Part shown: positions 1-64,000 of the stretch, piece after piece
Numbering within the stretch: position 1 is the first letter of the stretch
Layout: each line of letters starts with the position of its first letter
Assembly: GCF_001681715.1 (NCBI RefSeq)
Contig: NZ_LNWY01000007.1
Coordinates: forward strand, 62,001 to 126,000
Source of the DNA: Tritonibacter mobilis
GTDB taxonomy: Bacteria > Pseudomonadota > Alphaproteobacteria > Rhodobacterales > Rhodobacteraceae
DNA length: 64,000 bases
Direction: 5' to 3'
The notes under the pieces: model-generated
Seen by the model: the letters and a program-made list of their open reading frames with translations, nothing else
Told to the model about the DNA's origin: nothing
Databases searched by the model: none
Made by a program: the position numbers and the translations under genes

Positions 1-434
1 TTGTGATCAGCGGGTCGCGAAACGGCAGACCAGAGGCCGCTACCTGATATTAGGGCTGCTCCCTCCCTTGTGCATCCGCGCAAAGTGCCGACCTGATCTC
101 AACTAAGATGTTCTTTGACTTCGCCTATTTCTGGGGATGTGACGAGATTGCCCAAATGGCGGTGCCAGACTATGCACAAGGCAGCTAAATGACAGAAATA
201 ATTCATAAATAAACGGGTTGATTAAATCTGCATACTGCATAACCTATGGGAGAATCGTTTTCAGTGATCAACCCCTAGGTTGTTTGAGGGTGTATATACC
301 AAGGTGCTTTGCCAGCCGTTTTCCGGCGCGTTTGCAGATCATATGCTGCGCGCTCACGACAGCCAGAGATCCTGACCTTTCCCAAAACGTCGTTATGTAT
401 TTTGCGAGTTCTCTGTAAAGGAGCGAGAGTAGAT
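1..434. other. Leader region with no supported gene
   Basis: No open frame here looks like a real gene. The first 190 bases hold only short frames, including a 26-codon one from about position 114, with no recognisable product. From about 190 the sequence becomes AT-rich and probably contains the tdaA promoter. An AAGGAG ribosome site at 418-423 precedes the chosen TTG start of the next gene. The window edge may cut a neighbouring element, but I see nothing to identify it. Confidence 0.5.
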
Positions 435-1355
435 TTGGACATTCAACAACTAAGGGTCTTCGTCACCGTCGCTAAATATGGCAGCATCACCCGTGCCTCT
501 GACATTTTGTGCCGCAGTCAGCCGTCGGTGAGCGCGCAAATCAAAGGGTTGGAAACAACGCTTGGTATCGCCTTATTTGAGCGCACGTCGCGGGGCATGA
601 TCGTCACGCAAGAGGGCGAGCGTTTGCTCGACGAGGCGATTTCATTAGTTGACCGACATAAGCAGTTTATGCAGGAGGCGTCGCGGCTTAAGGGCAGCGT
701 ATCCGGGGTGTTTATGCTGGGCGCGGGGCGGCATTCGGGAAACGGATTTGTCAGCGCATTCCTTCATCTGGTGTCCGAGCGGTTTCCTGAATTGGAGATT
801 GAATTGAAACACCTCGGCTCTGCTCAGGTGATCGAGGGGCTGCGGGACAACTCATTAGATATGGGGTTTTTCACAGAAACCGAGAGCGACACCTCTGATT
901 TGACCCTCGTTGAAGTGGCGAGTTTTGGCATTTATCTGGCGGCTCCGCCGGGGATCATCCGCACGTCTGACCCGCTTGACTGGCAGCAGCTGGCAGATCA
1001 GATCTGGATTGTATCGTCGCATGACGGCTGCTGTGGCCGCTGGGCCAACGCGCTGATGGAACAACACGATATCTGCCCGAAACGGATCATCAAAGTGGAT
1101 GATGAGGCCGTAACCCGCACGTTGGTTGCCAGCGGGGCAGGGATTGGTCTGGTGCATGTGAATGCAGACGACACCCTCCCGCCGCCCAAGGACATCGACC
1201 TGCTGCACCGGGTGCGCAAAACCGCGCGGATTATGTGTGGCTATCTGGAGGCGCGCAGCGATGACCCATCAATTCGTGCAGTTGATGAATTGGTTCTGGA
1301 TCTTTTGAAATCGGACGCCTCGGGCGCGACACCCTCGATGTTGCAACTTGCGTGA
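435..1355 (+). CDS. tdaA: LysR-family transcriptional regulator, TdaA-like
   Basis: This is a 306-residue LysR-type regulator. The N-terminal winged helix-turn-helix (IQQLRVFVTVAKYGSITRAS, then SQPSVSAQIKGLE) is followed by a substrate-binding domain of normal length. I chose the TTG at 435 because the family N-terminus begins there (LDIQQLRVF) and AAGGAG lies 11 bases upstream. The reading frame is open further upstream, but that part has no LysR similarity. Gene order downstream (GST, prephenate-dehydratase-like, thioesterase, acyl-CoA dehydrogenase-like) is that of the TDA cluster of Phaeobacter-type roseobacters, where TdaA activates the tda genes, notably from the tdaC promoter. The family call is certain; the tdaA name rests on context. 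Confidence 0.88.
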   Translation: MDIQQLRVFVTVAKYGSITRASDILCRSQPSVSAQIKGLETTLGIALFERTSRGMIVTQEGERLLDEAISLVDRHKQFMQEASRLKGSVSGVFMLGAGRHSGNGFVSAFLHLVSERFPELEIELKHLGSAQVIEGLRDNSLDMGFFTETESDTSDLTLVEVASFGIYLAAPPGIIRTSDPLDWQQLADQIWIVSSHDGCCGRWANALMEQHDICPKRIIKVDDEAVTRTLVASGAGIGLVHVNADDTLPPPKDIDLLHRVRKTARIMCGYLEARSDDPSIRAVDELVLDLLKSDASGATPSMLQLA

Positions 1356-1463
1356 TCTTCGGCAGACGAGTTCTGCGGCGTGAATAAACAGAATCCTAAA
1401 TTTACCTGTCACTGCTTTTATTCAAGCGGTAATGCATCAAATTGCACAATCTCCGGAGGCACT

Positions 1464-2147
1464 ATGGTTACGATTTATAGTCTGTGTGGAAAAGACGGCA
1501 TTCATTACTCTCCGCATGTTTGGAAAGTGATAATGGCATTGCATCACAAGCAGCTTAATTTTAAAATTATACCTGTTGATTTTTCCACCATTCGGGAAAT
1601 TGAGAATGGGGCCTTTAAAAGTGTACCAGTGCTGCGTGATGGGGATCGGGTGTTGGGCGATAGTTTCGAAATCTGCGAATATCTGGAAACGGCCTATCCC
1701 GATGCGCCAAGCCTGTTTGATGGCGAAGGATCCCGGCGGATGGCGCGGTTTTTGGAGAGCTATTGTTTGACGCAATTGCACCCGCCGCTTGCGGTCATCG
1801 CGGTGATGAACATGCACAACATCATGCACGAATCAGATCAGGCGTATTTTCGCGCTAAACGTGAAGAGCGATTCGGCATGTCGATCGAAGCCATGGCAGA
1901 AGGGGCCCCAGAGCAGCGCAAAATCCTGCGTGAGCGACTGGCGCCCCTGCGTGCAATTCTGAACGATCACCCTTGGATATATGGCGATACGCCATTGCTG
2001 CCGGACTATGTGGCGTTCAGTGCTCTGCAGTGGTGCTGGGTCGTTGGGGTGCGGGATGTCCTGGAGGAGGGTGATTCGGTGCGGGCCTGGTTTGCACGGT
2101 GTCAGGACCTGTTTGAGGGGGCCGCCCGCAATCCGGCCCCACACTAA
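1464..2147 (+). CDS. tdaB: Glutathione S-transferase (beta-etherase type), TdaB-like
   Basis: A 227-residue protein with an N-terminal thioredoxin-like GST domain (residues 1-80, including the SPHVW segment and the cis-Pro strand SVPVL) and an all-helical C-terminal domain. The SPHVWKVIMALHHK region resembles LigE/LigF-type beta-etherases, the description usually given for TdaB. The ATG at 1464 is preceded by GGAGG at 1455-1459; the open frame starting at 1380 has no such site. In TDA biosynthesis TdaB is linked to sulfur introduction through a glutathione species. The gene sits 108 bases after tdaA on the same strand and ends just before a strong terminator. Confidence 0.88.
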   Translation: MVTIYSLCGKDGIHYSPHVWKVIMALHHKQLNFKIIPVDFSTIREIENGAFKSVPVLRDGDRVLGDSFEICEYLETAYPDAPSLFDGEGSRRMARFLESYCLTQLHPPLAVIAVMNMHNIMHESDQAYFRAKREERFGMSIEAMAEGAPEQRKILRERLAPLRAILNDHPWIYGDTPLLPDYVAFSALQWCWVVGVRDVLEEGDSVRAWFARCQDLFEGAARNPAPH

Positions 2148-2203
2148 GCACCGCCTAAATTCTGGGCGCTGACCGCTGCTGGCGTCAGGCCCCAACGCCC
2201 CGA

Positions 2204-2232
2204 AGCGCGCCCCCATTTGGGCGCGCTTTTTT
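2204..2232 (+). terminator. Rho-independent terminator after tdaB
   Basis: Perfect 9-bp stem AGCGCGCCC/GGGCGCGCT (2204-2212 and 2219-2227) with a 6-base loop, running into six T residues counting the last stem base. It lies 57 bases downstream of tdaB and separates tdaAB from tdaC onward. Confidence 0.85.
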
Positions 2233-2363
2233 GTGGAATATCTGAATGTTCCAAGGCCTGTCACCAAAGCCGATAGCAGACCTCACGTTTTCCGAATTGC
2301 GACATCGAGCATCATTCGCTCATATGTGAATCAAGGCCACGATGCGTTTCAAGCTGAATTGAA

Positions 2364-2382
2364 ATTTCGAATAATATGAAAT
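2364..2382. promoter_or_regulatory. Candidate LysR (TdaA) binding box upstream of tdaC
   Basis: ATTTC-N9-GAAAT is a dyad in which T2367 and A2379 are exactly 11 bases apart, giving the T-N11-A core of LysR-type operators. It lies about 72-90 bases before the tdaC start, the usual distance for an activation site, in the AT-rich gap between the tdaB terminator and tdaC. TdaA as the ligand is inference. Confidence 0.55.
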
Positions 2383-2405
2383 GAACGAGTTAATTGGTTG
2401 CGTGT

Positions 2406-2422
2406 CTGAAAGTGTATTTCAG
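2406..2422. promoter_or_regulatory. Second dyad upstream of tdaC
   Basis: Perfect inverted repeat CTGAAA-GTGTA-TTTCAG between the T-N11-A box and the GGAGG ribosome site (2441-2445). It shares the GAAA/TTTC half-site character of the upstream box and may be an activation subsite or a separate operator. Confidence 0.4.
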
Positions 2423-2453
2423 TCAATTCACGATGCCATTGGAGGACTGTTGA

Positions 2454-3086
2454 ATGAACGTCGCACTAATGGATGGTCCAAAAGACCAACACAGCGAAAA
2501 TATCACGGATAGCTATGATTGGGTGCGCAAGGTTCATACGCTGGGGCCTGCTGGTACGAATTGTGAAAAAGCAGCGCTGAAATGGGCGGCGTTGAAATGC
2601 AAGAAAGCGGAGTTGGCGCTGCATGAGTCGATGGAGCGCGCGGCTGAACAGGTTGCGGCGTGCGGCTGTTCTGTGCTGCTGAGCGTTGTTGCCTATCCGC
2701 AGCTGCATTCGATCATTTACGAGCATATCGCGCAGCTTGGCCTGCTCGATGTTTTTATCATGAAGACGGATGACATGGTTCTGGCTTCGGTGAGCGGCCG
2801 GATGCCGACATTGTGTCAAACCCATCCTGCACCGGAGAAATTGCTGCCTGCGCAGATGCAGCGGATCTATGCGGCAAGCAACGCCCATGCCGCCGCTGAA
2901 GTGATGGCGGGGCGCGGTGATGGCTGCATCACCACGCTGGCTGCCGCAGAGCAACACGGGCTGAAGGTGGTGCAGACCTTTGGTCAAGTCCCGATGGGGT
3001 TCACCATTCACGGCCCGCTGAAACACGCGCGCTGCCGCGACATCGATTTTGAAGCATCAGATCATACAAGGAGTATCCCACAATGA
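2454..3086 (+). CDS. tdaC: Prephenate-dehydratase-like protein, TdaC-like
   Basis: A 210-residue protein. Its N-terminus VHTLGPAGTNCEKAALKW matches the opening of the prephenate dehydratase catalytic fold (TLGPAGTFSE...). It lacks the C-terminal ACT regulatory domain, and I cannot find the conserved TRF motif near the end of the catalytic domain (VPMGFTIHGPL is there instead), so it is probably not a true prephenate dehydratase. TdaC of TDA producers has this description. The ATG at 2454 has GGAGG 8 bases upstream. The stop overlaps the next start (ATGA), indicating translational coupling with tdaD. It is the first gene of the tdaCDE unit. Confidence 0.87.
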   Translation: MNVALMDGPKDQHSENITDSYDWVRKVHTLGPAGTNCEKAALKWAALKCKKAELALHESMERAAEQVAACGCSVLLSVVAYPQLHSIIYEHIAQLGLLDVFIMKTDDMVLASVSGRMPTLCQTHPAPEKLLPAQMQRIYAASNAHAAAEVMAGRGDGCITTLAAAEQHGLKVVQTFGQVPMGFTIHGPLKHARCRDIDFEASDHTRSIPQ

Positions 3087-3499
3087 CACAGCGCGCCTTT
3101 GAGACCAGCATCGAAGTTCGCTACCGCGACACGGATTCCATGGGCCATATCAGCAGCCCGATTTACTATGACTATATGCAGTCGGCCTATCTGGAGTACA
3201 TGCACGCGCTGCTGGAGCTGCCGAAATCCGAGAAGCTGCCGCATATCATGGTGAAAACCTCCTGCGAGTACATCAGCCAGGCCTATTACGGCGATACGGT
3301 GGTGGTGCTGAGCACGGTGTCCAAGTTCGGTGGCAAGAGTTTCGAGATGGAGCATGAAATCCGCCTCGGCAGTGCCAATGGGCGCGTGGTGGCAAAGCTG
3401 CAGTCGGTGCATGTGATGTTTGATTACGAAAAGCAATCGACCTACCCGATCCCCGAAGAGTTCCGCACCCGCGTTGCGAATTTTCAAGAGGCCGGCTGA
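3083..3499 (+). CDS. tdaD: 4-hydroxybenzoyl-CoA-type thioesterase, TdaD-like
   Basis: A 138-residue single hot-dog-fold protein of normal length for the 4HBT family. The active-site segment RYRDTDSMGHISSPIYYDY matches the family pattern R-x-x-D-x-D-x-x-G-H...Y. The ATG at 3083 overlaps the tdaC stop and has AAGGAG upstream. In TDA biosynthesis TdaD is assigned as the thioesterase/dehydratase-type enzyme acting on the CoA-bound seven-membered ring. The specific substrate is inferred from the cluster. Confidence 0.88.
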   Translation: MTQRAFETSIEVRYRDTDSMGHISSPIYYDYMQSAYLEYMHALLELPKSEKLPHIMVKTSCEYISQAYYGDTVVVLSTVSKFGGKSFEMEHEIRLGSANGRVVAKLQSVHVMFDYEKQSTYPIPEEFRTRVANFQEAG

Positions 3500-3527
3500 C
3501 ACCTGATCAGAACAAGGGAGAGTGGGA

Positions 3528-4718
3528 ATGGATTTGAGTTGGACCTCAAGGCAATTGTCGATCCGGGCGGAGTTTGCGTCGCTGGGGAGCCGCACCGACC
3601 GCGATGAGTTGCGGCTGGGACGGCGCGCCTTTGATCAGCAGACATGGGATCAGCTGGGCGGTGCGGGGCTGTGGCAGATGATGGTGCCCACGGACTTTGG
3701 CGGCACTGGCGTGGATTGGTGGGATGTGACGGCGGCGCTGGAGGGGCTGGCCTCGACCATCCGCACGCCGGGGCTGTTGTTGTCGGTGATTGCGCAGGCC
3801 GGGATGGCATATGCGCTGGACCTGTTTGGCACCACCGCGCAGAAGTCGGATTATTTTCGGCGTATCCTGCGCGGAGAGTTGAGCGCCACCGCGATTGCGG
3901 ACCCGGACACGGGAACAGATGTGCGGGCCAGTTCGACCTTTCTCAGCCCCCGCGCTAACGAGACATTTGTGCTCAATGGTCGCAAATACAATATCGCCCA
4001 TGCGCCGGTGGCCAGTTTCACACTGGTGGTCTGCAAACTCGAAGGCCATGCCCGTGACGGGATTTCTCTGGTGCTGGTGGATCAAAACAGCAAAGGCGTC
4101 ACCATTGGGCCGCAGGATCGCAAACTCGGCAATCTTGACCTGCCCACTGGGCAGCTGACGTTTGAGGATGTGCCGCTGCACTACGGGCATATTCTGGGTG
4201 TGCCGGGTGAAGGTCTGCGCAATCTGGTGCGGTTTGTGTCGCTTGGGCGGCTGTACTACGGGCTGGTGGCTGCAACCCTGTGTGAACCGATGCTGGCCGA
4301 GGCGCTGAGCTATGCCAAGACGCGCCAAACCTTTGGCCAGCCAATTGTCGACCATCAGTATGTGCAAAAGAAGCTGACCGACATGCGCATCGCTGCGGAT
4401 AGCGCAAAATGGGTTTCCTATGGCGCGTTGCACCAATTGTTGAGCGGTGCCCCCGAGGCGGTCATGAGCTGCTCGATTGCCAAACTCGCCGGGGCCAGCG
4501 CGATCACGGACGGGGCGGTTGATCTGCTCAAGCTTTATGGCAGCCGGGGCTACCACGAGGGCGAGGTCTCGACGTTCCTGCGCGACGCTTTGGCCTTTTG
4601 CAGTGTCGGTGGCACCGAGGAAATGCACCGGCGCAACATCATGAACCAGATGATGCGCAAAGCCCGGCCTGCGGCCAAAGCGGCAGTGGAACCGGCGCGC
4701 GATTTGGAAACAGCCTGA
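3528..4718 (+). CDS. tdaE: Acyl-CoA dehydrogenase-fold flavoprotein, TdaE-like
   Basis: A 396-residue member of the acyl-CoA dehydrogenase family: helical N-domain, middle beta domain (residues about 120-225) and C-terminal helical FAD domain with ETRQTFGQPIVDHQ-like sequence (KTRQTFGQPIVDHQYVQKKL). The ATG at 3528 is 7 bases after AGGGAG; a GTG at 3522 is too close to that site. In TDA producers TdaE is a flavin-dependent oxygenase rather than a dehydrogenase. It acts on the CoA ester of the cycloheptatriene precursor, cleaving the thioester and epoxidising the ring. It follows tdaD by 28 bases and precedes the resistance genes by 32. Confidence 0.87.
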   Translation: MDLSWTSRQLSIRAEFASLGSRTDRDELRLGRRAFDQQTWDQLGGAGLWQMMVPTDFGGTGVDWWDVTAALEGLASTIRTPGLLLSVIAQAGMAYALDLFGTTAQKSDYFRRILRGELSATAIADPDTGTDVRASSTFLSPRANETFVLNGRKYNIAHAPVASFTLVVCKLEGHARDGISLVLVDQNSKGVTIGPQDRKLGNLDLPTGQLTFEDVPLHYGHILGVPGEGLRNLVRFVSLGRLYYGLVAATLCEPMLAEALSYAKTRQTFGQPIVDHQYVQKKLTDMRIAADSAKWVSYGALHQLLSGAPEAVMSCSIAKLAGASAITDGAVDLLKLYGSRGYHEGEVSTFLRDALAFCSVGGTEEMHRRNIMNQMMRKARPAAKAAVEPARDLETA

Positions 4719-4750
4719 AGCTGTGTTTCGTTTTTGAATTGGAGTAAATC

Positions 4751-5311
4751 ATGTTGAGAGATTTGAAGAGTTTGCAGCGCGCCGCGGTCGTTGCAATCGT
4801 CAGCGCAGCCCCAATGATGCTGGCGGCGGCGGAGCAGGCGACCATAACCGAAGCCAGTATCGACTGGACGTCGGCTGAGGCCGCAGCCACGCAGACTGCC
4901 GCGCAAGAAGAAGCGGTGACATCTGCCTTTCTGGCGCTGCCCGCCAGCGCTGAGCCGACCGCACTGCCGGTGATGTTGTTTGGAGAGGCGGCCAACCTCT
5001 CGGCGCCGGGGTTTGTCAGTCAGGGCAGCGCTTATGCAGCCTATTACGCCCAAGGCGACATTCAGATTTCCATTTCGGGATCAAAATCCGTGGTTCAGGC
5101 CAAAGATGCGCTGACATTGCATCATGAGCCCGCAGCCTGGGAAAATATCGGCACCGGGGCAGACTACAGCCTTGCGCAATTTGGGGCCTATTACACTTTG
5201 CGCATCACCTGCGATGAACCCACCACCGACACCCGCTGCACGCAGCCTGAATACCTCAGCGGGCTGGCTGAGCACCTCTTTGTTGTGAAAGGACAAGCCA
5301 ATGCGATGTAA
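4751..5311 (+). CDS. tdaR1: Secreted protein in the TDA resistance position, TdaR1-like
   Basis: A 186-residue protein with a probable signal peptide (residues 1-28, hydrophobic AAVVAIVSAAPMMLAAA) and two cysteines near the C-terminus. No enzymatic motif was recognised. It lies 32 bases after tdaE and overlaps the next gene by 11 bases. TDA producers carry a three-gene resistance operon, tdaR1-R3, whose third product is a gamma-glutamylcyclotransferase. Here the third gene of this coupled trio is exactly that, so this gene is assigned to the first position. The family is seen only by context, not by a motif. Role: probably a periplasmic factor in self-protection. Confidence 0.68.
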   Translation: MLRDLKSLQRAAVVAIVSAAPMMLAAAEQATITEASIDWTSAEAAATQTAAQEEAVTSAFLALPASAEPTALPVMLFGEAANLSAPGFVSQGSAYAAYYAQGDIQISISGSKSVVQAKDALTLHHEPAAWENIGTGADYSLAQFGAYYTLRITCDEPTTDTRCTQPEYLSGLAEHLFVVKGQANAM

Positions 5312-5969
5312 GTCTTTGACCGCGATGCTGTTGATCGGCGTTGCCGCAAGTCAGGCGCAGGCCGATCCGCGTTTTCTAGCGCCGGGTGATCTTTTGCCCG
5401 AGAGCGGTGTCGGGGTGACAGACCCGATGGTCTTTTTCCCGGACATGCGCTTTCCGATGGAGAGTGGTCCTGCCTACGCCAATTCATCTGCGGCGCTTAT
5501 CGGTGGACGCAATGGACCGGAGGGAGATTCCTGTGATCCGTCCAACTACAGCTATCCATGGCGGGACAATTTTTGCGAATACCGCCGGATGGATCTCGCG
5601 GTGTGCGGGGCAGGGGGACATATGGGGCAGGATCTAAGACCTGCAACCTGTGAAAAAGGGGTGCATTGGACAGTGGCGGCCACGGATGGGGTGGTCTCGC
5701 ATATCGGGCGCTTTGCGGTGACGGTGCAATCCCCCGACGGCGCGCTGCATCGCTATATCCATCTCGATATGGACAGCGTCACGCTGAACCCGCTTGATCG
5801 TGTCAAACAGGGCGACCGCATCGGCACCGTCAGCAATGGCTGGCTGAGTGAAATTCCGATCCACCTGCATTATGACATCCGCCAACCGGTTCAAATTGGC
5901 GATGCGGTGCATGCGCTGTTCCTGCCGCCCTACAGCAGTCTGGTGGCCGCTTATGAAAAGCTCGACTGA
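5301..5969 (+). CDS. tdaR2: Secreted M23-like peptidase-fold protein, TdaR2-like
   Basis: A 222-residue protein with a cleavable signal peptide (ending near SQAQA) and a LytM/M23-type metal-binding fold. The motifs HMGQDL (H-x-x-x-D, about residues 112-117) and HLHYDI near the C-terminus are the zinc ligands expected for M23 peptidases. It also has several cysteines. The ATG at 5301 follows AAAGGA. It overlaps the genes on both sides, so tdaR1-R2-R3 are translationally coupled. A cell-wall or periplasmic protective role is inferred from its place in the resistance trio; peptidase activity has not been shown. Confidence 0.72.
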   Translation: MRCKSLTAMLLIGVAASQAQADPRFLAPGDLLPESGVGVTDPMVFFPDMRFPMESGPAYANSSAALIGGRNGPEGDSCDPSNYSYPWRDNFCEYRRMDLAVCGAGGHMGQDLRPATCEKGVHWTVAATDGVVSHIGRFAVTVQSPDGALHRYIHLDMDSVTLNPLDRVKQGDRIGTVSNGWLSEIPIHLHYDIRQPVQIGDAVHALFLPPYSSLVAAYEKLD

Positions 5970-6522
5970 GCCGCGCGGCGGCGCGGACTGCACTTGGGTC
6001 TTTGCCTATGGGTCGCTGATCTGGGATCCGGGCTTTGACCCGCAGGAGCAGGTGGTTGCGCGACTGGACGGGTGGTATCGACGGTTCTGTCTGCGTTCAC
6101 TGCGCTATCGCGGCACCTTTGACGAACCGGGATTGGTGCTGGCGCTCGATGCGGGAGAGGGCAGCTATTGCGAAGGGCTGGCGCTGGCGATCCCTCCGGC
6201 CGCAGAAGAGCCGGTCATGGCGTCGATCCGGGCGCGCGAGCTGTTCAATCCGGCCTACCGCGAAATCCGCGCGCCGTTGCAATTGCAGGATGGGCGCGTG
6301 GTGCAGGCGTTCACCTATGTGGTCAATCGCGACCACGCGCAATATGGCGATTTCACCCCGGCGCAGCAGGCCGAGATGATTGCCACCGCTGCCGGAGAGC
6401 GTGGACCGAATGTGGACTACCTCTTTAATACCGCCGAGCATCTGAGCAAGCAGGGGATCGCAGATCCCATGCTCGACCGGTTGTCGGCTGAGGTGCGAAC
6501 CCTCCAGCGCGAATTGACCTGA
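5953..6522 (+). CDS. tdaR3: Gamma-glutamylcyclotransferase (ChaC type), TdaR3-like
   Basis: A 189-residue ChaC/GGCT-fold protein. The hallmark WVFAYGSLIWDPGF lies near the N-terminus, followed by the beta-barrel core. A central acidic region and the C-terminal NRDHAQYGDFTPAQQAEMI helix are typical of ChaC. The start is taken at 5953, overlapping tdaR2 by 17 bases. ChaC enzymes cleave glutathione to 5-oxoproline and Cys-Gly. In TDA producers a gamma-glutamylcyclotransferase is the third resistance gene, and the gamma-glutamyl cycle has been proposed to consume protons carried in by TDA. A side role in trimming glutathione adducts made by TdaB is conceivable but is inference. Confidence 0.8.
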   Translation: MKSSTEPRGGADCTWVFAYGSLIWDPGFDPQEQVVARLDGWYRRFCLRSLRYRGTFDEPGLVLALDAGEGSYCEGLALAIPPAAEEPVMASIRARELFNPAYREIRAPLQLQDGRVVQAFTYVVNRDHAQYGDFTPAQQAEMIATAAGERGPNVDYLFNTAEHLSKQGIADPMLDRLSAEVRTLQRELT

Positions 6523-6574
6523 GCGGAGCTCCCCAGGACTGCTTTGGCCACACCTTTGTGTGAATTCGCGTCTG

Positions 6575-6610
6575 GCCCTCCCGGACAGGCTGTCGTGGGA
6601 GGGCTTTTTT
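6575..6610 (+). terminator. Rho-independent terminator after tdaR3
   Basis: Perfect 8-bp stem GCCCTCCC/GGGAGGGC (6575-6582 and 6597-6604) with a 14-base loop, followed by six T residues. It ends the tdaC-E/tdaR1-R3 transcription unit. Confidence 0.85.
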
Positions 6611-6753
6611 CTGTTTTATTTCAAATAAATAACGAACGCATATGGCGTGCTATTTGCTTTGCCGGGGCCTCACTTCAGATAAATCGATTGGATTTCGACC
6701 GTCGGGACCGACACAGGATTGATGAATTTCATCATCAATAGGTTCGAAGTGAC

Positions 6754-8196
6754 ATGAGCAAGAAAGCACAACAGGCCAGCTTGTCTTCGGTCGGTTTCTC
6801 ATTTGGAAAGCCCTATCTGGCGTTCTCTGCCAAGGCGTGGAAGATCCTCGTGATTTTCATGCTGGGGCTGTTGGCGTGGATCGGGGCGGATCGATATTTG
6901 ACCCCGGAACTGGCACCGGTGGCGGCGATCGCCGTGGTGTGTCTGGGGTTCTGGGCCAGTGCTGTGATGCCGGAGTATTGGACGGCGCTCGCGTTTTTTC
7001 TGGTTGCGATGATCACGCAGATCGCCCCGCCGGAGACGGTGTTTTCCGGGTTTGAGACATCGACGTTCTGGCTGTTGTTTGCGGGGCTTGTTTTGGGGGC
7101 TGCGATCAAATTCACCGAGCTGGACAATCAGGTGGCCCGCTTGCTGACCCGGTTGCCGTTTCAGACCTATGCGGGGACGCTTGCGGGGATTGTGGCGGGC
7201 AGTGTGGCGCTGGCGTTTCTGGTGCCGTCTTCTATCGGTCGTATCATGATCCTGTTGCCGGTGATTTCCGCGCTGGCGGCGCAGCTGGGATTTGGCACGC
7301 AGTCCAACGGGCGCACGGGGCTATTGGTGGCGGCGTGTTTTGCGACCTTTGCGCCTGCCTTCACGATCCTGCCCGCCAACGCGCCCAATATGATCCTGGT
7401 GGGGATGAGCGAAGCGCAATACGGGCTGGAGTTTTCCTATTTCGATTACCTTTTGCTGCATTTTCCAGTGCTTGGGCTGGTAAAGTCCGGGGTCATCATT
7501 GGCCTGACGTTGCTGTTTTTTCCGGACCACATGCCAGCGCGAGGCGATGTCACGCCGCAGACCCCGGAACCCGTAAGCCGGGCGCAGGCGCTGCTGATCG
7601 CCATTCTGGCCCTCTGTCTGATCCTGTGGCTGATGGATGCATGGCACGGGATTTCGCCTGCGTGGATCGGGCTTGCGGCGGCGCTGGTGTGCCTGTGGCC
7701 GAGCCTGAAGCTGACCAGCCCCAAATGTATCAATCAAGACCTCAGCTATGGAGCGCTGTTGTTTGTCGCGGGGATCATGGGGCTGGGGGCATTGATCGGC
7801 CATGCCGGTCTGGGCGAGGCCTTGGTCGCGGCTGCATCGGATTGGATCAACCTGTCGCCACAGACGCCGGTCTGGAACCTCTCGGTTTTGACGGGGATGT
7901 CGACATTGGTGGCCATGGCAACCAGCCTGCCGGGCGTGCCGGCGGTGATGACCCCGATGGCAGGCGATTTGGCGCAGGCGTCGGGCCTGACGGTCACCAC
8001 TGTTTTAATGACGCAAGTGTTGGCTTTTTCAAATGTGTTCCTGCCCTTTCAAGCGCCGCCTCTGGTGGTCGCAATCCAAGCGGGCAACCTGCGGGCGGGC
8101 GCGGTGATCCGCTTCTGCCTGGCCTTGTTTGCGATCAGCTTGTGCCTGCTGGTTCCGCTGGATTTCCTCTGGTGGGCGCTGCTCGGCCAAATCTGA
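6754..8196 (+). CDS. SLC13/DASS-type anion transporter
   Basis: A 480-residue integral membrane protein with roughly 12 hydrophobic segments in two repeats. The central SLGPNAN-like stretch (TILPANAPNMILVGMSE) and the C-terminal MATSLPGVPAVMTPMAGDLA/QAPPLVVAI stretches fit the divalent-anion:Na+ symporter/ion transporter superfamily. It is flanked by terminators and is thus a separate unit inside the tda locus, between tdaR3 and tdaF. It could import sulfate or dicarboxylate, or move TDA itself; the sequence does not decide. The 231-base gap before it holds the tdaR3 terminator and an AT-rich promoter region around 6620-6650. Confidence 0.75.
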   Translation: MSKKAQQASLSSVGFSFGKPYLAFSAKAWKILVIFMLGLLAWIGADRYLTPELAPVAAIAVVCLGFWASAVMPEYWTALAFFLVAMITQIAPPETVFSGFETSTFWLLFAGLVLGAAIKFTELDNQVARLLTRLPFQTYAGTLAGIVAGSVALAFLVPSSIGRIMILLPVISALAAQLGFGTQSNGRTGLLVAACFATFAPAFTILPANAPNMILVGMSEAQYGLEFSYFDYLLLHFPVLGLVKSGVIIGLTLLFFPDHMPARGDVTPQTPEPVSRAQALLIAILALCLILWLMDAWHGISPAWIGLAAALVCLWPSLKLTSPKCINQDLSYGALLFVAGIMGLGALIGHAGLGEALVAAASDWINLSPQTPVWNLSVLTGMSTLVAMATSLPGVPAVMTPMAGDLAQASGLTVTTVLMTQVLAFSNVFLPFQAPPLVVAIQAGNLRAGAVIRFCLALFAISLCLLVPLDFLWWALLGQI

Positions 8197-8321
8197 GTGG
8201 GCTGATTGCGCAATCGCGAGGCTTCGGATTTGCCGGGGTCTGCCCTCCGGTGTTTCGATTTGTGTGACTGCGCAACCCGTTTCACACTGAGCTGGGATTA
8301 GTGACTTTTCGAGGTGAGATT

Positions 8322-9617
8322 ATGACCCGCGTCTTCAAGAAAATGAAAACTCTTATGGCCTGCTCCGCGCTGGCTACCATCGCCCTGAGCCCCTCTGTGC
8401 AGGCGGAATTGGCGTCGGATCTGCAAGATGGTGTCTCTGCACTTATGACGCAGTCCAAATGGACCGGGGCGCAGCGCCAGCGCTCCTTGACCATTATGCA
8501 TCTGGCGATGTTCGACGCTGCGAACGCGACGCAGGGTGTCTATGCGCCTTATGCCTATGCGGGCAAGATCGACAACTCCGCCTCGCCGCAGGCCGCGGTA
8601 ACCCAAGCCGCGCTTTCGGTGATGCAGGAGTTGCTGCCGGAGCGTCAGCAGGATCTGGAGGCGCTTGCGGGCTCTTACTTTACCGCGACCACGGATGCGG
8701 CAAGTCTGGAGGCCGGGCGTCGGATTGGTGCGGCGGCGGCAGCGGCTGTTTTGGCTGTCCGGGCGCAGGATGGTGCGGACTTTTCACTCGACTATACGCC
8801 CGGTGCCGCCGAGGCAGGGGTGTATCAGCCGACCTCTGATCGGGCGATGGTCGCACCAAAGATCAAAGATATGACCCCATTTGTGCTGACCTCCGCCAGC
8901 CATTTCCGGGTGCCGCCGCCGCCGTCTCTGGACAGCGCGCAGTATAAACAAGGGCTGCTGGAAGTGGTGACACGGGGGGGCAAGGACAGCCCGGCCACCG
9001 CAGAAGAGATCGAGATTGCCAAACTGCACGCGGGGTCTGGCTCTGGTGCGTGGAACCAGTTGGCGCGCAACAGCAGCCGGGCCTGCGCGCTGCCGCTTCT
9101 GGAAGAAACCCGGATGCTGGCGCTGTTGAATGTCGCCCTGAGCGATGCGCTGATTGCCGGGTTCAATGCGAAATACAGCTATGCGTTGTGGCGCCCGCAA
9201 ACCGCCGTGGAGGCGTTGGGGACAACTTACAGTCACCCGGACCTGAAAGCGGGTATGGAATGGGAGTCGCGCATCCCGGCGCCGATGCATCCCGAGTACC
9301 CCTGCCAGCATTGCACAAGCGGCAGCGCCGCGCTGGAGGTGATGACCTCGGTATTTGGCAGCGCGCCCTTTCCGATCCGTTTTGAGGGCGCGGCCAATAT
9401 CAGCAAGGACTACGACAGCCTGCAGCAGTTTGCCGAAGAAGAATCTGAGTCCCGTCTGATCGGCGGGGTCCATTATCGCCGGTCGAACGCGGTGGGGGAT
9501 ATGTTGGGCTATCAGATCGGCCATCACGTAGCGCAGACGGCCTTGCAACCGCTCAGCGGTGGCAGTGCCCCCCAACAGGCCTGTGACGGTTTCGACAGCA
9601 CCATGGTGCTGCAGTAA
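8322..9617 (+). CDS. Secreted PAP2/vanadium haloperoxidase-fold protein
   Basis: A 431-residue protein with a signal peptide (residues 1-27, ending SVQAE). The C-terminal half carries PAP2/vanadium chloroperoxidase-type signatures: YALWRPQTA, then HPEYPCQHCTSGSAALEVM (like the PSxHS phosphate/vanadate loop but with CQHC), then GGVHYRRSNAVGDMLGYQIG, supplying the apical His. The ATG at 8322 follows GAGGTGAG; an upstream GTG is less likely. The fold is clear, but the altered loop makes haloperoxidase activity uncertain. A strong terminator follows directly. It sits between tdaR3 and tdaF, so a role around TDA is possible but unproven. Confidence 0.75.
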   Translation: MTRVFKKMKTLMACSALATIALSPSVQAELASDLQDGVSALMTQSKWTGAQRQRSLTIMHLAMFDAANATQGVYAPYAYAGKIDNSASPQAAVTQAALSVMQELLPERQQDLEALAGSYFTATTDAASLEAGRRIGAAAAAAVLAVRAQDGADFSLDYTPGAAEAGVYQPTSDRAMVAPKIKDMTPFVLTSASHFRVPPPPSLDSAQYKQGLLEVVTRGGKDSPATAEEIEIAKLHAGSGSGAWNQLARNSSRACALPLLEETRMLALLNVALSDALIAGFNAKYSYALWRPQTAVEALGTTYSHPDLKAGMEWESRIPAPMHPEYPCQHCTSGSAALEVMTSVFGSAPFPIRFEGAANISKDYDSLQQFAEEESESRLIGGVHYRRSNAVGDMLGYQIGHHVAQTALQPLSGGSAPQQACDGFDSTMVLQ

Positions 9618-9633
9618 TTGGTAACGAGTACCG

Positions 9634-9664
9634 CGCCCGGCCAAGAGAAGGCCGGGCGTTTTTT
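9634..9664 (+). terminator. Rho-independent terminator after the PAP2 gene
   Basis: Perfect 9-bp GC stem CGCCCGGCC/GGCCGGGCG (9634-9642 and 9650-9658), loop AAGAGAA, followed by six T residues. Confidence 0.9.
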
Positions 9665-9721
9665 GCAATGTGTCAGGAGCTGAAACAGCTTTTGATTTCA
9701 CAAGTGACAGAGAGTGACCCC

Positions 9722-10258
9722 ATGAACATGACCCCTGCACAGATCCTTTTTCGTGTGCTCCTGATCGGAGTTGGCGCAACTCTGGTGATGGATATCTGGG
9801 CCATCATTGCAGAGGCGCTGTTTGCGATCCCGCAAAGCAATTTTGCCATGGTGGGCCGCTGGATCGGCCATATGCCAGAGGGTGTATTTGCGCATGACAG
9901 CATCCGCGCCGCCGCCCCTGTGACAGGCGAAGCCGCACTTGGCTGGGGCGTGCATTACGCGGTGGGCGTGAGTTTTGCTGCGCTTTATGTGGCGATTGGT
10001 GGACAGCGTCAGCTGCGGCGACCTCAGTTGGTTTTTGCTCTGCTTGTTGGTTTGGGCACAATTGTGTTCCCCTTCTTTGTCATGCAGCCCGCGATGGGCG
10101 CCGGGATTATGGCGAGCAACCGTCCCGACCCGACATTTGCCCAACTCAAAAGCGTGATGACGCATCTGTCCTTTGGGGTGGGGCTTTATGTGGCGGCCTG
10201 GCTGCAAGCAAAACTACTGCCGCAAGCGCGCCTAGAGTTGCGCGATGTTACCGGATAA
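9722..10258 (+). CDS. DUF2938-type membrane protein
   Basis: A 178-residue membrane protein with about four hydrophobic segments. The pattern GVGATLVMDIWAI near the N-terminus, WIGHMPEGVFAHDSI in the middle and the conserved GWGVHYAVGV stretch are those of the DUF2938 family, whose function is unknown. The ATG at 9722 is the first start giving a family-like N-terminus; an earlier frame start at 9668 overlaps the terminator region. It is a single-gene unit convergent with tdaF, 94 bases away, across a palindromic hairpin. Confidence 0.75.
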   Translation: MNMTPAQILFRVLLIGVGATLVMDIWAIIAEALFAIPQSNFAMVGRWIGHMPEGVFAHDSIRAAAPVTGEAALGWGVHYAVGVSFAALYVAIGGQRQLRRPQLVFALLVGLGTIVFPFFVMQPAMGAGIMASNRPDPTFAQLKSVMTHLSFGVGLYVAAWLQAKLLPQARLELRDVTG

Positions 10259-10291
10259 CCCGCGCGGCCCCTGCGTGTTGCCCGCAAGAGC

Positions 10292-10327
10292 AAAGCCGCC
10301 ATACGCATTCCGGCGTTTGGCGGCTTT
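10292..10327. terminator. Bidirectional hairpin between DUF2938 gene and tdaF
   Basis: Perfect 10-bp dyad AAAGCCGCCA/TGGCGGCTTT (10292-10301 and 10318-10327) between two convergent genes. The A- and T-rich stem ends give short U runs in both directions, but there is no long T tract. Confidence 0.6.
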
Positions 10328-10352
10328 GGTGTTCATGGGGTCTGAGGCAGGG

Positions 10353-10919
10353 TCAGTGTTGTACAGGCAGACGGCTTTGCAGGATTTCGACCACGTCTGA
10401 GGGATCAGGCAGCGAATGGTGGCCATGGATCTTTTGCATATGCGGGTCGTTGTGTTCACGCCAGACTGGTTGAAAGACCTCATAGCCATCTTCGCGAATT
10501 TGGCTGACGTTGCGCTGAACCGAGGCCTTGTCCCACATTGGCCCCCCCATCACTGGAAAGAAGAGCACCGGGAATTCTGCTGCGAGGATCACCGTGGTCA
10601 GTCGGTTCTGTGACGATCCATTGGCCACGGCGCTCAGGGTGTTTGCGGTTGTCGGCAGCACGGCGAGCAGATCGTGTTCGGCGGCGATCCGTCCCGGTTT
10701 GTCGGTGCGCCAGTTTTCCGGCCGGTCGCCATGGATCAGCCGATCGACCAGCAGCGCCAGCGTGTCCGTGTTGACGAATTTCACAGCCGTGGGCGTGAGC
10801 ATCAGGCTCAGCGTGCAGTCGATATTGTCTTTGATGGCGCGCAGGTAGAACGGCAACATGGTCAGGTCGAGCGAGCCGCACGCGCCGATGAGAATGCGGG
10901 GTTTGGGGGCTGAGGTCAT
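10353..10919 (-). CDS. tdaF: HFCD-family flavoprotein (PPC-decarboxylase-like), TdaF-like
   Basis: A 188-residue homo-oligomeric flavin-containing Cys decarboxylase (HFCD) family protein. ILIGACGSLDLTMLPFYL resembles the FMN-binding GxTGS strand-loop. Further on it has LTPTAVKFV, the AEHDLLAVLPTTANTLSAVANG segment and the FFPVMGGPMW flavin/substrate clamp, like PMN(M) in this family. The ATG at 10919 follows AAGGA. It lies 40 bases after the PaaZ-like gene in the same operon. TdaF, described as phosphopantothenoylcysteine-decarboxylase-like, is needed for TDA production, plausibly to release sulfur from a cysteinyl intermediate by oxidative decarboxylation. It is too short to be the bifunctional CoaBC. 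Confidence 0.85.
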   Translation of the reverse strand: MTSAPKPRILIGACGSLDLTMLPFYLRAIKDNIDCTLSLMLTPTAVKFVNTDTLALLVDRLIHGDRPENWRTDKPGRIAAEHDLLAVLPTTANTLSAVANGSSQNRLTTVILAAEFPVLFFPVMGGPMWDKASVQRNVSQIREDGYEVFQPVWREHNDPHMQKIHGHHSLPDPSDVVEILQSRLPVQH

Positions 10920-10959
10920 AAGAAATCCTTTCGAATAAATGGAAAAGAGGTGAGATCCA

Positions 10960-12846
10960 TCAGGGGCGCGCCTGCGTGCGCTGGGGCCATTCGCTGGCAA
11001 CAAGGGTCAGCAGATCAAACTGCGCCACACGGGTATCATCGTCGCTGCGCAAGACCTGACAGGCCCATTGCACCTCGGCTGCGCCGGCCTTGCTCAGAGG
11101 GCCGATGCAGCAGCAGGTGAGGGTGACATAGAGCGCGGTGTCGAAATAGACGGGTGCAAAAAACCGCAGGTCCTTAGCCCCGAGATTGGCCAGCACCGGG
11201 CCGGGTTCAGGATCAACAAAGAGGCCATTGGCCAGCGCCATGATGAACTGACCATGCGCCACGCGCCCGTCAAAGAACGGATGGCTGCGCGCGGCGGTTT
11301 CATCCATATGCGCATAGAAGAGATCGCCGGTCAGATGGCCGAACGCTTCGACGTCCTCGGCACTGACAATGCGGTCGGCGCTGCGCAAATGATCTCCGAC
11401 CCGGAGGCGGGACAGGGGTTTGCGGAACGGGTGTTCACCTTCCCGCACCGGCACGCCCTCCATCCAGATCCCGGAGACTTGGGTCAGCAGGGTGGCTGGG
11501 CCGGTGATTTCACTCTCTTCGAGGTAGAATTCCAATAGCGAGAGGATGTCCTCCTCTGCCGGGGCGGGCGCCTGCGGTCCGGGGCTGGCGGTTTCGGGAT
11601 TGAACACGGTGATTTGGTCCAGACAGGGCGCAAGGCTGGCGACAAATTCACCCAGAAACCCGTGCTGGCGCGACACGACCGTGAGGCTGCGCTGGCCGGG
11701 AAACTGACGCAGAACCTCCAGCACGCCATGGGTGTCGCTATAGGGCACCAGAGAGATCTGCGGCGCGGGGGCTTGGGTGTTTTCCATGGCGGCGGACAGG
11801 GAGGCCGGGCCGATGCCGATCTTTCCAAAAGCCGAGCGCAGACGTTCGGTGGCGCGCTCTTCGAGTGAGGCGGGCACCAGCACACAGGTTGCAAAAGAGG
11901 CGTTGCGGTGAACGGTGGCGACCGCCTCGAGAAACAGCTCCCACTCCTGCGCACCGGGGTCGTATTCGGGGGCCAGCAACAGGGCGGTATGGCTGGCCTG
12001 ACAGGCACCGAGACGCAGGCTGCCGTCCAGCACCTTTGGGTGGGCGTGAAAGGTCGCGGTATGCGCGGGCTTGGCGCAGAGGGTGACGATATCGCCGCGT
12101 TGAAAATGCGGCAGGAGGGTCTCGGCATCGATCACCGGCACCACATGAAGCAGGCTCTCGGGGAGAGCAGCGGTACTGCGCAACAACCGGCACAGGCCGA
12201 GGGCGGAAGGCTGTGCGATGTCCGAGACGCACATGAGCACGCTGCGCCCGGACAGGATCGCAAGGCTCAGCCGTTCCATCAGATTGGGAAAGGAGGCGTC
12301 ATTGGCCACCACATGCGCGGCCAGCCCGCTGCCGGGTTGTTTCAGTCGCATCCGCACCTGTCGATCGGGGCAGGGGGCGGCGGTCCCCGCGTGGGCGCAG
12401 GGGCGGGCGGGGTCGCGTAGGATCATTTTCTGGTCAGGGAGGCCGCGGCAGGCCAGTGTCACCAGCCGTTTCATACGCAACAACCCCTGCAGGAACCCGG
12501 CGTCGGCCAGAATGGGATCGTGGCGTGCCCGCTCGCTGTTAGCCAGCGCGGTCAGCCCGTCGTACATCCGGCGCAGCAGTTGCGCGCGTTTGGCAAAGCT
12601 CAGACTGTGCAGGCTTTGGCCGCTGGCCCCGCGACATTGGGCAATCTGTTGTGCGAGCGTGCTGTGGCGGCTCATGTATGGGGTTTCGTGTGCTGCACGT
12701 TCTGACAGATCCGGGCCCGCCGAGGCGCAAAAGGGCGCACCATCCGGCACGCCGGACTGAATGGCATAGGCCAGTTCTACGCCACGTTGAACGGCGGCCT
12801 TGCGCCGTGAGGTCAGGTCGGTTTCAACGTCGGCGGTATTGGCCAT
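10960..12846 (-). CDS. PaaZ-like protein with degenerate aldehyde dehydrogenase domain and intact MaoC hydratase
   Basis: A 628-residue protein. Residues about 475-628 form an R-specific enoyl-CoA hydratase (MaoC) domain very like the C-terminus of PaaZ; LTGDLFYAHMDE supplies D508 and H513, followed by RVAHG. Residues about 60-430 align to the aldehyde dehydrogenase half of PaaZ but have lost key positions. By eye against remembered E. coli PaaZ, the NADP loop FTGS is LCAK, the general-base Glu is Cys282, and the EAFGPV motif is gone; Cys321 may align with the nucleophile. TDA producers are known to have a second PaaZ with a defective dehydrogenase half. The hydrolysed ring aldehyde then condenses to the seven-membered ring instead of being oxidised. 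The ATG at 12846 follows GGAG; a GTG at 12858 is the alternative. First gene of an operon with tdaF. Confidence 0.83.
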   Translation of the reverse strand: MANTADVETDLTSRRKAAVQRGVELAYAIQSGVPDGAPFCASAGPDLSERAAHETPYMSRHSTLAQQIAQCRGASGQSLHSLSFAKRAQLLRRMYDGLTALANSERARHDPILADAGFLQGLLRMKRLVTLACRGLPDQKMILRDPARPCAHAGTAAPCPDRQVRMRLKQPGSGLAAHVVANDASFPNLMERLSLAILSGRSVLMCVSDIAQPSALGLCRLLRSTAALPESLLHVVPVIDAETLLPHFQRGDIVTLCAKPAHTATFHAHPKVLDGSLRLGACQASHTALLLAPEYDPGAQEWELFLEAVATVHRNASFATCVLVPASLEERATERLRSAFGKIGIGPASLSAAMENTQAPAPQISLVPYSDTHGVLEVLRQFPGQRSLTVVSRQHGFLGEFVASLAPCLDQITVFNPETASPGPQAPAPAEEDILSLLEFYLEESEITGPATLLTQVSGIWMEGVPVREGEHPFRKPLSRLRVGDHLRSADRIVSAEDVEAFGHLTGDLFYAHMDETAARSHPFFDGRVAHGQFIMALANGLFVDPEPGPVLANLGAKDLRFFAPVYFDTALYVTLTCCCIGPLSKAGAAEVQWACQVLRSDDDTRVAQFDLLTLVASEWPQRTQARP

Positions 12847-13100
12847 GTCACGCTCCACTCAAATGCACAGATGGCAGAATTGAGCGTGATCCAGCCTCGT
12901 ATTTCCAATCGATTCATCGGAGGGCGTGCTTCAGCTTTTCCGAGGTCAGCGCAGCGCGGCGCGCACGCTGTAGCAGGGCGTTGTCTGTAATCAGCCTTGC
13001 TGAGAGGGTTGTTCGGAAAAATCGATGCCTCTTTTTTATGCGCCTAAATTATGCTCGGGGCATTGGAATTTGGACCTATTCGGGAAAGAGGTATTTGAAC
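12847..13100. promoter_or_regulatory. Divergent promoter region between the PaaZ-like and NmrA-like genes
   Basis: A 254-base gap between two divergent genes must hold both promoters. The segment nearest the NmrA-like gene is AT-rich. No clear dyad like the ATTTC-N9-GAAAT box before tdaC was found, and no terminator was found. Confidence 0.5.
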
Positions 13101-14117
13101 ATGGCGGAGCAGAAGACCATTTGTATTGCTGGTGCTACGGGGCTGGCCGGGGCCTATGCGGTGCGTGAAGCCTTGCGCAGAGGTCACAATGTGCATGCCA
13201 CAGCGCGCGATATAAACCGGGCACATCGGTTATATGAGTTTCCCGGTGCCGCGGGCAGGCTCCGGCTGTTTGAGGCCCATGCCGAAAGGCCCGAGAGCTT
13301 TGCTGCGCCCTTGGTCGGCGCGGATGCGGTCATTCTGGCCTGTTTCCCAACCCCGCGCAGCGGGCGAGACGGGCGCGCGATAGCAGAACTGGAGCCGGGG
13401 CGGGCGTGGCGCGATGTGGTCGCGCCGGCCAAGATCGCCTGCCGCGAAATCCTGCAGATTGCGGCGCGCACGGATGTTGCGGCGGCTGTTCTGTGTTCAA
13501 GTACCGCTTCCGCTGCGCCCGTACCGCCGCCGCCGGTGCTGAACGAATTGCGTGATGTGTCCTCGCTGGCCGATCAGCGCGCTGCTGGCAAATACATGCA
13601 GGCCCAGAAAACCGCGATGGAGCAGGCCGCACAGGAAGCGGCGGATCGGGGGGGCATTCGTCTGACGATTTTGCTTTCGAGCATGATGGTGGCCCCCGCT
13701 TTGTTGCCGTGGCATCTGGAGGGCCATGTGCTGAGTTTTCTTGCTGGTTTGGTGCGCGGCATTCCGGGTTGGCATCAACAGGTGCCGGATGGTGCCATGT
13801 CATTGACCAGCCCCGAGGATCTGGCGGGTTGCGCCTTGCAGGCCTGCGAGACTGCGCAGGTGGTGGGGCGCTATTTCACCCTGAGCGACAGTTGGACCTG
13901 GGCGCGGATCTATCAGGAGATCGCCCATTATGTGCCGCAAAGCGCCCTGCCGGTGACAAATGGCGCAGCGCCAAAATTGCCGACAGTTTATGACTTTTCG
14001 CGCCGGGACAGCCTTGGGGTCGCGTTCACACCGATAGACGAGATGTTGCGCCGCTTTTTTGCAAGTGTGCCGACGCCTTCGGGCGAAACTTCACCGCAGC
14101 GCGTCAGCGCGGAATGA
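13101..14117 (+). CDS. NmrA-like/NAD(P)-binding atypical SDR
   Basis: A 338-residue Rossmann-fold protein. CIAGATGLAGAYAVREAL near the N-terminus is the GxxGxxG dinucleotide motif of atypical SDR/NmrA proteins. Residues after about 95 carry the usual core, but I see no clear YxxxK active site; AGKYMQAQKTAMEQ is the nearest match (Y-x-x-x-K form YMQAQK is offset). The ATG at 13101 begins the family-like N-terminus; the frame is open far upstream without similarity. It diverges from the PaaZ-like gene and could be a late tda reductase, a redox sensor or an unrelated enzyme. No function is assigned. Confidence 0.7.
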   Translation: MAEQKTICIAGATGLAGAYAVREALRRGHNVHATARDINRAHRLYEFPGAAGRLRLFEAHAERPESFAAPLVGADAVILACFPTPRSGRDGRAIAELEPGRAWRDVVAPAKIACREILQIAARTDVAAAVLCSSTASAAPVPPPPVLNELRDVSSLADQRAAGKYMQAQKTAMEQAAQEAADRGGIRLTILLSSMMVAPALLPWHLEGHVLSFLAGLVRGIPGWHQQVPDGAMSLTSPEDLAGCALQACETAQVVGRYFTLSDSWTWARIYQEIAHYVPQSALPVTNGAAPKLPTVYDFSRRDSLGVAFTPIDEMLRRFFASVPTPSGETSPQRVSAE

Positions 14118-14131
14118 GGCCGCGCTGACGC
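14101..14131. terminator. Hairpin spanning the NmrA-like stop codon
   Basis: Perfect 12-bp dyad GCGTCAGCGCGG/CCGCGCTGACGC (14101-14112 and 14120-14131) with the TGA stop in its loop. It lies between convergent genes only 24 bases apart. There is no U tract, so it is likely a bidirectional transcript barrier rather than a classical terminator. Confidence 0.55.
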
Positions 14132-14141
14132 TGTGAACGGC

Positions 14142-14894
14142 TCAGGAAAACACGATGCCGCCGTCAACATTGAGCGTCTGACCGGTCACAAAGGCGGCAT
14201 CATCGGAGGCAAAGAAAGCCACCGGGCCGACCACGTCCTCGGGATCGCCGATCCGCGCCATTGCGGTTTTGGCGGACCATGCGCTGCGGGTTTCGGGATC
14301 GTCCAGATTGACCCGGCCCATATCGGTGAGGATGATCCCCGGACAGACGCAGTTCACTGTGATGCCAAGCGGGCCGACCTCTTGCGCCAACACGCGGGAA
14401 AACCCCATGACGGCGGCTTTGGATGCGGAATAATGCGCCTGTTCGGGCGCACCATGTTTGCCGCCAATCGAGGCGATATTGACGATCCGCCCATACCCAC
14501 GGGCTTTCATCGAAGGCAGCAGCGCTTGCGTCACCATAAAGGTGCCCTTGGCGTTGACGTCCATCACCGCATCCCAGACCTGTTCGGGCAGGCCATCAAC
14601 CGGGCCTGATATCAAAATGCCCGCATTGTTGACCACGGCGTCGATCTCGCCGAGGTCTGCACGGGCCTGCGCCACCATGGCCTCGACCTGCGCCTTGTCG
14701 GAGACATCGGCATAAAGGCAAAGCGCGCGCTGGCCTGTGGCGCGGATTTGGCCGGCGACGCCTTCCAGTTCTGTCTTTTGTCGATCAATATCGTTGAGCG
14801 CGACATCATAGCCGCGTGCCGCAAGGCCCAATGCGATGGCGGCGCCGATGCCGCGGCTGGCGCCTGTCACGAGCGCGGTTCTTGCTTTGGTCAT
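14142..14894 (-). CDS. SDR-family oxidoreductase (FabG-like)
   Basis: A 250-residue classical short-chain dehydrogenase: TGASRGIGAAIALG (NAD(P) loop), NNAGIL, catalytic YSASKAAVMG (Y-x-x-x-K), and a C-terminal VTGQTLNVDGG. It is of normal length. It is the last gene of the minus-strand operon that starts with the ABC binding protein at 24658, and lies 12 bases after the second SDR. With the FGGY kinase and ABC importer it most likely oxidises an imported sugar or polyol. Which alcohol is oxidised cannot be told from sequence. Confidence 0.85.
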   Translation of the reverse strand: MTKARTALVTGASRGIGAAIALGLAARGYDVALNDIDRQKTELEGVAGQIRATGQRALCLYADVSDKAQVEAMVAQARADLGEIDAVVNNAGILISGPVDGLPEQVWDAVMDVNAKGTFMVTQALLPSMKARGYGRIVNIASIGGKHGAPEQAHYSASKAAVMGFSRVLAQEVGPLGITVNCVCPGIILTDMGRVNLDDPETRSAWSAKTAMARIGDPEDVVGPVAFFASDDAAFVTGQTLNVDGGIVFS

Positions 14895-14906
14895 GAGAAA
14901 CTCCTG

Positions 14907-15650
14907 TTAAGCTGCGGTATAGCCGCCATCCACCGTGAGGATGGTGCCGGTGATGTAGCTGGCGGCGGGAGAGGCGAGGAACAGGACCGGGTCGGCGATC
15001 TCTTGTGGGTCGCCCAGACGCCCCATCGGAGTGCGCTGCATCCAGACCTCAAACCAGTCCGGTTTGGAGCGACCCGCCAGCGTGAGTTCGGTGGCGGTGT
15101 AGCCGGGTGCCACCGCATTGACGCGCACCCCTTGGCTGGCCCATTCCAAAGCGGTGGATTTGACCAGCAAATTGACCCCGGCCTTGGCGGCGTTATAGGC
15201 GGCTTGTGGTTGCGGCCAGACGGCCACCTCGCCGCAGATCGACGAGGTCACAACACATGCGCCGCTGCCGCGGTGGGCCATGCCGGGTCCAAAGGCGCGC
15301 AAACTGTGAAACACGCCCGTCAAATTCACGTCGATCACCCGCCGCCAGTCGGCGGGGTCCACGGTTGCGGTCGGGGCGTTGTGAACGATGCCGGCATTGG
15401 CCACCAGCACGTCGGGGTGTTCGCGGCGCGCAAGCGCGGCGCAGGCGTCCCAGTCGGTCACATCAAGGGGCGCAAAGCGTCCGCCAAGCGCGGTGGCGAG
15501 GGCCTCGCCTGCGGTTTTATCCAGATCGGCGATCACCACCGTGGCACCGGCCTGCGTCAGCGTGCGAGAAATGGCAGCACCGATCCCCTTGGCCCCGCCG
15601 GTCACCAATGCGGTCTGGCCCTGCAGGCTGAATTGTGTGGCCAAACTCAT
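14907..15650 (-). CDS. SDR-family oxidoreductase
   Basis: A 247-residue classical SDR with TGGAKGIGAAIS at the N-terminus, VANAGIV, active site AYNAAKAGVNLL (Y-x-x-x-K) and ITGTILTVDGGYTAA at the end. It overlaps the FGGY kinase stop by 4 bases (ATGA), indicating coupling. It resembles polyol or sugar dehydrogenases more than FabG, but this is weak. Two different SDRs beside one kinase suggest successive oxidations, or an epimerisation by an oxidation/reduction pair. Confidence 0.85.
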   Translation of the reverse strand: MSLATQFSLQGQTALVTGGAKGIGAAISRTLTQAGATVVIADLDKTAGEALATALGGRFAPLDVTDWDACAALARREHPDVLVANAGIVHNAPTATVDPADWRRVIDVNLTGVFHSLRAFGPGMAHRGSGACVVTSSICGEVAVWPQPQAAYNAAKAGVNLLVKSTALEWASQGVRVNAVAPGYTATELTLAGRSKPDWFEVWMQRTPMGRLGDPQEIADPVLFLASPAASYITGTILTVDGGYTAA

Positions 15651-17134
15651 GACAGCACCTGTTTCAGCGCCGGATAGAGTGCGCAGTAGCGTGTGTAGAT
15701 CTCGTCATAGGCGCGGGTATTGTCCGCGCGCGGCTCAATCAGGCGTCCGGGGTGGACCATAACGCCGATGCCCTCATCGATGGTGTCAAAAATGCCAGCG
15801 CCGACGCCCGCAAGCACCGCCGAGCCGGTTGAGGGGGCATCGGGCGAGGCGGGCACCCGCACCGGGATGCCTGCGGTATCGGCGTGGATTTGCAACCACA
15901 GATCAGAGGCAGTAGCCCCGCCGCCAACGGTGATTTCCTCGCCCGTGTAACCCGCCTGCGCAAAGGCATCGAGAATGGCGCGGGTGCCAAAGCCGATACC
16001 TTCCATGGTGGCGCGGAAAATATGGTGCAACTCATGGCCAAGGTTCAGCCCGACCAAAGCGCCGCGCGACAGCGGATCGGTGTGCGGCGTGCGGTTGCCC
16101 TGAAAATGATCCTGCACCAACAGCCCCTCAGCCCCCGGTGGCAGGGCTGCGGCTTTGGCGTTCAGGCGTTCGAAATCCAGCGGTGCGCCGGTGAGGCGTG
16201 ACAGCCAGTTGAGGATCGAGCCGGTCGAGGTTTGCCCGCCCTCGACGATCCAGCGGTCGGGGTAGACGATATCGGCATAGCTGCCCCAAACGCCCTGCGC
16301 GTGGATGGGGGTTTCGGTGACGCCGAACTGGAGATGCGAAGAGCCGGTGATCATCGCAAGCTGGCCGGGGCGGTGGACCCCGAGGCCGATCATGCCGATC
16401 AGCGCATCCGCGCCCCCCTGCACCACTTTGACCGATGCGGGCAGGCCCAGCTCGTTGGCAGCGGCGGCCGTGAGGGTGCCAACCACATCCCCCGGTGCGA
16501 CGACACGATTGGGCCATTTCTCCTCAAGCTCGGGTATGCCCAGTTTTTGCAGAAGGCTGCTGGCCCATCCCCCCTCGCGGGAGCGGTAGTGCCAGCGCAG
16601 CCCGGCATTATCGAGGCTGGCGGCCCATTCGCCGGTCAGACGATAGGTGATGAAATCCTGATATTCGCAGATGCGATGGGCTTTTTCAAAAATCTCCGGC
16701 TCATTGCGTTTGAGCCAGAGCGATTTTGGGATCATCCATTCGGCAGAGACCGGCCCCTTGCCGCCGCCATTGAGCGCCAGTGCGGGATCTGCGGTGTCGA
16801 GCACGGCTTGCGCCTCGTCATGGGCGCGCACATCCATCCACATGATCGCGGGGCGCAGCGCGCGGCCATTTTCATCAAGGGCGACCACCGTGCAGCAGGT
16901 CGTCGCGTAGCAGATCGCCGTGATCTGGTCGGCGGGGACTCCAGCCGCGCGGATTGCGCCCTGTGCAGCGTTGACGAAGGTCTGCCACCAGTCCTCGGGG
17001 TTTTGCTCTACTCGTCCCGGTTTGAAATCGGTTTTGTAGGGCACGGCGCTGGTCCCGAGACAGGTGCCATCGGCATCGTAGACGCGGGCGCGCAGGCTTT
17101 CGGTGCCACCATCGGCAGTCAAAAAACAGGCCAT
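15647..17134 (-). CDS. FGGY-family carbohydrate kinase
   Basis: A 495-residue sugar kinase of the xylulokinase/ribulokinase/glycerol kinase superfamily. The N-terminus has DGGTESLRARVYDADG (phosphate-1 loop). The C-terminal nucleotide domain has ITVGGGATASDLWLQIHADTAGIPV, the typical GGGA(x)SxxWxQixADx FGGY signature. Length is normal. It lies 31 bases after the CMD gene and is coupled to the downstream SDR. It probably phosphorylates the ketose or polyol imported by the adjacent ABC system. Residues do not fix the substrate (xylulose, ribulose, erythritol and fuculose kinases all share these motifs). Confidence 0.88.
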   Translation of the reverse strand: MACFLTADGGTESLRARVYDADGTCLGTSAVPYKTDFKPGRVEQNPEDWWQTFVNAAQGAIRAAGVPADQITAICYATTCCTVVALDENGRALRPAIMWMDVRAHDEAQAVLDTADPALALNGGGKGPVSAEWMIPKSLWLKRNEPEIFEKAHRICEYQDFITYRLTGEWAASLDNAGLRWHYRSREGGWASSLLQKLGIPELEEKWPNRVVAPGDVVGTLTAAAANELGLPASVKVVQGGADALIGMIGLGVHRPGQLAMITGSSHLQFGVTETPIHAQGVWGSYADIVYPDRWIVEGGQTSTGSILNWLSRLTGAPLDFERLNAKAAALPPGAEGLLVQDHFQGNRTPHTDPLSRGALVGLNLGHELHHIFRATMEGIGFGTRAILDAFAQAGYTGEEITVGGGATASDLWLQIHADTAGIPVRVPASPDAPSTGSAVLAGVGAGIFDTIDEGIGVMVHPGRLIEPRADNTRAYDEIYTRYCALYPALKQVLS

Positions 17135-17165
17135 GAAACCTCCTCATATCATGGACAGGGTTCCT

Positions 17166-17504
17166 TTAGAGAGTGCGGTAGGCCTCCAATGCCTTGCCCG
17201 CGTACATGACAGCGGGCCCGCCCCCCATTTCGACGGCCACCTCAAGGGCCGCAACCAGCGCCTCCTCGCTGGCCGCATGGCGTTTGGCCGCATCGACATG
17301 ATAGAGGATGCAATCTTCGCAGCGGGTTGCAACAGCGATTGCAACGGCGATCAATTCGCGGTCGGCGGTGCTGAAGTGGCCTGCCGTGGTGGCGGCGGAT
17401 GACACGGCGGCAAAGCCTTTCATCAGGTCGGGTGCTTGTTTGGCAAAAGCGCCCATGCGCAGTTTTGCGGCCTTCAGGGCCTCGGTCGGCGGTGTGTCAG
17501 TCAT
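17166..17504 (-). CDS. Carboxymuconolactone-decarboxylase/AhpD-like protein
   Basis: A 112-residue CMD-family protein with the motif ATRCEDCILYHVDAAKRH, i.e. E-x-x-C-x-x-C/Y-H-x-x-x-A, the AhpD-type redox CxxC plus His (here C-E-D-C). It overlaps the E2 stop by 8 bases, so it is translationally linked to the dehydrogenase complex. The start is taken at 17504 because the longer frame upstream is inside the E2 gene. AhpD uses a CxxC to pass electrons from a lipoylated E2 to peroxiredoxin. A lipoyl-linked antioxidant role next to a lipoyl E2 is plausible but not shown. Confidence 0.8.
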   Translation of the reverse strand: MTDTPPTEALKAAKLRMGAFAKQAPDLMKGFAAVSSAATTAGHFSTADRELIAVAIAVATRCEDCILYHVDAAKRHAASEEALVAALEVAVEMGGGPAVMYAGKALEAYRTL

Positions 17505-19044
17505 CGATGATCCCCTTGGCGATAATGGCGGCGGCGGCTTTGGGATCATCCCAATGCGGCATATGTCCGGCGCGGGCAAAGACGTGGAGCGCGATCTCTG
17601 GCGCAACATCGAGCGCATCCTGCCAGTCGAGCACCGCATCTTCGCATCCGGTTAGAATCCGCACTGGCATTTGCCGGGCCAGATCTGCGAGCGGGGCGCG
17701 CAGGTTCAGCCGCTGCTGATCGCCATGGCTCAGATCCGAGGCCAGTGCGGTCAGACGTCCACGCGCAAGATCGGCGTGGATCTGCGCCACGGTGGCTGGC
17801 GAGAAGGCGGCGGCACGCGCAGAGAGGTTGCGCAGCAGATGGGCGATGGCCCCGGCGCTTGTGGCTTCGGCCATGCCGGTGAGGAAGGCACCGTTGATCC
17901 AGAGACCGAGCCCTGCCGGCGCAATCAGCGTAAGCGAGCGCACCGCTTGGGGCGTGGCAGCGGTGGCGGCAATGGCGGTGGCTGCCCCAAGCGAATGGCC
18001 CACCAGATGCACCGGACGCGCGGGGTCGAGCTCTTGGGTCAGGGCATTGACCAGATCGTCAAAGGTCTGCGCCTCTTGCGGCGTCTTGCCATGGGCGGGC
18101 AGATCGACCGCCCGCGCGGCGATCCCGGCGCGACCAAGCATTTTACCAAGCTGTTCAAAAGTGACGCTGTCGCCCCCAAAACCGTGCACGAGCAGGGCAG
18201 GGGTGCCATTGGCTGGTCCCCAAGACATGGCCGCCAGACGACCTGTGCTGCCGGATTGGCTGCGGGTCACATCGATAAGCTCAATACGGCCACGTCGCCC
18301 GGTGCCTTGGATGTTGTTGAGATCCAGCCCGGCCCGGCGCGCGGCGCGGCGGGCCAGAGGGGTGGCGCGCAGACGCTCCCCGGCAGGGCGCGGCGCGGAC
18401 GGAGAGGGGGCCGTGGGGGTGTTGGCGGTGGCGGCTGCGGGAGAGGCCACGGGCTCTGCGGCGGGGGGCATATCGCCTGCATCTTTAGGTGCGACTTCGA
18501 CGCGGGCGATGGGGGTGTCGACCTTGACGGTCTCTCCCGGTGCAACAAGAGTTTCCACCAGGCGACCGGACACCAGAGCGGGAAATTCAGCCACGGTTTT
18601 GTCGGTCTCGACCTCCAGCAGGGAAGCGCCGCGGGCGTAGTCTTCGCCCAGTTTCACCATCCAGCTGATGATTTTGCCCTCTTCCATGGTTTCACCCAAG
18701 CGAGGCATCAGCAGGTCGATCACCACCTTGCCCGCCGTGGGGGGCGCTGTATCCGCATCCGTATCTGGGTCAGCATCTGTGGCGCTGACCCAATCCTCCG
18801 CGCCCGCAAGATCGATTTCGGCAATCGGCTCTCCCAGGCGCACCAGCGCGCCGGGGCTGACGAGGATCTTTACCAAGCGACCGGAGCCAAGGGCCGGGTA
18901 TTCCACCGCCGTTTTGTCGGTCTCAAACTCCACCAAAGGCGCGCCGCGCTCAAACGACTGACCCTCGGTGATGCGCCATTCGGAGACCGTGCCTTCTTCC
19001 ATGGTCTCGCCAAGGCGGGGCATGGTCAGGGTGACGGTGCTCAT
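17497..19044 (-). CDS. Acyloin/acetoin dehydrogenase-type E2 with two lipoyl domains and alpha/beta hydrolase
   Basis: A 515-residue protein with, in order: lipoyl domain 1 (lipoyl Lys44 in ETDKTA), lipoyl domain 2 (Lys149 in ETDKTV), a Pro/Ala linker, an E1/E3-binding domain (about 224-258, TPLARRAARRAGLDL) and an alpha/beta hydrolase fold with nucleophile Ser351 in GHSLGA. A hydrolase fold in place of the usual acyltransferase (HxxxDG) domain is the AcoC hallmark. The duplicated lipoyl domain is less usual. The ATG at 19044 starts at the lipoyl domain; upstream sequence lies in E1beta. It accepts the acyl group made by E1 and passes it to CoA. No E3 gene is nearby, so a housekeeping dihydrolipoamide dehydrogenase must serve. 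Confidence 0.87.
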   Translation of the reverse strand: MSTVTLTMPRLGETMEEGTVSEWRITEGQSFERGAPLVEFETDKTAVEYPALGSGRLVKILVSPGALVRLGEPIAEIDLAGAEDWVSATDADPDTDADTAPPTAGKVVIDLLMPRLGETMEEGKIISWMVKLGEDYARGASLLEVETDKTVAEFPALVSGRLVETLVAPGETVKVDTPIARVEVAPKDAGDMPPAAEPVASPAAATANTPTAPSPSAPRPAGERLRATPLARRAARRAGLDLNNIQGTGRRGRIELIDVTRSQSGSTGRLAAMSWGPANGTPALLVHGFGGDSVTFEQLGKMLGRAGIAARAVDLPAHGKTPQEAQTFDDLVNALTQELDPARPVHLVGHSLGAATAIAATAATPQAVRSLTLIAPAGLGLWINGAFLTGMAEATSAGAIAHLLRNLSARAAAFSPATVAQIHADLARGRLTALASDLSHGDQQRLNLRAPLADLARQMPVRILTGCEDAVLDWQDALDVAPEIALHVFARAGHMPHWDDPKAAAAIIAKGIIDD

Positions 19045-20030
19045 GCTGCGCTCCTTTCTGCCAGCAGTCGCGCGGCCACCTGTTGCACCGCCTGTGATGT
19101 GGGCACGGAGTTGGCCTCCAGATCGACCGAGACGGAGATCGGGATGTCCTCGCCGCACAGCCGGATCACCGGTTCTGCGAGGAAGTCGAAACATTCCTCG
19201 TGGATGCGCGCAGAGAGTTCCGCGCCAACACCGGCGGTCATGACCCCTTCGGAGACGACCATCACCCGCCCGACGCGTTCCACATGTTGGCGCACGGTAT
19301 CGAAATCCAGCGGGTTGAGGCAGCGCAGATCAATGACTGTTGCCTCAAGTCCTTGTTTGGACAGCTCTTCTGCGGCCTTCAGCGCATGGTGCACCTGACG
19401 CGAGTAGGTCACGATCACCAGATCGTCGCCGGTGCGGCGCACGGCGGCCTTGCCCCATGCCGGGGGTGGGGCCGAGAGGTCGACCTCTTCTTTCAGGGTG
19501 TAGAGTGCCTTGTGTTCGATGAACACCACCGGATCGGGCTGACGCAGCGATTGGCGCAACAGGTGATAGGCGTCCGACACGGTTGCGGGCATCACGAGGC
19601 GCAGGCCGGGGGTGTGCAGCACGTAAGCCTCAAGCGATTGCGAATGCTGCGCGCCTGCGGACCGGCCCGTGCCACCTTGGGTGCGCAGGACCATCGGCAC
19701 GCCGATCTGACCGCCGAACATATAGCGGATCTTTGCGGCCTGATTGCCCAGCTGGTCCATCGTCATGCCGATAAAATCGACATACATCAGCTCGGCCACG
19801 GGGCGCAGGCCGGACATGGCGGCCCCCACCGCAGCGCCGATGATGGCAGGTTCTGAAATGGGCGTGTCGATCATCCGCGCGGCGCCAAATTCCTCATAGA
19901 GTCCTTTGGTGACACCATAAGCGCCGCCGTAGCGTCCGACCTCTTCGCCGATCACCACAACGCTGTCGTCCTCGGTCATGGCATCGCGCAGCGCCTGTTT
20001 GAGCGCATCCCTATATGTCATCTGGACCAT
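19041..20030 (-). CDS. Acyloin/2-oxoacid dehydrogenase E1 component, beta subunit
   Basis: A 329-residue transketolase-like pyrimidine-binding E1beta: MTYRDALKQALRDAMTEDD at the start, GEEVGRYGGAYGVTKGL, then PISEPAIIGAAVGAAM, of normal length. It overlaps the E2 start by 4 bases and lies 4 bases after E1alpha. The ATG at 20030 follows GGGAG. It forms the alpha2beta2 thiamine diphosphate E1 with its neighbour. Pyruvate, branched-chain and acetoin E1s look alike. The E2 with a hydrolase domain and the polyol context favour an acyloin-cleaving complex rather than housekeeping PDH. Confidence 0.88.
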   Translation of the reverse strand: MVQMTYRDALKQALRDAMTEDDSVVVIGEEVGRYGGAYGVTKGLYEEFGAARMIDTPISEPAIIGAAVGAAMSGLRPVAELMYVDFIGMTMDQLGNQAAKIRYMFGGQIGVPMVLRTQGGTGRSAGAQHSQSLEAYVLHTPGLRLVMPATVSDAYHLLRQSLRQPDPVVFIEHKALYTLKEEVDLSAPPPAWGKAAVRRTGDDLVIVTYSRQVHHALKAAEELSKQGLEATVIDLRCLNPLDFDTVRQHVERVGRVMVVSEGVMTAGVGAELSARIHEECFDFLAEPVIRLCGEDIPISVSVDLEANSVPTSQAVQQVAARLLAERSAA

Positions 20031-20034
20031 GTGC

Positions 20035-21090
20035 TCACTCCCTTGCAAGAATTCGGTCAATACGCGCGGCCACGGCCTCGGGTTCGGGTTCGCCGGGCGC
20101 GTAGACATCGCGGAACATCGAGTTCAGTGGCGGCTCACTGGCGGCGATGGTGAAATCAATGGTGGCATCCATCTCTGCTGCGATCTCCTGATCGAGTGCG
20201 TCGAGATGTGTGCTGTCTGCCTCGCCCATTTCGATCAGGGCGGCGCGGGCGAATTGGACCGGGTCCTTGGCGCGGCCCTGTTCCTCGTCCTCGGCGCTGC
20301 GGTAGGGGCTTTTGTCCATCCGGGCGTGGCCATAAAAACGGTAGCATTCTATGGCGAGAAATCCGGGTGTGCCGCCGCGCGCCGCATCAATCACCCGGGT
20401 GGCGGCGGCGCGCACCTCGCGCACATCCAGCCCATCCACGGTTTCGGCATTGAGACCAAAGGCCAGACCGCGTTCATGCAGGGCGCGGCCCTTGGTGGCC
20501 TGTTCGATGCGGGTGCCCATGCCGTATTGGTTGTTGATGCAGACAAAGACCACCGGCAAATCCCAGAGCGCGGCCATGTTCATGCTCTCATAGAGGATGC
20601 CCTGCTGCATCGCGCCATCGCCAAAAAACGCCACCGAAATGGCCCCTTTGCCCGCGCGTTTGGAGGCCAGACCCGCGCCGACCACGGCAGGGATGCCGCC
20701 ACCCACGATGGCGTTTGCGCCCAGATGCCCGAGCCCCATATCGGCAATATGCATGGAGCCGCCTTTGCCCCGGCAATAGCCCTCTTCCTTGCCGCCGATT
20801 TCAGCCATCATACGTTTGGGATCAGCCCCACGGGCGAGAAAGATCCCGTGACCGCGGTGGTGGGTCGTGAAGGTGTCGCCCTCCTGCATCAGGGAGGCAA
20901 CGCCGACAGCGGCGGCTTCTTCGCCGATCGACAGGTGGAGCATGGAGCCTGCGGACTGGCCGCGCACGAACAATTCGCCCACCCGTTCCTCGAAGGTTCT
21001 GACACGGCGCATCTGTCGATAAAGCGGGAGCAGTTCCGTGTTGGAGCGGGCAGCCCGGTCGGCCACGGCGGTTTCAATGGGTGCCGTCAT
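20035..21090 (-). CDS. Acyloin/2-oxoacid dehydrogenase E1 component, alpha subunit
   Basis: A 351-residue thiamine-diphosphate-binding subunit. The TPP motif runs from GDGAMQQG to CINNQYGMGT with the normal spacing (GDG-x~25-NN), and HRGHGIFLARGADPKRM is a PDH/acetoin E1alpha signature. The phosphorylation-type loop is FYGHARMDKSPYR. The ATG at 21090 follows GAGGATG. It is 10 bases downstream of the ABC permease, so import and cleavage are in one operon. E1 condenses with the carbonyl of the substrate and transfers the acyl group to lipoyl-E2. Confidence 0.88.
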   Translation of the reverse strand: MTAPIETAVADRAARSNTELLPLYRQMRRVRTFEERVGELFVRGQSAGSMLHLSIGEEAAAVGVASLMQEGDTFTTHHRGHGIFLARGADPKRMMAEIGGKEEGYCRGKGGSMHIADMGLGHLGANAIVGGGIPAVVGAGLASKRAGKGAISVAFFGDGAMQQGILYESMNMAALWDLPVVFVCINNQYGMGTRIEQATKGRALHERGLAFGLNAETVDGLDVREVRAAATRVIDAARGGTPGFLAIECYRFYGHARMDKSPYRSAEDEEQGRAKDPVQFARAALIEMGEADSTHLDALDQEIAAEMDATIDFTIAASEPPLNSMFRDVYAPGEPEPEAVAARIDRILARE

Positions 21091-21100
21091 AGTTGCATCC

Positions 21101-22096
21101 TCACAGCAAATTCAGTTTGGTCGTGCGGGAGACAATCGCCACGGCGGTCAGAATGATGATGCCTTTGACGATGTTCTGGATGTAGGTGTCCATCCCGATC
21201 AGGTTGAGGCCGTTGTTGATGACCCCGATGAAGAGCGCGCCGCAAAAGGTGCCCAGCACGGTTGCGGTGCCCGGACGGAACATGGTCATGCCGATAAATA
21301 CGGTAGCCAGCCCGTCGAGCAGGTAGCGTTCGCCCACATTGGGCTGTCCCGACCCCAGACGGGAGGCCAGAAGCGCGCCAGCGATCACCGCAAAGACCGA
21401 GACAAGGACCAAGGCCGCCATCCGGTAAAAGGTGATCCGCACCCCCGAAAGCTCAGCCGCTTTCTGGTTGCCGCCGACCGCATAGACGTAGCGGCCAAAG
21501 ACTGTGCGCTCCATCACGAACCACGCGATGGCCACGGCGCAGACCATAAAGAACGCAAGGTTGGGGATGCCGAACAGACGGCCCTGACCCAAGGCGAGAT
21601 AGGTGCCGGGCAAGCCGCCATAGATCGCGCGTCCACCGGTCATCAGGAAGTTGACCCCAAAGAGGATGGACCCCATGGCGAGGGTTGCGATCAGCGAGGG
21701 AATACCGACCTTGGTGATCAGCACCCCATTGATGAGGCCGACGATGATCCCGGCCAGCAACCCCGCCAGAAGTGCAAGCGCCAGCGGGTAGCCCATGGTC
21801 AGCAGGAGCGGCACGAGAATGCCCGCAAGCCCCACCGTATAGCCCACCGAGAGGTCGATTTCCTTGGCCGCAAAGCCAAAGGTCAGCCCCGAGCCCACAA
21901 TGGTCAGGATCGCAATCTGTTGCAGAATGTTAGAGAGGTTAAACGGCGTCAAAAAGCGGTCGACGAACAGCGAGAACCCCAAAAACATCAAGATCAGAAC
22001 ACCCAGCGTCGAGTAGCGCTGAACAAAATCCGACCGGACCGGTTTGGGCGCGGAGGCGGGTGTGGACGCAGATATCTGTGCAGTTTGGCTGGTCAT
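21101..22096 (-). CDS. Sugar/polyol ABC transporter permease
   Basis: A 331-residue RbsC/XylH-type permease with about ten transmembrane helices and the conserved core AKEIDLSVGYTVGLAGI, matching the sugar permease signature G-x-x-DLSVG. Further hydrophobic stretches contain EAA-like GVRITFYRMAALVL. It overlaps the ATPase stop by 4 bases. It forms the membrane channel of the importer with the upstream ATPase and binding protein. Confidence 0.88.
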   Translation of the reverse strand: MTSQTAQISASTPASAPKPVRSDFVQRYSTLGVLILMFLGFSLFVDRFLTPFNLSNILQQIAILTIVGSGLTFGFAAKEIDLSVGYTVGLAGILVPLLLTMGYPLALALLAGLLAGIIVGLINGVLITKVGIPSLIATLAMGSILFGVNFLMTGGRAIYGGLPGTYLALGQGRLFGIPNLAFFMVCAVAIAWFVMERTVFGRYVYAVGGNQKAAELSGVRITFYRMAALVLVSVFAVIAGALLASRLGSGQPNVGERYLLDGLATVFIGMTMFRPGTATVLGTFCGALFIGVINNGLNLIGMDTYIQNIVKGIIILTAVAIVSRTTKLNLL

Positions 22097-23610
22097 GCTG
22101 CATCTCCGGTGATGGCTGTGATGAACTGGCCCTCGGAAAAGTCCCGGGCATGAATGTCTGCACCGGGGCGACCGTGGACAAAGGGAATGGCGCGGTGGCA
22201 GACCTGAGCGATTTCGCCCAGATCAGACGAGGCAATGAGGATCGCGGCGCCTTCTGCGGCGAGGCGGCGCATATGGGCGTAGATCTCCATTTTGGCGCCG
22301 ATATCGACGCCTTCGGCTGGCTCGATGAAGATCAGAACCTTGTAGCGGGCCTCTGCGCCATAGAGCCATTTGCCGATAGAGACCTTTTGCTTGTTGCCAC
22401 CAGACAGGTTGCGGATCAGCTGGCGTTGGTTTGGGGTTTTGACATTCAGGAGCTTAATCACCCGGTCCGCTTCGCGCCGCTCAAGGCTGCGGTTCAGGAT
22501 GCCGCTTTTGGCGGCAAATTCGGGATGCACCATGGTGAGGTTTTCAACCACCGTGCCATCGCCCGCGAGCGCGTTTTCCATCCGGTGATCCGGGACCAAG
22601 GCCACGCCGGCGCGCTGCATGACACGCACGCCGGAGCCACGGATCGGCTGGCCATCCACAGAGAGTTCACCGCGCACGACACCCTGTCTGGCATAAAGAG
22701 ACCGTGCAAAGCCAAAATGCCCGGCCCCCGTCAGGCCGATCAGGCCGACGATCTCGCCCCGGCGCAGGTGAAATGCGTCCATCTCGACGGAGCCGACGGC
22801 CCAATCCTCGACCGCGAGGATAACAGGGGCAGTGGCGGGGTCCGCAGGCGTGGAGGGGGCGGCGGTTTCGGCCTCTGGCTGTCCGGCCTCGCGGCGCAGC
22901 ATAAGATCGGTCAGCACCGCTTCGCTGGCGGCGGCGCGGTCGAGCGTGCCCACATGTTTGCCGTCGCGCAGCACGGTGATCCGGTCCGACAGCTCCACCA
23001 CCTCAGAGAGGAAATGCGAGATCAACACCACTCCGACGCCTTTGGTGGGCAGACGTTTGATGATGCCCCACAGCTGCTTTTTCTCGCGCGCCTCAAGCGT
23101 TGCGGTGGGCTCGTCGAGGATCAATAGACGAATGTCGCCACGCAGGGCGCGCACGATCTCGATCACCTTGCGGTCTGCCATCGGCAAGTCACCAACCGGG
23201 CGGTGCAGATCAAGATCCAACCCCGGAAACCATGTTGCCAGCAGCCGCTCGGCCTCGGAGCGCAGGGCACCCCGGCGCATGATCCCGGCGGTGTGGCGGG
23301 GTTCGACCCCGAGCATGATGTTTTCAGCGCCCGTCAGCGAGGGCACGAGGCTGCCTTCTTGGCTGACATGGGCGATGCCATGCCCAAGCGCGCTGCGCGG
23401 GCTGCTGAGCGTGACGTCGGTGCCCGCAACCGTGATCCGGCCGCGTGTGGGCTGGAGCGAGCCGCCAAGGATGTTCACAAAGGTGCTCTTGCCTGCGCCG
23501 TTTTCGCCCACGAGGCCATGCACCTCGTTGAAATGGAAGGCGACATTGACCTCGTCCAGCGCCCGCGTGCCCGGGAACTCCATAAGGATATCAGAGAGAT
23601 GCACAGACAT
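22093..23610 (-). CDS. Sugar/polyol ABC transporter ATP-binding protein (two domains)
   Basis: A 505-residue RbsA/MglA-type protein with two nucleotide-binding domains. Domain 1 has GENGAGKSTFVNIL (Walker A) and RLLILDEPTATLE (Walker B). Domain 2 carries a divergent Walker A (GLTGAGHFGFARSLY, lacking the Lys) and a C-loop LSGGNKQKVSIGKW. One intact and one degenerate site is normal in this subfamily. It lies 91 bases after the binding protein gene and is coupled to the permease. Energises sugar or polyol import. Confidence 0.9.
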   Translation of the reverse strand: MSVHLSDILMEFPGTRALDEVNVAFHFNEVHGLVGENGAGKSTFVNILGGSLQPTRGRITVAGTDVTLSSPRSALGHGIAHVSQEGSLVPSLTGAENIMLGVEPRHTAGIMRRGALRSEAERLLATWFPGLDLDLHRPVGDLPMADRKVIEIVRALRGDIRLLILDEPTATLEAREKKQLWGIIKRLPTKGVGVVLISHFLSEVVELSDRITVLRDGKHVGTLDRAAASEAVLTDLMLRREAGQPEAETAAPSTPADPATAPVILAVEDWAVGSVEMDAFHLRRGEIVGLIGLTGAGHFGFARSLYARQGVVRGELSVDGQPIRGSGVRVMQRAGVALVPDHRMENALAGDGTVVENLTMVHPEFAAKSGILNRSLERREADRVIKLLNVKTPNQRQLIRNLSGGNKQKVSIGKWLYGAEARYKVLIFIEPAEGVDIGAKMEIYAHMRRLAAEGAAILIASSDLGEIAQVCHRAIPFVHGRPGADIHARDFSEGQFITAITGDAA

Positions 23611-23701
23611 GTGCCCCTCCTTTCGGGTGATTTCAAAAAGACCGTTTGAAGGCGGACCACGCAGCCTGCTGGCACATGGTCCGCCGCCGGGGAGACAGGG
23701 G

Positions 23702-24658
23702 TTACATGAAGTCTTTGCAGTTTTGCTTGGTCACCAAGGGGGCGTCCATGTAGACGATATCGCTGGGGATCACGTCCTCGCGCGCCTTGCCCTCGCCGAC
23801 GATGGCGGTGATCCAGTCGCCAATCTGTGCGCCCATACCCTCAAACGGCTGGCTCACGGTGGCGATCATCATGCTGTCGGGCTTGCAGACCTCGGCCACG
23901 GCCTGCGGGTGGCCGTCGATGCCGATGACTTTGACATCTGAAAGCCCTGCGGCCTTCATCACGTTGATGGTGGCCTGCGCCGGTTCGTCCCATGGCGCCC
24001 AGACCGCATCGATGTCCTCGCCAAAGCGGGCGACATAGTCCTGCATGGTTGAGGTCGTGTCCTCAAAGAAAGCAGTGTAGTCGATGTTGTGTTCGGCCAG
24101 CACCTTTACGTCGCCGTATTCCTGCAGCACTTTTTCCATCACGTCGCCGCGTTTGCGGGTGCCGTGGTGTTCGGCCATGCGGAAGAAGATCAGATTGCCC
24201 GCGCCGCCCAGTTGATCGAGCAGGTAAGGCGAGACATCTGCGGACATGGCCCAGTTGTTGGTGGTGATATCCACCTGAACGCCGTCGATATAGCCGCTGT
24301 CGACGGAAAAGACCGGCACGCCTGCCTCGACCGCGACATCAATGGCCGCTTTGGAGGCGCGCAAATCCGACATGGTGATGATGATGGCATCAACCCCGCG
24401 CGACACCGCGTCCTGAAGGTTTGAGGCGGTGGCCTCGCCAGAGCCCTGACTGTCCAGAAAACTGACGTCCCAGTCATACCCTTTGTCCGAAAGCCAGTCC
24501 TCAAAACCGGCTTTGACGCGCTGTTCGGACTGGGCGGCGGCGTTGGAATGCACCCACGCGATATTGAGCGCATCCTGCGCGGCAAGGGGGGCGGCAACGC
24601 CCACGGCGAGCGCGGTTGCGGCGACACATGTTGAGAGTTTGAAGGCGATTTTGGTCAT
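23702..24658 (-). CDS. Periplasmic sugar/polyol-binding protein of ABC transporter
   Basis: A 318-residue RbsB-type (Peripla_BP_4) binding protein with a signal peptide (residues 1-27, ending PLAAQ). Two Rossmann-like lobes are seen: LNIAWVHSNAAAQSEQRVKAGFEDWL and VDAIIITMSDLRASKAAIDVAVEAG. Near the C-terminal end are KVIGIDGHPQAVAEV and DAPLVTKQNCKDFM. First gene of the ten-gene operon; divergent from the SorC regulator across a 158-base gap. Ligand unknown; the family binds pentoses, hexoses and polyols. Confidence 0.88.
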   Translation of the reverse strand: MTKIAFKLSTCVAATALAVGVAAPLAAQDALNIAWVHSNAAAQSEQRVKAGFEDWLSDKGYDWDVSFLDSQGSGEATASNLQDAVSRGVDAIIITMSDLRASKAAIDVAVEAGVPVFSVDSGYIDGVQVDITTNNWAMSADVSPYLLDQLGGAGNLIFFRMAEHHGTRKRGDVMEKVLQEYGDVKVLAEHNIDYTAFFEDTTSTMQDYVARFGEDIDAVWAPWDEPAQATINVMKAAGLSDVKVIGIDGHPQAVAEVCKPDSMMIATVSQPFEGMGAQIGDWITAIVGEGKAREDVIPSDIVYMDAPLVTKQNCKDFM

Positions 24659-24735
24659 TGGTTCCTCCCTGGAATAGATGTGATCGCGGTCCTCCTCACC
24701 GCTGGCACAGGGGGATACTGCGACTCGACATTACT

Positions 24736-24768
24736 TTTGTCAAGCATGAGTACATTTGTAATTCATGA
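24736..24768. promoter_or_regulatory. Tandem direct repeats, candidate SorC operator
   Basis: TTTGTCAAGCATGA (24736-24749) and TTTGTAATTCATGA (24755-24768) repeat 19 bases apart, close to two helical turns, in an AT-rich stretch of the divergent gap. A GTACA motif recurs at 24750-24754 and 24775-24779. The site is about 50-80 bases from the SorC start and would suit control of both directions. Confidence 0.5.
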
Positions 24769-24816
24769 AGTGGATGTACAATTGTCAGGCCGAGAGACAA
24801 AGGTTATTCTCTGGGC

Positions 24817-25788
24817 ATGAAAGATATTGATGATGTGCAAATCATGAGCCGCGCAGCCTGGCTCTATTATGTCGGCGGCCTCAATCAGGAGGAGACGGCA
24901 AACCGGCTTGGGATGACTCGCGCGCGGGTCAACAAGTTGCTTCAACTCGCAAAAGAGGCGGGGATCGTGTCGATCTCGATCGATTCACGGGGCAATGGTC
25001 TGTTGGAGGTGGAAGAGGCGCTGCGGGCGCGGTTCAACCTAGAGCGCTGCATCTGTTCGCCGCCATTGGGGCTGACCCGTGGCAGCAGATTGCCCGGCCA
25101 TCTCAAGGATTTTCCGCGCCGGGCGGTGGGATCGCTGGCGGCGGCGCTGTTGCGTGATCAACTGGCGCGGCAACCCGACTCGGTGATTGGCACGGGATGG
25201 GGGCGGACCCTCGATCAGATCACCCGCAATATGGCCGGTGTGCGGGCACCTTCGGCGCGTTTTGTCAGCCTGATGGGGTCCTTAACCGCCAATAGCGCGT
25301 TTAATCCGTTCGAAGTGGTGCAGGCGCTGGCCCGTGCCACGGGGGCGGAGGGTTACTTTCTGGCGGTGCCGTTTATTGCCAATAGCGCCGAGGATCGCGA
25401 CACGCTTTTGGCGCAGACCACGGTGAGCGCGGTTCTCGATATGGCACGTCGGCCCGATCTTGCGATCATCTCGGTCGGGGAACTCACGGATGAGTCGCTG
25501 TTGCGCCAGTCCGGGATGATCTCTTCGTCGGAACTGAGCGCGCTGCGGGATGCCGGGGCGATTGGCGACACCAATGGTATCTTCTTTGGCGCCGACGGTC
25601 TGCCGGTCGATCATGACCTCAACCACCGCACCCTTGCGGTCGGGTTTGACTCGCTGCGGCAATCACATTGTGTGCTGCTGTCCGGGGGCGTTGAGAAGGC
25701 AGAAGCCACGCTTGCGCTGCTGCACAGCGGTCTGGTGAAGACCCTGATTATTGACGGCGATACCGCCTGCCTGTTGAACGAGATGTGA
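24817..25788 (+). CDS. SorC/DeoR-type sugar-binding transcriptional regulator
   Basis: A 323-residue SorC-family regulator. An N-terminal helix-turn-helix (AWLYYVGGLNQEETANRLGM, then TRARVNKLL; residues 10-40) is followed by a sugar-phosphate-binding domain with IGTGWGRTLDQ, resembling SorC/CggR/EryD effector domains. It diverges from the transport-catabolic operon. The family usually represses or activates its neighbouring operon in response to a phosphorylated sugar. That fits the FGGY kinase in the operon, which would make the inducer. Confidence 0.88.
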   Translation: MKDIDDVQIMSRAAWLYYVGGLNQEETANRLGMTRARVNKLLQLAKEAGIVSISIDSRGNGLLEVEEALRARFNLERCICSPPLGLTRGSRLPGHLKDFPRRAVGSLAAALLRDQLARQPDSVIGTGWGRTLDQITRNMAGVRAPSARFVSLMGSLTANSAFNPFEVVQALARATGAEGYFLAVPFIANSAEDRDTLLAQTTVSAVLDMARRPDLAIISVGELTDESLLRQSGMISSSELSALRDAGAIGDTNGIFFGADGLPVDHDLNHRTLAVGFDSLRQSHCVLLSGGVEKAEATLALLHSGLVKTLIIDGDTACLLNEM

Positions 25789-25967
25789 GATTTCCAAATT
25801 GAGCGCAAACAGGGCGGGCGGTGCCATACGCAGCCCGTGGCGTCTGACATTTGAAAAATTGACCAATTGGTAAAGTGCTGGCAGGCTGCGGGCAAAGGTC
25901 CGGTGCGACGGGGGAGAGACTGGCAGAGCCAGCCCCCAACGCAGCTGGCAACGAGAGGACAGCCACC

Positions 25968-27257
25968 ATGAGTTTTGACCTGATTATCCAGAACGCGACT
26001 CTGCCTGATGGTCGCAGCGGGTGCGACATTGCCTGTCGGGACGGGCGCATTGCCGCGCTTGAGCCCAATATCACGGCAGAGGCCGCGCGGGTCATTGATG
26101 CGCAGGGTCTGCTGGTGTCGCCGCCCTTTGTGGATGCGCATTTCCATCTGGATGCCACCCTGTCGCTGGGACGTCCCCGGATGAATGCGTCGGGCACGTT
26201 GCTGGAAGGGATTGCGCTTTGGGGGGAGCTCAAACCGATCCAGAGCATTGATGAGATCGTCGCGCGGGCGATGCGCTATTGTGATCTGGCGGTCAGTCAG
26301 GGCCTTCTTGCCATCCGCACCCATGTGGATGTGAGCGATGAGGATCTCAAGACCGTCGAGGCGATGCTGGAGGTGCGCGAGAACGTCAAAGACTATATCG
26401 ATCTGCAGCTTGTGGCCTTTCCGCAGGATGGGGTGTTTCGCGCCGAAGGGGCGGACAAGCACCTGTTGCGGGCTCTCGATATGGGGGTCGATGTAGTGGG
26501 TGGCATCCCGCATTTTGAACGCACAATGGCGGATGGCGCGCGCTCGGTTTCGTGGCTGTGCGAAGTGGCGGCAGAGCGGGGCCTGCGGGTCGATATGCAT
26601 TGTGACGAATCCGATGATCCGCTGTCACGCCATGTGGAGACATTGGCCTATGAGACCCAGCGGCTTGGGTTGCAGGGGCGGGTGACGGGATCGCATCTGA
26701 CCTCGATGCATTCGATGGACAATTACTTTGTGTCCAAGCTGATCGCGCTGATGGCTGAGGCCGATATGCAGGTGATCGCCAATCCGCTCATCAATATCAT
26801 GTTGCAGGGCCGCCATGACAGCTATCCCAAACGCCGGGGTCAGACCCGCGTGCGCGAGCTTCGGGATGCCGGGCTGAATGTGGCCTTTGGTGCTGATTGC
26901 GTGATGGACCCTTGGTATTCGCTAGGGGCGGCGGACATGCTGGAGGTGGCCTCCATGGGGCTGCATGTGGGGCAATTGTCGTCGCGCGAGGATATGCGCT
27001 GGTGCTTTGATGCGGTAACGGAGCACCCGGCCAAGATCCTCGGGCTGGAGGGCTATGGTCTGGCGGTTGGCAATAAGGCGGATATGGTGCTGTTGCAGGC
27101 CTATGACCCGATTGAGGCGATCCGGTTGAAACCCTCGCGGCTGGCCGTTGTGCGCGGCGGCAAGGTGATCTCTGAGACACCGCCAAAGATTGCCACGCTC
27201 TCGCTAAAGGGACGTCCCGCGCAGGTGGACCCGGCAAGCTATTGTCCCGGTGAATGA
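25968..27257 (+). CDS. CodA-like amidohydrolase (cytosine deaminase family)
   Basis: A 429-residue metal-dependent amidohydrolase. Metal ligands are visible: DAHFHLD (H58 and H60), MHCDESDDP with the catalytic Glu, HLTSMHSMDN, and GADCVMDPWYSLGAADML, matching GHDDVFDPWYPLG of E. coli cytosine deaminase. Length and order fit CodA well. The ATG at 25968 follows GAGAGGA. It precedes a nucleoside-type ABC importer on the same strand by 242 bases and probably hydrolyses the imported base or a related N-heterocycle. Isocytosine, creatinine or triazine deaminases share the fold, so cytosine itself is not certain. Confidence 0.83.
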   Translation: MSFDLIIQNATLPDGRSGCDIACRDGRIAALEPNITAEAARVIDAQGLLVSPPFVDAHFHLDATLSLGRPRMNASGTLLEGIALWGELKPIQSIDEIVARAMRYCDLAVSQGLLAIRTHVDVSDEDLKTVEAMLEVRENVKDYIDLQLVAFPQDGVFRAEGADKHLLRALDMGVDVVGGIPHFERTMADGARSVSWLCEVAAERGLRVDMHCDESDDPLSRHVETLAYETQRLGLQGRVTGSHLTSMHSMDNYFVSKLIALMAEADMQVIANPLINIMLQGRHDSYPKRRGQTRVRELRDAGLNVAFGADCVMDPWYSLGAADMLEVASMGLHVGQLSSREDMRWCFDAVTEHPAKILGLEGYGLAVGNKADMVLLQAYDPIEAIRLKPSRLAVVRGGKVISETPPKIATLSLKGRPAQVDPASYCPGE

Positions 27258-27303
27258 CCGCAAACTGTCAATTGTGAAATAATGTTGCGTGAATCATACG
27301 CAA

Positions 27304-27335
27304 AGAGACAGAAAATTTTTCACCTATTTGTCTCT
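27304..27335. repeat. Inverted repeat AGAGACA/TGTCTCT in the 27.3-kb gap
   Basis: Perfect 7-bp arms (27304-27310 and 27329-27335) around 18 AT-rich bases, 46 bases after the deaminase stop. It could be an operator or a weak transcript end. The rest of the 242-base gap to the BMP gene holds the RutR-like box and a GGAGGAG ribosome site near 27486. Confidence 0.4.
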
Positions 27336-27348
27336 GATGTGCATAACA

Positions 27349-27366
27349 TTTGACCAAACGGTCAAA
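27349..27366. promoter_or_regulatory. RutR-like operator
   Basis: TTTGACCAAACGGTCAAA is a perfect 7-bp-arm dyad. Its core TTGACCAAACGGTCAA (27350-27365) differs from the E. coli RutR consensus TTGACCANNTGGTCAA at a single position. RutR senses uracil/thymine and controls pyrimidine genes, which suits the deaminase and nucleoside transporter on either side. Other TetR-family regulators have similar sites. Confidence 0.6.
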
Positions 27367-27499
27367 AAGAAGGCGAACAACGCCGATGATCGTCATTCAG
27401 CGCGGACCGGAGGAGGGTTGCGCTGGCTGGGCGATCAAACTGAGGGAATGATCACCAGAATAGACACAAGCGAAAAATGATCTGTGGAGGAGAACAATC

Positions 27500-28489
27500 A
27501 TGAAAAAGCCAGGTCTCAATCGAAGAACAATTCTGAAAAGTGGTGCGGCCTTGGGCGCGGCCTCTTTGTTGCCAGCCCCGATGGTCATGGCGCAAGCGCC
27601 GATCAAGGTGGCGGGGGTGCATGCCTCACCCGTTGAGAATGCTTGGAATTCGCGTCTGCATGTGGCGATGCTGGAAGCGGCAGAGCGCGGCGAGATTGAA
27701 TATGTCTTCTCCGAGGGGATTGCAGGGACTGATTATGCCCGTGCAATGCGGGAATTTGCCGAACAGGGCGCGCAGGTGATCGTGGGCGAGGCCTATGCGG
27801 TCGAGCGCGAGGCGCGGCAGGTTGCGGGCGACTACCCGGAGACACGGTTTGTGATGGGCTCCAGCGGCAAGCCGCAGGGCGACAATTTCGGTACCTTTGG
27901 CACATGGAACCATGAAGCCGCCTATCTGTGTGGCATGCTGGCCGGTAAAATGAGCCAGTCCGGGGTGTTTGGGGCGGTGGGCGCAATCCCGATCCCCGAG
28001 GTGAACATGCTGATTAACGGCTTTCGCCAAGGGGTGGATGCGGTGCGCCCGGATGCAAAACACCTGATCAACTTTATCGGTACGTTTTTTGACCCGCCCA
28101 AGGCGCGCGAGGCGGGGCTGGCGCAGATCGATTCTGGTGCGGATATCCTGTTTGGCGAACGCATCGGCACCGCTGACGCCGCCAAGGAGCGCGGCATCAA
28201 GGCGGTGGGCTCGCTCACGGATTATTCCGAGCGCTACCCGGAGACGGTGTTCTCCAATGCGATCTGGAACTTTGGCCCGATCCTGGGTGCGGCACTTGCG
28301 GATCGCGCGGCGGGCAAGTCCAGCGGCGAGGATTACACCCGTTTTGGCCTCATGAAAGAGGGCGGCAACGATATCTCCTTTGTGGCCTCGATGGTGCCAG
28401 AAGACGCGATTGCCCCGATGGAAGAGGTCCGCGCCGCCATCAAGGCGGGTGAGTTCGAGGTCGATATCAACTTCGACGAGCCAGCCTGA
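27500..28489 (+). CDS. BMP/PnrA-family nucleoside-binding protein of ABC transporter
   Basis: A 329-residue binding protein of the BMP (basic membrane protein, PnrA) family. The N-terminus LNRRTILKSGAALGAASLL is a twin-arginine-type signal (RRT followed by a hydrophobic stretch). The mature protein has the BMP pattern YVFSEGIAGTDYARAMREF, PETRFVMGSSG, NHEAAYLCGMLAG and ADILFGERIGTAD. BMP proteins with this transporter type bind purine or pyrimidine nucleosides. Preceded by GGAGGAG and the RutR-like box; first gene of the four-gene import operon. Confidence 0.87.
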   Translation: MKKPGLNRRTILKSGAALGAASLLPAPMVMAQAPIKVAGVHASPVENAWNSRLHVAMLEAAERGEIEYVFSEGIAGTDYARAMREFAEQGAQVIVGEAYAVEREARQVAGDYPETRFVMGSSGKPQGDNFGTFGTWNHEAAYLCGMLAGKMSQSGVFGAVGAIPIPEVNMLINGFRQGVDAVRPDAKHLINFIGTFFDPPKAREAGLAQIDSGADILFGERIGTADAAKERGIKAVGSLTDYSERYPETVFSNAIWNFGPILGAALADRAAGKSSGEDYTRFGLMKEGGNDISFVASMVPEDAIAPMEEVRAAIKAGEFEVDINFDEPA

Positions 28490-28568
28490 GCTTTTCAAAC
28501 ACATTGCCCAAGGCGCAGGGCCCCCTCTGCGCCTGACATCCTACAGCACATGTTCAGGAGGCACCGAC

Positions 28569-30086
28569 ATGTCTGAACCCGTTGTGCTGCATCTGGATTC
28601 CGTGACCAAACGGTTCGGGTCCTTTGCGGCGAATGACAATATCTCCATCACGCTGCACCGGGGCGAGGTGGTGGCGCTGCTTGGGGAAAACGGCGCGGGC
28701 AAGACGACGCTGATGAACATCCTCTTTGGGCATTACGTGCCAGACGAGGGCGAGGTCTATATCAACGGCAGCAAAATCGCGCAGGGCAAGCCCAAGGAGG
28801 CGATTGCAGCAGGTGTGGGCATGGTGCACCAGCATTTCTCGCTGGCCAAGAACCTCACGGTGCTGGAAAACGTCATGACCGGGACCGAGCCGCTGTTGGG
28901 GTGGAAATCGGACACCGCCAAGGGCCGTCAGAAGCTCAGAGCGCTGGAGCAGAAATTCGGCCTGAGCGTCGATGCGGATGCGCGGGTGGGCGATCTGTCG
29001 GTGGGCGAACAGCAGCGGGTGGAGATCCTGAAGGCGCTATATAATGACGCGCGGATTCTGATCCTTGATGAGCCGACAGGTGTTTTGACGCAACAGGAAG
29101 CGGAGGGGCTGTTTCAGACCCTGCGGGTGATGGCACAGGACGGTTTGTCGATCATCTTTATTTCGCACAAGCTCAATGAGGTGATGAAGGGGGCTGACCG
29201 TGTGGTGGTGCTGCGGGCGGGCAAGGTGATCGCGGAGCGCGCCACCTCGCAGACCAGCAAAGAAGAGCTGGCCGAACTGATGGTGGGCCGCCGGGTGGAA
29301 CGCCCGGTGCGCGAGGCCAGCACGCCGGGCGCGGTGGTGGTCCGGGCGCGCGATGTTGTGGTGCAGGCCGGAGCGGTGACGCGGTTGAGCGGGATCAGTT
29401 TTGACATCCGCGCCGGAGAAACGCTCGGGATTGTGGGGGTCTCTGGCAACGGGCAGGCGGCGCTGTGTGATCTGGTGGCGGGCGTGGTACCGGCCGACAG
29501 TGGAGCATTTGAGATCGACGGGCACCCCGTCGCGCAGCTGACACCGCGCGATCTGAGCGGCATGAACGTGGGCCGCACGCCCGAGGATCGCAACACCCAA
29601 GGTGCCGTCGGAGAGCTGACCTTGTGGGAAAACGCGGTGCTGGAGCGGATCAGCGATCCGCGGTTTTCACGCCAAGGGTTTCTGAGAAAGGCCCCGGCGC
29701 GGGCCTATTGTCAGGCGTTGATTGAACGCTTTGACGTGCGCGGCGGCACCCCAAACAGCCGCATCAGCCTCCTGTCGGGGGGCAATATGCAAAAGCTCAT
29801 TCTGGGGCGCAGCCTCGTGCAGCGCCCGGTGTTCCTGTTGGCGGCGCAGCCGACACGCGGGCTGGATGAGGGCGCGATTGCCGCCATTCACGAAGATATC
29901 CTTGCGGCGCGCAAGGGCGGCACGGCGGTGCTGCTGGTGTCAGAAGATCTCGACGAGGTGATCTCGCTCTCGGATCGGATCATGGCGATCCACGCCGGGC
30001 AGTTGTCGCCGGCGGTGGATGCACAGGGCGTGGATGCGCGCCAGCTTGGCCTGATGATGGCCGGGGAATGGGGAGGGATGCGCTGA
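28569..30086 (+). CDS. Nucleoside ABC transporter ATP-binding protein (two domains)
   Basis: A 505-residue two-domain ATPase of the YufO/BmpB-type nucleoside importer. Domain 1 has GENGAGKTTLMNIL (Walker A), LSVGEQQRVEIL (signature) and ILILDEPTGVLT (Walker B). Domain 2 has GVSGNGQAALCDLV and LSGGNMQKLILGRSL, with the second site degenerate as is usual. The ATG at 28569 follows AGGAGG. Its stop overlaps the next start (TGATG). It energises the permease pair that follows. Confidence 0.9.
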   Translation: MSEPVVLHLDSVTKRFGSFAANDNISITLHRGEVVALLGENGAGKTTLMNILFGHYVPDEGEVYINGSKIAQGKPKEAIAAGVGMVHQHFSLAKNLTVLENVMTGTEPLLGWKSDTAKGRQKLRALEQKFGLSVDADARVGDLSVGEQQRVEILKALYNDARILILDEPTGVLTQQEAEGLFQTLRVMAQDGLSIIFISHKLNEVMKGADRVVVLRAGKVIAERATSQTSKEELAELMVGRRVERPVREASTPGAVVVRARDVVVQAGAVTRLSGISFDIRAGETLGIVGVSGNGQAALCDLVAGVVPADSGAFEIDGHPVAQLTPRDLSGMNVGRTPEDRNTQGAVGELTLWENAVLERISDPRFSRQGFLRKAPARAYCQALIERFDVRGGTPNSRISLLSGGNMQKLILGRSLVQRPVFLLAAQPTRGLDEGAIAAIHEDILAARKGGTAVLLVSEDLDEVISLSDRIMAIHAGQLSPAVDAQGVDARQLGLMMAGEWGGMR

Positions 30087-31135
30087 TGCGGATCGAACGC
30101 AGGCAAAACCAGCCAAAGGCGCTGTTGATCGTGGCTCCGATGCTGGCAGTGCTGGCGGCGCTGTCGCTGGCGGGAATTTTGATTGCACTGGCGGGCGTGC
30201 CGGTGCTGGCGGCGTATAAATCGCTTTTTGTGGGGGCCTTTGGGTCCAAGTTTGCCATCACCGAGACCCTGACACGGGCCACGCCCTTGATCGTGACCGG
30301 GCTGGCGGCGGCGGTCGCCTTTCGCGCGCGGATCTGGAATATCGGCGCGGAGGGGCAGTTTTATATGGGCGCGCTGCTGGCCACGGTATTTGGCTTTCAG
30401 AACTTTCTGGGCCTGCCGTCCTTTGCGCTGATCCCTGCGCTGTTTCTGGCGGGTGCGCTGGCCGGCATGGTGATGCTGGTGATCCCGCTGGGGCTGCGGC
30501 TGCGCTTTGGCGTTGACGAGGTGGTGACGACCCTTCTGCTGAATTTCGTGGTGCTGTTGTTTGTGTCGATGATGCTGGATGGCCCGATGAAAGACCCGCT
30601 GGCCTTTGGCTGGCCGCAATCGGTGCCGATTGTCGACGAGGGGCTCTTGCCCAAAATCATCGAGCGCACACGCCTGCATCTGGGGCTGATCATCGCGATT
30701 GCGGCGGCGGTGCTGATCTATGTCATCAATGCCTTTACCGTCTTTGGGCTGGAGGCCAAGGCCGCCGGGTTCAACCCCGCCGCCGCCAAATTTGCGGGCG
30801 TGCCGTTTCAGATGACGCTGATCAAAGTGGCCTGCCTGTCGGGCGGTCTGGCGGGGCTTGCGGGCGCCATCGAGGTGATGGGCGTCAAGGGGCAGCTCTC
30901 CAATGATCTGTCGGCGTCCTTTGGCTATACGGGCATCGTGGTGGCGATGCTGGCGAGCCTTAATCCCATTGGCGTGATCTTTGCCGCCATCTTTACCGCG
31001 ATGATGTTTGTCGGCGCAGAGAGCATGAGCCGCAGCTTTGGCATCCCCAGTTTCATTGCGGATGTGGTGGTGTCGCTGTCGCTGCTGACGATGCTGGTGG
31101 CGATCTTTTTCTCCAACTACAGGATTCGCAAATGA
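30086..31135 (+). CDS. Nucleoside ABC transporter permease 1
   Basis: A 349-residue YufP-type permease with about nine hydrophobic helices and the family segments RIWNIGAEGQFYMGALLA and AKAAGFNPAAAKFAGV (EAA-like loop). The ATG at 30086 overlaps the ATPase stop; an upstream in-frame start at 30068 is possible but lies inside the ATPase. It is coupled to permease 2 by a 4-base overlap. Confidence 0.88.
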   Translation: MRIERRQNQPKALLIVAPMLAVLAALSLAGILIALAGVPVLAAYKSLFVGAFGSKFAITETLTRATPLIVTGLAAAVAFRARIWNIGAEGQFYMGALLATVFGFQNFLGLPSFALIPALFLAGALAGMVMLVIPLGLRLRFGVDEVVTTLLLNFVVLLFVSMMLDGPMKDPLAFGWPQSVPIVDEGLLPKIIERTRLHLGLIIAIAAAVLIYVINAFTVFGLEAKAAGFNPAAAKFAGVPFQMTLIKVACLSGGLAGLAGAIEVMGVKGQLSNDLSASFGYTGIVVAMLASLNPIGVIFAAIFTAMMFVGAESMSRSFGIPSFIADVVVSLSLLTMLVAIFFSNYRIRK

Positions 31136-32076
31136 CTGATATCTTTGACATCCTGTTTACGGTTGGCCTGTGGTCCTCGGTGCTGCGGATCGCAACGCCG
31201 CTGATCTTTGGCACGCTGGGAGCCCTTCTGTGCGAGCGGGCAGGGGTGCTCAATCTCGGCATCGAGGGCATCATGACCTTTGGGGCGATGATCGGCTGGC
31301 TGGCGGTGTTTCAGGGCGCGGATCTGTGGGTCGGGCTGCTGGTGGCAGCGCTGGCGGGCGCGCTGTTTGGTTTGTTACATGCGGGGCTGACGGTGACGCT
31401 GGGGTTGTCGCAGCATGTGACGGGGCTGGGGATCACCCTCTTTGCGTCGAGCTTTAGTTACTACATCTTTCGCATCGCGATACCGGCACAGAACACGCCG
31501 CCCACGGTAGAGCCATTTCAGCCGCTCGATATTCCGGTGCTGTCGGATCTGCCCTTTGTGGGGCCTGCGCTGTTTAGTCAGACCGCGCCCACCTATCTGG
31601 CCATCGGCATTGCAATCTTCCTTGCGTATTTCCTCGCCCGTACGCCGATGGGGCTGGCGGTGCGGATCACCGGTGAAAACCCCCATGCCGCCGAAGCGCA
31701 GGGCGTCGATCCAATCCGGGTGCGCTATGGTGCGGTGATGGCGGGCAGTGCGCTGATGGCGGTGGGCGGCGCGTTTTTGACGCTCTCGGCCTTTAACAGC
31801 TTCTTTCCGACCATGATGCAGGGGCGGGGCTGGATCTGTATTGCGCTGGTGGTGTTTTCCACGTGGAAACCGGGCCGTGCCATTCTGGGCGCGCTGCTCT
31901 TTGCGCTGTTTGATGCCTATCAGCTGCGGTTGCAGAACGTGCTTGGGCAGGTGGTGCCGTATCAGATCTTCCTGATGATGCCCTATCTGTTGTCCATTCT
32001 GGCGCTGGTCATCATGTCGCGCAGTGCGCGTGTGCCGCAGGCCTTGATGCAGCCTTATCGCAAGGGAGAGCGCTAG
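31132..32076 (+). CDS. Nucleoside ABC transporter permease 2
   Basis: A 314-residue YufQ-type permease. CERAGVLNLGIEGIMTFGA near the N-terminus is the usual signature of this subfamily; later comes ITGENPHAAEAQGVDPIRVR (EAA-like loop), with about eight to nine transmembrane helices. Together with permease 1, the ATPase and the BMP protein it completes a nucleoside importer. Confidence 0.88.
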   Translation: MTDIFDILFTVGLWSSVLRIATPLIFGTLGALLCERAGVLNLGIEGIMTFGAMIGWLAVFQGADLWVGLLVAALAGALFGLLHAGLTVTLGLSQHVTGLGITLFASSFSYYIFRIAIPAQNTPPTVEPFQPLDIPVLSDLPFVGPALFSQTAPTYLAIGIAIFLAYFLARTPMGLAVRITGENPHAAEAQGVDPIRVRYGAVMAGSALMAVGGAFLTLSAFNSFFPTMMQGRGWICIALVVFSTWKPGRAILGALLFALFDAYQLRLQNVLGQVVPYQIFLMMPYLLSILALVIMSRSARVPQALMQPYRKGER

Positions 32077-32215
32077 GCGCTTGATATTGCAGTTGACGCC
32101 AGCCGCCGCACGGCGTTCTCTGTCGCCGAGACCGCACGGAGGCGGCGGTCAGCACGATAAAGCGGCAGATGATGCCAAGACCGGGCTGTCACAGACCGGA
32201 ACGGAGGACCCACCC

Positions 32216-33175
32216 ATGACCAAGTTTTTCAAAACACTCTCAGCCACGCTGGCGGCTGGTGTGATGCTCGCGGGCACCGCCCAAGCCGAGACCCGCGTGA
32301 CCTATAAATCCGCCAAGAGCGGGTCGTCCTATTACCAGATGGGGGTCGAACTGGCTGAGGCGATGAAAGCGGGCACCAATGGTGATATCATCGTTACCAT
32401 CGAGGAAAGCCAAGGGTCCACGCAGAACGTCATGGAAGTGCGCGCGCGCGGTGGCGATTATGTCTTCACCACGCCGCCGGTGCTGGTGTCATTGGCACAA
32501 AAGGGCAAAGGCCCGTTTGATGGCAAATCCGCGCCGCAGTTTGATGAAATCCGCGCGCTGTTCCCGATCCCGTCGCTGACCATGCATTTTGTGATGGCAG
32601 GTGAAGGCGGTGCCGCCTCGCTTGACGATCTGGAGGGGCAGACGCTCCTGTTGGGCAAAGGCTCCTTTGGTGCGACCGAGGGCGAGAAATACCTGACCCT
32701 CTTTGGTCTGGCCGACAAGGTCGAGATCGCGGATGCGGAACTGTCGAATGCGGTGGCGGCGCTGAAGAACGGCCAGATCGGGGCGTTTGTGACCGCAGGG
32801 TCCTTCCCGGCGCCGAATGTGGTTGAGGCCGCAGCCTCTACCCCGGTGCGGCTGGTGTCGCTGACGCCCGAACAGGTGGCTGAGACCAAGCGCACCAAGC
32901 TGGTGATCCCGGCGGGCACCTATGCGGGCCAGACCGAGGATGTGACCACCACCTCGCTGCCGGTGGCGGCCTTCACCACCACCAAGATGGACGAGGACAC
33001 CGCCTATCAACTGACCCGCACCTATTGGGAACAGAAGGCCGAAATGGCGGATACCTCAGCGTGGTGGAACGGTGTCACCGAGGAGCTGATGGCCAATATC
33101 ACCACGCCGCTGCATCCGGGTGCGGTGCGCTACTACGAGGAAGCAGGCTTCACCCTCTCTGACGCGCAAAAGTAA
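32216..33175 (+). CDS. TAXI-family TRAP transporter solute-binding protein
   Basis: A 319-residue binding protein with a signal peptide (ending AQAET). YKSAKSGSSYYQMGVELAEAM at the mature N-terminus and FPIPSLTMHFVM in the middle fit the TAXI (TRAP-associated extracytoplasmic immunogenic) type. The ATG at 32216 follows GGAGG. It lies 69 bases before the fused TRAP permease and 139 bases after the nucleoside importer, perhaps with its own promoter. Ligand unknown; TAXI systems often carry dicarboxylates or amino acids. Confidence 0.83.
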   Translation: MTKFFKTLSATLAAGVMLAGTAQAETRVTYKSAKSGSSYYQMGVELAEAMKAGTNGDIIVTIEESQGSTQNVMEVRARGGDYVFTTPPVLVSLAQKGKGPFDGKSAPQFDEIRALFPIPSLTMHFVMAGEGGAASLDDLEGQTLLLGKGSFGATEGEKYLTLFGLADKVEIADAELSNAVAALKNGQIGAFVTAGSFPAPNVVEAAASTPVRLVSLTPEQVAETKRTKLVIPAGTYAGQTEDVTTTSLPVAAFTTTKMDEDTAYQLTRTYWEQKAEMADTSAWWNGVTEELMANITTPLHPGAVRYYEEAGFTLSDAQK

Positions 33176-33244
33176 TAGTCGACTGTCCAGCGCGCTTCGG
33201 GGTCGCTATCCCTGCAGCGCGCTGTTTCTTTTGAAGGCCCCCCG

Positions 33245-35029
33245 ATGACACATTTACCAAAAAGCCGCCTTGCGGCTGGCTTCTGGCTGCTGCTGGCCGC
33301 AGGGCTGGTGGCCTATCACCTCGCGCTTGTGTTTGCGGGGATCGTGCCGAACCTTGTGAGCCGCCCCCTGCATATGGCGTTTATCCTGCCCTTTGCGCTG
33401 GTCTTTGGTGTCACCGCAAAGGGGCGGTTTTATTCGGGGGTTGTGCTGGCCGTGCTGGGCACGGGCGCGGCGATCTGGGTGGCGCTCAACGCGGATGCCT
33501 TGGGCGATCAATACGGCTTTCTTGAGGGGCGCGGGCAGGTGGTCATTGCGGTGATCCTCTTGGCTGTGGTGCTGGAGACCGCGCGGCGTGCGATTGGCTG
33601 GCCACTGCCGGTGGTGGCGGCGCTGGCGCTTTTATACGGGCTGTTTGGGCAGCATATTCCGGGTGAATTTGGCCATTCGGGCACCCCATTGGAGAGCTTT
33701 CTCGGCACGCTCACCATTGCCGAAGGCGGCATCTGGGGTTCGCTGACGGGTGTGTCGGTGGGCGTGGTGTCGATCTTTGTGATCTTTGGCGCGGTCCTGA
33801 ACGCGGGCGAAGCGGGGCAGGGGTTTATGAATGTCGCGGGTGCGGCGGCGGGGCGGCTGAAGGGCGGTGCGGCCAAGGTCTCGGTGATTTCCTCGGCGCT
33901 CTTTGGGTCCATTTCGGGATCGGCCTCGGCCAATGTGGCCTCAACAGGGGCGATCACCATGCCCGCGATGGTGCGGCTCGGCTATCCCAAGCGACTGGCG
34001 GCGGCGGTGGAGGCGGTGGCCTCCTCGGGCGGGCAGATCATGCCACCCTTGATGGGGGCCGGGGCCTTCGTGATGGTAGAGCTGACGGGCGTGCCTTACA
34101 CGGCGATCATGGCGGCGGCGGTGCTGCCGGCGCTGTTGTATTTCCTCGCGGTCTGGGTTGGTATCAATGCCTATAACCGCCGCTTTGACCTCAAGGGCGT
34201 GCCCGAAGAAGACCGCCCCAAACGACGCGATGTGATCGTGACCTCGCTGTTTTTTCTCGTCCCGTTCAGCGTGCTTTTGTGGGCAATGTTCGGGGCCGGG
34301 TTCACACCGGAGTATGCGGCGGCGCTGTCGGTGCTGGCGGGGGCGATCCTGCTGCTGTTCAACGCCGAGATGACGTTTAAGCCGGGCCAGATCCGCGACC
34401 GGGCCTTGGCGGCGCTGCTCAATGCGGCGCGGCAGGTGTCGATGATCGCAGCCATTATCTTGTGTGCATCGATCATCATCGGGGTGCTGTCGATCACCGG
34501 GCTGGGGGTCAAGATCACCTCGTTGATCATCCAAGGCTCCGGCGGGCTGCTCTGGCCGTCCTTGCTGCTGACGGCACTGGCCTGTCTGGTGCTGGGCATG
34601 GAGGTGCCGACCACGGCGGCCTATGTGATCTGCGTGTCGGTGGCGGGACCTGCGCTGACGAAACTGGGGCTGGAGCCGTTGCAGGCGCATCTCTTTGTGT
34701 TCTGGTTTGCGCTGTTGTCGACGATCACGCCGCCGGTCTGTGGCGCGGTGTTCATTGCGGCGGGCATGATTGGCGAGAGCTGGCTCAAGGTGGCGCTGAC
34801 GGCGATGTCGCTGGGGGTTGGTCTCTATCTGATCCCGCTGGGGATGGTGGCGAACCCGGCGATCCTGACCTTGGCCGATGATCCGCTGGGGGCGCTGTTG
34901 GCGCTGCTGCGCATGGGCGTCGGCCTGACGCTGGTTTCTGCCGGGCTGATTGGCGCGCGCGGCGTGCTGGGCACGGTCGGGCTTTGTGCGCTGGGGCTGT
35001 TGGTCACGTTTTCGGGGCTGTGGATTTAG
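33245..35029 (+). CDS. TRAP transporter fused permease (4TM + 12TM)
   Basis: A 594-residue protein with a four-helix DctQ-like N-part (residues 1-130) fused to a DctM-like permease of about 12 helices. GSISGSASANVASTGAITMPAM and SGGQIMPPLMGAGAFVM are the conserved fused-permease motifs, and GMEVPTTAAYVICV recurs in the second repeat. Fused permeases are the normal partners of TAXI binding proteins. It ends by overlapping the convergent DUF2256 gene by 4 bases. Confidence 0.87.
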   Translation: MTHLPKSRLAAGFWLLLAAGLVAYHLALVFAGIVPNLVSRPLHMAFILPFALVFGVTAKGRFYSGVVLAVLGTGAAIWVALNADALGDQYGFLEGRGQVVIAVILLAVVLETARRAIGWPLPVVAALALLYGLFGQHIPGEFGHSGTPLESFLGTLTIAEGGIWGSLTGVSVGVVSIFVIFGAVLNAGEAGQGFMNVAGAAAGRLKGGAAKVSVISSALFGSISGSASANVASTGAITMPAMVRLGYPKRLAAAVEAVASSGGQIMPPLMGAGAFVMVELTGVPYTAIMAAAVLPALLYFLAVWVGINAYNRRFDLKGVPEEDRPKRRDVIVTSLFFLVPFSVLLWAMFGAGFTPEYAAALSVLAGAILLLFNAEMTFKPGQIRDRALAALLNAARQVSMIAAIILCASIIIGVLSITGLGVKITSLIIQGSGGLLWPSLLLTALACLVLGMEVPTTAAYVICVSVAGPALTKLGLEPLQAHLFVFWFALLSTITPPVCGAVFIAAGMIGESWLKVALTAMSLGVGLYLIPLGMVANPAILTLADDPLGALLALLRMGVGLTLVSAGLIGARGVLGTVGLCALGLLVTFSGLWI

Positions 35030-35163
35030 CGCGCACGTTTGCAGCGCTCGGAACAATAGCGCACCTCATCCCAGATCTTCGCCCATTTGCGCCGCCATGT
35101 GAACGGGCGCTGGCAATGGGCGCAGATCTTGCGGGGCAGATCGGATTTCTTGCGCATCTTCAT
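35026..35163 (-). CDS. DUF2256 zinc-ribbon-like small protein
   Basis: A 45-residue protein, MKMRKKSDLP then KICAHCQRPFTWRRKWAKIW and RYCSERCKR, with the CxxC...CxxxC pattern of DUF2256. The start is taken at 35163 at the family N-terminus. It begins 4 bases after the cryptochrome stop, a pairing common in marine bacteria. Function unknown; a nucleic-acid or metal-binding accessory to the photolyase is a guess. Its end overlaps the convergent TRAP permease. Confidence 0.82.
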   Translation of the reverse strand: MKMRKKSDLPRKICAHCQRPFTWRRKWAKIWDEVRYCSERCKRAR

Positions 35164-35167
35164 GGGG

Positions 35168-36679
35168 CTAGCTCTCGAACGGCAGGCTAAGCTGGTTGGG
35201 AGCGGACCGTGCCCCCTGTTGCGTATCCTTGGTTTTGCGGCGCATTGGTTTGCGGCTGGCGTGTTTGGCAAGGAGGCCTTTGGCCTCTTGGCGGAAGCCG
35301 CCAGAGCGGCGCACCGCCCAGATCTGATCGCGGGCCGCGCGGGCGGCACTCAGGTGATCGATGATGGGGTGCGGATAGGTCTTGCCCAGCACCGCAGAGG
35401 CGTTTTCAGCCTTCCATGGCTCTTGCAGGTGGTGGTCGGGGATGGCCGCGAGTTCCGGCACCCAGCGGCGGGTAAACGCCCCGGTGGGGTCTTGGTCCTT
35501 GCCCTGTTTGACCGGATTGTAAATGCGCGGCGTGTTGATGCCGGTGGTGCCTGATTGCATTTGCACTTGACTCCAGTGGATGCCCGGCTCGTAATCGGTA
35601 AAGCGACGCGCCAGCACAAGGCCGGGCGCGCGCCAATCAAGCCAGAGATGATAGCTCGCCACCGACATCACCATGGCTCGCATCCGAAAGTTGAGCCAAC
35701 CGGTGGCGTTGAGGCAGCGCATGCAGGCATCCACAAAGGGCAGGCCGGTTTCACCCTCGGCCCAGGCGTGCAGGCGGGTGCTGTCTGGGGTGGTGGGGCG
35801 CAGGCCGTCATAGGCACGGTGCATGTTTTCATGCTCGATGCGCGGCTCATCCTCGAGCTTTTGGATAAAGTGGCAGTGCCAGTGCAGCCGCCCCATAAAA
35901 GAGCGCAGCGATTGCTGCCAGTTGCGCGGCAATTCCGGGTCGCTTTGGCGCTGCCACGTGGCCTGCGTTACCTCCCGCAGCGACAGGCTGCCCCATGCCA
36001 GATGCGGCGAGAGGCGTGAACAGGCGCGCGCCCCCTGAAGCGGCGAGGACATCGCCCAGCGGTAGGGCTCTGCCCGCGTGTTGAGGAAGGAGCGCAAGCA
36101 AGACTGCGCCACCGCCCGTCCGCCCGGTTGACGGTCGGGGCAGGGGTCCTGCGCCAGATGCAATGCGCGGGCGGTCGGGATGGTGCCGAGATCCAGATCA
36201 AGCGGGGCAAGGGCGCTGGCCTCTGCAAGAGGTTCCGCCATAAAGCGGTCCCATGTTGTGGCCCAGCCATCGCGCGAGCGCAGGCGGCGATGGACACCGT
36301 TCTGGCGCAGCTCTGTCCAAGGGAGCGCATTGTCACGGCACCATGCGCCGACGCGCAGATCGCGCTGATAGGTCCAGGCGTTACCGGTTTCCTCATGCGA
36401 CCAGAGGGCGGTGGCGCCATAGTGCTGGACCATATCGCGCAGCACCGAGACCGCATCGCCCACCCGCACCACCAGAGGCTGACCAAGGCGGGCAAGATCC
36501 GCGCGCAGGCTCTTGAGGGTTTCGGCGATAAACGCCCAGTGCCTGGCAGAGCTGTCCGCCAGCGCCCATAGCTCCGGTTCGACAATATAGAGCGGCAGGA
36601 CCGGACCGCGCTGACTGGCTGCCGCCAGCGCGGGATGATCCGCGACCCTCAGGTCTCTTTTGAACCAGACGATATGCAC
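35168..36679 (-). CDS. Cryptochrome/deoxyribodipyrimidine photolyase family protein
   Basis: A 503-residue flavoprotein. HIVWFKRDLRVADHPAL at residue 2 is the photolyase N-domain. The FAD-binding helical domain has CMRCLNATGWLNFRMRAMV and WLDWRAPGLVLARRFTDYEP, and the C-terminal region includes YNPVKQGKDQDPTGAFTRRW. These fit CPD or (6-4)-type photolyases and related cryptochromes. Length is normal. It uses blue light to repair UV dimers or acts as a photoreceptor; sequence alone does not separate the two. It is cotranscribed with the DUF2256 gene and may be read from an SbtA-like gene upstream. Confidence 0.88.
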   Translation of the reverse strand: MHIVWFKRDLRVADHPALAAASQRGPVLPLYIVEPELWALADSSARHWAFIAETLKSLRADLARLGQPLVVRVGDAVSVLRDMVQHYGATALWSHEETGNAWTYQRDLRVGAWCRDNALPWTELRQNGVHRRLRSRDGWATTWDRFMAEPLAEASALAPLDLDLGTIPTARALHLAQDPCPDRQPGGRAVAQSCLRSFLNTRAEPYRWAMSSPLQGARACSRLSPHLAWGSLSLREVTQATWQRQSDPELPRNWQQSLRSFMGRLHWHCHFIQKLEDEPRIEHENMHRAYDGLRPTTPDSTRLHAWAEGETGLPFVDACMRCLNATGWLNFRMRAMVMSVASYHLWLDWRAPGLVLARRFTDYEPGIHWSQVQMQSGTTGINTPRIYNPVKQGKDQDPTGAFTRRWVPELAAIPDHHLQEPWKAENASAVLGKTYPHPIIDHLSAARAARDQIWAVRRSGGFRQEAKGLLAKHASRKPMRRKTKDTQQGARSAPNQLSLPFES

Positions 36680-36719
36680 GCGATGCCCCTTTGACCTCCG
36701 TCGGAGGAGATACGGCGCG

Positions 36720-36751
36720 GGGGCGGGGATGGATGAGTTTTCCCCCGCCCC
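36720..36751 (-). terminator. GC hairpin between SbtA-like and cryptochrome genes
   Basis: GGGGCGGGG/CCCCGCCCC 9-bp dyad (36720-36728 and 36743-36751) 33 bases after the SbtA-like stop and 40 before the cryptochrome start. There is no U tract on the coding strand, so termination may be partial. Confidence 0.4.
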
Positions 36752-36783
36752 GTTGTGCGGGCAGCGTGGTCAGGCGGGACCGA

Positions 36784-37752
36784 TCAAACCAATCCGGCCA
36801 GCCAGAGGTAGAGCGGCAGGCCCAGCGTGATGTTGAACGGAAAGGTCACCCCCAGCGACAGCGTCAGATAGATGCCGGATTCCGCCTGTGGCAGGGCAAT
36901 CTTCATCGCTGCGGGCACCGCGATATAGGAGGCAGACGCCGAGAGCACCATCAGCAGGAACAGGCTGCCGGTCTGCAGCCCAATGGCCGTGCCAAGCGCC
37001 ATCGCCAAGAGCGCGCCGACAATGGGCATCATCAGACCGAAGGCAAACAGCCCGGCGCTGAGCAGATGCCGATTGCGCAGCAGGCTGCGGCCTGCGGACA
37101 GCCCCATATCCAAGAGAAACAGACACAGGATGCCGGTAAAGGGCGTCACCACAAAGGGGGCGATCATCTCCATGCCTTTGTCCTGTGTGAGCATTCCGAT
37201 CACAAACGCGCCGGTCAGCAGCACCACGGAGCCATTGGCAAAGAGGTCACGCATCGGCACCGCGCCAGCCTCTTTGGTGCCGCTGAAACGATGCGCGATC
37301 CACAGTGCAGACAGAATTGCGGGCACCTCCATCGAGGCGGCGACTGCGACCATATAGCCATCAGAGGCAATCCCCGACAGATCCAGCAGGCTGGAGGCGG
37401 CGACGAAGGTGACAATGGAAATCGAACCATAATGCCCCGCAACCGCTGCCGCATTGAGCGGGTTCAGTCGCGTTATGCTGCGCAGCAGCGCATAGGCGAT
37501 AAAGGGCAGCAGAAAGGACAGCACCAACCCGGCGCCGAGGGCGGCAAAGACATCGGCGCTGAGCCCGTGTTGAGCAAGGCTGTGACCGCCCTTAAACCCG
37601 ATGGCAAGGAGCAGGTAGAGCGACATGAATTTGGCGGCGCCTTCGGGAATCGACAGATCGCTGCGCACTGCCGCCGCGATCAGCCCCAACACAAAGAACA
37701 GGATTGTGGGCACCATGAGGTTGCCGATCAGGCTATGGAAGATTTGCGTCAT
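36784..37752 (-). CDS. SbtA-like sodium-dependent bicarbonate transporter family permease
   Basis: A 322-residue membrane protein with about ten helices. It has the inverted-repeat arrangement of the SBT family (SbtA/DUF897): VPTILFFVLGLIAAAVRSDL in helix 1 and LLAIGFKGG in helix 2 are typical, and LNAAAVAGHYGSISIVTF is the conserved first-half loop. The start at 37752 avoids an N-terminal extension that reaches into the divergent promoter. Bicarbonate is the known substrate in cyanobacteria; in heterotrophs the substrate is uncertain. It diverges from the LysR gene, a classic regulator-target pair. Confidence 0.8.
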   Translation of the reverse strand: MTQIFHSLIGNLMVPTILFFVLGLIAAAVRSDLSIPEGAAKFMSLYLLLAIGFKGGHSLAQHGLSADVFAALGAGLVLSFLLPFIAYALLRSITRLNPLNAAAVAGHYGSISIVTFVAASSLLDLSGIASDGYMVAVAASMEVPAILSALWIAHRFSGTKEAGAVPMRDLFANGSVVLLTGAFVIGMLTQDKGMEMIAPFVVTPFTGILCLFLLDMGLSAGRSLLRNRHLLSAGLFAFGLMMPIVGALLAMALGTAIGLQTGSLFLLMVLSASASYIAVPAAMKIALPQAESGIYLTLSLGVTFPFNITLGLPLYLWLAGLV

Positions 37753-37848
37753 CTGAGGCTCCGAATGTTCAATTCGGCCCCTGTTGCCTGAAACGCTCGC
37801 ATAGCTAAAATACAAAGAACAAGTAAGATACATATCTTGAGGCTATGA

Positions 37849-38760
37849 ATGAGACCCACCCTGCGCCAGATGCAATATATCGTCGCGGTTCATCAGCTGG
37901 GCAGCTTTGGTCTGGCGGCAGAGGCCATGCATGTGAGCCAGCCGAGCCTGTCGAACCAGATCGCCGCAGTGGAGGCGGAGCTGAAGATCCGGCTGTTTGA
38001 ACGGGGACGGGGCGGGGTGCAGACCACCGCCAAGGGGCTGGAGTTCATCACCCGCGCCCGCCGTATCCTTGCGGAGGTGGAGACCCTGCGCGGGGTGATG
38101 CAATCCGACGTGGCCTTTGGCGGGCGGTTGCGGCTTGGAGTGTTGCCCTCAATCGGGCCGTATCTTTTGCCACAGGCCATGAAGGCGCTTCACCAAGAAG
38201 AGCCGGATCTGCGGGTGATCGTGCGCGAGGAAAACACACTGAACCTCGATGAGGGCATCCGCAACGGGCGTTTTGATGCGATTATTTCAACACCGGAGGA
38301 TCATCCCAACACCCACCAGCACCCGCTGTTTCTGGAGCCGCTCTGGGTTGCCGTGGCGCGCGATCACCCGTTGGCGCGCCGGGATGGCATCGGGCCGGAG
38401 CAGTTGCAGGGTCAGCGGCTTTTGACGCTGGACACCGGTCACCGGCTGGCCCGGATTGTATACGGGATTGCGGGGCTCAGCGGCGGCATCGTGTCGGATG
38501 ACTACGAGGGCACCAGCCTTGATTCCATTGTCTTAATGGCCGCGACCGGCGCGGGCATCGGCATTCTGCCCGACCTTTTTGCGCGCAGACAGGCGGTGCA
38601 CCGCAGCGAAGTGCATGTGATGCCGCTGCGGATGCAGGACGCCAACCGCACCATCAGCCTGCTGTTGCCGCGTGATCACGACAAAGGCCCCGAACAGCCT
38701 CTGGCCACAATCCTGCGTCGCTCTGCGCGGGAGCTGACCTTGCAGGTGATTGAGAGCTGA
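37849..38760 (+). CDS. LysR-family transcriptional regulator (OxyR-like class)
   Basis: A 303-residue LysR regulator: HTH MRPTLRQMQYIVAVHQLGSF and QPSLSNQIAAVEAELKIRLF, then an effector domain with LRLGVLPSIGPYLLP as in OxyR/CbbR-like members. The ATG at 37849 follows TTGAGG. I see no conserved redox Cys pair, so it is not OxyR itself. It is divergent from the SbtA-like gene with a 96-base gap, which likely holds the shared operator. Confidence 0.87.
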   Translation: MRPTLRQMQYIVAVHQLGSFGLAAEAMHVSQPSLSNQIAAVEAELKIRLFERGRGGVQTTAKGLEFITRARRILAEVETLRGVMQSDVAFGGRLRLGVLPSIGPYLLPQAMKALHQEEPDLRVIVREENTLNLDEGIRNGRFDAIISTPEDHPNTHQHPLFLEPLWVAVARDHPLARRDGIGPEQLQGQRLLTLDTGHRLARIVYGIAGLSGGIVSDDYEGTSLDSIVLMAATGAGIGILPDLFARRQAVHRSEVHVMPLRMQDANRTISLLLPRDHDKGPEQPLATILRRSARELTLQVIES

Positions 38761-38866
38761 AGTGCGCGACATGCGCGCGCAGAGAAGGGAACTGAGCAGA
38801 TTGTGATACGTTGAAACGCTGAAACTGCGCTAAGATACGCCGTATTCTAAGTTATGGAGATTGCCG

Positions 38867-39532
38867 ATGCTGACTCGACGCCATTTTATTGCCACTTCTA
38901 CGGCATTGTTTTCGGCCCCCCTGACCGCCTATCCCGCGCTTGCGGCGGGGCGGCCCAGTGCGGCACAAATGAACGCGTGGGACAAGCGGGTGACCCCAGC
39001 CGGGTATGATGCGGCCACCACAAACCCGTGGGGGTTCCATCCACGGTTTCTGCCGCAGCGGGTTAAGGCCAATGACGGTTTGGTGCCCGGCGATATCCAT
39101 GTGGATGCGGTGGCGCGCTACCTCTACCACATTGAGGAAGGCGGCACTGCGATGCGCTACGGCGTGGCGATTGCGCGCGGCAATCTTTATGAACCCGGTG
39201 TCTATGCCATTCGTCGCAAGGTGAAATGGCCCAATTGGACGCCGACACCTGCGATGATCAAGCGCGATCCGGCGGCATATCAGCAATATGCCAACGGGAT
39301 GCCTCCGGGGCCGAAAAATGCGCTGGGATCACGTGCCCTCTATCTGTTTGAAGGCAACCGTGACACCTATCTGCGCATTCACGGCACGCCCTATCCCAAT
39401 TCAATTGGCGGTCGGGCCAGCTCTGGCTGCGTGCGGATGGTGATGGCGCATATCATCGACCTCTATCCGAATGTGACGATCGGCTCGACGGCGCATCTGT
39501 ATTCGGCCGAGGACAGCGTGACCTCGGCCTGA
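38867..39532 (+). CDS. Secreted L,D-transpeptidase (YkuD family)
   Basis: A 221-residue protein. RRHFIATSTALFSAPLTAYPALA at the N-terminus is a Tat-like signal (positions 4-25). The YkuD domain has YLRIHGTPYPNSIGG, then ASSGCVRM: the conserved His, Ser-x-Gly-Cys-x-Arg nucleophile motif is intact. The ATG at 38867 is 8 bases after GGAG; a TTG six bases upstream is the alternative. Cross-links peptidoglycan or attaches proteins to it in the periplasm. Single gene. Confidence 0.9.
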   Translation: MLTRRHFIATSTALFSAPLTAYPALAAGRPSAAQMNAWDKRVTPAGYDAATTNPWGFHPRFLPQRVKANDGLVPGDIHVDAVARYLYHIEEGGTAMRYGVAIARGNLYEPGVYAIRRKVKWPNWTPTPAMIKRDPAAYQQYANGMPPGPKNALGSRALYLFEGNRDTYLRIHGTPYPNSIGGRASSGCVRMVMAHIIDLYPNVTIGSTAHLYSAEDSVTSA

Positions 39533-39552
39533 TTGGGGACGCCGCGCGGGGG

Positions 39553-39804
39553 TTACTCGGCGCGGCTCACACAGATCGGGTTGCCCTTTGCCGTGCGCAG
39601 GGGCAGGAGCGTGCTTTCAACCGGACCACGGTGAACATACCAATAACAGCCGTCTGCCTCTTGCAGGCGGGCGGTTGTGAGATCCTGCGCGGGTGCGGCA
39701 AGGGCCGCCACCTCTTCGGGCAGCGCGCCTACGGTACCTGCGCCATCGACACAGGCGCCCAGACCAAGCAAAATGGCCCCGATTACACTAATTCTACTCT
39801 TCAC
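39553..39804 (-). CDS. Small putative lipoprotein
   Basis: An 83-residue protein with a lipobox: LLGLGACVDG, where the LGAC sequence gives Cys18 as the lipidated residue. The rest is short with GCYWYVHRGPVES and a final Cys and is not assignable to a family. It overlaps the ABC ATPase stop by 4 bases, so it is the last gene of the peptide/nickel-type ABC operon. Perhaps an outer-membrane accessory; not known. Confidence 0.68.
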   Translation of the reverse strand: MKSRISVIGAILLGLGACVDGAGTVGALPEEVAALAAPAQDLTTARLQEADGCYWYVHRGPVESTLLPLRTAKGNPICVSRAE

Positions 39805-41417
39805 GATCTTTCCCTTCTGACTGGTCTGTCCCCCATAAAAGCCGCGTGAATGAGCGAGGGGGTCGGCTCCACATTGGCACCCTGATCGGCGCGGCGCAAC
39901 ATTGCTGCAGGGGGCGGGGAGATCTGTCGCAGGGTCAGTTGCTGATCGGCGAGCGCCTGTGCCACCGCTGGCGCATGGGTAATCAGCAGGATGGATATGG
40001 CCGCGCGCTGTTTGAGGTCGCTTAGGGTTTTGATGACCTCAGCGGCCGCGCATTGATCCAGCGATGAGGTGGGTTCATCGGCAATGATCACCTGAGGTTG
40101 CACCAAAAGCGCGCGCGCAAGGCAGAGCCGCTGCGCCTCGCCGCCCGACAGATCCCGTGTGAGACGCGCTAGGAAGGGGGCATCCGTCGGGAGTGATACT
40201 GCGGTCAAAGCGTTGCATATCGCGGTGAGCGTTGCGGGATCGCTGTGACGGGGGCGCAGGAGCCAGCGCAGGCGACCCTGCGAGAGGCTCAAGGCCTCGG
40301 CCAAGGTCTGAGCGACGGAAAAATGCGCGGTCAATGCGCGGTGCGGAAATTGCGAGACATAGCCGATCTGGCAGGGGCAGGGGCCGGGACAAGGACGGGG
40401 GCTGGGGCGGGCAGGGCGTGTCGCCTCGGACCAGAGGATCTGACCGGATTGGAGCGGCTCCATCCCTGCGACAAGTCTGGCGAGCGTGGATTTCCCGCAG
40501 CCGCTTGGACCCAGCACCGCCAGACATTCCCCGGCGCGCAGGCTGAAGCTCAGGTTGCGCAGTACCGGACGCGCGCCATAGCTATGAGAGAGCTGATGCA
40601 CCCGCAGCACATCGGGGCCTGAGGGCGCTGCTGCCGTGCCCGGCGCAGTGTCACGTGGCTGCTGTATCATTGCGCGGCTTTTGGGATGCTGCGGCTGTTG
40701 CTGAAGGTCGCGGGGCGTACCGGTTTCAACGATGCGGCCTTGATCCAGAACGGCGATGTGATCGCAGACGGACAGCGCCAGCGCGGGGTCATGGGTGATC
40801 AGGATCTGCGCCCGTTGCGCGCGGCCATGCGCCATTGCCTTGACCGTCAGCGCCTGATTGGCCGGGTCCAGCGCGGCGGTGGGTTCATCCAGGATCAGGC
40901 ATTTTGGCTTTGGCAGCAATGACAGGGCAATCAGGACGCGCTGGACCTCGCCACCACTGAGATAGGCGGGCCGGCGTTCCAACAGTTCGGGCGGCAGATT
41001 GAAGGTCGCAAAGACCTGTTCGGGGGTGATGTCGGTGATCTGGTGCAGCGCCAGCACCTCGGCCACATGCGCCCGCATGGTAAGCTGCGGGTTGAGCGCG
41101 TCGCTCAGGCTTTGAGTGATCAGCCCGATCTGGTTGCCCCGAAGGTGGCGCATTTGTCCAACAGAAGCGCTGAGCACATCCGTACCCGCCACAATCGCCT
41201 GTCCCGACCAGTGAAACCCGCGATGGCGCGCTTTGTGGCGCAGGGTGCGGCTGGGCTGGCCTTCTAACAACCGCAACAACAGGCGCGCGAGGCTGCTTTT
41301 CCCGGCACCAGACGGGCCAAGCAGCGCCAGTGTTTCGCCCGTGGCGACGCTGAGATTGATGTCTTGCAACAGGGCCGTGTCGCCCACGCTAAGGCTGAGA
41401 TTGCGCAGCTCGATCAT
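39801..41417 (-). CDS. Peptide/nickel-type ABC transporter, fused ATP-binding protein
   Basis: A 538-residue protein made of two ATPase domains joined, equivalent to DppD and DppF. Domain 1 has GPSGAGKSSLARLL, LSGGEVQRVLIALSL and CLILDEPTAALD. Domain 2 (after about residue 270) has GPSGCGKSTLARLV, LSGGEAQRLCLARALL and IIADEPTSSLD. Both Walker A sites look intact. It overlaps the upstream permease stop by 4 bases (ATGA). Energises the OppA/OppBC-like system next to it. Confidence 0.9.
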   Translation of the reverse strand: MIELRNLSLSVGDTALLQDINLSVATGETLALLGPSGAGKSSLARLLLRLLEGQPSRTLRHKARHRGFHWSGQAIVAGTDVLSASVGQMRHLRGNQIGLITQSLSDALNPQLTMRAHVAEVLALHQITDITPEQVFATFNLPPELLERRPAYLSGGEVQRVLIALSLLPKPKCLILDEPTAALDPANQALTVKAMAHGRAQRAQILITHDPALALSVCDHIAVLDQGRIVETGTPRDLQQQPQHPKSRAMIQQPRDTAPGTAAAPSGPDVLRVHQLSHSYGARPVLRNLSFSLRAGECLAVLGPSGCGKSTLARLVAGMEPLQSGQILWSEATRPARPSPRPCPGPCPCQIGYVSQFPHRALTAHFSVAQTLAEALSLSQGRLRWLLRPRHSDPATLTAICNALTAVSLPTDAPFLARLTRDLSGGEAQRLCLARALLVQPQVIIADEPTSSLDQCAAAEVIKTLSDLKQRAAISILLITHAPAVAQALADQQLTLRQISPPPAAMLRRADQGANVEPTPSLIHAAFMGDRPVRRERS

Positions 41418-42256
41418 GGGTTTGCTCCTTGTCTCAGCCGCGCGTGGCGCTGTTGGCGTTGATCCAGTGTGGTCAACACCAGCAAGAACCCCGTCAGACA
41501 AAGCGCAGGCGGTAACAGCAGCCATTGCCACGCAGGCGTGTGTAGATAGCCGGTCGCGTCTTGCAACATGCTCCCCCACGTCAAAAGATCGCCAGCCGTT
41601 AGTCCCAAAAAGGCCAACCCGGCCACGCGCATCACCGCCTGCACCACATTTTGCAGATATACGCCGGTGAGCGTGGGCAAGATTGCGGGCAGAATGTGGT
41701 GGAGCAGAAGATACGGCCAGCTTGCCCCCATGTGGCGCGCAAGGCGGATGTTCTCGCGCCCTATCTCGCGCAGCAGGACAGAGCGCAAAATCCGCACATC
41801 GTCATGCCATGTCAGCACCGCCATCAGCAGGATGATCTCAGCCGCGCCCGGTTGGTGCCACGCTGCAACTAGCAGGAGCAACAGGATCGAGGGCACAATC
41901 TCTGCCATATCAGTCAGATGCAGCACCACCGCGCGGCCCTTTTTTGGAAAGACAACCGCCAGTCCGGCCATGGTGAGGCCAATCAAGAGCGCAAGCGCTG
42001 CCGTCAGCAGCGCCAGCCCAACCGTCACGGGGGTTGCGCGCAGCAGGCCCGTGAGCACGCTTTGGCCAATGTCGTTGGTGCCAAGCCAATGGCGCGCAGA
42101 GGGCGGTTGCAACGTGTCGGTGCTGGTCACATAAGCTGGGAGCAGCGCGTCCGATGCGGCGATCAACAGCGTCAGGATCACCACGGCAAACAGACCCAGC
42201 ACCTGCCGTCTGTAGCGCGTTATCGTTTGAGGTATTCGGGGCGTTGGGGCACTCAT
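41414..42256 (-). CDS. Peptide/nickel-type ABC transporter permease (DppC-like)
   Basis: A 280-residue permease with about six helices. SARHWLGTNDIGQSVLTGLL at about residues 50-70 is the DppC-type signature, and LARHMGASWPYLLLHHILP is the EAA loop. It follows the other permease by 5 bases and is coupled to the ATPase. Confidence 0.88.
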   Translation of the reverse strand: MSAPTPRIPQTITRYRRQVLGLFAVVILTLLIAASDALLPAYVTSTDTLQPPSARHWLGTNDIGQSVLTGLLRATPVTVGLALLTAALALLIGLTMAGLAVVFPKKGRAVVLHLTDMAEIVPSILLLLLVAAWHQPGAAEIILLMAVLTWHDDVRILRSVLLREIGRENIRLARHMGASWPYLLLHHILPAILPTLTGVYLQNVVQAVMRVAGLAFLGLTAGDLLTWGSMLQDATGYLHTPAWQWLLLPPALCLTGFLLVLTTLDQRQQRHARLRQGANP

Positions 42257-42261
42257 ATCCG

Positions 42262-43293
42262 CTACCCTCGGTGGGCCAATATGTCGGTCAGCGCATCAAA
42301 GATCCAGTTCAGGCTCAGCACCAGCGCCGCGAGCACCGCAATTGCGCCTTGCAGCAGGGCATAGTCGCGATCGAGCACCGCCTGATAGGTCAGCGAGCCG
42401 ACACCGGGATAAGAGAAGATCACCTCGACAAAGAGGCTGGCCGTAAAGAGCGTTGCGACCGACTGACTGAGCCGGGCGCAGATGACTGGCAGCAGATTGC
42501 GCCCGTAATAGTCGCGCCGCTCGCGCCACCCAGAGATGCCACGGCTGCGGGCGTTGATCACAAAGGCCCGGCGCGACAGCCCCGCCGCCTCGCCCCGCAC
42601 CACAAAGAAATAGCGCACCACCTCATGCAGCGCCAAAGCACAGGCAGGAAGAAGGGCGTGGCGGGCGATCTCTCGGGCGTGAGGCCACGGGGCCTCTGCG
42701 GGAAACAGCGGCTCTGCGCCGCCTGTTGGCAGGATCGGCCAGAGGATCGCAAAACACAAAAGCAGCGCCATTGCCGTCACAAAGGGCGGCACACTGGCCA
42801 GCAAGCTCATCGCGGTGGTGATGATCCGGTCAAGGCGCGCGCCGGGGCGGCGGCCTGCTTCGATGCCAAAGATCACGCCGACACCCAGAAAAATGGGTGT
42901 TGCCAGTGCGATCAATAGCGCGGTCCATGGCAGGGCGTCGGCCAGCAGGCGGCTGACAGGCGCGCCGTGCAGGTGTGAATACCCAAAATCGCCGCGCAGC
43001 AGCCGCATGAGGTCGCGGCCGACCTGTTCGATCAGGGTGCCTCCAAGGCCCAATTGATCCCGCAAGGCGCTGCGTTCGCTCTCCTGAAGGTCGCGCTGAA
43101 CGTCGGAATCCATCAGCACATCCAACGCGTCCCCCGGCAATAACCGGGGCAGCACCGACATCAAGACCAGCAGGAACACAAAGACCGCAAGGCGTTGCAG
43201 CAAACCGCGCAGCAGGGCCGCCGCCTTGCCACGCGATATGCCAATGCCCGCTTTGGGCCGCATGGGACCATGCCCTCGCGTGCGCGCATTCAT
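42262..43293 (-). CDS. Peptide/nickel-type ABC transporter permease (DppB-like)
   Basis: A 343-residue permease with about six helices: the N-terminal cytoplasmic/TM1 region is followed by LRGDFGYSHLHGAPVSRLLA, a DppB-type signature. INARSRGISGWRERRDYYGR is the EAA-like loop, and VEVIFSYPGVGSLTYQAVLD is the conserved C-terminal stretch. The ATG overlaps the stop of the binding protein gene. Confidence 0.88.
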   Translation of the reverse strand: MNARTRGHGPMRPKAGIGISRGKAAALLRGLLQRLAVFVFLLVLMSVLPRLLPGDALDVLMDSDVQRDLQESERSALRDQLGLGGTLIEQVGRDLMRLLRGDFGYSHLHGAPVSRLLADALPWTALLIALATPIFLGVGVIFGIEAGRRPGARLDRIITTAMSLLASVPPFVTAMALLLCFAILWPILPTGGAEPLFPAEAPWPHAREIARHALLPACALALHEVVRYFFVVRGEAAGLSRRAFVINARSRGISGWRERRDYYGRNLLPVICARLSQSVATLFTASLFVEVIFSYPGVGSLTYQAVLDRDYALLQGAIAVLAALVLSLNWIFDALTDILAHRG

Positions 43294-44861
43294 TCCTCTA
43301 GCAGCATGTACTTATGCGTTGCGACAGGAATGCCGAGGGTGAGACCGTCGTCAAAGAACCACGGTTTGCTATCCGCATCATGCGCAATGGTGCGAGACAC
43401 ATTCAGGAGCATAATCGCGGGCAACTCTCTGGAGTAAAGGTGCTGAAACTTCGCCAGAAGGGCCGCGCGCCTATCTGGGTCCAGTGCGCGCGCCTGTGCC
43501 TCGGCCAGCTGGCGCAACGTGCCATCACCCCGATATTGTTCGTTGTTCCAGCGGGTGCCAAACACCCGTTCCAGAATGGTGACCGGATCGCCCAGGGTGC
43601 TGCCACCTGCAAGGATCAAATCGTAATCCTCGCCCGGTTTCATCTTGCGCAGAGCACCGCGTTCCAACACGCGGATCGAGACATCGAGGCCAAATGCGTC
43701 CAACTGATCCTTGATCACCTGCGCCAATGCCTGCTCTCGTCCGCTGGTGATCAGGCGCAAGGTCACGGGGCTGCCGTTCTCAGCCCATCGCCCGGACGCC
43801 TCATCACGGCTCCAGCCTGAACGCATCAACAAGGCTGCGGCCTTGTCCGGGTCGTGGTTATACTGCAGCACGGTCTCAGCGTTGAACCAAGCGGAATTGT
43901 CCTGCAAATAGCCAAGGCTGGCGAGCGTTGCGCCCCCACGATAGGCGATGTCGATCAGCGCCTGACGGTCCAGAATGAAGGCCAGCGCCTGCCGTCGCTG
44001 CACAGATGAGAACAGCCCCGCGTGATCGAACCGCAGCTTGATCGGGTGACCTGCGGGAGACATGTCCACCTGCAAATCATGCTGCTTGGCATAGTCCACC
44101 AGACGAGTGGGCAGATCTGAAATCACGTTCACCTGACCTTTGGCGGCGGCCTCAATGGCGGCCTCGGGTTGCAGTTTGGCAATCAGGACTTCGTCGTATT
44201 TCTGCGTGCCGCCATAGTAATTTTCGACCGCAGAAAACACATAACGCCCCTTGGCGCGCTCATGGTTGCTGAGCCGATAGGGGCCAGAGCCGATCATGGC
44301 GCGCGGGTCCGAAAAGCTGCGCGGATTGTCCTGCCCGCGATAAATATGCTGTGGCAGGATCGGCAGGCCCACCAAAACGCTGGAGACAAAGCCTGCGTCA
44401 GGTGCGTTGAGCGTAATGCGCAGATCATCAGGCGACAGCGCCTCTATGGCGCTGACATTTGCCAGCGACACAAACGGGTGCGGATGCTGCGCCATATACT
44501 CAAAGGTAAAGGCCACATCGGCGCTGGTGATATCGGTTCCGTCGTGCCAGCGGGCCTGTGGATCAAGCGTGAGCTCTACGTGCAGGCCATCCTCAGACAC
44601 CTGCCAGCTGCTGGCCAGTTCAGGCGCCAAGGCGCCGGATTTATCCTGCCCCACAAGGTTGTCGAACACAAAATGGGTCAGCATGTAGCCAAGCCCGCCG
44701 CGCGCTTGCAGATAGGGGGTGGCCAGACCCCAATCGGTGTTGCTGTTGGAAATCACCAGTCGTTTGGTTTCGGCAGGGTTTGCCATCGCCAGCGGGGTTT
44801 GCGTCGCCATAACCAAGCACAGGCCAAACGCGCGCAAAATGGGTCTCAATCGGTGTCCCAT
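43290..44861 (-). CDS. Peptide/nickel-type ABC transporter substrate-binding protein
   Basis: A 523-residue family-5 extracellular binding protein (OppA/DppA/NikA type) with a signal peptide (ending LAMAN). LASSWQVSEDGLHVELTL, then DGTDITSADVAFTFEY, are the family consensus near residues 90-125. The ATG at 44861 follows TTGGAGG directly. Peptides, nickel chelates and opines are carried by this family; the ligand cannot be read from sequence. Confidence 0.88.
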   Translation of the reverse strand: MGHRLRPILRAFGLCLVMATQTPLAMANPAETKRLVISNSNTDWGLATPYLQARGGLGYMLTHFVFDNLVGQDKSGALAPELASSWQVSEDGLHVELTLDPQARWHDGTDITSADVAFTFEYMAQHPHPFVSLANVSAIEALSPDDLRITLNAPDAGFVSSVLVGLPILPQHIYRGQDNPRSFSDPRAMIGSGPYRLSNHERAKGRYVFSAVENYYGGTQKYDEVLIAKLQPEAAIEAAAKGQVNVISDLPTRLVDYAKQHDLQVDMSPAGHPIKLRFDHAGLFSSVQRRQALAFILDRQALIDIAYRGGATLASLGYLQDNSAWFNAETVLQYNHDPDKAAALLMRSGWSRDEASGRWAENGSPVTLRLITSGREQALAQVIKDQLDAFGLDVSIRVLERGALRKMKPGEDYDLILAGGSTLGDPVTILERVFGTRWNNEQYRGDGTLRQLAEAQARALDPDRRAALLAKFQHLYSRELPAIMLLNVSRTIAHDADSKPWFFDDGLTLGIPVATHKYMLLEE

Positions 44862-44895
44862 GAGGTCCTCCAATAAATGTCGTCAGGAAATGGGG

Positions 44896-45369
44896 CTAGC
44901 GATTGAGGGCTGGCTCAGAATGTGGGGGTATCCAGCCGATGGTTGCATCGGGGATATGATCAAGCTGTGGCACATAGGGTTTGATATCGATCACCGCGGT
45001 GCCGTCGATACAATCCAGTCCCTCCACCTGAAGTATGTTCTGATCATGCGCGATCCGTCGGGTCACACTCATCGCAATCGGGTTGGGGCGGTTTGGCGTG
45101 CGGCTGGCAAACACCCCGCGCTTGCTGCCGTTGCAGCCCGTGGCATCCAGATGTGGTTTACGGTTCGACAGATGCAGCCAGTAGAACACAATAAGATGCG
45201 AGGCGAGGTGAATATTGTGCAGTCCGGCGGCGTAATGTGGGAGCAATTCAATATAACTGGTGCCATCATTGCCCATCAAAGAGGCCGGACACTCCGCCAG
45301 CGTTTCAAATCCCGTGCGCAAATAGCCAATCGGGTCCAGTTGAATGCAAGGGGGGGAGGGGTTTGTCAT
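44896..45369 (-). CDS. TrmO/TsaA-like (UPF0066) SAM-dependent methyltransferase
   Basis: A 157-residue single beta-barrel domain. GVFASRTPNRPNPIAMSV is the TrmO signature (GVFATRSPxRPNPIG), with the SAM-binding loop and the N-terminal IGYLRTGFE strand. It is short compared with E. coli TrmO (about 235 residues) and lacks a C-terminal domain. TrmO methylates t6A37 of tRNA, but here the gene is in one direction with a LysR regulator and a peptide/nickel-type ABC operon. It may have been recruited to modify a small ligand. The start at 45369 is chosen with a weak ribosome site; a longer N-terminus is possible. Confidence 0.72.
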   Translation of the reverse strand: MTNPSPPCIQLDPIGYLRTGFETLAECPASLMGNDGTSYIELLPHYAAGLHNIHLASHLIVFYWLHLSNRKPHLDATGCNGSKRGVFASRTPNRPNPIAMSVTRRIAHDQNILQVEGLDCIDGTAVIDIKPYVPQLDHIPDATIGWIPPHSEPALNR

Positions 45370-45468
45370 CGGGCCACGTCCAATCAAATTTGGGAGCGGC
45401 TCAATCCTTACGGGTTCTCTCGCCTTTTCAGAAGTTGCGTCATCTGCACTCCACACATGCGCCTGACG

Positions 45469-46419
45469 TCATGTCTGATCGAGATCGGGTTCTGTCAGCT
45501 TGGCCTGAGCACAGATGTCACGCAGGGTCAGACGCATCCAGCGGTGCAGCGGGTCCGCATCAAAGCGTGGATGCCATAACATCGAAACCGTGATGCCGGG
45601 CACCGCAAAGGGCAATGCGCCACACACCATATCGCGGCGCAGGTTGCGGGTGTGAAGGGCTGGGACCGTCGCCACCAGATCGGTACACCGCGCCAGCGAT
45701 AAGGCAGCGGCAAAGCCGCCGACCACGACCTTCGCACTGCTGCTGTGGCCCAGATCTGACAAAGCCTTGTGGATCGGGCCGCGACGCTGATTGTCCGCAT
45801 CGGTATGTCGCGCCACATCAACATGTTCGCACTCTGCATATTGTGCGGTGGTCAGCGCTCTCGCTGCGAGCGGGTGGTCTGCGCGCATCGCGTAGACAAA
45901 ATGATCTTTCATGAGCGCCTGGCTTTGAAAATTTGGATCGGTCTTGGCGCTGATGACTCCCGTCTCAAGATCGACATTCCCGTCCCGCAGCGGGCGATTA
46001 TTGTCGGCTTCTTTTTGTACAAACCGCAACCGGACCCCCGGTGCGTCAGCGGCCAGCTGTGTAATCAGAGCGGGGCCGAAGGTTTCCACAAAACCGTCGC
46101 TGCTCCGCAGGGTAAAAATCTGCGAGACGGTTTGCAGATCGACGTCATGCATGGGGCTGAGGGCCGCCTCAATGTCCTCGACAAGCTGGGCCGTGACCTC
46201 CCGCAACTCAAGGGCACGCGGGGTCGGCACCAGTTTGCGGCCCGTGCGCACCAACAACGGATCGCCCGTGGTGTCACGTAGCCGCGCCAGTGCCCGGCTC
46301 ATCGCGGACGGGCTGAGTTGTAAGCGATTGGCAGCACCCAGTACGCTGCCTTCTTTCAGCAGGGCATCAAGGGTGATGAGGAGGTTGAAATCAGGACGCG
46401 AGGGCAATGGCAAACACAA
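45469..46419 (-). CDS. LysR-family transcriptional regulator
   Basis: A 316-residue LysR regulator. FNLLITLDALLKEGSVLGAA and SPSAMSRALARLRDTTGDPL form the HTH, as in the NodD/LeuO-like class; a normal effector domain follows. It is 99 bases upstream of the TrmO-like gene on the same strand and may control that gene and the ABC operon. Confidence 0.87.
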   Translation of the reverse strand: MCLPLPSRPDFNLLITLDALLKEGSVLGAANRLQLSPSAMSRALARLRDTTGDPLLVRTGRKLVPTPRALELREVTAQLVEDIEAALSPMHDVDLQTVSQIFTLRSSDGFVETFGPALITQLAADAPGVRLRFVQKEADNNRPLRDGNVDLETGVISAKTDPNFQSQALMKDHFVYAMRADHPLAARALTTAQYAECEHVDVARHTDADNQRRGPIHKALSDLGHSSSAKVVVGGFAAALSLARCTDLVATVPALHTRNLRRDMVCGALPFAVPGITVSMLWHPRFDADPLHRWMRLTLRDICAQAKLTEPDLDQT

Positions 46420-46746
46420 AATCAGAATTAAGATCCCGTCACGTTAGCACCCGTGGAGCGGATGGCCAACGGGGCCGGTGATGGTGCGACGGTTGGTCGT
46501 TGTGCATACGCAAAATGGATGTAATGTTGATTATGTTATAAGTGCTTATCTTGCAGCGTTCGCAGGTGCAGTCAGCGATATGCGAGCGGTAGACCTTGCT
46601 GGGACAGAGGGGGTGCGGGTGTTTCATCCTTCGGTCTGCCACGGCCTCTATGCAAGTGCCGCGTGTTGGGGCATATAGCTCCTGAACACGCCGCGTTTCA
46701 TGTTGATAGCGCAGCATTGTCATCCGCGCTCAGGAGCCAGCTTGCC
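46420..46746. promoter_or_regulatory. Divergent gap between LysR and the GAK-type cassette
   Basis: A 327-base gap with both promoters. An AT-rich patch at 46528-46550 contains the dyad ATAAG-TG-CTTAT (46538-46549), a possible operator. AGGAG at 46732-46736 lies 10 bases before the chosen GTG start at 46747. No small gene is convincing. Confidence 0.5.
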
Positions 46747-48396
46747 GTGCCCCGATCCGCTACCCAGCCCGACGCCATCACCGAGAATATGTCTTTTCTC
46801 TTGGTGGAACTCGACGGGCAGCTCTCGCGCCTCATTGCCTATTTCGAAGCCCCCCGCAGCGAGGTCGCCGCGCAGTTGATGCAGCGCGCAGGCTATTCGA
46901 GCAACCTTGCCGGGCGGGTGCGCAAAGCCTGTCTTGCCGCGATGCTGCACAAGAAGACCAACGAGGCGCGACGGCTGCGCCTGCAGGGTATCGACGCGGT
47001 CGCGCGCAACCTCGACCTGCTGTCGCGTCTCGGTCGGCGCGGGGTGGATCAGGCAGAGCGTACGCGCAAAGTGAAGCTGCTGCGCGCCGACACCTATGTG
47101 CCCCCTTTGCGGCTGGTGCGCCGCACGGTCGCCCGCGTGCAGGACGCACTCGACAATCAGGACAGCAAGCTGGCGGTGAAAATCGGCCAGACCCGCGGCG
47201 AGATCGCCACATTCCACGACCGCCTGTTTCGCACCTACACCCGCGACATGGCCGAGACAAGACACACCGAAGATCTCGCCTATGCGCTGCTCACGCTGAA
47301 CGAGGTCTCGCGCATGGGCGAGGCGTTGGAGGCCATCTCAGAAGCGCTTTTGTCGATCAACATCGGCCAGACTGTGCAGTTTGAACGCTATTTCACCCTG
47401 CGCAGTGTGCTGGCGGGCGTGGCGCGCGACGACGATGAAGAGATCAGCCTGAAGCCGCTGGCCGAGACCCGCTCCGGCTCGGCGATCTCCAGTGTCGAGA
47501 TGCGCGACCGTAAGGGGCGTTCGGTGGCGGCGGTGTTCAAGGACGGCGATAAGCGCAAAGTGAAAGAAGAGCGCGTTGGGGTCAAAAGCTGGAACTCGGT
47601 CTATCCCGGCCTTGCGCCAGAAATCCTGTCCTATGAAAAGAACGGCCAGTCCGCCGCGCTGCTGATCGAGCACCTCGATGGCGAGACCTTTGAGGATATC
47701 GTATTGGGCGGCAGCGATGCGGCGCTGGCAACGGCGCAGTCCGCGCTGCACAAGACCGTGCGCGACATCTGGCGCACCACACTGACGGACGAGCCGGCGC
47801 GGATGGGCGCGATGGACCAGCTGGCCAAGCGGATGAAGGATGTGACGCGGTTGCATCCCGGTCTGGTGCCCGGCGCGCAGGGGATCAACGGGACCACGGT
47901 GCCGGGTCTGGCCACGCTGATCGCACGCGCGCAGACGCGGGAGGCGGCGCTGACTGCGCCGTTCTCTGTCTATATCCACGGTGATTTCAACCTCGACAAT
48001 GTGATCTTTGATCCGGTCGCGGGCAAGATCCGCTTCATCGACCTGCACCGCTCGCGCTACATGGATTACGTGCAGGATGTGTCGGTGTTCATGGTGTCGA
48101 ATTACCGCCTGCAGGTGCTGGACCGCGCCACCCGCGCCCGCATCGGTGGGGTCGCCGTCGCCATGCATCAGATGGCGGAGAAATTCGCCCGGCGTCAGAA
48201 AGACGGCACGTATCACTATCGTCTCGCGCTGGGGCTGGCGCGCAGCTTTGCCAGTTCGACGCGGTTTGTCGTCGACGAAGATCACGCGCGACGGATGCTG
48301 CTCCGCGCCCGCTATATCCTAGAGACCGCGCTGGCTGTGCCCGAGGGGCGCGAAGCGCGGTTCAAACTTCCCGTGAAGGACCTCTTTCATGACTAA
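46747..48396 (+). CDS. PhoU-like/aminoglycoside-phosphotransferase-like kinase
   Basis: A 549-residue protein whose N-terminal 200 residues are helical and PhoU-like (MSFLLVELDGQLSRLIAYFE, repeated long helices). The C-terminal part is a kinase-like APH domain: HGDFNLDNVIFD (H411, D413, N418 as catalytic loop) and RFIDLHRSR as metal-binding DxD-like element. I chose the GTG at 46747 because AGGAG lies 10 bases upstream; the ATG at 46789 has a weak site. It overlaps the ATP-grasp gene by 8 bases. A PhoU-like sensor joined to a small-molecule kinase suggests control by phosphate or by a phosphorylated partner. Exact target unknown. Confidence 0.75.
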   Translation: MPRSATQPDAITENMSFLLVELDGQLSRLIAYFEAPRSEVAAQLMQRAGYSSNLAGRVRKACLAAMLHKKTNEARRLRLQGIDAVARNLDLLSRLGRRGVDQAERTRKVKLLRADTYVPPLRLVRRTVARVQDALDNQDSKLAVKIGQTRGEIATFHDRLFRTYTRDMAETRHTEDLAYALLTLNEVSRMGEALEAISEALLSINIGQTVQFERYFTLRSVLAGVARDDDEEISLKPLAETRSGSAISSVEMRDRKGRSVAAVFKDGDKRKVKEERVGVKSWNSVYPGLAPEILSYEKNGQSAALLIEHLDGETFEDIVLGGSDAALATAQSALHKTVRDIWRTTLTDEPARMGAMDQLAKRMKDVTRLHPGLVPGAQGINGTTVPGLATLIARAQTREAALTAPFSVYIHGDFNLDNVIFDPVAGKIRFIDLHRSRYMDYVQDVSVFMVSNYRLQVLDRATRARIGGVAVAMHQMAEKFARRQKDGTYHYRLALGLARSFASSTRFVVDEDHARRMLLRARYILETALAVPEGREARFKLPVKDLFHD

Positions 48397-49270
48397 ACGC
48401 ATCGGGGTGATTGGCACGCCCGGAAAATGGTCCACCGAGACCCTGGCCGACGCCTTTGCCGAGCGTAGCGGATACCGTCAGGTGATCGACATGGGGAAGG
48501 CCATGTTGGACCTCGAAAAAGGGCAGCTGATTTGTGACGGGGTGGATCTGTGCCAGCTTGACGGGCTGGTGCTGAAGAAGGTGGCAGAGGACTACAGCCC
48601 CGATGCGCTCGACCGGCTTGAGATGCTGCGCGTGGTCGAGGCGGCTGGGGTGCGGGTCTTTTCCCCTGCCGAAAACGTCATCCGACTGATGGATCGCCTC
48701 GCCTGCACAGTCACCTTGCGCAACGCTGGCATCCCGATGCCCAAGACCGTCATCACTGAGGATGTGGACGCGGCTCGTGGCGCCTTGGGCCGCTTTGGCG
48801 CGGCGGTGTTCAAGCCGCTGTTTTCCACCAAGGCGCGGGGCATGGTGCTGCTGGACGCCGAGGCCCCCGATGCCGATGCGCAGATCGCCGCCTTCAAGGC
48901 CGCCAACCCGGTGATGTATGTTCAGCAAAAGGCTGATCTGTCGGGCGAAGACCTCGGGATGGTCTTTCTGAACGGTGAATACATCTGCACCTACGCCCGC
49001 GTCAGCCAGTCCGGCGCGTGGAACACCACGATCCATTCGGGCGGCAAATACGCGCCCTTTGACCCGTCGCCGGAGCTGATCGAGCTGGGCCGCCGGGCGC
49101 AGGCCCCCTTTGGCCTGACCTTCACCACGGTGGATATTGCGCTGACGCCTGAGGGGCCAATCGTTTTCGAGGTTTCGGCCTTTGGCGGCTATTCCGGCGC
49201 GCAAAAAGGCTGTGGCATCGACGCGGCGGCGCTGGTGGCGGCGCACGTATTGGCGGAGGTTTCGCGATGA
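48389..49270 (+). CDS. GAK-system ATP-grasp enzyme
   Basis: A 293-residue RimK-like ATP-grasp protein. AAVFKPLFSTKARGMVLL in the middle carries the ATP-grasp Lys. FEVSAFGGYSG and GIDAAALVA at the C-terminus match the end of the ATP-grasp partner of GAK cassettes (ATP-grasp, amphi-Trp, kinase). It overlaps the neighbours by 8 bases and 4 bases. ATP-grasp enzymes join a carboxylate to an amine or thiol through an acyl phosphate. The substrate is unknown; RimK-type ligation to a protein tail is one possibility. Confidence 0.78.
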   Translation: MTKRIGVIGTPGKWSTETLADAFAERSGYRQVIDMGKAMLDLEKGQLICDGVDLCQLDGLVLKKVAEDYSPDALDRLEMLRVVEAAGVRVFSPAENVIRLMDRLACTVTLRNAGIPMPKTVITEDVDAARGALGRFGAAVFKPLFSTKARGMVLLDAEAPDADAQIAAFKAANPVMYVQQKADLSGEDLGMVFLNGEYICTYARVSQSGAWNTTIHSGGKYAPFDPSPELIELGRRAQAPFGLTFTTVDIALTPEGPIVFEVSAFGGYSGAQKGCGIDAAALVAAHVLAEVSR

Positions 49271-50334
49271 CCTTGTCGGACATTCTCGCTCATCTCGACC
49301 TGTCTGCGGCAGGCGACGCGCCCTTTGGCCTGTCTGTGGGCCATGTGTCGCTGACGGTTCACGCGCCAGAGCCGCTGCGTGCCCGGCTGATCGCCTATTT
49401 CGGCGAGACGATCACCGCGCCCGGCGGCGGCGCGCCGGTGCATCTGCTGGAGGGGCAGAGCCTTCCGCAGGAGCCCGACTGGATCGACTGGCAGCGCGAG
49501 GGTGGCAAGAGCGGGCGCAAGGATGCGGTGTGCGACCTTGGGGCTGCGCGGCTGATCCGCAAGGTGCGCAGCGGTGTGACCGTCGTGCAAGCGCCGGGTG
49601 TGGCCATTGCGCTGGGGGCGCTGGCCGATAATGAGAGCACCGTCATCAACTTCATCAACACGCAGGTACTGAATGCCTGCCTGCGCCAGGGCTGGCAACT
49701 GGCTCATGCGGCGGCGGTGACGGATGGCGCGCGCACGCTGGCGATCTCCGGCCTGTCGGGCGGCGGCAAGTCCACGTCGATTCTGCGGATGATGGATCTG
49801 CCCGGCACGCAGTTCCTGTCCAATGATCGGGTGCTGATCCAAGGCGGCCCGGCGCGCGCACTTGGCATCCCCAAGCATCCGCGTATCAATCCCGGCACGA
49901 TCCTCGGTAATCCGCGCCTGCACGGCATGCTCTCTGAGGCACGCAAGGCCGAGCTGCGCGCCCTGCCACCCGCCGACCTTTGGGAACTGGAAGAAAAATA
50001 CGATTTGATCGTGCCGGAGGTCTACGGGTCGGGGCGGATGCGCCTTTATGGGCCGCTGACCGATTTCTGGGTGCTGAACTGGTCGCACGACAGCGACCAG
50101 CAGACCCGCGTGACGCCCGTCACACTGGCCGACCGACCAGACCTGCTGAGCGCCATCATGAAAAGCCCCGGCCCCTTCTACCAGCACGCCTCCGGCGCGT
50201 TTGAGCCAAACGGCAACAGTCCTGATCCCGCGCCTTACATCGAGGCGCTCAACGGGGTGAGGGTGTGCGAAGTCTCCGGGCGCATCGACTTCGACGCCAT
50301 CGCTGCGGCGGGCAAGGCGCTGTTTCATGCCTAA
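49267..50334 (+). CDS. HprK-related kinase of the GAK-type system
   Basis: A 355-residue protein whose C-terminal part resembles HPr kinase/phosphorylase. SGLSGGGKST (Walker A, Lys168) and FLSNDRVLIQG follow the HprK P-loop and Asp pattern. The ~150-residue N-domain is not the standard HprK N-domain. No PTS HPr gene is near. It overlaps the ATP-grasp gene by 4 bases and the histidine phosphatase by 8. HprK relatives of this type occur in GAK cassettes and may phosphorylate a Ser on a partner protein; the amphi-Trp protein downstream is a candidate. Confidence 0.78.
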   Translation: MTLSDILAHLDLSAAGDAPFGLSVGHVSLTVHAPEPLRARLIAYFGETITAPGGGAPVHLLEGQSLPQEPDWIDWQREGGKSGRKDAVCDLGAARLIRKVRSGVTVVQAPGVAIALGALADNESTVINFINTQVLNACLRQGWQLAHAAAVTDGARTLAISGLSGGGKSTSILRMMDLPGTQFLSNDRVLIQGGPARALGIPKHPRINPGTILGNPRLHGMLSEARKAELRALPPADLWELEEKYDLIVPEVYGSGRMRLYGPLTDFWVLNWSHDSDQQTRVTPVTLADRPDLLSAIMKSPGPFYQHASGAFEPNGNSPDPAPYIEALNGVRVCEVSGRIDFDAIAAAGKALFHA

Positions 50335-51010
50335 AAGCTATCATGCCTTTTTTCGCCACGGGGCCTACCACCAGTGGGCGGACGTGCCCTCGGCCCGCCA
50401 ACCTTGGGCGCTGAGCGATGAAGGCATTCAGCAAGCGCGGGCGGGCGCGCGGATCCTGCATGACATGCTGGTTGAACAGGATCTGATGCTTGCGCCTGTG
50501 GCGTTTTGCTCGCACCAGTTGCGCGCATGGCAGACAGCGGATCTGCTGATCGCCGCCTTACGGGACCTCGGACACGAAATTACCGATCTGAAGGAGACGT
50601 CTGCTCTGGCCGAACGCGGGCTGGGTTCCGCCGCCAATCTGAGCGTTGCGCAGATTGAACAGGCGCTTGCGGCCGATCCGCGCCACGACGCCCCGCCCAA
50701 CGGCTGGAAGTCCGACAGCGACTATTGCCTGCCGCTCGAAGGGGCCGAGAGCCTGATGATGGCCGGGGCACGCGTTGCGACCCATCTGGAACACGGTGGC
50801 CGGCCGGACCGCGTGACGATCCACGTGGGCCATGGGGCGTCTTTCCGCCACGCCTGTTACCACCTCGGGCTGCTGTCTCGCGACGACATCGCGCGGTTTT
50901 CGATGTTTCATGCCCGACCGTCACTGATCTGTCATGAGACGGATGGTACATGGCGGTATTTGGCAGGTGCGTGGAAAATCAGGGAACCAAAGTCCGAGCC
51001 GAAGGATTGA
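50327..51010 (+). CDS. Histidine phosphatase (PGM/SixA-like) in GAK-type cassette
   Basis: A 227-residue histidine phosphatase-fold protein. FRHGAYHQW (R10-H11-G12) gives the phosphohistidine RHG motif, ELAERGLG-like ALAERGLGS provides the second acidic element and HVGHGASFRHA the second His. It overlaps the HprK-like gene by 8 bases. It could act as the opposing phosphatase to the kinases in the cassette. Substrate unknown. Confidence 0.82.
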   Translation: MPKSYHAFFRHGAYHQWADVPSARQPWALSDEGIQQARAGARILHDMLVEQDLMLAPVAFCSHQLRAWQTADLLIAALRDLGHEITDLKETSALAERGLGSAANLSVAQIEQALAADPRHDAPPNGWKSDSDYCLPLEGAESLMMAGARVATHLEHGGRPDRVTIHVGHGASFRHACYHLGLLSRDDIARFSMFHARPSLICHETDGTWRYLAGAWKIREPKSEPKD

Positions 51011-51037
51011 CCCTGTAAGCAACATGGGGGCCCCGGC

Positions 51038-52342
51038 ATGGACGATCTTCGAAACTTCACCACGACGGACGTCCTGCTGCCCCCGATCCTCGACACCGAC
51101 GCCTGCATGGCGGATCTGCCGCGCTTGCTGGAACCTTGGGATGAGGCTGCGGCAGCCCCCGTGGTGGATTGCCTGTCGCGCGCGCGCAGTCATGGCGGCT
51201 GGCATTGGCCGGATCGTCCGGTGGTCTTTGTCTCGGACCCCCATGCGGATGCTGAGGGGTTCCTGCGTTCGCTCATCGCCGCCGGGGTGATCCATCGCAG
51301 CAAGGGGCGGATAGGGCTGACGCCGTTTGGTCGCACCGCGCATATCGTGCTGGGCGGCGATGCGCTGGACAAGGGCCCGAGCAATCTCGCGCTGCTGGAC
51401 GCCATCGCCGATGTGCTGGACACCGGGGCCGATGTGACGATCCTCGCGGGCAACCACGACTTGCGGATGCGGCTGGCCATCGGGTCGGTGCGGGGGGAAC
51501 GCAGCGCGCTCACCGAACATCTCTTTGTGCGCATGGGGCGCAAGATCCTGCCCGCCTTGCGCGAGGTGCTGACCCGCTTCGTCACGCCCGAGGACATTGC
51601 CGCCCTGCCCCCAGAAGCTGTGTGCAAGGCTCGTCTGATGCCGGGTGAGGATTGGTCGACGCGATTTGCAACAGCCGCGCGCCCTGAATTGCCCGCCAAG
51701 GTCATCACCAAGGAAATCCGCAAGCTCGAGGAAAAGCGCGCCAAATTTGAAACCGACCGCGCCCGCATCGGCATGACCCACCGGGAGCTGCTGGCGGCGC
51801 TGTTGAAATGCCACGATATCTTTTTGGAACCCGAAGGGCATTACGCCTGGTTCTTTGAGCGGATGCAGGCGGTCGCGCGCTCTGGCTCACTGCTGTTCGT
51901 CCACGCCGGCCTGTGTGATGACATGGCGCGCGCGCTGGTGCGCGATGGGGTCGAGGCGGTGAATGCGGCCTATGCGCGTGCCGCCGAAGGGGCGAGCTTG
52001 GGCTTTTATTTTGGACCCTTGGCGAACCTCGTGCGGACGAAGTACCGCGCCTCCGACTGCGCCCTGACCGCGGCAGGCGTCGAGGTGCTCCACCGCGCCG
52101 GGCTGCACATGGTGGTGCAGGGCCATGTGAACAACCACGCAGGCCAGCGTTTGCTGGCCAAGCGGGGCCTGCTGCATCTGGAGGCGGACATCACACTGGA
52201 CCGTGCCTCTCGGGCGCTCGAAGGGCTCGATGGCATTGGGGCCGGGGCAACCTTGATCTTTCCGTCGGGGGATGTGATCGGTTTAAGCCGAGACCACCCG
52301 CGCGCCAAGCACTTCGCCCCGGAACGCATGGCGGCCCACTGA
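51038..52342 (+). CDS. Calcineurin-like metallophosphoesterase in GAK-type cassette
   Basis: A 434-residue metallophosphoesterase. VSDPHADAEGFL (D-x-H), LGGDALDKGPSN (GDxxDxG), LAGNHDLRM (GNHD) and VVQGHVNNHAG (GH) are the four metal-binding blocks of the PPP/calcineurin fold. Between blocks is an insert with a long helical part (residues about 170-270). It lies 27 bases after the histidine phosphatase. Two phosphatases beside two kinases suggest reversible phosphorylation; the substrate is unknown. Confidence 0.85.
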   Translation: MDDLRNFTTTDVLLPPILDTDACMADLPRLLEPWDEAAAAPVVDCLSRARSHGGWHWPDRPVVFVSDPHADAEGFLRSLIAAGVIHRSKGRIGLTPFGRTAHIVLGGDALDKGPSNLALLDAIADVLDTGADVTILAGNHDLRMRLAIGSVRGERSALTEHLFVRMGRKILPALREVLTRFVTPEDIAALPPEAVCKARLMPGEDWSTRFATAARPELPAKVITKEIRKLEEKRAKFETDRARIGMTHRELLAALLKCHDIFLEPEGHYAWFFERMQAVARSGSLLFVHAGLCDDMARALVRDGVEAVNAAYARAAEGASLGFYFGPLANLVRTKYRASDCALTAAGVEVLHRAGLHMVVQGHVNNHAGQRLLAKRGLLHLEADITLDRASRALEGLDGIGAGATLIFPSGDVIGLSRDHPRAKHFAPERMAAH

Positions 52343-52363
52343 CCGCATTGCAAGGATCCTCGC

Positions 52364-52636
52364 ATGAGCACAGACAAGCGTTTTTCTCACGAATCTCTGC
52401 AAGACGCCAAGACGATCAAGACCCTGCTGTCCGCGCTGTCGAAAGGCTTTGCCAAGGGGGAAATGTCGCTGGGCGATGACGACGAAACACTGGTGCTGCA
52501 AACCGCTGACCTGATGACCCTGCGTCTGAAGGGAGAACGGGTCGACGGGCGCTGCACCGTCAGCCTTCGCGTGAGCTGGACCGACCCGGACGCGCCACAG
52601 ACCGGCAAGACCGGAGCGCCACGGATCGACAGTTGA
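52364..52636 (+). CDS. Amphi-Trp domain protein
   Basis: A 90-residue protein with the amphi-Trp fold pattern. The short N-terminal helix with KTIKTLLSALSKGFAKGEMS is followed by beta strands alternating hydrophobic residues, VDGRCTVSLRVSWTD, with the conserved Trp. Ends the cassette, 21 bases after the metallophosphoesterase. Small amphi-Trp proteins occur in GAK cassettes and are plausible substrates or carriers for the ATP-grasp and kinase enzymes. Confidence 0.75.
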   Translation: MSTDKRFSHESLQDAKTIKTLLSALSKGFAKGEMSLGDDDETLVLQTADLMTLRLKGERVDGRCTVSLRVSWTDPDAPQTGKTGAPRIDS

Positions 52637-53137
52637 TCCTGATACCTGTCCCAAGTTGGCGCAAAATCCGCTCTCGTAAATTTAAACCTGCCGGATCTTG
52701 CGAGCGGTTTGTTGATCGCTCAATGAACCGCTGATCGGCCACCTGACCCAACCCCAAAGAGAACCCCAAAGGGACAGTGCGCTCGCGGTGTCTGAGGACG
52801 GGATACGAGGGCCAAAAAACGGGATTCGGGACCTCAGAAATCAGGTTTGAGCCAGAATGCAGAAGGTCCAGATTGCGCGGGATTCTGACTGGCGGGTCAA
52901 TGTTGCTTCTTTTGATGGCAACAAAATCAGGGATTTACCTGAAAAGTATACATCGAAAATTTACCATGAATCGCAGGATCTTATCGTGATCTAGGCCGAA
53001 TTTCGCCGGTGCGGCACATGTCCTAATTCGCAATCTAGCGCGTCCTATTTCGCGAAATTGGACGCCCCGGATTTTACGCCGTTGTAGCGCTTTTGAGGTC
53101 GCCAGATGTTTTGGCGGCAGAAAAGAGGAACGGCCCC
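52637..53137. other. 501-base gap without supported gene
   Basis: Between the GAK-type cassette and the ketosynthase operon. GGGAT-centred near-repeats occur at 52780-52845 (GGGATACGAGG and GGGATTCGGGA), and the 52920-52990 stretch is AT-rich. Short frames here show no known product and no terminator with a T tract was found. The gap may be a junction between two accessory cassettes and probably holds the promoter of the following operon. AGAGGA at 53124-53129 is the ribosome site of the next gene. Confidence 0.5.
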
Positions 53138-54070
53138 ATGACAAGCCTGTGTCACATCGCGCTGTCCCACGACAGTGGTCGCAAAGTCCCCGTCGCAGAG
53201 CTGGGTGGCAGCCACGGGCTGACCGCCGCCTCGGCCAAGATGTATGATCGGTTTTTCGGATTACAATCGGTGCTGCGTCAAAATAGTGACCAGACGCATA
53301 TGCTTAGGTCGGTGCTGCAAAAGGCCGTCGCCAGCCTGCCAGATCAGGGACGGACACCGGGGGTTTTGGTCTATTGCAAGACCCAGACCCATAACACGCA
53401 GAGCGATCAGAACTGGCTGCGGCGCTTGGCCGATGCTGCGGGTTTGGCGCAGTGGGAAGTGCATGCGCTGTCGATGACAAGCTGCGCCTCGGCGCTGGTT
53501 TGTCTGCATTTCATTCAGTCCTGCGGCACCACCGCGCCGGTGATTGTGCTGACCGGCGAGAAAGCGTTTCACCCCTCGGTGGCCCGCCTGACCGTGGGGC
53601 TCTTGGCAGAAGTGCCAGTGGCGGCGGTTTTGAACGGTGGGCCGGGATCATGGCGGGTTCGTGCAACCGACGTGCGGCACCTGCCCCGGTTTCATATCAA
53701 CCCCGAGGCGATGGACCCGCAGGACCGCAGCGCCCTGCAAGAGGTCTATGCGCCAGAACTCACCCGTTTTATCGCCGGTTTCCTTGAACAACATGCCGCG
53801 GCTCTCGACCCGGAGTTGGTGTTTATTCCGCATAACCTGAACCGCCCGCTGACCGATGCCTTGATCCGGGAGTTCGGCTGGGAAGAGCAACACCATGCGG
53901 GCGATGTGACGCAGATCGGTCACGCCTATTGTTCGGACCCCTTTCTCAACCTCGACGCCTTTGTGCAATCGCGCCGGCCCGCGCAGCAGGTGCTGCTGCT
54001 GGCGGCGGGCACTGGCGTGACCTTTGCAACCTGCCTGCTGGAGCGATCCGCTGTCCCCGAAACCGTCTGA
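53138..54070 (+). CDS. FabH-type ketosynthase 1
   Basis: A 310-residue thiolase-fold KAS III homologue. The nucleophile is likely Cys116 (LSMTSCASALV), and His232 (IPHNLNRP) takes the place of the HQAN motif. The third site reads GHAYCSDPFLNLDAF (261-275) where FabH has GNTSAA. Compared by eye, the usual Asn becomes His. Upstream, GEKAFHP (140-146) is shared with ketosynthase 2. The ATG at 53138 follows AGAGGA. First gene of the operon. It would condense an acyl thioester with a carrier-bound partner; substrates unknown. Confidence 0.83.
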   Translation: MTSLCHIALSHDSGRKVPVAELGGSHGLTAASAKMYDRFFGLQSVLRQNSDQTHMLRSVLQKAVASLPDQGRTPGVLVYCKTQTHNTQSDQNWLRRLADAAGLAQWEVHALSMTSCASALVCLHFIQSCGTTAPVIVLTGEKAFHPSVARLTVGLLAEVPVAAVLNGGPGSWRVRATDVRHLPRFHINPEAMDPQDRSALQEVYAPELTRFIAGFLEQHAAALDPELVFIPHNLNRPLTDALIREFGWEEQHHAGDVTQIGHAYCSDPFLNLDAFVQSRRPAQQVLLLAAGTGVTFATCLLERSAVPETV

Positions 54071-54112
54071 TCCTGTGATCCAACCCTTTGCCGAAATACA
54101 AGGAAGCCTTTT

Positions 54113-54382
54113 ATGAACACCACCATTTCCACAGCCATCGCCGAGGTTCTCACTGAGGTTCTGGAGCGCCCCGTTACAGATCTGCGCCCCGAGATGCGGT
54201 TCGACCGGGATTTCGATCTCGACAGCTATATGTTCGTGCAGTTCCTGCTGGGGCTAGAAGACAAGCTGCCGGGGCTGCGGTTTGATCCTGAAACCATCGG
54301 TCAGGCCGGGTTCAACACCATGGAAAATCTGGTCCAGCATGTGGAGGCAAGCCTTGCCCGCGCGGAGCAGGCGCATGCTTGA
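54113..54382 (+). CDS. Acyl carrier protein 1
   Basis: An 89-residue carrier protein: FDRDFDLDSYMFVQFLLGLE, with Ser38 in DLDSYM as the phosphopantetheine site. It has the usual four-helix length. It is 42 bases after ketosynthase 1 and overlaps the next gene by 8 bases. It presents acyl chains to the neighbouring enzymes. Confidence 0.83.
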   Translation: MNTTISTAIAEVLTEVLERPVTDLRPEMRFDRDFDLDSYMFVQFLLGLEDKLPGLRFDPETIGQAGFNTMENLVQHVEASLARAEQAHA

Positions 54383-55025
54383 TCGGGTCGCCGGATCACC
54401 TGTGGAGCAGGTGTTTGAAACCGCGCGCAAGGCGCATCCCGCGCAGGCATTGCAGGCGACCTGTTTGCTGGCCACCGGGCGGGATGGCTTTTTGGCGGGT
54501 GCCTGTCATGCGGTGCATCGCTCGGGCGCGCCGCTGGTGGCGCTGTCGAATACGCCGGTTGAGGTCGTGATCCGCGACACCGAACAGGAGCCGGGCATCG
54601 CCTGCTTTGATCTGGTGCTGTCGCAGCTGAAGCCGCGCGCGCCACAGGCGATACCGCCACAGGTGCACACATTGGTCGTGGCGCTAAGGGCGGGCTTGCT
54701 GGCGCGGACCATGGATCTGGCGTTTGTGCATCTGCAGGATCGTGAAAGCCTCGGTCAGAAGACCTTGCATCACCAGTTGGTCAAGGCGCGGTTCTCGGAC
54801 ACCAGCGCGTTCCTCAGCCAGTTGCGCCGGGAATTGGCCGTTGTGGGCAGCGAGGGCATCGTCGACTCGCCGGGGCGGCTGCATAACGCAATCGACACCC
54901 ATCTGCTGCATTGCGCCAAACTGATGGGCGGGCACGGGCTGCGAGACGCGGCAGTGCATGGGCTGGAATATCTGTCGGTGCTGATCCGCGCGACATTGGC
55001 CAGCCAGCAGGGCACCGGAGTGTGA
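54375..55025 (+). CDS. Half-length acyl-CoA-dehydrogenase-like protein
   Basis: A 216-residue protein with C-terminal helical-domain similarity to acyl-CoA dehydrogenases: ARTMDLAFVHLQDRESLGQK, then HHQLVKARFSD (like ERKQFG-KPIADFQLVQAKLAD) and LHCAKLMGGHGLRDAA (like QIHGGYGY). The N-terminal and beta domains are missing or too diverged to see, and I find no catalytic Glu. It overlaps acyl carrier protein 1. It may be a non-catalytic partner for the fused decarboxylase/dehydrogenase, or an ancient truncation. Function unknown. Confidence 0.6.
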   Translation: MLDRVAGSPVEQVFETARKAHPAQALQATCLLATGRDGFLAGACHAVHRSGAPLVALSNTPVEVVIRDTEQEPGIACFDLVLSQLKPRAPQAIPPQVHTLVVALRAGLLARTMDLAFVHLQDRESLGQKTLHHQLVKARFSDTSAFLSQLRRELAVVGSEGIVDSPGRLHNAIDTHLLHCAKLMGGHGLRDAAVHGLEYLSVLIRATLASQQGTGV

Positions 55026-55029
55026 TCCG

Positions 55030-55656
55030 ATGATGAGCCGCTCCCACCACTCTGAGGTACAGCTGCTTGCGGCGGGATCGCTGCCGGATCGCCCCAGCGC
55101 CCGCCCGCTGCTGTTTTCCTGCGACGCCGCGGACGCCGCCCCGACTGACCCCTGCCGCCCCGCGCGGTTGGAGGCCTGGCACCGCCTGCACAGCGCGGCC
55201 ACGGGGCCGACCGGGGCGGTGGCGCATTTGTTTCAAGGGGCGGGATCTGGTCCGGACCTTCATGCGCAGCGCTTGCGCGAGGACTGGCAGCGGCTCTGCG
55301 CCGAGACCGACACGCCCCTGCTGGTCTACCTGCATTGCGGGCATCAGCCCGACACCCGCAGTCCGGTGCTGCAACATCTGCTGCAGACGCTCGATCACCA
55401 TGGCGCTGTGCATGCGCTGCGGGTCGAATGCCGCCGGTCTTTGCGCGACGCCATGGTGCTGGCGCGTGCCCTGACAGCCAACAGCAGCCTGTCGCTGGTG
55501 CTGCGCGATCCCACGGAACGTCTGAGCATGCGCCCGGAGCGCAGCCGCCCGCTGCGATTTGCGCTGCTGGCCACCCGAGACCGTGCCAGCGCCTTTGCGG
55601 CGCGCCACGCGCCCATGTCCGGCACTTTTGCCGCCACGCCGATCAGGAGCCTATGA
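55030..55656 (+). CDS. Half-length ketosynthase-like protein
   Basis: A 208-residue protein without a named family. PLLVYLHCGHQPDTRS (96-111) followed by VHALRVECRRSLRDAMVLAR (127-146) runs parallel to the nucleophile region of ketosynthase 1 (GVLVYCKTQTHN, then VHALSMTSCASALVCL), with Cys134 where Cys116 stands. The C-terminal half with His and GH motifs is absent. GGAG lies 9 bases before the ATG. It may be a structural partner of a ketosynthase. The alignment is by eye and needs confirming. Confidence 0.5.
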   Translation: MMSRSHHSEVQLLAAGSLPDRPSARPLLFSCDAADAAPTDPCRPARLEAWHRLHSAATGPTGAVAHLFQGAGSGPDLHAQRLREDWQRLCAETDTPLLVYLHCGHQPDTRSPVLQHLLQTLDHHGAVHALRVECRRSLRDAMVLARALTANSSLSLVLRDPTERLSMRPERSRPLRFALLATRDRASAFAARHAPMSGTFAATPIRSL

Positions 55657-57017
55657 TGCAAACTGCCAATACCACCGCCGACGCGCTTCTTGACGGGCCC
55701 AGACCGTCGGTCTGGCATACGCTGTCGCGCATTCTGCTGCTTGCTCTGCCGTTTGCGGTGGGTGCAGCGGCGACCTCGACGCTGAATTTGGGCAAAGTGG
55801 CCCTGCTGGCGCGGGTGCCGGACACTGGCGCGCTGGCCACGCTGTCGCTGCTGCAACCGAGCTTCATCCTTGCGCTGGCCATCATGGAAGGTTTGGCGAT
55901 CACCGCGCAGGTGTTCAGCGCCCGTTCACGCCACAACTGGCCCCGCCGGGGCACCCAGCGTGCGGTGTATCGTCTGTGTCGCAATGGCGTGCTGTTGTTT
56001 GCAGTGGTCGCCGCACTTGGTTACGCGGCCGCGCAGATGCTGACGGTCGAGGACGCGGAACTGCGCGTGATCCTGGATCATTTCCCCCTGTTCATGCTGT
56101 CGCTGGTGCCCTTTGTGGTCTTTGACATCTTTTACGGCGCGATGCGCGGACAGGGCAAAGTGCTGCTGGGCCTTTTGCCCTTCATGGGGCTGGTCGCCCT
56201 CGATCTGAGCACCACCTACGTGCTGGTGTCGAACTACGGCTGGGGGTTTGAGGCGGTTCTGGTCGGCAACCTTGTGGGGCCGGTGCTGATGCTGCCGGTC
56301 ATTGCCTGGCTGTTGCACCGCGAAGTGCGCAGCGGCGATGACAGCCCGGAAGAGCCGTTTCGTATCCGCATGCGCCAATTGCAGATCGGGGTTGGCATCC
56401 CGGTGTTCAGCTCGATCGTGGTGGGCTTTGTCAGCGCCTCGGTGGTGTTTCCAATCCTTGCCAAAATCGGTGAGGACAGCGCCTCTGCCTTCTTTGTGGT
56501 GCTGCGCTATCGCATCGCCTTTATGATCCCGGCCATCGCCATCGGCTCGGCCATTGCGATCCTCGTCAACCAACTGGCCGAGGAAGGACAGACCGCGCAG
56601 CGGCTGCGCTATCTGGTGATCGGCGTGCCGTTTATGCTCAGCCTTTACGCGGCAGTGACGGCGTTGTTGCCCCAGTGGGGCGGCGCGCTGGATCTCTTGG
56701 TGCCCGCGCAGGCCGAAGCGCTGCGTCAGGCCACCGACGAGATGTTTGCGGCATTGCTGGTTACCTTCTTTCTGGTCTCGGGCTCCGCCATGCTGCAGGT
56801 GATCCTAGAGCAGCTTGGCCGTGGGGTTCAGGTGCTGGTGATTACCTTCCTCATTGAGGCGGGCACCTGTGCGGGGGTGGTTTGGGCGATGATGCAGGGG
56901 GCCGGAATGGGCCTGATCCTCGACATCCTGGTTGCCGCTGCCGCCCTGGGCTTTGGCCTCTTTGCGGTGCAGTTCCTGCTGCTTCTGCGCAAACTGGGGC
57001 GCGCCGATGCTGTTTGA
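55653..57017 (+). CDS. MATE-family efflux transporter
   Basis: A 454-residue membrane protein with about 12 helices in two halves. LALPFAVGAAATSTLNLGKV near the N-terminus corresponds to the MATE start, then LLQPSFILALAIMEGLAIT; the second half starts near ISVFSSIVVGF-like RMRQLQIGVGIPVFSSIVVG. The start ATG at 55653 overlaps the previous stop; 55656 is an equal alternative. It probably exports the operon's product. Length fits the family. Confidence 0.82.
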   Translation: MMQTANTTADALLDGPRPSVWHTLSRILLLALPFAVGAAATSTLNLGKVALLARVPDTGALATLSLLQPSFILALAIMEGLAITAQVFSARSRHNWPRRGTQRAVYRLCRNGVLLFAVVAALGYAAAQMLTVEDAELRVILDHFPLFMLSLVPFVVFDIFYGAMRGQGKVLLGLLPFMGLVALDLSTTYVLVSNYGWGFEAVLVGNLVGPVLMLPVIAWLLHREVRSGDDSPEEPFRIRMRQLQIGVGIPVFSSIVVGFVSASVVFPILAKIGEDSASAFFVVLRYRIAFMIPAIAIGSAIAILVNQLAEEGQTAQRLRYLVIGVPFMLSLYAAVTALLPQWGGALDLLVPAQAEALRQATDEMFAALLVTFFLVSGSAMLQVILEQLGRGVQVLVITFLIEAGTCAGVVWAMMQGAGMGLILDILVAAAALGFGLFAVQFLLLLRKLGRADAV

Positions 57018-57975
57018 GCTGGCCTATCCCGGCCTCTGTGCCTGGGCGCTGTTGCGCCGGGCAACGGGGCGCCCCACCCCGGCGGGACCGTTGTTTGCCT
57101 TTCGCGCCATTCGGGGGCGCATGCGGCGGCACGAGTTGAGCGGCCTGACGGCGCTCAATCCGCGCTGGGGCGCATGGCTGGCGCTGCATCGCTTTGAGCG
57201 CATGGTGCCCGGAGCCGCGCCGCAGATGCGCAGCACCTATGAGACAGGCGGCCTTGCGGAGCAGCGTTTTGGGCCCGTGGATGGGCCACGGGTGCTGCTG
57301 TTGCACGGCTGGAACGCGCGCAGCGATATGATGCTGCCGCTGGCCTTGGATCTGGCGGCACGGGGCGCGCGGGTGATCCTGCCGGATTTGCCTGGCGAAG
57401 GGCGCAACCCCGCGCGCCCCATGAGCTTTGGCGCCAAGGCCCGCATCCTGTCCGCGCAATATCGCAGCGAGAACATCACAACCGTGATCGGACATTCCGC
57501 CGGTGGCCTGATCGCGGCGCTGGCGCTGGAGGCCGGTCTGGGACGGGCGCGGCTGGTGACAATCTGCGCGCCTTTCTCGCTCGAAACGCTTTTGCGGGCC
57601 TATCTGTTTCGCATCGGCGCACCCAAAGCCCTGAACACGGCGCTTTTGTCTTATGTCGAACAACGCGATGGACGCGCGCCTGCCAAAGTCGGACCGGAGC
57701 TTTATGCCCATATGGGCGCGTGGATGCAGGTGATCCACGCCCGTCGCGACTGGCAGGTGCGGGCAAGCGAGGCCGACGCGATCCGCGCGGTCGTCCCGGC
57801 GGCGGCGTCAACGCTGCTGGATGGCTGTAACCACCATACGATCCTTGAAGATCCACGCCTGTTTGACGCGGTGGCGGGGTTTGCCTTGCCGCGCGCCGCC
57901 CGTCCCACCGTCCGCCCTGCTCCCCGGAGGTCACAAAGACCGCTGGAGCCGATTGCGGGAGGGCAGCCATGCTGA
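57007..57975 (+). CDS. Alpha/beta hydrolase (possible thioesterase)
   Basis: A 322-residue alpha/beta hydrolase with LLLHGWNARSDMM (oxyanion HG), VIGHSAGGLIA (nucleophile Ser164) and a C-terminal CNHHTILEDPRLFDA giving the catalytic His region. The start overlaps the MATE stop by 11 bases. In a carrier-protein pathway it could release the product from its thioester, edit stalled intermediates or act elsewhere. Confidence 0.82.
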   Translation: MLFELAYPGLCAWALLRRATGRPTPAGPLFAFRAIRGRMRRHELSGLTALNPRWGAWLALHRFERMVPGAAPQMRSTYETGGLAEQRFGPVDGPRVLLLHGWNARSDMMLPLALDLAARGARVILPDLPGEGRNPARPMSFGAKARILSAQYRSENITTVIGHSAGGLIAALALEAGLGRARLVTICAPFSLETLLRAYLFRIGAPKALNTALLSYVEQRDGRAPAKVGPELYAHMGAWMQVIHARRDWQVRASEADAIRAVVPAAASTLLDGCNHHTILEDPRLFDAVAGFALPRAARPTVRPAPRRSQRPLEPIAGGQPC

Positions 57976-58955
57976 ACCTTATTGACCTCTCCGTGGTATT
58001 CCCCGCGCGACAAGAGAAACTGGTCGATCTGGCCGAGGATCTGTCGCTAAGCCGCAACCAGATCCGCATGTTTGATCGCTTTTTCGGCTTTGAGACCTTT
58101 CACTGTGACCATAACGAGCCGCTGGATGCGCTCTTGTCGCGTGCCACCGACGGGCTGATGGCGCGCAACCCCCATCACCGCGCCGCCCTGAGTCACGCGG
58201 TCCACTGTCACACACTGCTGACCACCCATGTGTTTGGGCAAAGCAGCGCGCTGGCGCAAAGCCCTGCGTGCCTTGCGGGTTTTGCATCCGAAGGTGTGGA
58301 AGTGTTCAGCGCCACCATGAACCACTGCGCCACCGGTCTGAGCATGTTGGGCCTGCTGGATCACTTGCTCGATCCCGGGGATCTGGGGCTGATCCTGATT
58401 GGCGAGAAAGCCTTCCACCCCGCCATCCGGGTGATCGAAAACACCACCATCATGGGCGAAGCGGCGGCGGCCGTGCTGGTTGGACATGCCCCCGGCCCGT
58501 TCGAAGTCGTCGATACTTTCGTGCGCCACGCACCGCAGTTTTGGAAGAACACCGGCCTGCGCGGCGAGAATTATCTAGAAGGGTTCGACAGTGCCTATCT
58601 GCACCTCGCCAGCAGCACCCTGCGCGACGCGCTGGCGCATTTTGACCGCACCGCGCAGAGCCTGCGCTGGATCATGCCTCATAACGTCAATGCGCCCTCT
58701 TGGTATCAGGTGGCCGAGGACGCCGGGCTCGATAAGGCGCAACTACGCCTGTCGACCATCGGCTGTTATGGCCACTGTTTTGGCGTTGATCCTTTTCTCA
58801 ACCTTTGGCGCGGGGCGCAGGACGGAGTGCTGCAGCCCGGCGATGAGGTGCTGTTGTTCAGCATTGGTCTCGGTGCGACCGCGTCCTGTGCGCTCTTGCG
58901 GGTAACGGATGTGCCGCTGCCCCTCCCCTTTCCGACAAATGGAGTTTCCGGATGA
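57969..58955 (+). CDS. FabH-type ketosynthase 2
   Basis: A 328-residue thiolase-fold protein: nucleophile Cys120 (MNHCATGLSMLGLL), His238 (MPHNVNAPSW) and CYGHCFGVDPFLNLW (266-280) in the FabH Asn position. GEKAFHPAIRV (145-155) and GEAAAAVLVG follow the same pattern as ketosynthase 1 and mark a common ancestor. It overlaps the hydrolase by 7 bases and the next carrier protein by 4. Complete KAS III length. Substrate unknown. Confidence 0.85.
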   Translation: MLNLIDLSVVFPARQEKLVDLAEDLSLSRNQIRMFDRFFGFETFHCDHNEPLDALLSRATDGLMARNPHHRAALSHAVHCHTLLTTHVFGQSSALAQSPACLAGFASEGVEVFSATMNHCATGLSMLGLLDHLLDPGDLGLILIGEKAFHPAIRVIENTTIMGEAAAAVLVGHAPGPFEVVDTFVRHAPQFWKNTGLRGENYLEGFDSAYLHLASSTLRDALAHFDRTAQSLRWIMPHNVNAPSWYQVAEDAGLDKAQLRLSTIGCYGHCFGVDPFLNLWRGAQDGVLQPGDEVLLFSIGLGATASCALLRVTDVPLPLPFPTNGVSG

Positions 58956-59230
58956 CCGATATGACAGACACCATTTTTGCCAGCCTGAGTGACATCGGCC
59001 TTGGACCGCAGCGGATCGACCGGGCGCGCTCGGGTGATGCGCTGTTTGGCACTGGCGGGCTGCTGAACTCGATTGAGCTGGTTCAGTTCATCGTCGCGCT
59101 TTCAGATCGAACTGGCATGGAAAGCTTTGATTTCATGGAAAGTTTCGAAGGGGGCGCCGGGGTATTCGACAGTATCGCTTCCTTGTCTGGGTTCATCCTC
59201 GGGCGCAAACCCCAAGATGTTGCGGTGTGA
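58952..59230 (+). CDS. Acyl carrier protein 2
   Basis: A 92-residue carrier protein with LLNSIELVQFIVALSD; Ser40 is the expected phosphopantetheine attachment site (canonical DSL replaced by NSI, which is tolerated in discrete carriers). Coupled to ketosynthase 2 by a 4-base overlap and two bases from the fused enzyme. It differs clearly from carrier 1, suggesting two separate acyl carriers. Confidence 0.8.
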   Translation: MTDMTDTIFASLSDIGLGPQRIDRARSGDALFGTGGLLNSIELVQFIVALSDRTGMESFDFMESFEGGAGVFDSIASLSGFILGRKPQDVAV

Positions 59231-59232
59231 CG

Positions 59233-61668
59233 ATGGCTGAGTTTGAGATCATGCCGCAGGAGGCAGCACAGCTCCATGGGCTGGCCGAGCGCGTTGGAAC
59301 GCCGTTTTATGTCTATGACGCCGCCTTGGTGCGGGCGCGGTATCGCGCGCTGACCCGCAGCCTGCCGGATGCCGGGTTCTTTTATTCGCTCAAGGCCAAC
59401 CCCAATCTCAGCCTTGTCGGGCTTTTGGTGGCGCAGGGCGCGGGTGCCGAGGTCAGCTCTCGGCTGGAGTTGGAAACCGCTGTGGCGGCGGGCGCTCCGG
59501 CGGAGCGTATCCTGATGGTCGGCCCCGGCAAAGCCGAAGCGGATCTGGAACGCGCGGTTTCACTGGGGATCAAGGCGATCGTGGTGGAATCCCTTACGGA
59601 GCTTGACCAGATCGACCGGATTGCCGCCAAAGCTGGACGTTGCCAGCCGATTGCGCTCCGGATCAATCCAAATTTCAAGGTGAGCGGTGCGCGCCTCAAT
59701 ATGAGCGGACGGCCGACCCAATTTGGCATCGATGAAACCGCCATGGAGAGCGCGCTGGCGCGTGTTGCAGCGCTTGATCATCTGCGGCTGGCGGGGCTGC
59801 ATGTCTATATGGGCACCCGCATTCTGGCCCATGAAACCATCGTGGAAAACACCCGTGGCATTCTGGAGCTGGCCGCGCGGGTGGCGCAGACTCTGCCGGA
59901 ACCAATGGCGTTTATCGACATCGGTGGCGGATACGGTGTGCCCTATTATGAGGATGAAACCCCGCTGGATCTCGCCGCCCTTGGCGAGGCGATGCGACCG
60001 CTGCTGCGGGGGTTCTGCGAGACCCACCCGGAAACCGCCATCGCCATTGAACTGGGCCGCTACATGGTGGCCGAGGCCGGGCGCTTTGTCACCTCGGTGC
60101 GGCAGGTCAAAGCCAGCAAGGGCGAGAATTTCGCGGTCTGTGATGGCGGCTCAAACCTGCATAGCGCGGCGGCGGGACAGGGGTTCATGCGCCGCAATTT
60201 CCCGGTGTCGCTGGTGCCACATCCCGCGCGCCAATCCTCTGCGGCTGAGGCGTCACCATGGAGCGTCACCGGCCCGCTGTGTACGCCCATGGATGTGATC
60301 GCCAAGGACGTCTCCCTTGCTACGCCTGCGCCCGGGGATCTGATCTGTATTCACCAATCCGGCGCTTATGGCGCGACGGCTTCACCGGTGAATTTTCTGG
60401 GATTTGGCGCGCCTGCTGAAATCATGATCGACGAAGGCACCGCAACGGTGGTGCGCGAACGCGCGCAGGTGCAGGCCTTTCTTGACGAGCAGATGCCGCG
60501 CCAGATCTCCATGCGCCCGGCGGTGACCGAGGCGGCCCTGCCCGCCCCCTTCGATCATCCTGCACTGGAGCGGCTGGAAGCGGTGCGCCCCCTGTTTGAA
60601 ACCACGGGCGGCAAATTGGCCCAGGATCCCGACGCTTGGCGCGACCTCTGGGCCGACCCGATGGTACGGGCCCTGACCATGATTGGCGTCCCGGCGGAGT
60701 ACAATGGCTTCCCGCTTGCAGAAAGCGGCCTTGGTCTGGAGCACTGCCCCCATGATCTGCACGTGGCGCTGGTGGAGCGACTGGCGCGGTTTGACGCGGG
60801 ATCTATCCTGGCGCTTCAGGGGCCGTCGCTTGCGGGCGGCGCGCTGGATGCGGTGGGCTCGCCCGCACAAAAAGAGCGCTTCTTTGGCGCATATCGCAGC
60901 GGGCCACAGGGCACATTCTTTGCGGTGACCGAACCGGAAGTGGGATCGGATGCCTCGGCGGGCAGCGCGGTGCTGCGCCTGACCGACACGGGCTATGTGC
61001 TGAGCGGCAGCAAGATGCTGATTGGCAATGTCGCGCGCGCTCAGATCGGGATTGTTTTTGCTAAATTCGAGGACAGCGGTCGCCGCGCGCTGGTGCTGGT
61101 AGAGCCCGATCGGGTACGCGCGCATCTGACGATTACCCGCCTGCCCACCACGGGGATGTCGGGGGCAGATCTGTGCCGCATCGATATGCGGGATGTGCCC
61201 GTGGCGCAGGAAGATCTTGTCGCGGCACAATCGGAGCGGCCCTCGCTGCGCGATGGGTTCATGGCGATCAACGGTGTGTTTGAACGCTACCGTCCGGCGG
61301 TCGCTGCCTTGGCGCTTGGCAATGCGCGCGGTATGTTGGAGCGACTGGCCCGGCATGGGCAGGCAAACGCCTTTACCAGCGAGTTCCGCAGCCACGCCGC
61401 CCTGATTGCAGCGCTGGCAGATGTCTGCGCCGACGGGATGCGCGGTCAGGCCAAAGGGCACCGTATCAGCGAGATCAAATATCAGGCTGTGGCCTTTAGC
61501 GACGCACTTGTGGCCCGTATCCCGCGCGATGCCCCGGCGGTGATGCTGACCGACCCGTTGCTGCGCCGCAAGATGCGCGACGCCAAGGGGTTTGAGTATA
61601 TGGAAGGCACGTCCAACATTCATGTGCTGAACGCCTATCGCGCCTATGTGGCAGGGGTGGCGTCATGA
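59233..61668 (+). CDS. Fused fold-III PLP decarboxylase and acyl-CoA dehydrogenase
   Basis: An 811-residue two-enzyme fusion. Residues 1-420 are an ornithine/DAP-decarboxylase-like fold-III PLP enzyme: FFYSLKANPN with Schiff-base Lys54, phosphate loop GGGYG (231-235), and GPLCTPMDVIAKD with Cys350. Residues about 430-811 are a full acyl-CoA dehydrogenase: TFFAVTEPEVGSDASAG (FAD/substrate loop) and MEGTSNIHVL with the C-terminal catalytic Glu. The LCTPxD form resembles decarboxylases that act on carrier-bound amino acids (such as BtrK in butirosin), and two carrier proteins sit nearby. I infer decarboxylation of an aminoacyl thioester followed by alpha,beta-dehydrogenation. The start is the ATG at 59233; a GTG 6 bases upstream is possible. 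Confidence 0.85.
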   Translation: MAEFEIMPQEAAQLHGLAERVGTPFYVYDAALVRARYRALTRSLPDAGFFYSLKANPNLSLVGLLVAQGAGAEVSSRLELETAVAAGAPAERILMVGPGKAEADLERAVSLGIKAIVVESLTELDQIDRIAAKAGRCQPIALRINPNFKVSGARLNMSGRPTQFGIDETAMESALARVAALDHLRLAGLHVYMGTRILAHETIVENTRGILELAARVAQTLPEPMAFIDIGGGYGVPYYEDETPLDLAALGEAMRPLLRGFCETHPETAIAIELGRYMVAEAGRFVTSVRQVKASKGENFAVCDGGSNLHSAAAGQGFMRRNFPVSLVPHPARQSSAAEASPWSVTGPLCTPMDVIAKDVSLATPAPGDLICIHQSGAYGATASPVNFLGFGAPAEIMIDEGTATVVRERAQVQAFLDEQMPRQISMRPAVTEAALPAPFDHPALERLEAVRPLFETTGGKLAQDPDAWRDLWADPMVRALTMIGVPAEYNGFPLAESGLGLEHCPHDLHVALVERLARFDAGSILALQGPSLAGGALDAVGSPAQKERFFGAYRSGPQGTFFAVTEPEVGSDASAGSAVLRLTDTGYVLSGSKMLIGNVARAQIGIVFAKFEDSGRRALVLVEPDRVRAHLTITRLPTTGMSGADLCRIDMRDVPVAQEDLVAAQSERPSLRDGFMAINGVFERYRPAVAALALGNARGMLERLARHGQANAFTSEFRSHAALIAALADVCADGMRGQAKGHRISEIKYQAVAFSDALVARIPRDAPAVMLTDPLLRRKMRDAKGFEYMEGTSNIHVLNAYRAYVAGVAS

Positions 61669-62528
61669 CCCTGCGGCTCGATCCCAAAAACCTCGTTGGT
61701 GGCAGTTTTGGTGGGCTGGAAGAGCCGGTTGAGGACGCCGCAGACCAGCACGCCTATTGGGAAGATTTCAACGCGCGCTTCTTTCGCTCCAACGGTCAGG
61801 AGTATGACAGCGCCCGGCAAAGCAATGTCGCCAATTGGCTGGCCGCCCCGGATCGAGCGTCCTTTGCGGCGATGGCGGGGGCGCTGCTGGAGCAGTTGCA
61901 GCAAAACGATGCGCTGGACGATATAGATCTCGTGTTGTTGGCCCATTGGATGCCGGATCTGCATCTGGGCACCTCTGTCACAAATTTTGCGCTGCATCGG
62001 TTGGGGATTGCCGATGGGTTTGGCTTTGCCATCTCGGATCGCGGCCTGTCGGCACCCTTGTTCGCCATGGATTGCGCGGCGCGTTACCTGCGGCGGCAAG
62101 GGCGGCGGGCGCTGGTGATGACCATGGATCAAAAGCACCTGCTTTATCAGTCCGATACGGTCGCGGCGCTGCAGCCGGAAAACTCTGCCAGCCTGATGGT
62201 GCTGGAAACCGGCACCGGGCCGGGACTGCGCTACTGCGGGTATCGCCGCCACATCAACGTCGAGAGCGGCGATCTGCCTGCGGTGGTGGATGCCACCTGT
62301 CGCGACCTCGGCCTGACGCCCGAAGCCACGGTTTTGATTGCGGATAACGGGCTGGAAGGGCTTGGCGAAGGATTTGCCGGGTGGTGCCCGACCCAGCCCA
62401 GCCAGATGTGCGCCGCCCCGTTGCGCAGCCTGATGTCCCTGCCAGAGCCGGGCAACTGCCTGTTGCTGACACGTCAGGACCGCGAAGTCTGCGTTGTTAG
62501 CTTGGCCCAAGACGACGGGAGCGCATAA
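61665..62528 (+). CDS. Degenerate ketosynthase-like protein lacking the active-site Cys
   Basis: A 287-residue thiolase-fold protein. FGFAISDRGLSAPLFAMDCA (119-138) stands where the nucleophile elbow should be; no Cys lies at the expected place near residues 126-127. ALVMTMDQKHLLYQSDTVAAL and ENSASLMVLETG fit the following KAS strands. The His and GH motifs near the C-terminus are also missing (only ADNGLEGL seen). It overlaps neighbours by 4 and 1 bases. It is likely a non-catalytic partner, like chain-length factors in type II PKS. Confidence 0.68.
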   Translation: MTLRLDPKNLVGGSFGGLEEPVEDAADQHAYWEDFNARFFRSNGQEYDSARQSNVANWLAAPDRASFAAMAGALLEQLQQNDALDDIDLVLLAHWMPDLHLGTSVTNFALHRLGIADGFGFAISDRGLSAPLFAMDCAARYLRRQGRRALVMTMDQKHLLYQSDTVAALQPENSASLMVLETGTGPGLRYCGYRRHINVESGDLPAVVDATCRDLGLTPEATVLIADNGLEGLGEGFAGWCPTQPSQMCAAPLRSLMSLPEPGNCLLLTRQDREVCVVSLAQDDGSA

Positions 62529-63529
62529 TGCGACTGGCCAGCCTCGTCAGCCATATCCCCGCCGCGCGGCTAAGTGCAGAGGACATCATCCGTGCCGCCG
62601 GTGGCAGCCCCGTAGAGGCGCGGGTCTTTGAACGTATGTTCGGGCTCGATCATGTGGCAGCGGTACCCGAGGGAGAGACGCTCTCACAGCAGTTCGATCA
62701 GGTGCTGCAAAAACTGACCGCAAGCCACACCGGGCCGCGCCCGGATGCGCTGATCTATGTGCATGGCCAACCGTTACAATATGCGGCGGGGCAGTCTCCG
62801 GTGCAGGTGCTATGCGCCAATCAACCGGTGCTGGCCGAGATCACGCGCCGCTACGAGGTCGACCAGTACAACTGTGGTGGGCTGTTCTGGGCGCTGGATC
62901 TGGCGCGCACACTGCTGAACGCAGGGCTCGCGCATGCGGTTGCGGTGCTGGGCGGTGACAGCCATATTGGCCTGCCGCTAGGAGATCGCTACGTCCCCGG
63001 CTGCACCCTGATGGGGGATGCCTTCTGCGGTATGATCCTCGATCAGATGCCGGGCGGGCTGCAGGTGGGTGATGTGGCCATGTGTACCCACCCGCGCTTT
63101 GCCCGCGGTCGCGCTGGCACCGCGACAGAGATGGGGGATTTCTTTGCCGCGCATGGCGGGATCGTCAGCCAGTCGCTGGCCCGAATTGGATTTGACTGGC
63201 AGGGCGATTGTGCGCTGTTGCCGCATAATGTGAACCGGCTCGCATGGCAGATGTTTTGCCGCGAGACCGGCCTGCCGCAAAGCCGCCTGCGGCTGGGGCT
63301 CTTGCCGGACATCGGGCATTGCTACACCAGCGATCCGTTTTTGCTGCTGGAACAGGAGCGCCCCGCCCTGAGCGCAGGCCAGTCCTGCGCGATCCTGTCG
63401 ATCGGGATGGGGGGCTATGCCGGGGCCTGCATGATCACCCAGACCGCGACCGCCTCCTCAACCGCCCAGAGTAAGCCTGCCCCGACAGCGAAGGAGCATC
63501 ACCCATGTTCGCAACTCATTCTCTCCTGA
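62528..63529 (+). CDS. FabH-type ketosynthase 3
   Basis: A 333-residue KAS III homologue with Cys116 in VDQYNCGGLFWALDLA, His233 in LLPHNVNRLAW and the third motif PDIGHCYTSDPFLLLE (260-275). It has a different middle region from ketosynthases 1 and 2 (GGDSHIGLPLGDRY replaces GEKAFHP), so it probably has a different substrate. It overlaps the degenerate partner by one base, suggesting a heteromer. The last ~25 residues overlap the next gene. Confidence 0.84.
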   Translation: MRLASLVSHIPAARLSAEDIIRAAGGSPVEARVFERMFGLDHVAAVPEGETLSQQFDQVLQKLTASHTGPRPDALIYVHGQPLQYAAGQSPVQVLCANQPVLAEITRRYEVDQYNCGGLFWALDLARTLLNAGLAHAVAVLGGDSHIGLPLGDRYVPGCTLMGDAFCGMILDQMPGGLQVGDVAMCTHPRFARGRAGTATEMGDFFAAHGGIVSQSLARIGFDWQGDCALLPHNVNRLAWQMFCRETGLPQSRLRLGLLPDIGHCYTSDPFLLLEQERPALSAGQSCAILSIGMGGYAGACMITQTATASSTAQSKPAPTAKEHHPCSQLILS

Positions 63530-64000
63530 TCGATTTTCTCGCCAAGGCAGCAGAGACGCGCCCCGAGGCACCGGCCGTGCGCGATGCGCATCATGCGCTG
63601 AGTTATCAGGCGCTGCTCATGGCCGCCGCGCGCATCGCACGCACATTGCGCGCCTGTGGGGTGAGCCCCGGTGATCGGGTTCTGTTGTCCTGTCCAAATT
63701 CGGTGGGCTTTGTGGTTGCCTATTGGGGCATTGTGGCCTGCGGCGCCGTGGCGGTGCCGCTCAACCCGGGTACCCCGGTGGCAAAACTGGCCTTTGTCCT
63801 GAAGGATTGCGCCCCGGCCGCGGTGATCGGCGATCCCAATAGCGCAGACACATTGCGCGCCGCATTGGCACAAACAGGTCAGGCCACGCCGCTGCTGAGT
63901 GACGCGCTTGTCACCTGCATTGCGGCGGCGCAGGCGGGGGAGGTGGTCGAGACCCTGCCTGCACCACAGGTGATAGATCAGGATCTGGCGACATTGATTT
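63505..64000 (+). CDS. AMP-dependent acyl ligase (partial, cut by window end)
   Basis: The first ~165 codons of an adenylate-forming enzyme. From the ATG at 63505 the protein begins MFATHSLLIDFLAKAAETRP, then LSYQALLMAAARIARTLRAC, GVSPGDRVLLSCPNSVGFV and AYWGIVACGAVAVPLNPGTP, the standard N-terminus of acyl-CoA/aryl/fatty-acyl-AMP ligases. The ATP-binding core and catalytic Lys lie past the window. It overlaps ketosynthase 3 by 25 bases. It may load a starter acid onto one of the two carrier proteins. Confidence 0.85.
   Translation, partial: MFATHSLLIDFLAKAAETRPEAPAVRDAHHALSYQALLMAAARIARTLRACGVSPGDRVLLSCPNSVGFVVAYWGIVACGAVAVPLNPGTPVAKLAFVLKDCAPAAVIGDPNSADTLRAALAQTGQATPLLSDALVTCIAAAQAGEVVETLPAPQVIDQDLATLI

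Follow-up and report, generated by a model that had tools for sequence, protein, structure and literature searches.

A gene cluster of Tritonibacter mobilis that may make a short peptide-like metabolite using KAS III-like acyltransferases and an aspartate-derived beta-alanine or dehydro-beta-alanine unit

The window analysed here is a 64,000-nucleotide stretch of Tritonibacter mobilis DNA. From position 53138 onwards it holds twelve open reading frames (g1 to g12), all on the + strand, and, as a sequence-only reading had noted, they overlap or nearly touch, the gaps between successive frames being +42, -8, +4, -1, -11, -7, -4, -4, -4, -1 and -25 bases. That reading had also supposed that the cluster continues past the window, and on the extended contig it indeed comprises 25 genes, from window position 53138 to about 79998 on the contig. 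The genes past the window end encode a third carrier, two further adenylating enzymes, tailoring flavoenzymes, a MacB-type exporter and a PPTase, bringing the total to three carriers plus the PPTase, as judged by Pfam and carrier serine motifs; an LLM enzyme and a P450-like protein (g15) are also present. The gene set was found again on plasmids of Gemmobacter, Rhizobium, Agrobacterium vitis and Rahnella, in the same or a rearranged order, and dN/dS lay between 0.026 and 0.298 in 35 of 35 comparisons (18 genes, g9 being represented by its first half only), indicating, together with the recurrence in other genera, that the cluster is not a product of chance. It is probably borne on a plasmid in this marine bacterium. 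A Pfam scan of 24 of the 25 cluster proteins (all but the ABC ATPase g18) revealed no condensation domain, malonyl transferase, ketoreductase, dehydratase, citrate synthase, desaturase or multimodular NRPS. No fatty-acyl ligase was recognised in the cluster either, a class that Pfam cannot separate from other AMP-binding enzymes.

Eleven of the twelve window genes turned out to be about what the sequence-only parts list had said. The three KAS III-like proteins are g1 (53138..54070, +; Pfam ACP_syn_III_C, E 3.6e-10), g7 (57969..58955, +; E 3.6e-12) and g11 (62528..63529, +; E 6.5e-5, below the curated cutoff), and each carries a C-H-D acyltransferase pattern. Of the two supposed ketosynthase relics only g10 (61665..62528, +) held: it is related to KAS III but has no catalytic Cys and is a proposed partner of g11, matching the pooled KAS set by hhalign at 92.9% (E 3.6e-7) versus 3.4% for the g11 family alone, with FabH as its best PDB profile matches (E 0.0014). 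The exception, g4 (55030..55656, +), was rejected as a relic, since hhalign to the KAS set gave 5.6% and Pfam no match, and it stands as a conserved protein with no recognised fold. AF2 models of g10 and g4 were too poor for use (pLDDT 38.7 and 47.1, respectively). The two expected carriers are g2 (54113..54382, +; Pfam PP-binding, E 5.3e-7), whose DS serine motif appears as LDS in 8/8 rows, and g8 (58952..59230, +), which has no Pfam match and is carrier-like by an unusual NS[IL]E serine motif, of the LNS[IL]E[LF]VQF type in nine of ten rows (one gene being counted twice among them). The listed exporter, hydrolase and acyl ligase were likewise recovered: g5 (55656..57017, +) is of MATE type (Pfam MatE, E 7.8e-4, below cutoff; a Rahnella homologue with 31% identity is annotated MatE), g6 (57007..57975, +) is an alpha/beta hydrolase (Abhydrolase_1, E 4e-12) with a putative role in release or deprotection, and g12 matches Pfam AMP-binding.

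The decarboxylase-dehydrogenase fusion that had been read at this locus was borne out by Pfam, both domains lying in the single 813-aa protein g9 (59227..61668, +). Its first half matches the BtrK structures 7ru7 and 2j66 at E 1.4e-86 and 1.6e-86, the next kind of PDB match following at 7.3e-49; BtrK acts on carrier-bound glutamate. The second half scores above the Pfam cutoff for Acyl-CoA_dh_M and below it for the N and C domains, and hhalign aligned it with CaiA/YdiO at 99%. Of the 15 decarboxylases placed in the tree, 9 are, judged by ORF lengths, fused to a dehydrogenase.

The half dehydrogenase g3 (54375..55025, +) is also about as described, on the basis of a sub-cutoff Acyl-CoA_dh_1 match (E 0.018), and we propose it as the partner of the g9 dehydrogenase. 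The EGT loop is taken as the catalytic-Glu site, after MCAD; its pattern EG[TAV] occurs in 21/21 g9 rows, 1/12 g3 rows, 0/6 g23 rows and neither of the E. coli controls CaiA and YdiO. In g3, which lacks this loop, the C-domain motifs of FAD-interface type are kept, with [KQ]x[ML]GGxG in all 12 rows. Because the narrow motif patterns also failed on g23 (0/6 each), broader patterns were applied, with CaiA and YdiO as controls. The wide FAD-helix pattern was found in 2/2 controls, 2/6 g23, 2/21 g9 and 11/12 g3 rows, its first match sitting elsewhere in several of the g3 rows, and the wide GG pattern in 2/2, 6/6, 3/21 and 12/12, respectively. The g3 and g9 motifs are complementary and those of g3 are in register with CaiA, yet hhalign of g3 against CaiA/YdiO gave 0.3-1.5% and neither E. 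coli control has the EGT loop. A split, heteromeric dehydrogenase made of g3 and g9 is thus a candidate arrangement.

In the P450-like g15, the heme-ligating Cys is missing from 9 of 12 full rows, including that of the window genome, and present in A. vitis, Rahnella and G584; its dN/dS values (0.063, 0.078) are among the lowest of those compared. A search of the open-licence literature for cluster-encoded P450s devoid of the heme-binding cysteine found no paper under such wording. As a side observation, g10, g3 and g15 all look catalytically dead.

The adenylating enzyme g12 (529 aa, L002:11506-13095; 63505..64000, +, cut by the window end) is closest to VinN (PDB 3wvn, E 8.1e-75), which adenylates an Asp-type side chain. 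VinN D230 and R331 are kept in g12, the Asp and the Arg appearing in 13/13 rows of its alignment, and VinN S299 is replaced by Thr. The pocket of g14 is DltA-like and identical at 8 of 9 positions across 11 rows, while that of g16 is variable; all three enzymes keep the amino-acid-type Asp235 residue. We rejected g12 as a fatty-acyl ligase on the grounds of the VinN match, the kept D230 and R331, and Asp235.

The alignment of the KAS proteins showed the catalytic Cys in 38/38 rows and the catalytic His in 36/38, this His being missing from g1 of A. vitis and Rahnella. The column of FabH Asn274 holds His in all 38 rows, with an Asp five residues further in all 38, so that the FabH-type Cys-His-Asn triad is not found in the cluster KAS proteins. 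A Cys/His/Asp set is reported for AfcL and AfcO (PMC12186527). This acyltransferase pattern makes amide formation by the KAS III-like proteins likelier than FabH-type C-C joining.

From the observed gene content, family resemblances, active-site residues and conservation, we propose that the product is a short peptide-like metabolite with an Asp-derived beta-alanine or dehydro-beta-alanine unit, built along a stand-alone nonribosomal route free of condensation domains, a reading to which we give a probability of roughly 60%. The core most likely makes a beta-alanyl-carrier and then a dehydro-beta-alanyl-carrier. In this route, g12 would activate the Asp side-chain carboxylate for carrier loading, and g9 would then modify the unit: its decarboxylase half would remove the alpha-carboxylate, giving the beta-alanyl-carrier, and its dehydrogenase half, probably completed by g3, would desaturate the unit after N-acylation. 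Other amino acids would be supplied by g14 and g16, and g1, g7 and g11, the last perhaps with the Cys-less g10, would pass acyl or peptidyl chains from one carrier to another and form the amide bonds. Release or trimming may fall to g6, tailoring to the flavoenzymes, and export to the MATE and MacB-type systems. The sequence-only reading had suggested that a ligase loads an amino acid on a carrier, where it is decarboxylated and desaturated, and this agrees with the evidence and with a published module (PMC7756342, PMC12186527).

By sequence, the cluster has the dehydro-beta-alanine module of the afc and bol kind: a VinN-type enzyme, a BtrK/VinO-type decarboxylase and an acyl-CoA-dehydrogenase-type desaturase. 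The closest solved relatives of g12 and of the first g9 half, VinN (vicenistatin) and BtrK (butirosin), belong to pathways that feed a PKS and an aminoglycoside side chain, respectively. With AFC-BC11 (afc) of the Burkholderia cepacia complex (PMC12186527), the cluster shares VinN-type Asp adenylation, an on-carrier PLP decarboxylase, KAS III-like Cys/His/Asp acyltransferases without condensation domains (none by Pfam in the 24 proteins here), and an acyl-ACP-dehydrogenase-type enzyme proposed for dehydro-beta-alanine. The afc pathway differs in its single carrier and single A domain and in its fatty-acyl AMP ligase, citrate synthase and methyltransferase, whereas our cluster has three carriers, three amino-acid-type adenylating enzymes, the decarboxylase-dehydrogenase fusion, the half dehydrogenase, the P450-like protein, the LLM enzyme, and MATE and MacB-type exporters. 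Since Pfam showed no citrate synthase in the 24 proteins and the three AMP-binding enzymes look amino-acid-type instead of like the fatty-acyl AMP ligase, we do not class the cluster as AFC-BC11. The bolagladin (bol) cluster of Burkholderia gladioli has counterparts in BolO (VinN-like), the BolC carrier, BolN (BtrK-like), the BolQ dehydrogenase and KAS III homologues but also goes on to use a classical NRPS and a fatty acid derived from citrate (PMC7756342), neither of which turned up in our cluster. For autucedine/olenamidonin (enamidonin-type) of Streptomyces, PMC11204786 suggests that a 3-oxoacyl-ACP synthase joins an acyl group to dehydro-beta-alanyl-ACP; the product differs in being a cyclic lipopeptide. 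B. cenocepacia locus L024 encodes a VinN-type enzyme, a BtrK-type decarboxylase and a LuxR-type regulator, along with three KAS III-like and two dehydrogenase-like proteins; because neither citrate synthase nor fatty-acyl ligase was among the seven of its ORFs put through Pfam, it is not taken as the afc locus but only as one that resembles ours in its kinds of core gene. Solanimycin was set aside as unrelated, its dehydro-alpha-alanine coming from PKS/NRPS (PMC10204066).

These likenesses raise the alternative of a lipopeptide of the AFC-BC11/bolagladin kind, whose fatty-acyl part would come from genes elsewhere in the genome. The core enzymes are of shared kinds, and in the three precedents, so far as covered (PMC12186527, PMC7756342, PMC11204786), the unit is N-capped by a fatty or other lipid acyl group, but Pfam found no citrate synthase or desaturase in the 24 proteins, and all three adenylating enzymes keep Asp235, although Pfam itself does not distinguish fatty-acyl ligases. 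We consider this unlikely, although it has the same core as the preferred reading and its odds overlap with it. That g12 loads Glu, with g9 giving a gamma-aminobutyryl-carrier that is desaturated to a 4-aminocrotonyl unit, would suit BtrK, the closest solved decarboxylase, which acts on glutamyl-ACP; however, g12 is nearest to VinN with both D230 and R331 kept, and AfcP is reported to act on carrier-loaded L-Asp (PMC12186527) and Asp is proposed for the BtrK-like BolN (PMC7756342), leaving this version improbable. By its resemblance to VinN, g12 would take Asp over Glu. The FabH-type chain joining of the sequence-only reading is doubtful given the His and Asp columns and the Pfam scan of 24 of the 25 proteins, which showed neither malonyl transferase nor ketoreductase nor dehydratase. 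A nearby polyketide-like alternative, in which the KAS III-like proteins join malonyl units to a beta-aminoacyl starter through C-C bonds, can appeal to the KAS fold with its Cys in 38/38 and His in 36/38 rows, and to beta-aminoacyl PKS starters being established (PMC7756342). The His that these proteins have in place of the FabH Asn also yields a C-H-H set resembling that of FabB/FabF, which leaves C-C condensation some probability. Against this alternative stand the missing extender enzymes, the invariant acyltransferase-pattern Asp and the three amino-acid-type adenylating enzymes, which suit a peptide better, and we hold it to be quite improbable. An operon decaying without present function deserves hardly any credence, as the dead look of g10, g3 and g15 is countered by the dN/dS of all 35 comparisons, g15 among the lowest, and by the gene order kept in other genera.

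Beyond the preferred peptide-like reading, we tentatively raise the idea of a dispersed peptide assembly line of a new class, where KAS III-like acyltransferases with the thiolase fold might replace condensation domains throughout, one per carrier and one with a Cys-less partner, together with a split dehydrogenase and a heme-less P450-fold protein in a non-oxidative role, e.g. carrier recruitment. The apparently split dehydrogenase, the Cys-less KAS relative adjoining a KAS and the conserved P450-like protein without a heme cysteine are unusual. The statement that no described pathway has this set stood for the whole cluster, for which we recognised no describing paper in the portions of the open-licence literature searched, but not for its core module, which is on record for bolagladin and AFC-BC11. 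In T. mobilis AK171, PMC11225332 notes an 'NRPS-like' cluster unlike any known one, and this could be the present one; the text parts of PMC9015054 covered mention neither antiSMASH nor nonribosomal.

If our reading is true, peptide bonds would be built stepwise by small soluble KAS III-like enzymes rather than large NRPS modules, in a cluster common to marine and plant-associated bacteria and often found on plasmids. Three questions would then become testable: whether KAS III-like enzymes are a general replacement for condensation domains, whether two subunits can share the FAD site of a split dehydrogenase, and what role a conserved P450 fold without heme plays. A product with dehydro-beta-alanine may be light-sensitive, like AFC-BC11, and this could partly explain why it has escaped notice.

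The gene that the sequence-only reading called an acyl ligase, g12 (cut by the window end), does encode an adenylating enzyme, and the broad label can be narrowed, its closest kind by sequence being VinN, the Asp-type side-chain adenylating enzyme of vicenistatin. VinN was among its best matches (3wvn, E 8.1e-75; 3wv4, 4.3e-66), directly behind multi-domain LgrA chains, and ranked first (9.2e-35; next other protein 1.3e-24) with a 200-residue part of g12, while the pocket Asp and Arg of the VinN type were present in 13/13 rows of the g12 family, one B. cenocepacia enzyme included. For the first half of g9, the decarboxylase-dehydrogenase fusion, the closest solved relative was BtrK (1.4e-86 and 1.6e-86; next 7.3e-49), labelled there as L-glutamyl-[BtrI acyl-carrier protein] decarboxylase; the second half is an acyl-CoA dehydrogenase by Pfam and gave 99% in hhalign to CaiA and YdiO. 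Excerpts of the bolagladin and AFC-BC11 reports describe pathways with the same kinds of enzyme as g12 plus g9 (VinN-type, decarboxylase, dehydrogenase), which convert, or are proposed to convert, carrier-bound Asp to beta-alanine and dehydro-beta-alanine (PMC7756342, PMC12186527). Because of this likeness we propose that g12 and g9 would take carrier-bound Asp to beta-alanine and on to dehydro-beta-alanine in the same way. The core module is already known; for the whole cluster, no description was recognised in the open-licence literature searched.

The KAS III-like proteins (g1, g7 and g11) and their homologues were aligned with E. coli FabH in 38 rows, representing 36 distinct genes. All 38 had Cys in the FabH Cys112 column and 36 had His in the His244 column (Tyr in A. 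vitis g1, Gly in Rahnella g1), and the Asn274 column held His in 38/38, with Asp five residues further, again in 38/38. In the same excerpts the triad of AfcL and AfcO is Cys/His/Asp, and AfcL, with surrogate substrates, accepts a beta-alanyl peptide and passes it to lysyl-CoA (PMC12186527); a further excerpt names a 3-oxoacyl-ACP synthase as the enzyme that may join acyl-CoAs to dehydro-beta-alanyl-ACP (PMC11204786). Given the Cys/His/Asp pattern and these two precedents, amide-forming transfer is the likelier role of the KAS III-like proteins.

Two further proteins had been taken for ketosynthase relics. This was borne out for g10, which has no Pfam match and aligns collinearly with the pooled KAS families (hhalign 92.9%, E 3.6e-7; by single family, 75.9% for g7's, 3.4% for g11's and 1.6% for g1's), with 0.0 and 0.1% against two dehydrogenase families. 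Searched against the PDB, its profile ranked FabH chains at the top (0.0014-0.0015) and methyltransferases next (0.28); where g10 aligns with FabH, the Cys of the latter has no Cys counterpart. At every locus where both were detected g10 lies immediately upstream of g11, and in Rahnella and genome G584 a second copy adjoins another KAS. It is a fair guess that g10 is the Cys-less partner of a KAS, with PqsB/PqsC as a parallel. The other supposed relic, g4, reached 5.6% against the KAS set and is no longer regarded as one.

The half dehydrogenase g3 matched Pfam weakly (0.018); it was found in 12 rows, window included, with no match in the G584 stretch examined. By narrow patterns these rows held K-x-MGG-x-G in 12/12, R..xGxK in 10/12 and the EGT loop in 0/12; the corresponding counts in the g9 dehydrogenase family (21 rows, certain genes repeated and certain rows paralogues) were 0/21, 0/21 and 18/21, with EG[TAV] in 21/21. 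Both g3 motifs align in register with RVQFG...Q and QVLGG of CaiA, places where the g9 sequence is either gapped or without a motif. We infer that g3 and g9 may form a split dehydrogenase, and go no further because g3 reached only 0.3% against CaiA in hhalign, and neither E. coli CaiA nor YdiO has the EGT loop (0/2).

As had been predicted, the cluster continues past the window, comprising 25 genes on a single strand from window coordinate 53138 to about 79998. Beyond the window, identities were assigned by Pfam, except for g18, named from the annotation of the T. mobilis F1926 gene. On L002, the contig stretch that also holds g12, lie a third carrier (g13, 13134-13400; DS motif in 7/8 rows, the pattern not being found in the Rahnella row), an adenylating enzyme (g14, 13397-14953), a P450-like protein (g15, 14965-16311), another adenylating enzyme (g16, 16387-17934), an HlyD-type adaptor (g17, 18161-19387) and, from 19391, an ABC ATPase (g18). 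L003 holds FtsX/MacB permeases (g19 and g20), an FAD enzyme (g21, matches below or near cutoffs), a luciferase-like (LLM) enzyme (g22), a second acyl-CoA dehydrogenase (g23), a phosphopantetheinyl transferase (g24) and an AraC-type regulator (g25, to L003:7999). At pocket positions anchored on motifs, g14 reads DVFS[LIV]CTVA in 11/11 rows; from its likeness to DltA (DLMSMCTVA, alignment read by eye) we guess at Ala or another small amino acid. The g16 pocket is variable across 9 rows, suggesting that its substrate may differ among clusters. In g15, Pfam P450 covers residues 260-409 (2.2e-24), as PDB matches roughly do, and ExxR occurs in 12/12 full rows. The heme Cys is missing from nine (window, F1926, Phaeobacter MAG, Epibacterium, two Rhizobium, G420, two G645), all in clusters with fused g9, and kept in three (A. 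vitis, Rahnella, G584) where the genes are separate; one branch (100/100 support) divides the two sets, consistent with one loss. The dN/dS of g15 is among the lowest of the cluster proteins (0.063 and 0.078, rough as dS > 1).

The contig has 145,849 bases, the window being 62001-126000. Window 46000-64000 matches three T. mobilis plasmid records over its full length at 97.2-97.3% identity, and 20000-40000 matches them at 98.0, 97.8 and 97.5% over 100, 97 and 72%, which makes a Tritonibacter plasmid very probably the source; the F1926 plasmid carrying the cluster has 147,082 bases. Upstream, outside the cluster, F1926 annotation gives at window 46663-52636 a phosphotransferase, GAK-system ATP-grasp, HprK-related kinase B, histidine phosphatase, metallophosphoesterase and amphi-Trp protein, parts of which also occur on Pseudooceanicola and Qingshengfaniella plasmids.

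Partly similar loci were seen elsewhere. In B. cenocepacia CMCC(B)23006, an unannotated run (L024:14854-26109) holds a VinN-type enzyme and a BtrK-type decarboxylase (33% to g12 and 38% to g9, respectively), along with three KAS III-like genes, two that are dehydrogenase-like and a LuxR-type regulator; afc-like by gene kinds only, it is perhaps the CepR2-linked cluster. A Streptomyces decoyicus plasmid carries what may be an enamidonin-type cluster (L025:1128-21891), in which a KAS III-like protein, a dehydrogenase and a BtrK-type decarboxylase (46% to g9) lie next to a large NRPS. A plasmid run of Streptomyces sp. CA-256286 (L023:11956-21100) combines a g9-type decarboxylase (49%) with a ligase, carrier, P450, ferredoxin, ectA, ectB and ectoine synthase.

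The same gene order was found for g1-g25 in F1926; up to the end of the stretch, record or contig for g2-g18 (Phaeobacter MAG contig), g1-g18 (Epibacterium stretch), g1-g15 (Gemmobacter record) and g1-g14 (G004 contig); and for g1-g16 then g21-g25 in G420. The order also holds in A. vitis VAR03-1, where the decarboxylase and the dehydrogenase are separate genes and there is one extra KAS; g4 and g8 had no tblastn match there, though small genes sit in place, and the only g22 match, beside g23, is a short LLM one (L021:27518-28033, 39% over about 80 residues). Order is partly rearranged in Rhizobium pMK-3, whose g16 homologue (L020:2107-3614) is annotated as two overlapping ORFs (frameshift or sequencing error), and in G645; the cluster is rearranged in Rahnella and G584. 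A shorter variant in G027 (L041:14495-19008) has the core, then a thioesterase and a 1238-aa adenylation-ketoreductase-carrier protein. Searches with g10 hit 2/385 class genomes and 4/398 phylum genomes (own genome and G420 in both) and 16 plasmid records; g9, at 1e-60, hit 10 of 148 relatives, three full length (own included), one as two genes and six in the decarboxylase half only. The cluster is rare, patchy and often on plasmids, a distribution that makes its horizontal transfer likely.
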